Origin: Taibaiella sp.
Lineage (GTDB): Bacteria > Bacteroidota > Bacteroidia > Chitinophagales > Chitinophagaceae
Assembly: GCA_019454705.1 (NCBI GenBank)
Contig: JACFNS010000003.1
Coordinates: forward strand, 1-22,948
Direction of reading: 5' to 3'
Length of the DNA: 22,948 nucleotides
The translations under genes and the position numbers were made by a program. The stretch's first letter is position 1, and each line of letters begins with the position of its first letter. This document shows, piece by piece, positions 1-22,948 of the stretch. Below the pieces are notes generated by a model, which searched no databases, had not been told where the DNA came from, and saw nothing but the letters and a program-made list of their open reading frames with translations.

Positions 1-446
1 ATAGTATAATTTTTTCTTTCCAGAATCTTGATGAGCGGGAATGGAACAAAACTATTGACCAGCAACAGGGTGTCACCGTTTTTTAGTTCGTTCAAGGCTT
101 TCATTATCCTGTTAAAAGGATCATTGCCATTTACCAGGTCTTCCCTTACGTCCAGAACGACATCGAAAGGTAAATTGCCTTTGTTTGACTGCTTATCATC
201 TTTCATGCAGATATCACCACACTGCAGGTCGAAACCTAAAGGACGTAGTTTTTCTGCAAAACATTCGATGCTGCACTTGCCTATCTTCGCAGCCTCAGAC
301 ACTGTAACCCTGCCGGCCAGTATTTTTCTCAATATCGGGTTGCGAAGTTTATTGAAATGCGGGTTGATGGAGGCAATGGCCTCAATAGCATCCGCATTAG
401 CTTTAATTATGGTAGATATTTTCGTCTCCGGTAGTATCGTTATCAT
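1..446 (-). CDS. DUF1858-DUF2249 domain protein, 3' end cut by window edge
   Basis: Translating the minus strand from the ATG at 446 gives an open frame of 148 codons with no stop before the left edge, so the C-terminus is missing. Residues about 1-70 (starting MITILPETKISTIIKAN, with a run of predicted helices and NPHFNKLRNPILRK) look like the DUF1858 helical domain. Residues about 90-148 (PFDVVLDVRED, then GDTLLLVNSFVPFPLIKIL) look like DUF2249, a small TusA-like fold found beside denitrification and NO-detoxification genes. The gene lies 48 bp downstream of ric on the same strand and is probably the last known member of that operon. A GTG directly before the ATG is an alternative start. 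The biochemical role of these domains is not established. The plus-strand frame over the same bases (28-474) is a shadow. Confidence 0.8.
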   Translation of the reverse strand, partial: MITILPETKISTIIKANADAIEAIASINPHFNKLRNPILRKILAGRVTVSEAAKIGKCSIECFAEKLRPLGFDLQCGDICMKDDKQSNKGNLPFDVVLDVREDLVNGNDPFNRIMKALNELKNGDTLLLVNSFVPFPLIKILERKNYT

Positions 447-494
447 CACATCATCATTTAGAAAAAATAGATAGGGTTTACAGGAAAGCAATCA

Positions 495-1418
495 TCACCT
501 TTCCATTTCTAATGCTTTGGGGAAGAGAATGTTATTCTCCAGATGTATATGCGTATGCAAGTCCGATTCAAATTCAGTCAACTTGTGCATCAACAACCCC
601 ACGCTGTTACAAGCACCTGCCGGTTTAGTAAAGTCATTAGTCAATTCCCTGAGGTCGCGCAGGATTTCGCCCGCTACCTCGTGGTCGCGCTCCATCACCC
701 ATATCGGGTCCTGTACGGTGCCAAAGCCTTTGTCGGTTGCTGCATTGGCTTCCAGGCTTTTTATGTACGGAAACAGCACTTGTTCTTCCTTCTTCATATG
801 CGTAGTCAGCTCGCAAACCAGTTCTCGTACCTTTTTATTCACTTCCTGCAGGTAAGGCATGTTACGCCCGTGATGTGAGGCTACTTTGTCTGATAGGTCT
901 TTTATCACCGGCCCGTGTTCATTTACATAACCATGATGAACAGTAACAATATAATCTGCCAGGAATGAAGGTTTCCAGGATGCGAAATCGTGTTGCGCCT
1001 GTGTTTTTGTTTCTGCGAATTTCAGCTCGTCTTTCACCCTTACTACTTCCAGCCCTTTCTCAAGACAGGATTCTTCCAGTGTTTTTTTGCCGCCACAGCA
1101 AAAGTCAATACCGAATATTTTAAAGACCTCTGCCTTTCTCATGTCTTTAGCGGCTATTTCGCCGAGGGTTTGCTGGCCCGCTTTTTCATCATTTTTTCTT
1201 ATCTCTACTTCCCATATTTCGGGCCCGTTGGCCAGATATGTCCACGAGAAACAATTACCACGCTCGCCCAGCAGCTGGTAGTATAGCGGTTTTGGGTCGT
1301 GGTCGTTATGGATTACAATAGCCTCGCCTGAGCCTATCCTGTCGAATGCGTTAAAGATAGAAGGGTGTTTCATCCTCGGCTCAATGACTGTAACGTCAAT
1401 AAAGTTTTGTTCATTCAT
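495..1418 (-). CDS. ric: Iron-sulfur cluster repair di-iron protein (RIC/YtfE/ScdA family) with N-terminal DUF2249
   Basis: The 307-aa protein has three parts. Residues about 8-75 are a DUF2249 domain (FDRIGSGEAIVIHNDHDPKP). Residues about 80-130 are a ScdA_N-type segment with the signature FGIDFCCGG (residues 102-110). Residues about 150-300 are a hemerythrin-like four-helix bundle rich in His and Glu (H161/H162, H207 with E211/E212, H246, H288-H292 with E294). RIC proteins are cytoplasmic di-iron proteins that help restore Fe-S clusters damaged by NO or oxidants. The DUF2249 fusion makes it longer than plain YtfE (about 220 aa). Its ATG at 1418 overlaps the end of the upstream membrane-protein gene by 8 bp, so the two are co-transcribed and probably translationally coupled. 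Family assignment is firm; the exact physiological target is inferred. Confidence 0.92.
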   Translation of the reverse strand: MNEQNFIDVTVIEPRMKHPSIFNAFDRIGSGEAIVIHNDHDPKPLYYQLLGERGNCFSWTYLANGPEIWEVEIRKNDEKAGQQTLGEIAAKDMRKAEVFKIFGIDFCCGGKKTLEESCLEKGLEVVRVKDELKFAETKTQAQHDFASWKPSFLADYIVTVHHGYVNEHGPVIKDLSDKVASHHGRNMPYLQEVNKKVRELVCELTTHMKKEEQVLFPYIKSLEANAATDKGFGTVQDPIWVMERDHEVAGEILRDLRELTNDFTKPAGACNSVGLLMHKLTEFESDLHTHIHLENNILFPKALEMER

Positions 1419-2712
1419 ATTTATTATAGTTTTTACGTTGAAGAATTGTTGTTTGTATTTGTTGCGGGTTAATTGCAGTTCTCCCGATTTTCTTTGTTGA
1501 ATAATAAGCGATAGCCATCATGGCTGAACCAACCACCAACCATGCACCCGTGCCCCACAGCAGCCAATTGTAATTACTGCTGTTGGTCATGAACATAACG
1601 CCGGTACCCTGCATAAACAGCACCAGCTCGTTAACTACTACAGCCACAGCAAATACATACGCAGCCGTTATTGATTTCTTATTTAACTGCATATAGCCGC
1701 CATATAATAAGTGAGCTACAATGTATAGGGACACAAAGCCCAGTAATACCAGGTGCAGGAAGGCGATAATCATAGGTCGGTTGGCAAATACCAGTTGTCC
1801 AAGTGACGGGAATATGGTAAAGGCCTGCATCACCATCTTCAGTACAAAGGCGGAAATAGCTGTTAGGCCTATAAGTTTAATTACAGTAATGTTTTTTTTG
1901 AATACAGGCCGCAAAGACCAGGCTGTAACCAGGAAGTATATAGTACATACCGCCAGCGACACACTACCGACCACTGCTAAGACCCTGTATAAGTTGTTGG
2001 GGTAATGCCACAGGTAATTAAGGAACATAGAAGGAGCAACTGTGAAGTTGAGTATATGGGCAAACCTGTATGACATCTTCAGTTGGTCCTTGTTCATCAG
2101 GTGTTCAATACGGTTGAAGGCAAGGGCCATTATTGCCAATGTAAAGAAGCCGTTATACTGCAGGTGCAGGTAGGTATAAATTGAATCCCTGTACAGGAAT
2201 GCGTTGCCTGATTTTGAAGCCAGCAAATATGCCAATGTAAACGGACCGCCTGAGGAAACAACGAGGTAGGTAATCGCGGATATAGATAACAATTTAACCG
2301 TGCGGCTGTTTTTAGTTTTCAACAAGTCTTTGATAAATACATAACTGTAACCGTAGGTAACGAAAATGAACAGTGTAGAAAAAAGGATAGAGTAGAAACC
2401 ATACCCCTGTACGGGAAAACTGATGAGCATACCCACTGCATTCAGGAGTATGCCTGCCAACAGCCAATTGTATATCGGTTTTCGGTTCCTGCTCACAGGC
2501 AATACTTCATATGTAAGCAGGGTAAGCAATGCCAGCGTTACCCAGCCGCCAAATGCATAATGCGAGTGTGCGTGGAGGGTATATTTGAAGTCAATAAACG
2601 GGATGGAGAATACAATTTTGCTGCGCAGCACGAAACCCAGAACGGCTACTATCACCAGGTTTATTAGCGCTACTCCTATCCAGAATTTTTTTGACTTTCT
2701 ACTGTTGTGCAT
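1411..2712 (-). CDS. Multi-pass membrane protein, heme-copper-oxidase-like histidine pattern, NO-linked
   Basis: The 433-aa protein has about 12 predicted membrane helices. Conserved-looking histidines lie in or next to helices: H47/H49/H51 (LHAHSHYAFGGW), H183 (YLHLQYNGFF), H236 (LWHYPNN), H320 and H334 (AFLHLVLLGF, IVAHLLYGG). Their order resembles subunit I of heme-copper oxidases and NO reductases: a low-spin heme His in helix II, a helix VI His, a helix VII His and a helix X His. A distant relationship is therefore likely, but this is inference and the paired HH of true NorB is absent. It starts 2 bp after an inverted repeat shared with two other promoters, lies downstream of the Rrf2 gene, and overlaps ric by 8 bp. 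The context suggests a role in NO or heme handling. I cannot name a characterised homologue. Confidence 0.75.
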   Translation of the reverse strand: MHNSRKSKKFWIGVALINLVIVAVLGFVLRSKIVFSIPFIDFKYTLHAHSHYAFGGWVTLALLTLLTYEVLPVSRNRKPIYNWLLAGILLNAVGMLISFPVQGYGFYSILFSTLFIFVTYGYSYVFIKDLLKTKNSRTVKLLSISAITYLVVSSGGPFTLAYLLASKSGNAFLYRDSIYTYLHLQYNGFFTLAIMALAFNRIEHLMNKDQLKMSYRFAHILNFTVAPSMFLNYLWHYPNNLYRVLAVVGSVSLAVCTIYFLVTAWSLRPVFKKNITVIKLIGLTAISAFVLKMVMQAFTIFPSLGQLVFANRPMIIAFLHLVLLGFVSLYIVAHLLYGGYMQLNKKSITAAYVFAVAVVVNELVLFMQGTGVMFMTNSSNYNWLLWGTGAWLVVGSAMMAIAYYSTKKIGRTAINPQQIQTTILQRKNYNKYE

Positions 2713-2713
2713 A

Positions 2714-2737
2714 ATAAAAGATGTTTTTGTCTTTTAT
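2714..2737. promoter_or_regulatory. Inverted repeat ATAAAAGA-N8-TCTTTTAT, candidate Rrf2/NsrR-like operator (copy 1)
   Basis: Perfect 8-bp arms separated by 8 bp sit directly before the ATG (2712) of the membrane protein-ric operon. A -7-like element on the minus strand (AAAATTTG, 2750-2743; one mismatch to TAnnTTTG) would place the transcription start near 2738, so the repeat would cover the first transcribed bases, a repressor-like position. The same 24-bp architecture recurs at 3717-3740 and 10116-10139. Operator function is inferred. Confidence 0.6.
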
Positions 2738-2751
2738 TTAAACAAATTTTT

Positions 2752-3192
2752 TTATATCCCTAATGCCTTCAAAACAAATTTTCCTTTTTTGATATTTTCA
2801 GCTAACTCTCTTATCCTCGTATCCTGCAATACTTTTTTCAGGTTTTCCCTCACGGGTTTAAACTTGTAATGAATAGGGCAGGGCTTGGTTTCTGAGCATT
2901 GTTTCAGGCCCAGCGCACAGCCGGTAAATACGTGGTCGCCATCAATGGCATAAACTATATCAATCAAGCGGGTATCCCGCTGTTCTTCTGTAATGTAGAA
3001 ACCACCATGCACCCCTTTTTTTGAGCTGACTATATCGTGGCGGCTGAGTACCTGGAGAATCTTAGCGACAAAGTGTTGAGGAGCCTCAATGTTTTGACAA
3101 ATATCATGGATGCCGATTTTTTCTTCATTTTTATATTCTGAAGCTATATAAATCGTGGCACGTATCGCGTATTCGCAGGTCTTTGAAAACAT
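2752..3192 (-). CDS. Rrf2-family transcriptional regulator, probable Fe-S/NO sensor (NsrR-like)
   Basis: The 146-aa protein has a typical Rrf2 winged helix: MFSKTCEYAIRATIYIA at the N-terminus, then PQHFVAKILQVLSRHDIVSSKKGVHGGF (written here as a region, about residues 39-65) as recognition helix and wing. Three cysteines, C92, C99 and C105, sit where IscR, NsrR and RirA bind an Fe-S cluster; the spacing C-X6-C-X5-C is one residue longer in the first gap than the usual C-X5-C-X5-C of IscR. Length matches the family. It starts 2 bp after the hemerythrin gene ends, and the following gene starts 39 bp later behind an inverted repeat that also precedes the hemerythrin gene. Autoregulation and control of the NO-defence genes is the natural reading. 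A simple NsrR, IscR or other Rrf2 role cannot be separated by sequence alone. Confidence 0.88.
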   Translation of the reverse strand: MFSKTCEYAIRATIYIASEYKNEEKIGIHDICQNIEAPQHFVAKILQVLSRHDIVSSKKGVHGGFYITEEQRDTRLIDIVYAIDGDHVFTGCALGLKQCSETKPCPIHYKFKPVRENLKKVLQDTRIRELAENIKKGKFVLKALGI

Positions 3193-3194
3193 AG

Positions 3195-3710
3195 TTATAC
3201 TGTTCTCGCCCAGAATTCGTCTTCCCAGGCAGGTTCTTTAATATCGTTATGCAATTCAGCTATTATCTCTCCGGCACTTACCAACAGGTTGCTTGCCACG
3301 TTTTGCTCAATATATGGAAACAACTCCCTTTCTTCATACCTGATATGTTCATCAAGCTTGTCAGCAAGTTGTTCTAAAACGGTATACCCGGTTGAAGTGT
3401 TATTTTCCAACTGTGCAACCAAATTATTTATTTCCCTGTGTTCATCAAGGGCTTTTTGTATCATGCTATCCTGGGGCCCAATCAATGTAAAAACATATTC
3501 TTCTTCCTGCCTGAAATGCTCTGCCAGGTGCGACTGATAGTAGAAGACAACATACGCGGTAATCCTTTTTTCATCAATGCCGTTCTTTATGCCTGTTCGT
3601 ATTTTCCAGCACAACAAAAGCCCTGAATGGTGGTCCCGCGATAAGGGGACCAGTTCGTTACTGCGTTTTATGGGTTTCCTGTCTTCCATTTCTACAAAGA
3701 TACTATACAT
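3195..3710 (-). CDS. Hemerythrin HHE domain protein
   Basis: A protein of about 165-172 aa with a single hemerythrin-like four-helix bundle. Putative di-iron ligands are the His of SRDHHSG, H and E of HFRQEEEYVF, H of DEHREI and the H/E set of DEHIRYEERELFPYI. Such soluble di-iron proteins bind O2 or NO or act in Fe-S repair. The start is uncertain: ATG at 3710 is used here, GTG at 3713 and ATG at 3689 (MEDRKPIKRS) are alternatives, and the last begins where the conserved segment starts. It follows norB closely (26 bp), but an inverted repeat at 3717-3740 lies between them, so it may have its own regulated promoter. It ends 2 bp before rrf2. No membrane segment is present. Confidence 0.85.
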   Translation of the reverse strand: MYSIFVEMEDRKPIKRSNELVPLSRDHHSGLLLCWKIRTGIKNGIDEKRITAYVVFYYQSHLAEHFRQEEEYVFTLIGPQDSMIQKALDEHREINNLVAQLENNTSTGYTVLEQLADKLDEHIRYEERELFPYIEQNVASNLLVSAGEIIAELHNDIKEPAWEDEFWARTV

Positions 3711-3716
3711 CACTCA

Positions 3717-3740
3717 ATAAAAGACAAAAACATCTTTTAT
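3717..3740. promoter_or_regulatory. Inverted repeat ATAAAAGA-N8-TCTTTTAT, candidate Rrf2/NsrR-like operator (copy 2)
   Basis: Identical arms and the same 8-bp spacer length as the copy at 2714-2737, here overlapping the norB stop codon and lying just before the hemerythrin-rrf2 gene pair. This position suggests autoregulation by the Rrf2 protein. It is AT-rich, so it is unlikely to be a norB terminator. Confidence 0.55.
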
Positions 3741-5071
3741 TTAACATCTTTTACATTACTGTTACTATCCGACATCGACTGCCAATATTGTACTACAATA
3801 ATACCCAGCCCGATGGCCACACCTGCACCCGCTACGGCAAATAGTTTCAGTACATTATTTACCGGTTCCATCATCTGCTGAAAGCTGTTGATATTCAGCG
3901 TAACACTTCTATATCCTTTTATTATGCCGGCCAGTATAAGTGACAGCCAGAAAATAAGCAGACTGGCCTGTGCCAGGTTGTACGACCTGGTAAACAGCTT
4001 TCTGCCGGTATTTATTTTTTTGTCGATATCCAGTGCGTAACCTAATACGCCAAGTAATATCATTGTGTTGATACCTATGGTAGTGCCCATAGCATGAGCG
4101 ACCGTAATATGCGTACCATGTGTATACCGGTTGACGGCAGGTATAGACATAAACAAAGCCAGTGTGAGGTTGGCAAACACCCAAAACTCTGATGCTACAA
4201 GAAACTTGTAGGGCAACAAGTGGCGAAGTTTACGCGCTTCTTCCAGTTTGTTTTTAAAACTCTGTATTATACTGATGAATATGAGCCACTCGGTCATGCT
4301 GATGATATAGGATATATGCCTGATAGCGCCATGTGCGGGCAGGTTGTATATATGGTGCCCCCAGTTGAACATAAGATTAGTAAGCCCCAGGAAGTAAAAG
4401 AAGAATGCCTTTTTGTTGAGGGCAATTGTTTTATCGCCGCTTATCATCACCATCAGGAATAGCGAAGAGCCATATATCATCTGGTTCCAGGCGCCTACCA
4501 TAGAGCCGTTGGCTTTCCATTGCACGGTAAGTTCCCGTAAGAATGATTGCCGGAACCAGCTAATCTGCCACAGGTTTTGCTCTATGAAAGTGATAAAGAA
4601 GAATAGGATGCCTGTTGACCACATCCATATATACAAGGGCTTTTTATCCGCGCATTTCAGCCATCCTTTATAATAACCAATCATCAATAATACCCAACTC
4701 AATAACAGAGGCAGGGCCAGCCATGCCGGGAATTCCCAATATTCACGTCCACCGAATTTTTTAAAGCTATAGTATATGAAGATGACCAGTATTGTAGCTA
4801 CCCAGGTAGTGATGAATGTCTTTTCGAATATACCGGTTGTAGCGTCCCTGCCAATGGTGTTTTTGTGAAAGATGATGATACACAAGGTAGCCGCGCTAAT
4901 GATGAAGAATAATGCAGCGGAAGTATGCATGGGCCGCAACTGGTAAAAAGGCAGATACTTGTTGAATACCTCGGGGTAGAGGTAAGCCCATGAGGAAAAT
5001 AAACCGAATACCAGCGTAGCCAGCAATAGCAGGAACACGAACTTGGTATATAATCGTATGTGCAGGGGCAT
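3737..5071 (-). CDS. norB: NorB-like nitric oxide reductase catalytic subunit (non-canonical active site)
   Basis: A 444-aa membrane protein with about 12 helices, directly downstream of norC (2-bp gap), of the usual NorB length. Heme-copper features: H49 in helix II (LRPMHTSAAL), H239-H240 (FNWGHHIYNL), and H318, H321 and H326 (THGTHITVAHAMG). In canonical cNOR, NO is reduced to N2O at a heme b3/non-heme iron site using a helix VI His, a nearby Glu pair, a His-His pair, and H-x-H in helix X. Here helix VI reads QWKANGSMVGAWNQMIYG, with no His and N196-Q197 near the expected second Glu; helix X reads H326-A-M328, with Met in place of the second His. It is therefore a divergent member of the superfamily. 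NO reductase is the best call from the norC partner and the neighbours, but its reaction is not certain. Confidence 0.75.
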   Translation of the reverse strand: MPLHIRLYTKFVFLLLLATLVFGLFSSWAYLYPEVFNKYLPFYQLRPMHTSAALFFIISAATLCIIIFHKNTIGRDATTGIFEKTFITTWVATILVIFIYYSFKKFGGREYWEFPAWLALPLLLSWVLLMIGYYKGWLKCADKKPLYIWMWSTGILFFFITFIEQNLWQISWFRQSFLRELTVQWKANGSMVGAWNQMIYGSSLFLMVMISGDKTIALNKKAFFFYFLGLTNLMFNWGHHIYNLPAHGAIRHISYIISMTEWLIFISIIQSFKNKLEEARKLRHLLPYKFLVASEFWVFANLTLALFMSIPAVNRYTHGTHITVAHAMGTTIGINTMILLGVLGYALDIDKKINTGRKLFTRSYNLAQASLLIFWLSLILAGIIKGYRSVTLNINSFQQMMEPVNNVLKLFAVAGAGVAIGLGIIVVQYWQSMSDSNSNVKDVK

Positions 5072-5073
5072 GT

Positions 5074-5481
5074 TTATTTATCTATAATGTAGGTTCCTGA
5101 CCAATGGACAGCTTCCGCTGGTACCTGCGATACACCGCTTTTGTCCACCCACTCCAGGAAGTCTATAATGCGGTACACTTCATCGTCTGTCATATTAAAC
5201 GCAGGCATTCTGCCCGTACCGTGTTTTATAAATGTGTACATGTATGGTTTGCCTTTAGTGCTGTCCCGGGCAATGTTCGTAAGGTCGGGCCCCATGTAGC
5301 CGCCCAGTCCGTATAGCTGATGGCAACTCTGGCAGTTGTTTTGCTGCCACAGGTTCCAGCCTTCTGTTACAGCAGGATGAATATTTTCGGTGGTTTTTGC
5401 TTCCTCATCGCAATACAGGTACACCCAACCCGTGTATAGGCAAAACGACGTAAATAATATTCCCCAGACCAGTCTTAACAT
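5074..5481 (-). CDS. norC: NorC-like membrane-anchored c-type cytochrome
   Basis: A 135-aa protein: one N-terminal membrane helix (about residues 3-23, no cleavage needed), then a single cytochrome c domain facing the periplasm. It has a C50-Q-S-C53-H54 heme-binding motif and a likely axial Met (M93 in GRMPAFN). The segment YGLGGYMGPDLTN is typical of NorC. It would pass electrons to NorB. The ATG at 5481 is preceded by an FNR-like site centred 57.5 bp upstream and by a -7-like element. The gene heads the norCB transcript and overlaps nothing upstream. Family assignment is good; the electron partner follows from the 2-bp spacing to norB. Confidence 0.9.
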   Translation of the reverse strand: MLRLVWGILFTSFCLYTGWVYLYCDEEAKTTENIHPAVTEGWNLWQQNNCQSCHQLYGLGGYMGPDLTNIARDSTKGKPYMYTFIKHGTGRMPAFNMTDDEVYRIIDFLEWVDKSGVSQVPAEAVHWSGTYIIDK

Positions 5482-5501
5482 TCCTGTAACATGTAAGGCT
5501 G

Positions 5502-5545
5502 TAAAAATATAAATGCCAATTGCCTTAAAAGATGATAATCATCAT
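5502..5545 (-). promoter_or_regulatory. norC promoter: FNR-like site (5532-5545) plus -7-like element (5509-5502)
   Basis: The palindrome ATGAT-AATC-ATCAT (plus-strand reading) at 5532-5545 matches the Crp/Fnr-type layout TTGAT-N4-ATCAA in its inner bases. Its centre (5538.5) is 29.5 bp upstream of the first base of TATTTTTA (5509-5502, minus strand), which is TAnnTTTG with one mismatch. The inferred start is near 5497, placing the site near -41.5. The same spacing is found at four other promoters in this window. Confidence 0.65.
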
Positions 5546-5568
5546 GTTTGATGTTGACAAGGCGCATG

Positions 5569-7347
5569 TTAGTTATTAGCAACAGGTATCAATACAGCCT
5601 GTAGTTCTTTTTCGGCAATGCATAAATCATTTTGCATGGATTGAATAAACTGTTGCGCCAGCTTTTGATAGTATGTAATGCCTTCCTGCAGGTTCGCTTT
5701 GAATGAATTAAGGTATTTGCTCCGTTTTGCGTTCAGGTTTATTTCACTTGCAGCATCTTTCAGGTAGGTGATATATAACTGCAGTTCGTTTACAAACATA
5801 TGAGGACGGGGCAACGTGTTCAAGATATTCTTTCTGCCATAAATATGTCCCACCATTTCAGTTAGCGAAAAAATGCCGGAAAAATAGGCCAGGTTAGGCC
5901 CCGGGCATATGGTTACAGCATTCAGGTTATGCGGAACGGGTATCTCTTCTTTGAGCAAAGCAGGTGCCGTCAACCCTTCGCACAGGCAGTCTTTTTCTAT
6001 TATTTTATTATACTCAGTATTGTATTGTTCGTCCGGAAGGTCTTGTTCCTTCAGTTGTTTTATTTTCAGATGTTGGTACAGGCGCGATGCTGTGCAGATG
6101 GGTTCTGCCGTAAACTCGGTGTTGGACACCAGCATTTTTTTGTAACAGGGGCTGCCCGGCCTGCCTTTGTCAATACGTTCTTGCCGTTGTCGTTCGGCGG
6201 TACTTTTCCTGAAATTGTTGAAAGGGACTCCCAACGGCGATGCATGGCTGAGGTAATAATCGTCTTTTTCAGCAGTAGCCAGTTGTCCTATTGTTTGTTC
6301 ATCTACGCTGGTGGCTTCCGGCACCAGCAGGAAAGGGCTGCCCCAACCCGTACGGTCCAGGTGGTAATGTTTTATGAGGAATTCCTGTTCTTCAGCTGTG
6401 CCTATACCCCCCTGTACCGTTATTTTTAACCCGGGACATTCAGTAAAGGCTGCTATGCCCTTATTGTGTTGACTTTGGAGGCAGAGTTCATATAGCTCTG
6501 CTGTAAGTGAATTACGGTTGATTTTAAATTCCTCGAGTATGGGGCCCAGCAAGAGGCCATCAGTAGCAAAGGCATGCCCGCCACAATTCAGGCCCGATTC
6601 GATTCTGAATTCTGATACCCAGATACCTTTTTTTGCCAGTATTTTTCCCTGTACCAGGGCGGAGCGATAGTCACTCACTTTCAATATCACTTTCTTTCTG
6701 AGCTTTCCCTCCTCGTTGGGGAAGAAATCTTTAAACTGCTCGAGATATGCATACAGCCTTGGGTTATAACCTGCCGAGATAATAACTGATGATGTGAGCT
6801 TGCTATTGGCAAACCCCCGCAGCGCTGCCAATGCGTCAGAAAACTCCTGTGCAAGGGGTTGCCCGCTTTTATCGTGGTTCAGCTTATCGACCTTGGCCAT
6901 GATGTTTACATCTATACTACCGGGTGTCACGGCATTTCTCAGTTCTTCTTCAATACGGAGCCGATGTGCCTGGTCATGTATTTGTGGTAGTTGCCTGTAC
7001 TTTTGTTTTAAAGCTGAGTCTTCAGGCAATAGTTCAAAATATTTATCCAGCTCGCTATTCTCACCAAATGATTGTTCTTTCAGCCGTGCAATCTGCAAGG
7101 TGACAATATCATGGATGACATCCAGGTAAGCGGTTATTCGCCTGGCCCTTGCGTCGTGCTCCTGTTTTTCAATGGGTTTGTAAATAATGCCATTGTTCCG
7201 GCAATGATGCTCCCGCATTAATTCCAGCAGTTCATCGTCCATGATGGACATTACCGATGAAATTCCAAATTGTGCAACCTTTACAGGTGTATCTATTGAG
7301 TACCCCAGTCCCAATACCGGGATATGAAATGTATGTAGTTCAGACAT
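5569..7347 (-). CDS. Uncharacterised conserved-looking cysteine-rich protein, possibly TIM-barrel flavoenzyme-like
   Basis: A 592-aa soluble protein without signal peptide or membrane helix. The N-terminus (HIPVLGLGYSIDTPVKVAQ) and later segments ESGLNCGGHAFATDG (residues 250-264), VQGGIGTAEEQ (311-321) and GWGSPFLLVPEAT (334-346) recall nitronate-monooxygenase/2-nitropropane-dioxygenase-like FMN TIM barrels. This resemblance is weak and is inference only. Cysteines cluster in the C-terminal half: C401, C418, C454-L-C456 (DCLCEGL) and C481 (CPGPN). They could bind a metal or Fe-S cluster. The last 70 residues are predicted helical. It has its own promoter with an FNR-like site at 7415-7428, is divergent from the thioesterase operon, and ends 87 bp before norC on the same strand, so it probably belongs to the same low-oxygen or NO response. 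I do not recognise a characterised homologue. Confidence 0.7.
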   Translation of the reverse strand: MSELHTFHIPVLGLGYSIDTPVKVAQFGISSVMSIMDDELLELMREHHCRNNGIIYKPIEKQEHDARARRITAYLDVIHDIVTLQIARLKEQSFGENSELDKYFELLPEDSALKQKYRQLPQIHDQAHRLRIEEELRNAVTPGSIDVNIMAKVDKLNHDKSGQPLAQEFSDALAALRGFANSKLTSSVIISAGYNPRLYAYLEQFKDFFPNEEGKLRKKVILKVSDYRSALVQGKILAKKGIWVSEFRIESGLNCGGHAFATDGLLLGPILEEFKINRNSLTAELYELCLQSQHNKGIAAFTECPGLKITVQGGIGTAEEQEFLIKHYHLDRTGWGSPFLLVPEATSVDEQTIGQLATAEKDDYYLSHASPLGVPFNNFRKSTAERQRQERIDKGRPGSPCYKKMLVSNTEFTAEPICTASRLYQHLKIKQLKEQDLPDEQYNTEYNKIIEKDCLCEGLTAPALLKEEIPVPHNLNAVTICPGPNLAYFSGIFSLTEMVGHIYGRKNILNTLPRPHMFVNELQLYITYLKDAASEINLNAKRSKYLNSFKANLQEGITYYQKLAQQFIQSMQNDLCIAEKELQAVLIPVANN

Positions 7348-7384
7348 AATTATGTAGAGATATTAAATGCGATAAGGCGGGTAG

Positions 7385-7428
7385 CAAAGTTGGCTTTATT
7401 TATCTGCCTTCATAATGATTATTATCAT
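7385..7428 (-). promoter_or_regulatory. Promoter of the 592-aa gene: FNR-like site (7415-7428) plus -7-like element (7392-7385)
   Basis: ATGAT-TATT-ATCAT at 7415-7428 is a perfect 5-bp palindrome with 4-bp spacer. Its centre (7421.5) lies exactly 29.5 bp before the first base of CAACTTTG (7392-7385, minus strand), one mismatch from TAnnTTTG. The predicted start is near 7380, giving a leader of about 33 nt to the ATG at 7347. Confidence 0.7.
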
Positions 7429-7454
7429 CTTTCTGTTTTTTAGTTGCTTAAAAC

Positions 7455-7498
7455 ATGATACTTGTCATAGAGCCGCAATTTATTTTGCCGCAACTTTA
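7455..7498 (+). promoter_or_regulatory. Thioesterase operon promoter: FNR-like site (7455-7468) plus -7-like element (7491-7498)
   Basis: ATGAT-ACTT-GTCAT at 7455-7468 is centred at 7461.5, again 29.5 bp before a -7-like element, CAACTTTA (7491-7498). The same octamer at the same distance is found before the peroxidase gene. The site overlaps an upstream in-frame ATG (7455), which argues that translation starts at 7518 instead. Confidence 0.65.
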
Positions 7499-7517
7499 CA
7501 GCCACTTTTGCATTGCT

Positions 7518-8000
7518 ATGTTTAAACAGAAGCAAATAACAGAGAAGCCACCATCGGCATCAGAAACCATTATGACTGAAGTGGTGTATCCTAATGATGC
7601 GAACCCTATGGGGATGTTGCAGGGGGGCAGATTGGTGCAGTGGATGGACACTGCATCGGCCATATGCGCCCAAACGCATGCTGGCAGAATTGCCGTTACT
7701 GCGTCGATTGACAAAGTAGAATTTAAAAATCCTGCCAAGGTGGGGGATATTATATCTATAAATGCCAAAGTCACACGTTCATTCGACAAGTCGATGGAAA
7801 TACATGTAAGGGCATGGTCGAGGAAAGTGTTGAGCGGCGAAATTTACCCCATCAGCGATGCATATTTCATTTTTGTGGCGCTGGATGATAATGCTAATCC
7901 CGCATTGGTACCGAAGCTGAAGCCGGCAAGTGCCGAAGAAAAATCAAATTATAAAGATGCGTTGTCCAGAAGAAATAGCAGGGTTTATAAAAGCAAATAA
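7518..8000 (+). CDS. Acyl-CoA thioesterase, hotdog fold (YciA/BACH type)
   Basis: A 160-aa cytoplasmic protein with a single hotdog domain. The segment NPMGMLQGGRLVQWMDTASAI (about residues 29-49) carries the N..G...GG...WMD signature of acyl-CoA hydrolases, with N29 and D44 as probable catalytic residues; the usual HGG or FGG is QGG here. ASIDKVEFKNPAKVGDII follows as the typical second strand-turn. It hydrolyses acyl-CoA to free acid and CoA. The start at ATG 7518 is preferred over 7455 because the latter lies inside the FNR-like operator and upstream of the -7 element. It is the first gene of a three-gene operon; the next gene starts 44 bp before its stop. The substrate cannot be told from sequence. 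Confidence 0.88.
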   Translation: MFKQKQITEKPPSASETIMTEVVYPNDANPMGMLQGGRLVQWMDTASAICAQTHAGRIAVTASIDKVEFKNPAKVGDIISINAKVTRSFDKSMEIHVRAWSRKVLSGEIYPISDAYFIFVALDDNANPALVPKLKPASAEEKSNYKDALSRRNSRVYKSK

Positions 8001-8385
8001 GGTAGCTACCATATGTTATGTGAAAGATGGATTGCCTGAATGTTTCAATTGTTTATATGCCTGTATGCCCGATGGAGAAGGCATAGTTTTCAAGTCATCC
8101 CTGTCCTCTTTGCACAGCCCCGTTTTGCAACCGGAAGTTCCTGTTGCCGGCACCATTTACCGTTCTACGGAAAGCGGCCTGGATAATTCAGGTATCCAGT
8201 TTCATGGTAATATTGTGACAGGCTGGGCGTTAAGGGAAATGGCTCAAAAAGCATATTACAAACGCTACCCGCTGGGGTTAGTGGTTCCCGGCGATTTATT
8301 TGTTGTCTTGTTTGATAACCTTAAGTACACAAAAACAATCAAAGGTATCAGGAAGAAACAACAGTGGGAGAGAGTAATGAATTAA
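7957..8385 (+). CDS. Pyridoxamine 5'-phosphate oxidase-like (PPOX split-barrel) protein
   Basis: A 142-aa protein starting with MRCPEEIAGFIKANKVATIC, followed by a six-stranded split-barrel pattern: GEGIVFKSS, LHSPVLQ, VAGTIYRS, IQFHGNIV and PGDLFVVLFDNLKYTKT. It resembles small flavin-binding PPOX-like or YhbP-type proteins, in which segments like LHSPVLQ and VAGTI follow the first beta hairpin. It may bind FMN or a related cofactor; no reaction can be assigned. The ATG at 7957 lies inside the thioesterase gene (44-bp overlap in a different frame); an earlier ATG at 7930 would add nine residues outside the recognisable domain. The overlap implies translational coupling. It is followed after 5 bp by queD. 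Confidence 0.78.
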   Translation: MRCPEEIAGFIKANKVATICYVKDGLPECFNCLYACMPDGEGIVFKSSLSSLHSPVLQPEVPVAGTIYRSTESGLDNSGIQFHGNIVTGWALREMAQKAYYKRYPLGLVVPGDLFVVLFDNLKYTKTIKGIRKKQQWERVMN

Positions 8386-8390
8386 ATATT

Positions 8391-8753
8391 ATGTATTCCG
8401 CAACGATATTTAAAGAACTGACATTTGATGCTGCACATTTTTTGCCCAACGTACCCGAAGGGCATAAGTGCAGAAATATACATGGCCACACTTACAGGTT
8501 AAAGGTGTATATAAATGGGCCGATAGATGAACATACGGGTTGGGTAGCTGATTTCGCAGAATTGAAGAAATCTGTAAAGTCAGTAGTGGAAGAAGTGGAC
8601 CATAAGTTCCTCAATAATATTGATGGTTTGGACAATCCTACCTGTGAGCTGCTGGCGCGCTGGTTGTGGCAAAAAATAAAGCCCCTGGTGCCGGGGCTTA
8701 GTAAAATTGAACTGCATGAAACGCCAACGTCCGGCGTTGTGTACCAGGAGTAA
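8391..8753 (+). CDS. queD: 6-carboxy-5,6,7,8-tetrahydropterin synthase / 6-pyruvoyl-tetrahydropterin synthase family
   Basis: A 120-aa protein of the PTPS/QueD family, of normal length. Zinc ligands H16 (FDAAHFLP), H31 and H33 (NIHGHTY); catalytic C27 in GHKCRNIHGH; D70-H71 in EEVDHKFLN; E110 in ELHETPTSG. QueD converts 7,8-dihydroneopterin triphosphate to 6-carboxytetrahydropterin in the queuosine/preQ0 pathway. The C27-x3-H31-x-H33 arrangement fits QueD. ATG 8391 was chosen because the sequence MYSATIFKELTFDAAH aligns with the usual start; ATG 8364 lies inside the preceding gene and adds nine atypical residues. It is the third gene of the thioesterase operon. Its last 80 bases also form a strong terminator for the opposite strand. 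Confidence 0.9.
   Translation: MYSATIFKELTFDAAHFLPNVPEGHKCRNIHGHTYRLKVYINGPIDEHTGWVADFAELKKSVKSVVEEVDHKFLNNIDGLDNPTCELLARWLWQKIKPLVPGLSKIELHETPTSGVVYQE
8671..8699 (-). terminator. Rho-independent terminator of the minus-strand lipoprotein operon, inside queD
   Basis: Read on the minus strand: AAGCCCC, a 7-nt loop GGCACCA, GGGGCTT, then TATTTTTTG. The 7-bp GC-rich stem plus T-tract is a convincing intrinsic terminator for the convergent operon whose last stop codon is at 8762. It is embedded in queD codons for residues around KPLVPGLS, so it does not interrupt plus-strand transcription (no T-tract in that direction). Confidence 0.8.
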
Positions 8754-8761
8754 TGAAGTTG

Positions 8762-9169
8762 TTACTGTGCTTTGAATGCGATGGCTTTATCAGCAGTAGC
8801 TCCGTCATGGTCTATAACAGCTGATACTACTACCTGCAAGTCGCCCGGGGTACCCTGGTTGTTTACCCATTGCTCACTTACCATCATTTCTTTGCCGTGC
8901 ATATGTTGTGCTTTGGTAAACAACGTGTCCGCGTTGTTCCTGATGATATACACACTGCAACCATGCATTTCCGTAGCACAGGTTACAAAAGCCTTTACAA
9001 ATACAGTATCTCCGGCACTGAATAGCTGGTTTTCGTACGGAGTATTGATGGTTATTTTCGCAGTTTCGTGATGTGATGTAGCCTGTGGTAATGTGTCTGC
9101 TTTTTTGCAGGAGAATAGTAAAGTGCTGAGCGCTAAGACCGGCACTGCAATAGTCATTGACCGTTTCAT
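8762..9169 (-). CDS. Small His/Met-containing lipoprotein, possibly metal-related
   Basis: A 135-aa protein with a lipoprotein signal (LSTLLFSC, lipidated Cys at about 21, followed by KK). The mature part is one predicted beta-sandwich domain: ITINTPYENQLFSAGDTVFVKA resembles an Ig-like or DUF4625-like start. It is rich in histidine and methionine around HH (34-35), TCATEMHGCS, KAQHMHGKEMM and IDHDG, plus two cysteines (TC..GC). These residues suggest copper or other metal binding, but this is inference. It follows the CNVCGC outer-membrane gene by 10 bp in one transcript and ends at a terminator inside queD. No characterised homologue is recognised. Confidence 0.75.
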   Translation of the reverse strand: MKRSMTIAVPVLALSTLLFSCKKADTLPQATSHHETAKITINTPYENQLFSAGDTVFVKAFVTCATEMHGCSVYIIRNNADTLFTKAQHMHGKEMMVSEQWVNNQGTPGDLQVVVSAVIDHDGATADKAIAFKAQ

Positions 9170-9179
9170 CTTTATATGT

Positions 9180-10094
9180 TTAGAATAATAAGTAAATACC
9201 TAGTTCGGTTTTATACCTGTTTGTTACCATTCCACCGGAATAGTTTTGGGAGAGCGGAATATGCAGCATAGCTTGCGCACCCACATTATTTCGGAATGCC
9301 TGTAACCCTGCTGAGGCCAGCACCATGTTACCCCCGCTGTAGCTGTTTTTTACTGAGTAGTAGTAATTGCTGTAATCCACCTCGTTTCTTTCGTACCTGC
9401 CACCGGCCTGTGGTATGAGTTTAAGCTGTCCGGCTGTAAAAGTGTGGAAGCCCAGCAATCCTGCGCTCAGCCTGTTGCCAAATTTGTATTCGTCTTTGTT
9501 AGGGGTAGTGATTACATACGCAATATCAGCGTTTATGCCGGTGTTGTTGTGTTGCAGGGTATAGTTAGTATTGAGTATAAAATCGAAGGAAGCTGTGCCC
9601 GGCTGAATGTTGGGTAACCCTTCGTTGTATTTTATGTCGTTCCTGTCGTATTTGCCTGTGGGTAATTTTACGCCGCCGCCCGCCAGCAGGTTATGCTGCC
9701 ATTCTTTACCGGTACAGTTGGCGCCCAGCAGCCTGTAGTTAGCCAGCAAAGTAATATCACCTAATCCCGTATTTCTTGAGTAAGAGCCGTTTTCTATCCT
9801 TTCGTTATATACATAAGGGACAAAAGCAAACAATTGCACGTTGCGCACAGGGTTGTACCTGCCCCAAAGCTGCATGGTATGGTAATAATCTTTTGATGTT
9901 TCCGGGTCAACACCTTCTATGGTTTCGTGTACGCCGCGATACTCCCTGTATTGATATTGTACACCCGCAAAACTGTTTTTTGAATTGGGGAGGATACCCA
10001 GGTATTGGTTGCTGGCTGAGCAACCACACACGTTGCAGGCATTGGCGTTATATATTCCGGATATGAATGTCGCAAGCAGGATGAGCTTTTTCAT
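9180..10094 (-). CDS. Outer-membrane beta-barrel-like protein with N-terminal CNVCGC motif
   Basis: A 304-aa protein with a signal peptide (MKKLILLATFISGIYNANA) followed at once by C20-N-V-C23-G-C25-SASNQYLGILP. The rest alternates aromatic and polar residues in repeated amphipathic strands (for example VQYQYREYRG, LFAFVPYVYN, TELGIYLLF) and ends in F, as in outer-membrane beta-barrels. Similar proteins in Bacteroidota are often labelled transporter and lie near MbnP and cytochrome c peroxidase genes; that association is from memory. The CxxCxC motif could bind metal. It is divergent from the peroxidase gene. Its promoter has a perfect TAnnTTTG box only 5 bp from the ATG, with an inverted repeat just upstream. 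Cargo or ligand is unknown; a copper link is inferred from neighbours. Confidence 0.72.
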   Translation of the reverse strand: MKKLILLATFISGIYNANACNVCGCSASNQYLGILPNSKNSFAGVQYQYREYRGVHETIEGVDPETSKDYYHTMQLWGRYNPVRNVQLFAFVPYVYNERIENGSYSRNTGLGDITLLANYRLLGANCTGKEWQHNLLAGGGVKLPTGKYDRNDIKYNEGLPNIQPGTASFDFILNTNYTLQHNNTGINADIAYVITTPNKDEYKFGNRLSAGLLGFHTFTAGQLKLIPQAGGRYERNEVDYSNYYYSVKNSYSGGNMVLASAGLQAFRNNVGAQAMLHIPLSQNYSGGMVTNRYKTELGIYLLF

Positions 10095-10098
10095 AATG

Positions 10099-10139
10099 CA
10101 AACCTATTTCCCTTAATAAAGGATTAAAATGTCTTTTAT
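10099..10139 (-). promoter_or_regulatory. Promoter of the CNVCGC operon: -7 box (10106-10099) and inverted repeat (10116-10139), operator copy 3
   Basis: TAGGTTTG on the minus strand (10106-10099) is a perfect match to TAnnTTTG. Upstream of it, ATAAAGGA-N8-TCTTTTAT (10116-10139) has the same arm and spacer lengths as the copies at 2714 and 3717, with one base different. It covers the region between -33 and -7, as expected of a repressor operator. The start of transcription would fall at or next to the ATG (10094), suggesting a leaderless mRNA. Confidence 0.6.
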
Positions 10140-10150
10140 CAGCCCGGCAG

Positions 10151-10194
10151 GTGACTTTTGTCATATACCATCCGGGGTTTTAAAAACAACTTTA
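10151..10194 (+). promoter_or_regulatory. Peroxidase operon promoter: FNR-like site (10151-10164) plus -7-like element (10187-10194)
   Basis: GTGAC-TTTT-GTCAT at 10151-10164 (TGAC/GTCA perfect palindrome, 4-bp spacer) is centred at 10157.5. The octamer CAACTTTA begins at 10187, exactly 29.5 bp downstream. Predicted start is near 10199, leaving a short leader to the ATG at 10212. Confidence 0.68.
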
Positions 10195-10211
10195 CATAAC
10201 AAGCAAACGAT

Positions 10212-11264
10212 ATGCGAACAAGCCGAAAAATATTGCATGGTTTAGCAGTGGTGGCTACATGCATTGTACTCGCAGTTTCCTGCAAAAAGGAATCAACACC
10301 ACCCACCGTTACCCCGCAGGACACTACCTACAAATTAACCCCTTACGAAATAGTGATGCCGGCGCATTTTCCTGAAATGTATATTCCGGAAGACAATAAG
10401 CCATACGTAGAAAGAATTGAATTGGGCCGTATGTTGTACTACGACAATATATTGTCGAACGATGGCAGGGCTTGTGCAAGCTGCCACTTCCAGTCGCATG
10501 GGTTTACTATTCCCGGCATGGTGAATGATATGCCTGTCCTCTCTCATGTTAACCTGGCATGGCATGGAAAGTTTATGTGGGATGGCTCAAAGAGTGGTAC
10601 ACTTGAGGATGTGATGTTGTTTGAGACACAAGAGTTCTTCGCTACCAACCTGGAGAAAATAAATAGTAGCGAGAAATACAGGAAGTTGTTCAAGCAGTAT
10701 TTCGGGGTAGATTATATTACCCATCATGAAATTGCATACGCACTGGCACAGTTTACCCGTACAATGATTTCAAAAGACTCGAAGTATGACAGGTATATGA
10801 AAGGTGCTGAAAGACTGACCTATAACGAGGAGATGGGCATGAGGATATTTTTCTCAGAGAAGGGTGATTGTTTCCACTGTCACACCGCGATGATTACTAC
10901 AGATGGGCAAATGCACAATACCGGCCTGGATAGTGTATACACTAAGGAAATGGACAAAGGGTATTATAATGTTACTAAAAACACGAGTGACCTGGGAAAA
11001 TTCAGAACACCTAACCTGCGGAATGTAGCCCTGCGCAAATTCTATATGCACGATGGCAGGTTCACAACGCTGGAAGAAGTAGTGGAGTTTTATAATAGTG
11101 GGGTAAATAGGGTAAGCAATATAGACCCGATAATGACCAAGGAGGGAAAGGAAAACGGATTGAACCTGAACGCGGTTGAAAAGCAGCAATTGGTTGCGTT
11201 TCTCAAAACCCTTACTGACGAAACATTTATTACTGATACAAGCTTCAGCAAACCTTCATTTTAA
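10212..11264 (+). CDS. Di-heme cytochrome c peroxidase / MauG-MbnH-like lipoprotein
   Basis: A 350-aa lipoprotein (lipobox AVSC, Cys 24) with two c-type heme sites: C88-A-S-C91-H92 and C220-F-H-C223-H224. Family signatures include LGRMLYYDNILSNDG, NLAWHGKFMWDGS (116-126), KFRTPNLRNVALRKFYMHDGRF (about 263-283) and a C-terminal LVAFLKTLTDE. It is periplasmic and membrane-anchored. Classical members reduce H2O2; MauG/MbnH members oxidise residues in a partner protein. The next gene encodes an MbnP-like protein, so an MbnH-type role, oxidising a Trp in its partner to help form a copper site, is plausible. That is inference from pairing. Its FNR-like promoter site suggests low-oxygen or NO control, as for many bacterial peroxidases. 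Length is normal for the family. Confidence 0.9.
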   Translation: MRTSRKILHGLAVVATCIVLAVSCKKESTPPTVTPQDTTYKLTPYEIVMPAHFPEMYIPEDNKPYVERIELGRMLYYDNILSNDGRACASCHFQSHGFTIPGMVNDMPVLSHVNLAWHGKFMWDGSKSGTLEDVMLFETQEFFATNLEKINSSEKYRKLFKQYFGVDYITHHEIAYALAQFTRTMISKDSKYDRYMKGAERLTYNEEMGMRIFFSEKGDCFHCHTAMITTDGQMHNTGLDSVYTKEMDKGYYNVTKNTSDLGKFRTPNLRNVALRKFYMHDGRFTTLEEVVEFYNSGVNRVSNIDPIMTKEGKENGLNLNAVEKQQLVAFLKTLTDETFITDTSFSKPSF

Positions 11265-11284
11265 TAATAATCTCAGCTAACAAT

Positions 11285-12016
11285 ATGAATATGAAATATG
11301 TATTAACAGGGGTGATGTTAGCTGCAATGGCTTTTACATCTTGTCGTAAGGAGAAAGAAAATGTAATTCCTGCACCCCTTACGGGCAACCTGGCTGTTAA
11401 TGTGGATTATCATGTGGATGGGAAGCAGCTCTATTTTGACAGCCTGATATACACCAATGCTGCAGGTAACCAATATAGCGTCACAAAGGTACATTACTAC
11501 CTCAGCAGGTTCAGGCTGTATAAAGAGGGCAGCGTGAAATATGCATCAGACACAATAATTTATGTAGACGCAGAGAAGGCTATGAATTTTTCATTCAGGA
11601 ACGTTCCGGCGATGACATACGACTCTATGTCCTTTCATATAGGATTGGACGAGGCGCAAAATAAATCCAATTCATTGCCCGCTACAGCCGAAAACGTGAA
11701 TATGGGCTGGCCTGATGTGATGGGTGGAGGCTACCACTTCCTGAAGTTGGAAGGGCACTGGTTGGACAGCAGTAAGAAGTTGGGTTATGCCATGCATATA
11801 GGTAATAACGGGTTTTTAGTTCGTGCAGGGGCAAAGGCCAATATTGAGGTGAACGGTGGTAAAACTGCAAACTGTAAACTGATGATGAATATTAACGAAT
11901 GGTTTGCCCACCCCAATACCTACAACCTGGCTGCGGATGGTGTGTATAGCATGGGTAACGCACCACTGATGAAGAAACTCAGTGAGAATGGTGGTGATGT
12001 TTTCGGTTTAGAGTAA
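11285..12016 (+). CDS. MbnP-family copper-binding-like lipoprotein
   Basis: A 243-aa protein with lipobox FTSC (Cys 20) followed by RK. The mature protein fits the MbnP/CorA-like family: an N-terminal LAVNVDYHVDGKQLYFD strand pair, TKVHYYLSRFRLY, then MSFHIGLDEAQN, the characteristic NMGWPDVMGGGYHFLKLEG (residues 139-157) and a final MNINEWF. Tryptophans W142, W159 and W206 and histidines H70, H118, H151, H158 and H171 are candidates for the modified Trp and copper ligands. In studied pairs a di-heme MbnH enzyme converts an MbnP Trp to kynurenine for copper binding. It lies 20 bp after the di-heme enzyme gene, so the two form one operon. An alternative ATG six bases downstream exists. Copper binding here is inferred from family. 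Confidence 0.82.
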   Translation: MNMKYVLTGVMLAAMAFTSCRKEKENVIPAPLTGNLAVNVDYHVDGKQLYFDSLIYTNAAGNQYSVTKVHYYLSRFRLYKEGSVKYASDTIIYVDAEKAMNFSFRNVPAMTYDSMSFHIGLDEAQNKSNSLPATAENVNMGWPDVMGGGYHFLKLEGHWLDSSKKLGYAMHIGNNGFLVRAGAKANIEVNGGKTANCKLMMNINEWFAHPNTYNLAADGVYSMGNAPLMKKLSENGGDVFGLE

Positions 12017-12190
12017 TTTTTAATGCGATAACTCTCGGCTAAAATTTTACTAAATGTATTTATAAATGATTGTCTTAAATATTCATATGACATATGCATC
12101 ATGAGCTTTTGATTTTTTCTGACATTAGTACCACAACTATTAAACATTCCGTAGTTTACTTAGTCAGAGATAATATAAAGAACGTGTTAT

Positions 12191-12475
12191 ATGAAACAGT
12201 ACATTTCAATGCTAGTCATTATACTGGCAATTAACAACCCCGATACTACAATTGCACAACAAAAAGGACGCGGTAAGAATATTGACCCGGATAAAGTGTT
12301 TGAGAAACTGGACACTGATAAGGACGGGAAAATAAACAAAGAAGAAGTTGAGAAAGCTGATCGTCCCCGCCTGAAAGAAAATTTCTCAAAGATTGATGCC
12401 GATAGTGATGGCTTTATCAGCAAGGAGGAATTCAAAAGGATGGTAGAAAAACGCAGGGAAGCTACAGGTAATTAA
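12191..12475 (+). CDS. Small secreted EF-hand protein
   Basis: A 94-aa protein with an N-terminal hydrophobic signal (residues about 4-22, ending IAQQ) and two classical EF-hand loops: DTDKDGKINKEE (about residues 41-52) and DADSDGFISKEE (about 69-80). Both have Asp at loop positions 1, 3 and 5, Gly at 6, Ile at 8 and Glu at 12, so calcium binding is likely. The mature protein is highly charged and Lys-rich. It lies 174 bp downstream of the MbnP-like gene; that gap holds no gene and no clear terminator, so it may have its own promoter. Role unknown; periplasmic or outer-surface calcium binding is inferred. Confidence 0.85.
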   Translation: MKQYISMLVIILAINNPDTTIAQQKGRGKNIDPDKVFEKLDTDKDGKINKEEVEKADRPRLKENFSKIDADSDGFISKEEFKRMVEKRREATGN

Positions 12476-12500
12476 TAAACATCAAGGTTTATGTAAAAGA

Positions 12501-12534
12501 AAGGCGTTTCAGCCAGGTAAAACTGAAACGCCTT
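12501..12534 (-). terminator. Intrinsic terminator hairpin between the EF-hand gene and paaD (likely bidirectional)
   Basis: A perfect 12-bp stem, AAGGCGTTTCAG / CTGAAACGCCTT, with a 10-nt loop, sits between the convergent EF-hand gene and paaD. On the minus strand it is followed by TCTTTTAC, a modest T-tract, so it best serves the paa operon. The plus-strand side lacks a clear T-tract. Confidence 0.75.
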
Positions 12535-12569
12535 GATACCTCACTATCCACCTTAGAAAAACTATCTTA

Positions 12570-13055
12570 TCAATGGCATTTGAAATATTCAAATGGTTCC
12601 TTGCAATCATTGCATTTGTATAATGCTTTGCAAGCCGTTGAGCCAAACCTGCTGATTTGCACTGTATGGCTGCTGCCGCATTGCGGACAGCATATATGGG
12701 CTTCAGCATGAGCTACATCACAGCCTGAATGTACAGGTGGCGCAATGCCATATTTTTTCATTTTTTCTTTAGCTGCATCGGTAATGTTATCTGTCGTCCA
12801 TGCCGGTTGGTACACCAGCTTTACAGTAGCGTTAATGCCATGCTTATCCAGCAGTGCTTTTATGTCTGCTTCTATAATACCCATAGCAGGACAGCCTGTA
12901 TAGGTTGGGGTAATAATCACTTCACAACCATTGTCGGTCATGCGCACATCCTGCAGCATGCCTATTTCCTCTATGGTCACTACAGGTATTTCGGGGTCTG
13001 CTATCTGCGATAACAGTTCTAATATATTTTCCCTTGTATGGACCGTACTTACCAT
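12570..13055 (-). CDS. paaD: Phenylacetyl-CoA epoxidase maturation subunit PaaD
   Basis: A 161-aa protein with an N-terminal MIP18/DUF59 domain (D20-P-E-I-P24, then TYTGCPAMG with C55) and a C-terminal zinc-ribbon-like part (C123-P-Q-C126 and C148-N-D-C151, plus FGSTACKALYKC). PaaD is needed for assembly or activity of the phenylacetyl-CoA 1,2-epoxidase and is thought to act in Fe-S insertion, probably for PaaE. It overlaps the end of paaC by 7 bp and is the last gene before a terminator hairpin. No paaE follows it, so the reductase must be encoded elsewhere. Length and both domains are typical. Confidence 0.93.
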   Translation of the reverse strand: MVSTVHTRENILELLSQIADPEIPVVTIEEIGMLQDVRMTDNGCEVIITPTYTGCPAMGIIEADIKALLDKHGINATVKLVYQPAWTTDNITDAAKEKMKKYGIAPPVHSGCDVAHAEAHICCPQCGSSHTVQISRFGSTACKALYKCNDCKEPFEYFKCH

Positions 13056-13810
13056 TTCGCGTCAGGATAGGCCCTTTGTAAGTATTGCATTTCGCCCAGC
13101 ATGTGGCCAAGGTGTTCGGTATGTACACCTTTTCTGCCACCAGTTTGCATATAGTTGGCCGCAGGCAGGCTCAGCTTCGCTTCTTCCAGCACGTTTTTGA
13201 TATGTGTTTCCCACAGCGAATGAAGAGATGGGTTATCTACTCCTAAACCTTGAGCAATCAAGGCGGTATCTGTTTCATCTGCTTCAAACAATTCGCCTGT
13301 GTACATCCACAGGTTGTTTATCGCCTGTTGCATTTTCTCATGGCTTTCTTCCGTGCCATCGCCCAGCCTTACTGTCCAGTCTGCCGCATGTGCCATATGG
13401 TATTTTACCTCTTTCAATGTTTTGGCAGCCAGCGCAGCAAAGGTTTCGTCCTTGCTGTTTTGCAGCGACATAAAGAAATAGTATTCGTAAACAGACATAT
13501 ACAACTGCCGGGCTATCGTATCGGCAAAGTTGCCGTTGGGCATTTCCACCAGCAGATTATTATAATACTGTCTTTCGTTACGCCTGTAAGCAAGGTCGTC
13601 TGCTGTCCTGCCTTTGCCCTCCAGTTCAGCTGCATAATTGTAAAATGCCTGCGCCCTTCCTATCAGGTCAAGTGCTATATTGGTCAGCGCCAGGTCTTCT
13701 TCCAGGAATGGACCGTTGCTGCACCATTCAGACAGCCTGTGCGATAGTATCCAGGCATTATCTGCCATCCTCAGGCTGTAAGTATATTTTAGTTCATGAA
13801 TGTTTGCCAT
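13049..13810 (-). CDS. paaC: Phenylacetyl-CoA epoxidase structural subunit PaaC
   Basis: A 253-aa all-helical ferritin-like protein. Family markers are the N-terminal MADNAWILSHRLSEWCSNGP, then LEEDLALTNIALDLIGRAQ (about residues 36-54), RNERQYYNNLLVEMPNGNF, and EVKYHMAHAADWTVRLGDGTEES written here as the region at about residues 134-156. PaaC is the structural partner of the catalytic PaaA in the multicomponent oxygenase that converts phenylacetyl-CoA to its ring-1,2-epoxide. It lies between paaB (2-bp gap) and paaD (7-bp overlap), the standard paaABCD order, which indicates tight co-translation. Confidence 0.95.
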   Translation of the reverse strand: MANIHELKYTYSLRMADNAWILSHRLSEWCSNGPFLEEDLALTNIALDLIGRAQAFYNYAAELEGKGRTADDLAYRRNERQYYNNLLVEMPNGNFADTIARQLYMSVYEYYFFMSLQNSKDETFAALAAKTLKEVKYHMAHAADWTVRLGDGTEESHEKMQQAINNLWMYTGELFEADETDTALIAQGLGVDNPSLHSLWETHIKNVLEEAKLSLPAANYMQTGGRKGVHTEHLGHMLGEMQYLQRAYPDAKW

Positions 13811-13812
13811 TG

Positions 13813-14103
13813 CTAAATTTGTTTTGCGCCTTCGGGCATCACATAAAATGTAGGGTGGCGGTACACCTTATCATCAGCAGGGTCGAAGAACATATCAGCA
13901 TCATCGGGGTTGGATGCCACGATGGAGTTGGCGGGTACTACCCATATACTGCTACCTTCGCCACGGCGGGTATATATATCCCTGGCGTTCTGCAATGCCA
14001 TCTTCTTGTCCGACGCATGTACACTGCCGGCATGCATATGGTGGCTGCCATTCCTGCCCTGGATAAATACTTCCCACAAGTCCAGTTGTGTATCTGTAGC
14101 CAT
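13813..14103 (-). CDS. paaB: Phenylacetyl-CoA epoxidase subunit PaaB
   Basis: A 96-aa protein of the usual PaaB size, with WEVFIQGRNGSHHMHAGSVHA near the N-terminus and ALQNARDIYTRRGEGSSIWVV in the middle, both family hallmarks. PaaB bridges PaaAC heterodimers in the epoxidase complex. It starts 25 bp after the paaA stop and ends 2 bp before paaC. Cytoplasmic, no membrane segment. Confidence 0.95.
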   Translation of the reverse strand: MATDTQLDLWEVFIQGRNGSHHMHAGSVHASDKKMALQNARDIYTRRGEGSSIWVVPANSIVASNPDDADMFFDPADDKVYRHPTFYVMPEGAKQI

Positions 14104-14128
14104 TGTATTCTGTTTTTGCTTGTTTGAA

Positions 14129-15085
14129 TTAATTGTTTTTCACAGCTTGTTTTACTTTATAGGCCTCTGCTGCCGCTCTTACCCATGCACCGTCATTATG
14201 CGCTTTTTTGTGGTGGGCTATACGTTGCTTATTGCATTGTCCGTTGCCTTGTATAACGCGATAGAATTCATCCCAGTTTATTTCACCGTGGTCGTAATGC
14301 CCGGTTGCCTCATTCCATTTTAGTTCGGGGTCGGGAATGGTCAGTCCGATTACTTCCGCCTGCTGCACCGTTTTGTCAATAAACTTGGTACGCAGTTCAT
14401 CATTACTATGCCTTTTTATCTTCCACCTGAATGCATCTGATGAATGCGGTGAATCACTATCGTGCGGGCCAAACATCATTAGTGATGGCCACCACCACCT
14501 GTTCATGGCATCCTGCGCCATTTCGCGTTGCTCGGGAGTGCCTTTCATCATCATTGCCATTATCTCGTAGCCCTGCCGCTGGTGAAAGCTTTCTTCTTTG
14601 CAGATACGTACCATCGCCCTGCTGTAAGGGCCATAGGAAGTGCGCTGCAACGATACCTGGTTCACAATAGCAGCACCATCAACCAGCCAACCTATTGCGC
14701 CAATGTCAGCCCATGTAAGCGTGGGGTAGTTAAATATGTTGGAATATTTCGCCTTGCCAGTCTGCAACTGTTCTATCATCTCTTCTCGCGAAATGCCCAG
14801 TGTTTCCGCGGCGCTGTACAGGTACAATCCGTGCCCGCCTTCATCCTGTATTTTGGCCAGCAGTATCTGCTTCGCCCTGATGCTAGGTGCACGTGTTATC
14901 CAGTTGCCTTCTGGCTGCATACCTATCACTTCAGAATGTGCGTGCTGCGATATCTGGCGGATGAGGTGTTTCCTGTATGCTTCCGGCATCCAGTCACGAG
15001 GTTCTATAGCATCACCTTTTTGTACTCTTTCTTCAAACTTTGATAACCGTGCGTCTTCAATAGCCGGTGCTGTATTACTGCTCAT
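14129..15085 (-). CDS. paaA: Phenylacetyl-CoA 1,2-epoxidase catalytic subunit PaaA
   Basis: A 318-aa di-iron oxygenase subunit (E. coli PaaA is 309 aa). Iron-ligand motifs are visible: E82 and H85 in [13 protein letters not shown], and E164/E165 with H168 in [12 protein letters not shown]. The C-terminal part ([20 protein letters not shown]) is typical. It uses O2 to epoxidise phenylacetyl-CoA and can also reverse the reaction. The start at 15085 ([10 protein letters not shown]) is preferred over ATG 15121: the 12 extra residues look unlike the family, and a -7-like element at 15116-15109 would lie inside them. It heads paaABCD. Upstream lie two FNR-like sites, one at the activator position. 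Confidence 0.93.
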
Positions 15086-15108
15086 GTTTGTGAGTATTGT
15101 CTTAATGC

Positions 15109-15174
15109 CAATACTACACAACCGGTTTTTGCTACTGCATGACTTTCATCATACCGCATGATGATTATTCTCAT
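15109..15174 (-). promoter_or_regulatory. paaA promoter with two FNR-like sites (15139-15152, 15161-15174) and -7-like element (15116-15109)
   Basis: Proximal site ATGAC-TTTC-ATCAT is centred at 15145.5, 29.5 bp before TAGTATTG (15116-15109, minus strand; one mismatch to TAnnTTTG). Distal site ATGAT-TATT-CTCAT is centred 22 bp further upstream, about two helical turns. The predicted start is near 15104. Two sites at one promoter are unique in this window. Confidence 0.65.
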
Positions 15175-15189
15175 CTTTCACTGAGGGGT

Positions 15190-15214
15190 AAAGATAAAGG
15201 CGCCAAAAGGCGCC
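15190..15214 (-). terminator. Intrinsic terminator of the nfeD-SPFH operon
   Basis: GGCGCC-AAAA-GGCGCC (15199-15214) forms a 6-bp GC stem with a 4-nt loop. On the minus strand it is followed by TTTATCTTTA, 27 bases after the SPFH stop codon at 15241. It also insulates the paa promoter region that lies just beyond. Confidence 0.8.
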
Positions 15215-15240
15215 CTTGTGTATGTATCAATTTTATCCTC

Positions 15241-16170
15241 TTAGCTCTCGCTCCCCTTAGTCTTTTTTATCACCTGTGTAGCGGTGGCTATCAGGCTGGA
15301 AAGGTCGGCCATATTAGATGGTATAATCATTGTGTTGTTTGTTTTAGCCAGGTTGCCAAACTCTTGTATATATTGCTCCGCAACACGCAGGTTCACTGCA
15401 TCTTGTCCACCGGGAGCATTTATAGCCATAGCTATCTCCCGAATACCTTTTGCTGTTGCCATAGCTACTGCCTCTATCTCCGCGGCGCTACCCTCGGCCT
15501 CGTTAATGCGCCTCATCTTCTCACCTTCCGAGCGGGCTATCAGTTCGCGCTTTTCACCCTCTGCCCTGTTTATCTGCGCCTGCATATCACCTTCGGAGTT
15601 GGCGATGTTAGCACGCTTCTCACGTTCTGCACGCATTTGTTTTTCCATCGCATCTTTTATGCTCTGGGGAGGGGTAATATTTTTTACTTCATAGCGTGTC
15701 ACTTTTACACCCCAGGGGTCGCTGGCGTTGTCTACAGCTTCTACTATAGTGCTGTTCATACTTTCCCTTTCTTCAAAGGTTCTATCCAGCTCCATTTTAC
15801 CTATGATGCTGCGCATGGTTGTCTGAGCGAGCTGTATAGATGCAAAGCGGTAATTGTCAATACCATAGCTGGCCTTTTGAGGGTCCATCAATTGCAGGTA
15901 CAGTACACCATCCACCTCTACAGCGATATTGTCTTTGGTAATACATGTTTGCGCAGCTACGTCTATTACCTGTTCTTTCAACGTATGTTTATAGGCAATC
16001 CTGTCGGCGAATGGGATGATAACATGGAAACCTGCCAGCAGTGTTGCCCTGTACTTACCAAATCGCTCTACTATATAGGCCGAGCGTTGAGGCACGATGC
16101 GTATAGTAGTGAGAAATAACAAAAGGGCGAGTATCGCCAGTCCTAAAAAGATAATAGTGCCTGCGTTCAT
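15241..16170 (-). CDS. SPFH/stomatin-prohibitin family membrane protein (QmcA-like)
   Basis: A 309-aa protein: one N-terminal membrane helix (residues about 4-22), then an SPFH/band-7 domain (IVPQRSAYIVERFGKYRATLL, later FADRIAYKHTLKEQVIDV), then a long charged coiled coil rich in Ala, Glu and Arg (EKQMRAEREKRANIANSEGD onward, about residues 180-250), then a short tail. This is the paraslipin/stomatin-like layout. Such proteins form ring-like oligomers that organise membrane microdomains and pair with NfeD proteins or proteases. It starts 4 bp after the nfeD stop, so the two form a standard nfeD-SPFH operon ending in a strong terminator. Substrates or partners other than NfeD are unknown. Confidence 0.93.
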   Translation of the reverse strand: MNAGTIIFLGLAILALLLFLTTIRIVPQRSAYIVERFGKYRATLLAGFHVIIPFADRIAYKHTLKEQVIDVAAQTCITKDNIAVEVDGVLYLQLMDPQKASYGIDNYRFASIQLAQTTMRSIIGKMELDRTFEERESMNSTIVEAVDNASDPWGVKVTRYEVKNITPPQSIKDAMEKQMRAEREKRANIANSEGDMQAQINRAEGEKRELIARSEGEKMRRINEAEGSAAEIEAVAMATAKGIREIAMAINAPGGQDAVNLRVAEQYIQEFGNLAKTNNTMIIPSNMADLSSLIATATQVIKKTKGSES

Positions 16171-16174
16171 AAGT

Positions 16175-16621
16175 TTATCCGATTGGTTCTACAAATAGTT
16201 TAATGCTTTTATAGCCGGTTATTATCAACCGCTGTCCCTCTGCTATGGAATGATTAGACTCGGCGTTCCAACTACTGCCCTTGAATGACACCTTGCCTGT
16301 TTGCCCTGCGGTAAAACTATTGAGCGCTACCGCCGTCTGCCCGATATATTCGTCTTCAATATCACCATCTGCTTCTTTGGTATTCATATACCGTTTCTTC
16401 AAGGCTTTACGCAACAATGCCAGGCTCAGTAGCGAACTGCCTAAGAATATGAATAATTGTGTGTTGATGTCAATATCAAACACCAGGCATACCAATGCTG
16501 TGACCCATGCCCCTACGCCGAAAAAGATGAGGACAAGACCGGGCATGGTTAGCTCGAGCAGTATCAGCGTCAGCCCTATAAGGAACCAGATAACTTCAGC
16601 CTGTGAGAAAAAATCTGCCAA
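16175..16621 (-). CDS. NfeD family membrane protein (short form)
   Basis: A 148-aa protein with two to three N-terminal membrane helices (about residues 8-30, 34-50 and 53-70; GLTLILLELTMPGLVLIFFG is typical) and a C-terminal OB-fold domain (DEYIGQTAVALNSFTAGQTGKV, SWNAESNHSIAEGQRLIITGY). It is the short NfeD/YbbK-type form without a ClpP-like protease domain. It partners with the SPFH protein encoded 4 bp downstream. It is divergent from aat; its upstream region is short if the most upstream aat start is used. Confidence 0.92.
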   Translation of the reverse strand: MADFFSQAEVIWFLIGLTLILLELTMPGLVLIFFGVGAWVTALVCLVFDIDINTQLFIFLGSSLLSLALLRKALKKRYMNTKEADGDIEDEYIGQTAVALNSFTAGQTGKVSFKGSSWNAESNHSIAEGQRLIITGYKSIKLFVEPIG

Positions 16622-16719
16622 TGTGTGTTGATTAGGTTATGCTAAATATACGAAAGTTTAAAATAACACTTGCAGCATGTTTGTTTTGTGGTATGCCTGC
16701 TTATCTGCAATTTGCACCC

Positions 16720-17367
16720 ATGCACCTGCACATGCTCAGCGATGAATTATGGTTCCCACCGGTAGAAGAAGCACTCCCCGATGGCCTGCTGGCCATCGGC
16801 GGCGACCTGTGCATAGAAAGATTACTACTGGCATACAGGAGCGGCATCTTCCCCTGGTATGATGATGAAACACCACTATGGTGGAGCCCCGACCCGCGCT
16901 TTGTACTATTCACTGAAAAGCTGAAAGTGAGCAAGAGCATGAGACAGTTGCTCAGGAAAAATGCATTTGACTTCACCGTCAACAAAGCTTTCGAGCAGGT
17001 AATACGTAACTGCCAGCAGGCACTCCGTCCGGGACAAGACGGCACCTGGATAAATGAAGACATCATTGCCGCATATACAGAGCTGCACCTGATGGGTTTC
17101 GCCCATAGCGCTGAGGTATGGCGCGATGACGAACTGGTGGGTGGTCTGTATGGCATACGCATGGGCCATATGTTCTTCGGCGAAAGCATGTTCAGCAAAC
17201 AGAGCAATGCCAGTAAGTACGCCTTTATCAAATACATACAGCAGTTGCAAAATGAAGGCGTACAATTGGTAGACTGCCAGGTATATACAGAACACTTAGA
17301 AAGCCTGGGCGCTGAAATGATACCACGGTCAGAGTTTATAAATTTCCTGAAACTAAATAAAGCTTAA
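16720..17367 (+). CDS. aat: Leucyl/phenylalanyl-tRNA--protein transferase
   Basis: A 215-aa protein from ATG 16720. Signatures: LWFPPVEEALPDGLLAIGGDL near the N-terminus, LLLAYRSGIFPWYDDETPLWW, SPDPRFVL, and GLYGIRMGHMFFGESMFSKQSNASKYAF in the C-terminal GNAT-like domain (region about residues 150-180). It transfers Leu or Phe from aminoacyl-tRNA to N-terminal Arg or Lys, feeding proteins to ClpAP in the N-degron pathway. The frame is open from ATG 16639 (242 aa), but the extra residues look unlike the family and would leave only 17 bp to the divergent nfeD start. ATG 16693 and 16732 are other possible starts. Single-copy housekeeping gene. Confidence 0.92.
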   Translation: MHLHMLSDELWFPPVEEALPDGLLAIGGDLCIERLLLAYRSGIFPWYDDETPLWWSPDPRFVLFTEKLKVSKSMRQLLRKNAFDFTVNKAFEQVIRNCQQALRPGQDGTWINEDIIAAYTELHLMGFAHSAEVWRDDELVGGLYGIRMGHMFFGESMFSKQSNASKYAFIKYIQQLQNEGVQLVDCQVYTEHLESLGAEMIPRSEFINFLKLNKA

Positions 17368-17417
17368 TACCCATATACTATATACACTCTTTATTGTAAG
17401 TTTAATACATAATTGCC

Positions 17418-18584
17418 ATGGCAGACATTTTACATACACGCGTCAGGTCGGTAGATATACTGCGGGGCATCGTCATGGTGCTGATGGCGCTTGACCATAC
17501 CCGCGATTACTTCACCGACTTTTACAACAACCCCACCGATTTGTCAGTAGCCGGCACGGGCATGTTCCTCACACGGTGGATTACACATTTTTGCGCACCG
17601 GTATTTGTCTTTCTTGCAGGCACCAGCGCATTTTTGTCGCTCAGCAAAAAGAAGGATAAGAAAGCGGCATCCTTCTTCCTATTCACCCGCGGGGTATGGC
17701 TCATCGTATTGGAACTGACCATTGTCCGGTTCGGGTGGCTGTTCAACCTCGACTATTCGCAAACCATTGTGCAGGTCATCTGGGCAATAGGCTGGAGCAT
17801 GATATTCCTGGCGGCATTGATACACCTGCCTTTCAGGTGGGTTCTTGCTATCGGACTCGTCATGGTGTTCGGCCACAATGCGCTGGACTTTATCCCTGTG
17901 GATACCCAAACCGGCACGGGGCTGCTCTGGCATTTCCTGCACCAGTCGGGCTTTATACAATACGGCACCAATGGTTCATTGTATGTCATTTACCCGCTGA
18001 TACCCTGGATAGGTGTAATGGCCGTGGGTTATTGCTTCGGCAGGATAATGCAATACAACGAGCATAAACGTAACCGTATGCTGTACCGCATAGGCGGCGG
18101 CGCTATCCTGTTGTTCCTTATATTAAGAGCTATCAATCTCTATGGCGATCCGCACCCATGGACGGTACAAGAGAGCTGGCACAGAACGGTATTGTCTTTT
18201 ATCAACTGCGAGAAATACCCGCCATCGTTACTATATCTTCTCATGACGCTTGGCCCGTCCATAATGCTCATGCCTTTATTGGAAAGAGCGGCTGCCAACT
18301 TTGGCAGGTTCTTTACCGTGTTTGGCAGGGTGCCTTTATTTTATTACATAGCCCACATCTACCTGATACATGTTATGGCCATTGTGGGAGCGGCTATGCT
18401 AGGGCTGCCGCTCGACTATTTTACCGACAACGACCTGATATGGGTATCCAAACCAGGTTGGGGCTGGGGCCTGCCGGTGGTGTATGCCGTATGGATAGCT
18501 GCCGTCCTGCTGCTGTATTATCCCTCACGTTGGTTTATGCGGGTGAAGCAGCAGAACAAGCAATGGTGGCTCAGTTACCTGTAG
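17418..18584 (+). CDS. DUF1624/heparan-alpha-glucosaminide N-acetyltransferase-like membrane protein
   Basis: A 388-aa protein with about ten membrane helices. The N-terminus RVRSVDILRGIVMVLMALDHTRDYF is the family hallmark (SxDxxRGxxxxxMxxxH with the His just after helix I), and THFCAPVFVFLAGTSAFL and YPLIPWIGVMAVGYCFGR follow in order. Members transfer acyl groups across membranes in the style of acyltransferase-3 enzymes, but bacterial substrates are mostly unknown. It lies 50 bp after aat on the same strand; no functional link is evident. Its stop codon TAG (18582-18584) directly abuts the tex stop codon of the opposite strand with no spacer. Confidence 0.85.
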   Translation: MADILHTRVRSVDILRGIVMVLMALDHTRDYFTDFYNNPTDLSVAGTGMFLTRWITHFCAPVFVFLAGTSAFLSLSKKKDKKAASFFLFTRGVWLIVLELTIVRFGWLFNLDYSQTIVQVIWAIGWSMIFLAALIHLPFRWVLAIGLVMVFGHNALDFIPVDTQTGTGLLWHFLHQSGFIQYGTNGSLYVIYPLIPWIGVMAVGYCFGRIMQYNEHKRNRMLYRIGGGAILLFLILRAINLYGDPHPWTVQESWHRTVLSFINCEKYPPSLLYLLMTLGPSIMLMPLLERAAANFGRFFTVFGRVPLFYYIAHIYLIHVMAIVGAAMLGLPLDYFTDNDLIWVSKPGWGWGLPVVYAVWIAAVLLLYYPSRWFMRVKQQNKQWWLSYL

Positions 18585-20825
18585 CTACTTACCAAACTTC
18601 TTTTTCAACATGCTCAGCGCGTCGTTCATGTTCATGCCGCTCATGTCTTTTTCTTTTGCCTTTGGCTGATGGCCGCCGCCCTTTGCAGGGCGATGCTGTT
18701 TTGCCGGTGCTTCCTGTGTTTGTTTTATGGACAGGGCTATACGTTTCCTGTTCATATCTACTTCCAGCACTTTTACCATCACTTTGTCATTCAGTTTCAG
18801 CACCTCGTTGGGGTCGGTAATGTATTTATGCGCCACTTCCGACACATGCACCAGGCCATCCTGCTTTACCCCTATATCTACAAAGGCACCGAAGCGGGTG
18901 ATGTTGGTCACTATGCCCGGTACTATCATGCCCACGGCCACATCTTCTATGCTGTATATATTGGCAAACTCAAAAGCCTGCGCCTCGCTGCGGGGGTCGA
19001 GGCCGGGTTTCTTCAGTTCATTGATAATGTCCTGTATGGTATGCGCTCCTGCCTCTTCGGTGATGTACTTTCTTACATCTATTTGTTTCAGCAGTTCTTC
19101 GTTGCCTATCATTTGCTTTACATCCACGCCCAGGTCTTTGGCCATTTGCTGCACCAATGTGTATGATTCCGGGTGTACCGCACTTGCGTCCAATGGATTA
19201 TCACCTTCTTTCACCCTGAGGAAACCCGCACATTGTTCGAATGCTTTGCTGCCCAGCCTCGGCACCTGCATTAGTTGCTTGCGACTGGTGAAGCCGCCTA
19301 TCTCGCTGCGGTGCTTCACTATGTTGTCAGCTATAGATGGGCCAATACCACTTACATAACTCAACAGGTGTTTGCTGGCTGTATTCAGGTTGACGCCCAC
19401 CATGTTCACACAACTGATAACCGTCTGGTCCAGTTTTTCTTTCAGGCGTACCTGGTTTACATCGTGCTGGTACTGTCCTACCCCTATACTCTTGGGGTCT
19501 ATCTTCACCAGTTCTGCCAGCGGGTCCATCAGCCTGCGGCCAATGCTCACCGAACCGCGTACCGTAATATCTTCGTTGGGAAATTCTTCTCTCGCTATTT
19601 CAGACGCTGAATAGATAGATGCGCCGTCTTCGTTTACCAAAAACACCGGCAGTTTCAGGTCCAGCTTTTTGATGAACTGTTCCGCCTCCCTGCCTGCCGT
19701 GCCATCGCCTACAGCTATTGCCTGTATATTATACTGTTGTACCAGCGTCCTTATTTTATGTTCCGCATCGTCCAGCCTGTTTTTCTCGTGTATGTATATC
19801 AGGTCTGTTTTCTTCAGTTCTCCTTTTTCGTCCAGGCATACCACTTTGCAGCCTGTACGGTAGCCGGGGTCTATGGCCAGCAGGCGTTTGCCACCCAGCG
19901 GTGCACTCAATAACAACTGGCGCAGGTTTTCGGCAAATACGCTGATGGCCTCCTCATCGGCCTGTATTTTCAATGCCATGCGCAGTTCGCTTTCCATAGC
20001 GGGTTGTAATAATCTGCGGTAGGCGTCTTTCACGGCTTTCTTCACCTGCTCGCCCGCTTCGTTGCTGCTCTTTACAAACTGCTTTTCCAGTATAGCCAGT
20101 GCGTCTTCTTCGTTGGGCGAAAACCCTAAACGCAGGAAACCTTCCATAAAACCGCGCATCACCGCCAGTACCCTGTGCGATGGTATTTTGGTAGCTGGCT
20201 CTGAAAAGTCGAAATAGTCTTTGAACTTGGCGGCCTCTTCTTCTTTACCGCTCAGTATCTTGCTACTCACGGTTGCTTCGCGTTCAAACAGGTTACGCAT
20301 TTTGGCACGTACCTCCGCATCTTCATTCACTATCTCTGCTATGATGTCGCGCGCGCCTTGCAGGGCTTCATCGGCAGTCTTCACGGTCTCGTTGATGAAT
20401 GCTTCCGCCTCTGTTGCAGGATTGATATTCCCCTGCTCCAATATGCTCATCGCCAGTGGTTCCAGCCCGTTCTCGCGCGCGGTCTGTGCTTTTGTTTTGC
20501 GTTTGGGTTTGTAAGGCAGGTATATATCTTCCAGCTCGGCTATAGTGGTGGCTGCATTTATTTTGTCCTGCAGTGCCTCTGTCATTTTGCCTTGCTCGGT
20601 GATGGTCTTTTCTATAAACGCTTTCCTGTCGGCAAATTCTTTTTGCTGGCGCGCCTCGTCCTGTATAGCCTGTATCTGCACCTCGTCCAGTGCACCGGTG
20701 CGATCTTTACGGTACCGTGCTATAAAGGGTATGGTGGCGCCTTCGTTCAGCAGCTCTAATACCGCCGTTACATGTGTTTCTTTTATATTCAGTTTCCCGC
20801 CTACGGTTTTTGCAAATTCCAACAT
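18585..20825 (-). CDS. tex: Tex-like S1 RNA-binding transcription accessory protein
   Basis: A 746-aa protein of normal Tex length. Order: N-terminal helical region (GATIPFIARYRKDRTGALDE, then LEDIYLPYKPKRKTKAQTARE), YqgF/RNase H-like domain (LLAIDPGYRTGCKVVCLDEKG), helix-hairpin-helix modules (NTASKHLLSYVSGIGPSIA and FTSRKQLMQVPRLGSKAFEQ), and a C-terminal S1 domain (VGMIVPGIVTNITRFGAFVD) at about residues 627-700, followed by a basic tail. Tex binds nucleic acid and is thought to act in transcription; its exact role is unsettled. The frame stays open upstream to 21635, but those residues are low-complexity, unlike Tex, and antisense to the HEAT-like gene, so ATG 20825 is the start. Confidence 0.95.
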   Translation of the reverse strand: MLEFAKTVGGKLNIKETHVTAVLELLNEGATIPFIARYRKDRTGALDEVQIQAIQDEARQQKEFADRKAFIEKTITEQGKMTEALQDKINAATTIAELEDIYLPYKPKRKTKAQTARENGLEPLAMSILEQGNINPATEAEAFINETVKTADEALQGARDIIAEIVNEDAEVRAKMRNLFEREATVSSKILSGKEEEAAKFKDYFDFSEPATKIPSHRVLAVMRGFMEGFLRLGFSPNEEDALAILEKQFVKSSNEAGEQVKKAVKDAYRRLLQPAMESELRMALKIQADEEAISVFAENLRQLLLSAPLGGKRLLAIDPGYRTGCKVVCLDEKGELKKTDLIYIHEKNRLDDAEHKIRTLVQQYNIQAIAVGDGTAGREAEQFIKKLDLKLPVFLVNEDGASIYSASEIAREEFPNEDITVRGSVSIGRRLMDPLAELVKIDPKSIGVGQYQHDVNQVRLKEKLDQTVISCVNMVGVNLNTASKHLLSYVSGIGPSIADNIVKHRSEIGGFTSRKQLMQVPRLGSKAFEQCAGFLRVKEGDNPLDASAVHPESYTLVQQMAKDLGVDVKQMIGNEELLKQIDVRKYITEEAGAHTIQDIINELKKPGLDPRSEAQAFEFANIYSIEDVAVGMIVPGIVTNITRFGAFVDIGVKQDGLVHVSEVAHKYITDPNEVLKLNDKVMVKVLEVDMNRKRIALSIKQTQEAPAKQHRPAKGGGHQPKAKEKDMSGMNMNDALSMLKKKFGK

Positions 20826-20903
20826 CCTGTTCTGTTTTTTGGGATTGCGAATGTAATTTGAACCTCCCGTTTTCAAAAAGAAAATCTTTACACATATTTG
20901 CTT

Positions 20904-21416
20904 ATGGACATACGTGCGGAAATACTGAAAGAACATTCCAAACAAAACGCTGAGGCGGTAACCAAATGGGTGGGCGCATCTCCGCAGCGTGTGGCGCAGT
21001 TGATAGATTTGTTCCTGCACGACGAATACCGGGTGGTGCAGCGGCTTGCACAGGTAGTGGGTAAGCTGGCAGATACCCACCCGCAACTGGTAACACCGTG
21101 GCTGCCGCAACTGGTGCGCCGTATGAACGAACCCGGCGTGCATGTAGCTGTAAAACGCAACGTAGTGCGCATACTGCAATATGTAGATATACCCGAGGCC
21201 CTGCATGGCGATCTGATGAATACCTGCTTCGACCTGCTGGCCGACCCGAATGAAACGGTAGCGGTTCGGGTATTTTCCATGACGGTGCTCGACAAACTCT
21301 CCGCCCAATATCCCGAAATAAGGCAGGAACTGAAAGTGATAATAGAGGATGTGCTGGAGCAGGGCTGCACGGCCGCCTTTCGTGCCAGGGCGAGGATGGT
21401 GCTGAAGGGTGAATAA
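20904..21416 (+). CDS. Small HEAT-like helical repeat protein
   Basis: A 170-aa soluble protein made of about four HEAT-like helix pairs (VAQLIDLFLHDEYRVVQRLAQ, then LVTPWLPQLVRRMNEPGVHVAV, then LLADPNETVAVRVFSMTVLD). The D-E-x-R-V-V and P-x-V-H-V-A-V-K-R positions recur as in HEAT repeats. It has no signal or membrane segment. It is divergent from tex with 78 bp between starts. An upstream TTG (20898) is a possible start, but ATG 20904 fits better. HEAT proteins are scaffolds; the partner is unknown. It is followed by the only long non-coding gap of the window. Confidence 0.8.
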   Translation: MDIRAEILKEHSKQNAEAVTKWVGASPQRVAQLIDLFLHDEYRVVQRLAQVVGKLADTHPQLVTPWLPQLVRRMNEPGVHVAVKRNVVRILQYVDIPEALHGDLMNTCFDLLADPNETVAVRVFSMTVLDKLSAQYPEIRQELKVIIEDVLEQGCTAAFRARARMVLKGE

Positions 21417-21563
21417 CGTGTATTTTTTGTTAACCAGTGGATATGCAGATTTAACCGTTAGCAATATTGAGGACTTGCAAGTGGTTGACTGGCAGTGTAT
21501 TACAACTAGTTTGTTAACTTTTGTCAACTCTGCACGTGTTTTTTCTGAAAAACGTTTGGTAAT

Positions 21564-21585
21564 AAAAAAACCGCCTTTGGGGCGG
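21564..21585 (-). terminator. Intrinsic terminator of the small RNA candidate
   Basis: On the minus strand CCGCC-CCAAA-GGCGG (21585-21571) is followed by seven T (21570-21564). No minus-strand protein gene lies upstream before selU, which runs in the opposite direction, so the terminator needs a non-coding transcript to explain it. Confidence 0.82.
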
Positions 21586-21697
21586 GCGGAAGTGCCTATT
21601 ACTAGCAATGGCTTATGGTGTAAGCAGGGTGTCATAGATGATATGTTTATTACAGCCCGATATGTCGGAAATACAATAGCCCCTACGAACGGTAATT
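21564..21697 (-). ncRNA. Candidate small RNA of about 134 nt
   Basis: Bounded by a strong promoter and an intrinsic terminator on the minus strand with no protein gene between. Within it, three hairpins are visible on the transcript. The first pairs 21672-21678 with 21648-21654 (UAUUGUA with UGUAAUA, two G-U pairs) and is topped by CCGA-CAUA-UCGG (21668-21657). The second is GCUUA-CACCA-UAAGC (21625-21611). The third is the terminator stem. An open frame exists from 21635 but runs through the terminator and has no family resemblance. I cannot assign it to a known RNA class. Function unknown; a trans-acting or 6S-like role is speculation. Confidence 0.6.
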
Positions 21698-21701
21698 ATA
21701 A

Positions 21702-21732
21702 CAAATATACACTATTTAAGTGATAATATCAA
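21702..21732 (-). promoter_or_regulatory. Minus-strand promoter, TTG-N20-TATATTTG
   Basis: The -7 element TATATTTG (21709-21702) is a perfect TAnnTTTG, and a TTG -33 element lies at 21732-21730 with a 20-bp gap, matching the Bacteroidota consensus spacing. It points towards the terminator 120 bp away. Confidence 0.7.
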
Positions 21733-21760
21733 AAAATTCTGCTTTTAATTTGTTTGATTT

Positions 21761-21792
21761 AGGATTTTCAGGATTAAAAGATAGACAGGATT
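21761..21792. repeat. AGGATT short repeat cluster
   Basis: AGGATT occurs at 21761, 21770 and 21787 within 32 bp, embedded in AT-rich sequence. Similar AGGATT/AATCCT strings are remembered from intergenic regions of other Bacteroidota, but this cannot be checked here. It could also be chance in AT-rich DNA. Confidence 0.4.
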
Positions 21793-21960
21793 ATTTTTTC
21801 GCATCTCATCCTGGCTACTGCCGGACACAGCCTTGCATGTTATTTATGGTTTAAGTCGAAAAGATTTAAACCAGTGGGGGGAGATATGGGCGCAAAGAAC
21901 TTGCCCGCTCAGATGTGATCAGCTTTAACCCCGGAAAATCTCTATCTTTCCGCCCGCTAA

Positions 21961-22948
21961 ATGGCCATCAGCAAAATAAACATACAGGATTTTCTGAAGT
22001 TGCGCAGGCAGCACCTCGTCTTCGATGTGCGCAGCCCCGGCGAGTACAACCACGCCCATATACCCGGCGCGTATAGCCTGCCGCTGTTTACCGACGAAGA
22101 ACGGAAAGTAGTGGGTACGGCATATAAACAGGAAAGCCGTGAACAAGCCATAAAAATAGGGCTGGACTACTTCGGCGCCAAAATGCGTAAGATGGTGGAA
22201 GAGGTGGAAGCCATGCTGAAGGGACGGAATGATAAGACAGTACTGGTACATTGCTGGCGGGGTGGTATGCGAAGCGCGGGTGTAGCCTGGCTGCTGGACC
22301 TGTATGGATTTAAAGTTTATACACTAGTTGGCGGCTATAAGGCTTACCGTCAATGGGCGCGCGAACGATTTGAGCAACCATACCCTTTTCGTATCATAGG
22401 CGGATACACGGGCTCAGGAAAAACACAGGTATTGCATGAGTTGAAGAACACAGGACAGCACACCATCGACCTGGAAGCGATTGCCAAACACAGGGGCTCA
22501 GCCTTTGGCGCTATAGAAGGCGAACCCTGCCCCACGCAGGAAATGTTTGAAAACCTGTTGGCGGAGGAATTGAACATACATCTTGTTTCAGGTGATTCAG
22601 TCATCTGGCTGGAAGACGAAAGCCAGCGTATTGGCACTATCAACATTCCTCATCCGCTATGGGTGACCATGCGCAATGCACCCGTATGTTTTCTCGAAGT
22701 ACCTTTTGAAGAGCGGCTGAAACATATAACTGAAGAGTATGGTGTGCAGCCCAAAGAAAAACTTGCCGGTGCTGTGCATCGAATACAAAAACGCCTGGGC
22801 CCGCTGGAAACAAAAATGACATTGCAGTTCCTGGAAGAAGGGAATATAACAGAGGCTTTCAGGATACTTTTGAAATATTACGACAAGCAATACAAGAAAG
22901 CATTGGAAAAGCGTGATAACCCCCTACCGGATATACAACATATATCCT
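21961..22948 (+). CDS. selU: tRNA 2-selenouridine synthase (SelU/MnmH), 3' end cut by window edge
   Basis: Open for 329 codons to the right edge, so the last residues are missing (family about 340-370 aa). Residues about 5-130 form a rhodanese domain with catalytic C98 in VHCWRGGMRS. Residues from about 140 form a P-loop domain with Walker A GGYTGSGKT (147-155), followed by LEAIAKHRGSAFG. The enzyme replaces sulfur with selenium in 2-thiouridine at the wobble position of certain tRNAs, through a geranylated intermediate, using selenophosphate. No selD is in the window. The ATG at 21961 is preceded by TATCTTTC, a possible -7 element. The gene is otherwise isolated. Confidence 0.93.
   Translation, partial: MAISKINIQDFLKLRRQHLVFDVRSPGEYNHAHIPGAYSLPLFTDEERKVVGTAYKQESREQAIKIGLDYFGAKMRKMVEEVEAMLKGRNDKTVLVHCWRGGMRSAGVAWLLDLYGFKVYTLVGGYKAYRQWARERFEQPYPFRIIGGYTGSGKTQVLHELKNTGQHTIDLEAIAKHRGSAFGAIEGEPCPTQEMFENLLAEELNIHLVSGDSVIWLEDESQRIGTINIPHPLWVTMRNAPVCFLEVPFEERLKHITEEYGVQPKEKLAGAVHRIQKRLGPLETKMTLQFLEEGNITEAFRILLKYYDKQYKKALEKRDNPLPDIQHIS

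Follow-up and report, generated by a model that had tools for sequence, protein, structure and literature searches.

Low-oxygen regulons of the FixLJ-FixK and FNR type, described in Proteobacteria, combine a FixL-type haem-PAS kinase with a CRP/FNR-type activator that acts at TGA-N6-TCA operators in the class II position (-41.5) and targets the genes of the cbb3 oxidase and those for its assembly. In the FixLJ-FixK cascade, FixJ (a receiver with a LuxR HTH) and FixK are encoded by separate genes. In Escherichia coli, CRP binds as one dimer centred at -41.5 (class II) or, at other promoters, about two turns upstream, at -61.5. The system described here resembles the former in its operators, their position, their targets and, putatively, its kinase and activator. 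It differs in that the candidate receiver is fused straight to a CRP/FNR domain instead of being divided between FixJ and FixK, in its frequent tandem pair at -63.5/-41.5 and in its Bacteroidota -7 box. It also departs from the FNR/FixK box TTGAT-N4-ATCAA, since its outer base is A, G or C instead of T: of 240 half-site ends in the loci of a 592-aa gene discussed below, 21 have an outer T, as do 2 of 52 in a sample from the Taibaiella genome. As with CRP, there is a position at -41.5 and another about two turns upstream; unlike with CRP, the latter is at -63.5, and operators often occupy both in one promoter. A further parallel is the control of nor or hcp genes by CRP/FNR family regulators in the DNR, NnrR and HcpR regulons (PMC1274295). 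There is overlap between the CRP-like motif of HcpR, wTGTGA-N6-TCACAw, and the G variant of our operator, and the motifs given in that paper, CTTGATnnnnATCAAG, ctTTGcgnnnncgCAAag, wyTTGACnnnnGTCAArw and GTAACnnnnGTTAC differ from it, none being equal to the A-type ATGAY-N4-RTCAT found here. The accessible literature says little about how aerobic Bacteroidota control their response to oxygen, and a search made mostly through openly accessible titles and abstracts returned no account of this operator, its tandem spacing or a receiver-CRP regulator.

The preliminary description of the window, i.e. the whole 22,948-nt stretch of a Taibaiella metagenome-assembled genome (MAG) analysed here, listed five (A/G)TGA(T/C)-N4-(A/G)TCAT sites and placed each centre 29.5 bp from the first base of an octamer, in the direction of the named gene. 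A pattern scan recovered the 14-mer operators at those positions in five of five cases, and the spacing is exact in all five. The octamer stands in position, but its pattern is loose, with only 4-5 of 6 matches to TAnnTTTG: CAACTTTA, shared by the thioesterase and peroxidase promoters, matches at 4 positions, and the other three elements match at 5. The list of promoters was incomplete, as it overlooked a sixth promoter, that of a 304-aa gene, and distal operators at norC, MbnH and paaA. A tandem pair of operators 22 bp apart is present at three of the five promoters (norC, MbnH, paaA) and at the 304-aa promoter, whereas the operators of the 592-aa gene and the thioesterase lack a partner at -63.5. 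The arrangement had been called unlikely by chance, and the counts agree. Among 300 dinucleotide shuffles, the motif followed by N22 and YAnnnTTR was found 0.003 times on average (maximum 1) against 5 in the window. For the bare motif, the window has 5 distinct sites (9 oriented matches) and shuffled sequences a mean of 0.40 (maximum 3). In Flavobacterium psychrophilum, according to PMC9723704, the sigma-A -7 box extends from -12 to -5. Applied to distances of 29.5 and 51.5 bp, this places operator centres at -41.5 and -63.5; all start sites (+1) given below are predicted from that same spacing. By these predictions the operator is centred at or near -41.5 in five of five promoters, where an activator would contact RNA polymerase as at class II sites.

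On the minus strand, norC has a proximal operator at 5532..5545 (ATGATGATTATCAT, -41.5), a distal one at 5554..5567 (ATGCGCCTTGTCAA, 5 of 6 core bases, -63.5) and a -7 element at 5502..5509 (TATTTTTA), for a predicted +1 at 5497. The gene itself (5074..5481, a cytochrome c) is followed by norB (3737-5071), both named from Pfam domains and gene order, then by a hemerythrin (3195-3713) and Rrf2 (2752-3192), both assigned by Pfam, a 433-aa gene (1411-2712), and last a ScdA/DUF2249/hemerythrin gene (495-1418, Pfam). An operator precedes norC in loci of relatives too, at 29.5 in L040 and at 51.5 in L043. The 592-aa gene (5569..7347, minus strand) has one operator at 7415..7428 (ATGATAATAATCAT, centre -41.5) and a -7 element at 7385..7392 (CAACTTTG, predicted +1 at 7380). 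Family and profile searches gave no Pfam or NCBIfam match and no convincing PDB relative for its uncharacterised protein, the profile reaching only weak apolipoprotein matches in PDB (E 0.04 or worse).

The thioesterase operon lies on the plus strand, with its operator at 7455..7468 (ATGATACTTGTCAT, centre -41.5), a 14-mer that is identical in locus L040, and its -7 element (CAACTTTA) at 7491..7498, giving a predicted +1 at 7503. Its genes (7455..8753) encode a 4HBT thioesterase, a YhbP-like protein that scores below the NCBIfam cut-off and PTPS/QueD. The thioesterase ATG listed at 7455 falls on the operator itself, and translation therefore probably begins at 7518, at an in-frame ATG. Two operators are shared by divergent promoters. 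The one at 10151..10164 (plus strand) is proximal (-41.5) for MbnH and distal (-63.5) for the 304-aa gene, and the one at 10129..10142 (minus strand, CTGATAAAAGACAT, 5 of 6 core bases) is proximal for the 304-aa gene and distal for MbnH. The MbnH -7 element (CAACTTTA) is at 10187..10194 on the plus strand, with a predicted +1 at 10199, ahead of an MbnH-like di-haem peroxidase (below the NCBIfam cut-off, above that of Pfam CCP_MauG) and MbnP (10212..12016, plus strand). On the minus strand, the 304-aa gene (9180..10094, no Pfam match) has its -7 element at 10099..10106 (TAGGTTTG), and its predicted +1 at 10094 coincides with the A of its ATG, so that the transcript is predicted to be leaderless. 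Finally, the paaABCD operon (12570..15085, minus strand, Pfam), coding for phenylacetyl-CoA epoxidase, has a proximal operator at 15139..15152 (ATGATGAAAGTCAT, -41.5), a distal one at 15161..15174 (ATGAGAATAATCAT, 6 of 6 core bases, -63.5) and a -7 element at 15109..15116 (TAGTATTG), all on the minus strand, with a predicted +1 at 15104. This pair is found in 4 of the 30 paaA loci examined, the window among them. Two of the seven loci with a PaaA more than 80% identical lack any site of this geometry, and the congeners G069 and G155 have the pair.

Across the MAG, it is clustering and spacing that make the window stand out and not the bare motif count. The strict motif is not enriched (26+27 oriented matches against 31+35 for the reversed pattern), and a broad pattern is barely above its reversed control (87+87 against 68+68). 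Yet 5 of 34 distinct motif places fall in 23 kb of 2.92 Mb. Ten of the 53 strict oriented sites have an octamer matching at 5 or more of 6 positions at 29.5, every other offset having at most 3. The motif-plus-gap scan that had been proposed for the whole genome extends the pattern: outside the window, the spacing occurs at 7 of 25 oriented strict sites not inside genes (sites right at the beginning of an open frame were scored as outside) and at 0 of 19 inside genes. Of the 174 oriented matches of the broad pattern, 100 were listed, and the resulting sample of at least 128 oriented sites takes in some that simply fall within the stretches retrieved.

The element is conserved in relatives. Of the 80 loci that carry the 592-aa gene, 65 have TGA-N6-TCA ahead of it and 52 the stricter VTGAY-N4-RTCAB, while half-sites with any other spacer length occur in 2-9; in six of the 15 loci without TGA-N6-TCA there, the gene trails a cco cluster in the same direction. 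The claim that the spacing is invariant holds for the five sites listed in the window, but a second exact value is used in relatives: the 278 oriented sites of the 80 loci have the octamer at 51.5 in 61 cases and at 29.5 in 36, the next highest count being 11 and the median 2. Since these sets form 54 and 31 clusters, respectively, at 75% identity, they are not a few near-identical copies. The two distances often belong to one element of two operators 22 bp apart: a second core (at least 4 of 6 bases) lies exactly 22 bp away in 48 of the 61 and 19 of the 36, with a background of about 5%, and only 3 promoters are common to both sets. A site is found in 11 of 11 ccoNO upstreams (genes by Pfam), 10 at 51.5 and 1 at 50.5. 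At a flavoprotein gene of L023, a -7-like TAGCTTGC was seen at 51.5 by eye only and scores less than 5 of 6. One alternative is that the sites belong to a repressor, which at -41.5 would cover the -33 region and might obstruct polymerase, or are chance palindromes near promoters, with no activator. We consider this highly improbable. Chance is rejected by the shuffles above and by six control motifs (44-64 sites each in the 80 loci), which gave 0-4 octamers at 29.5 and 0 at 51.5. The two exact distances, the near absence of TTG around -33 (0-6%), the weak -7 boxes at 29.5 promoters and the tandem spacing on one face of the helix are what an activator needs. With the spacing recurring in the MAG outside genes and kept in relatives, the class II Crp/Fnr-type activator first suggested for -41.5 is still the best reading, and, judging by sequence, the window genes probably form one regulon.

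The regulator of these sites is probably a receiver-CRP response regulator, judging from gene neighbourhood and protein domains. In 23 of 80 loci the 592-aa gene is directly followed by the genes of a kinase and a receiver-CRP protein. Receiver-CRP proteins of L113 and L179 carry PF00027 and PF13545 above cut-off, plus Response_reg. The 80 loci encode 35 receiver-CRP proteins, and all 35 have ETVSR or ETISR, with the equivalents of Glu-181 and Arg-185 for TGA (assigned by eye). The PAS domain of one Pedobacter kinase matches FixL (1dp6) at E=8e-32 with the HD motif aligned, a motif present in 32 of 37 kinases, three of the remainder being cut off by the locus end. In Sphingobacteriaceae the kinase thus appears FixL-like, with a putative haem-binding PAS. 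Nearer to the window, the fusion is present in the congener G069 and the near relative G001, with the recognition helix KESVIR (TESLIR in a second G069 protein) and not ETVSR; haem in the G069 kinase is uncertain because its FixL match is weaker (4e-13). The receiver-CRP gene was not found among the 26 of 26 candidates scored in the MAG (87.5% complete), and G155 gave no full match despite its paaA pair.

The preliminary description left the Crp/Fnr-family gene to be found. The MAG does have one Crp-HTH protein, but it fits less well than the receiver-CRP. It seems improbable that this 210-aa protein, the only PF13545 match in the MAG (contig C401), reads all sites, although it adjoins 29.5-spaced sites before persulfide dioxygenase-rhodanese and TauE-like genes. 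Beside this protein and its relatives, 22 of 26 half-sites have an outer G. The 592-aa loci have it at 67 of 240 (Fisher p 2e-8) and the remaining sites of the MAG sample at only 6 of 52. A preference of this kind is what an Arg at the CRP-180 position (assigned by eye) predicts under the rule given in PMC1274295. In G069, which keeps the paaA pair, the PF13545 search gave no protein with the SSREVISR helix, only a more distant SSRVVISR relative, and the palindrome stands ahead of the 592-aa gene in L073, L106, L113 and L116, whose genomes gave no close match to the C401 protein. The outer-base mismatch and the missing helix led us to reject it as reader of the window sites.

One could also suppose that the signal is NO and not oxygen, with a DNR/NnrR/HcpR-like regulator in control. 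The window holds norCB, hemerythrins and a ScdA-like gene, and two relatives have a Crp-type regulator beside NosZ-like genes, with ATGAT-N4-ATCAT or ATGAC-N4-GTCAT sites adjoining (NosZ-like, TauE-like, HemN-like, Na/Pi-transporter-like and FixI/FixH labels were all read by eye). We find this unlikely. Strong matches to the nos-linked regulator occur in 3 of 20 genomes (G004, G007 and G018, the query's own included), whereas 65 of 80 loci have the operator, and this L147-type protein was rejected as a general reader. Moreover, among the targets in relatives are genes for cbb3 oxidase and lactate dehydrogenase-like genes, as is usual for a microaerobic regulon, and rrf2 in the norCB operon could itself provide NO control. 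In F. psychrophilum, the cbb3 oxidase is raised under oxygen limitation, according to PMC9723704.

We therefore return to a FNR/FixK-type activator, and think it quite likely that one, most likely the receiver-CRP with its PAS kinase, acts at -41.5, -63.5 or both on Bacteroidota sigma-A promoters. A dimer would bind VTGAY-N4-RTCAB centred at -41.5 for class II contact or, alternatively, at -63.5, two helix turns upstream, in a class I-like manner; with both positions filled, a tandem pair 22 bp apart would lie on one face of the DNA. Once bound, the activator would recruit the polymerase to a weak -7 box. In the Taibaiella lineage the receiver-CRP fusion, paired with a PAS histidine kinase, is the most likely candidate. 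It probably responds to low oxygen, or to some other gas, because the Sphingobacteriaceae kinase has a putative FixL-type haem PAS. Such an element would tie nitric-oxide, copper, phenylacetate and uncharacterised genes into one probable low-oxygen network. It yields exact start-site predictions and lets class I and class II activation be compared in a natural setting, with the unusual polymerase of Bacteroidota. The list of regulon members, open to computational extension, comprises NO reductase, cbb3 oxidase, MbnP/MbnH, a second paa operon, a ribosome-hibernation-type factor and the widespread 592-aa protein.

More broadly, we lean slightly towards the view that many aerobic Bacteroidota share a low-oxygen regulon with operators 22 bp apart (-63.5/-41.5), in which a haem-PAS kinase and a receiver-CRP fusion collapse FixL-FixJ-FixK into two proteins. 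One pair could drive two divergent promoters symmetrically, as for MbnH and the 304-aa gene, and in some lineages an FNR-like protein bearing an N-terminal cysteine cluster would have taken over from the oxygen sensor, the operators being retained. Operators of their own were seen before 7 of 34 kinase genes but before none of the 24 receiver-CRP and 5 HemN-like genes, and autoregulation is therefore not general. Where relatives lack the fusion, the place of the receiver-CRP seems to be taken by a stand-alone FNR-like protein: those of L249, L180 and L181 have CxxC-x8-C only if a non-ATG start is used, and that of L148 has CxxC.

All five FNR-like palindromes that the preliminary description had placed upstream of norC, the 592-aa gene, the thioesterase operon, the MbnH-like peroxidase and paaA read as described, and an octamer begins 29.5 bp from the centre of each. 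This geometry was said to be unlikely by chance, and we agree: the motif followed by a 22-base gap and YAnnnTTR occurs 5 times in the window, against a mean of 0.003 in 300 dinucleotide shuffles. The proposed whole-genome scan covered the MAG containing the window (2.92 Mb, 522 contigs, 87.5% complete). We retrieved and inspected all 34 places with the strict motif, (A/G)TGA(T/C)-N4-(A/G)TCAT, which give 53 oriented matches; the motif is not above its reversed control. Ten of these 53, three window sites among them, have an octamer with 5 or 6 of the 6 TAnnTTTG positions at 29.5 bp; other offsets reach at most 3. Outside the window, the spacing recurs at 7 of 25 oriented non-genic sites and at 0 of 19 oriented intragenic ones, an equal frequency in coding sequence being what the preliminary description had taken to count against it. 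The seven targets, some named by eye, are an EGF-like lipoprotein, homogentisate dioxygenase, acetyl-CoA hydrolase/transferase, a small lipoprotein, a fasciclin-like lipoprotein, persulfide dioxygenase-rhodanese, and a Na/Pi-transporter-like protein. In a partial sample of the matches to the broader VTGAY-N4-RTCAB (128 oriented sites), 15 octamers lie at 29.5 and 8 at 51.5 bp (mean 1.46 per offset), 4 of these 8 being intragenic or without a downstream gene found. The broader motif adds a peroxiredoxin, a ribosome-hibernation-type S30AE protein, and a second MbnP to the targets; a Usp protein has a site at 30.5 bp.

The same two spacings dominate in other genomes. The 592-aa protein (5569-7347) belongs to a family of at least 8000 scored relatives, called "hypothetical" or "Uncharacterized protein" among the 120 listed, with many residues invariant across an alignment of 33. 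Named relatives are Bacteroidota, the nearest from "Bacteroidetes bacterium UBA5543" (81%) and a Chitinophagaceae bacterium (64%). We used the best 80 of 141 loci with a relative, found by scanning genome contigs. TGA-N6-TCA lies within 260 bp upstream of the gene in 65 of them, and spacers of 2-5 and 7-11 in 2-9 loci each. The distance from these sites to the best -7 box is bimodal (29.5 bp, n = 21; 51.5 bp, n = 18; next 71.5 bp, n = 5). Among the 159 sites upstream of any gene in the 80 loci or the window, 58 have the 51.5 spacing and 36 the 29.5 spacing, with a mean of 3.07 for each offset. When all 278 oriented sites of the 80 loci are taken, the numbers are 61 and 36, the next highest offset having 11, while six control motifs give 0 at 51.5 and 0-4 at 29.5. 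Related species are not fully independent in these counts; the promoters nevertheless form 54 (51.5) and 31 (29.5) clusters at 75% identity, and are therefore not copies of a few sequences. For the operator and its spacing, the support is in our view as strong as sequence data allow; the regulator and signal are what we infer.

Both spacings often belong to a tandem element. When the promoters are aligned by their strong site and at least 4 of the 6 TGA..TCA positions are required, 48 of the 61 with the 51.5 spacing have a second core exactly 22 bp downstream; of the 36 with the 29.5 spacing, 19 have one at exactly the same distance upstream. The background is about 5%, shifts of 21 or 23 give 0-3%, and three promoters are common to both sets. 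In the MAG, the second core is present in 6 of 8 and 6 of 15, respectively. Since the F. psychrophilum sigma-A box TAnnTTTG is placed at -12 to -5 in PMC9723704, the operator centres would be at -41.5 and -63.5. In the window, the partner core at -63.5 matches 5/6 for norC and MbnH and 6/6 for paaA; the 592-aa and thioesterase operators, 40 bp apart, lack one. The MbnH pair also suits, in reversed order, the divergent 304-aa gene (9180-10106, promoter box included), whose -7 box TAGGTTTG is 29.5 bp from the site at 10129 and whose predicted +1 is the A of the ATG. The predicted +1 is likewise at or adjoining the ATG in five relatives' loci (L073, L099, L106, L111, L115), so all six transcripts are probably leaderless.

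A candidate regulator lies beside the 592-aa gene: in 23 of the 80 loci, mostly Pedobacter, the genes for a PAS histidine kinase and a receiver-CRP response regulator come next. The kinase family occurs in 37 loci and the receiver-CRP family in 35, near radical SAM (HemN-like), D-2-hydroxyacid dehydrogenase, and cbb3 genes. One kinase PAS domain matches FixL (8e-32) with the HD motif aligned, a motif present in 32 of 37 kinases (two have a different N-terminus). The recognition helix is ETVSR or ETISR in all 35 receiver-CRP proteins. Sites precede CcoNO (11/11), D-2-hydroxyacid dehydrogenase (9/11), metal-ATPase (6/10), and kinase genes (7/34), the 592-aa gene (52/80, with VTGAY-N4-RTCAB as the strict motif), and 17 of 224 unclustered genes; none was found upstream of 24 receiver-CRP genes, 5 HemN-like genes, or the 4-5 genes each of families 14, 20, 21, 22, and 23. 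A search of the contigs of the MAG, 87.5% complete, found no receiver-CRP gene. Genome G001 has one and the complete congener G069 two copies, with helices ESVIR or ESLIR. Scoring at most 14 candidates per genome, we found matches at 1e-28 or better in 125 of 147 family genomes. By our reading of the table, the best match is 6e-65 or better in 107 (one ended by a contig end). In 18, it is only 4e-31 to 6e-40, as a CRP part lacking the receiver would give (the congener G155 was examined closely); 22, including the MAG, have none. G155, G002, G003, G011, and G017 have receiver-less FNR-like proteins in place of receiver-CRP. Those of G002, G003, and G155 adjoin cbb3-assembly genes (labelled by eye) and contain CxxC-x8-C only with a non-ATG start; that of G017 has CxxC. 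The two kinds look complementary, but G039 has a receiver-CRP protein as well as a receiver-less relative. Further Crp/Fnr-type proteins occur in G069 and G155 (L250, L253, L258), one with CSTCNLC near its N-terminus.

The sole PF13545 match in the MAG is a Crp-type protein on contig C401; four further PF00027 proteins have only a short HTH-like end. The C401 protein has, by eye, Arg at the CRP-180 position, a residue that PMC1274295 reports to be associated with G at position 3 of the site. In the sites next to this protein and its relatives, 22 of 26 outer positions are G; at the 592-aa loci the count is 67 of 240 (p 2e-8), and for the remainder of the MAG sample 6 of 52. From these counts and Arg-180, this protein more probably reads a sister operator of sulfur genes, GTGAC-N4-GTCAC. 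At locus L029 (3981-5782), a Crp-type protein has persulfide dioxygenase-rhodanese and TauE-like genes as neighbours, and the G-type sites there likewise show the 29.5 bp spacing; we read these as a putative sister sulfur regulon of different specificity. In L147 and L149, a Crp-type regulator has NosZ-like/cytochrome genes on one side and, on the other, a protein similar by eye to the window's 433-aa membrane protein, and operator-like sites adjoin.

The paaA operator pair is present in both congeners found (G069, G155) and in G024. A match was found in 113 of the 147 genomes, and upstream regions were compared at 30 loci from these. Where PaaA is more than 80% identical (7 loci), the pair occurs in 4, the window counted, a single 29.5 site in one, and nothing of this geometry in two; two of the 23 less identical have a site, at 29.5 in one and at 30.5 bp in the other. 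The MAG, G069, and G155 have two paaA copies each. In the MAG, the second (contig C252, 1885-2781) is 69% identical to the window copy (in the operon at 12570-15085), which bears the operator pair and possibly belongs to a low-oxygen isoform set.
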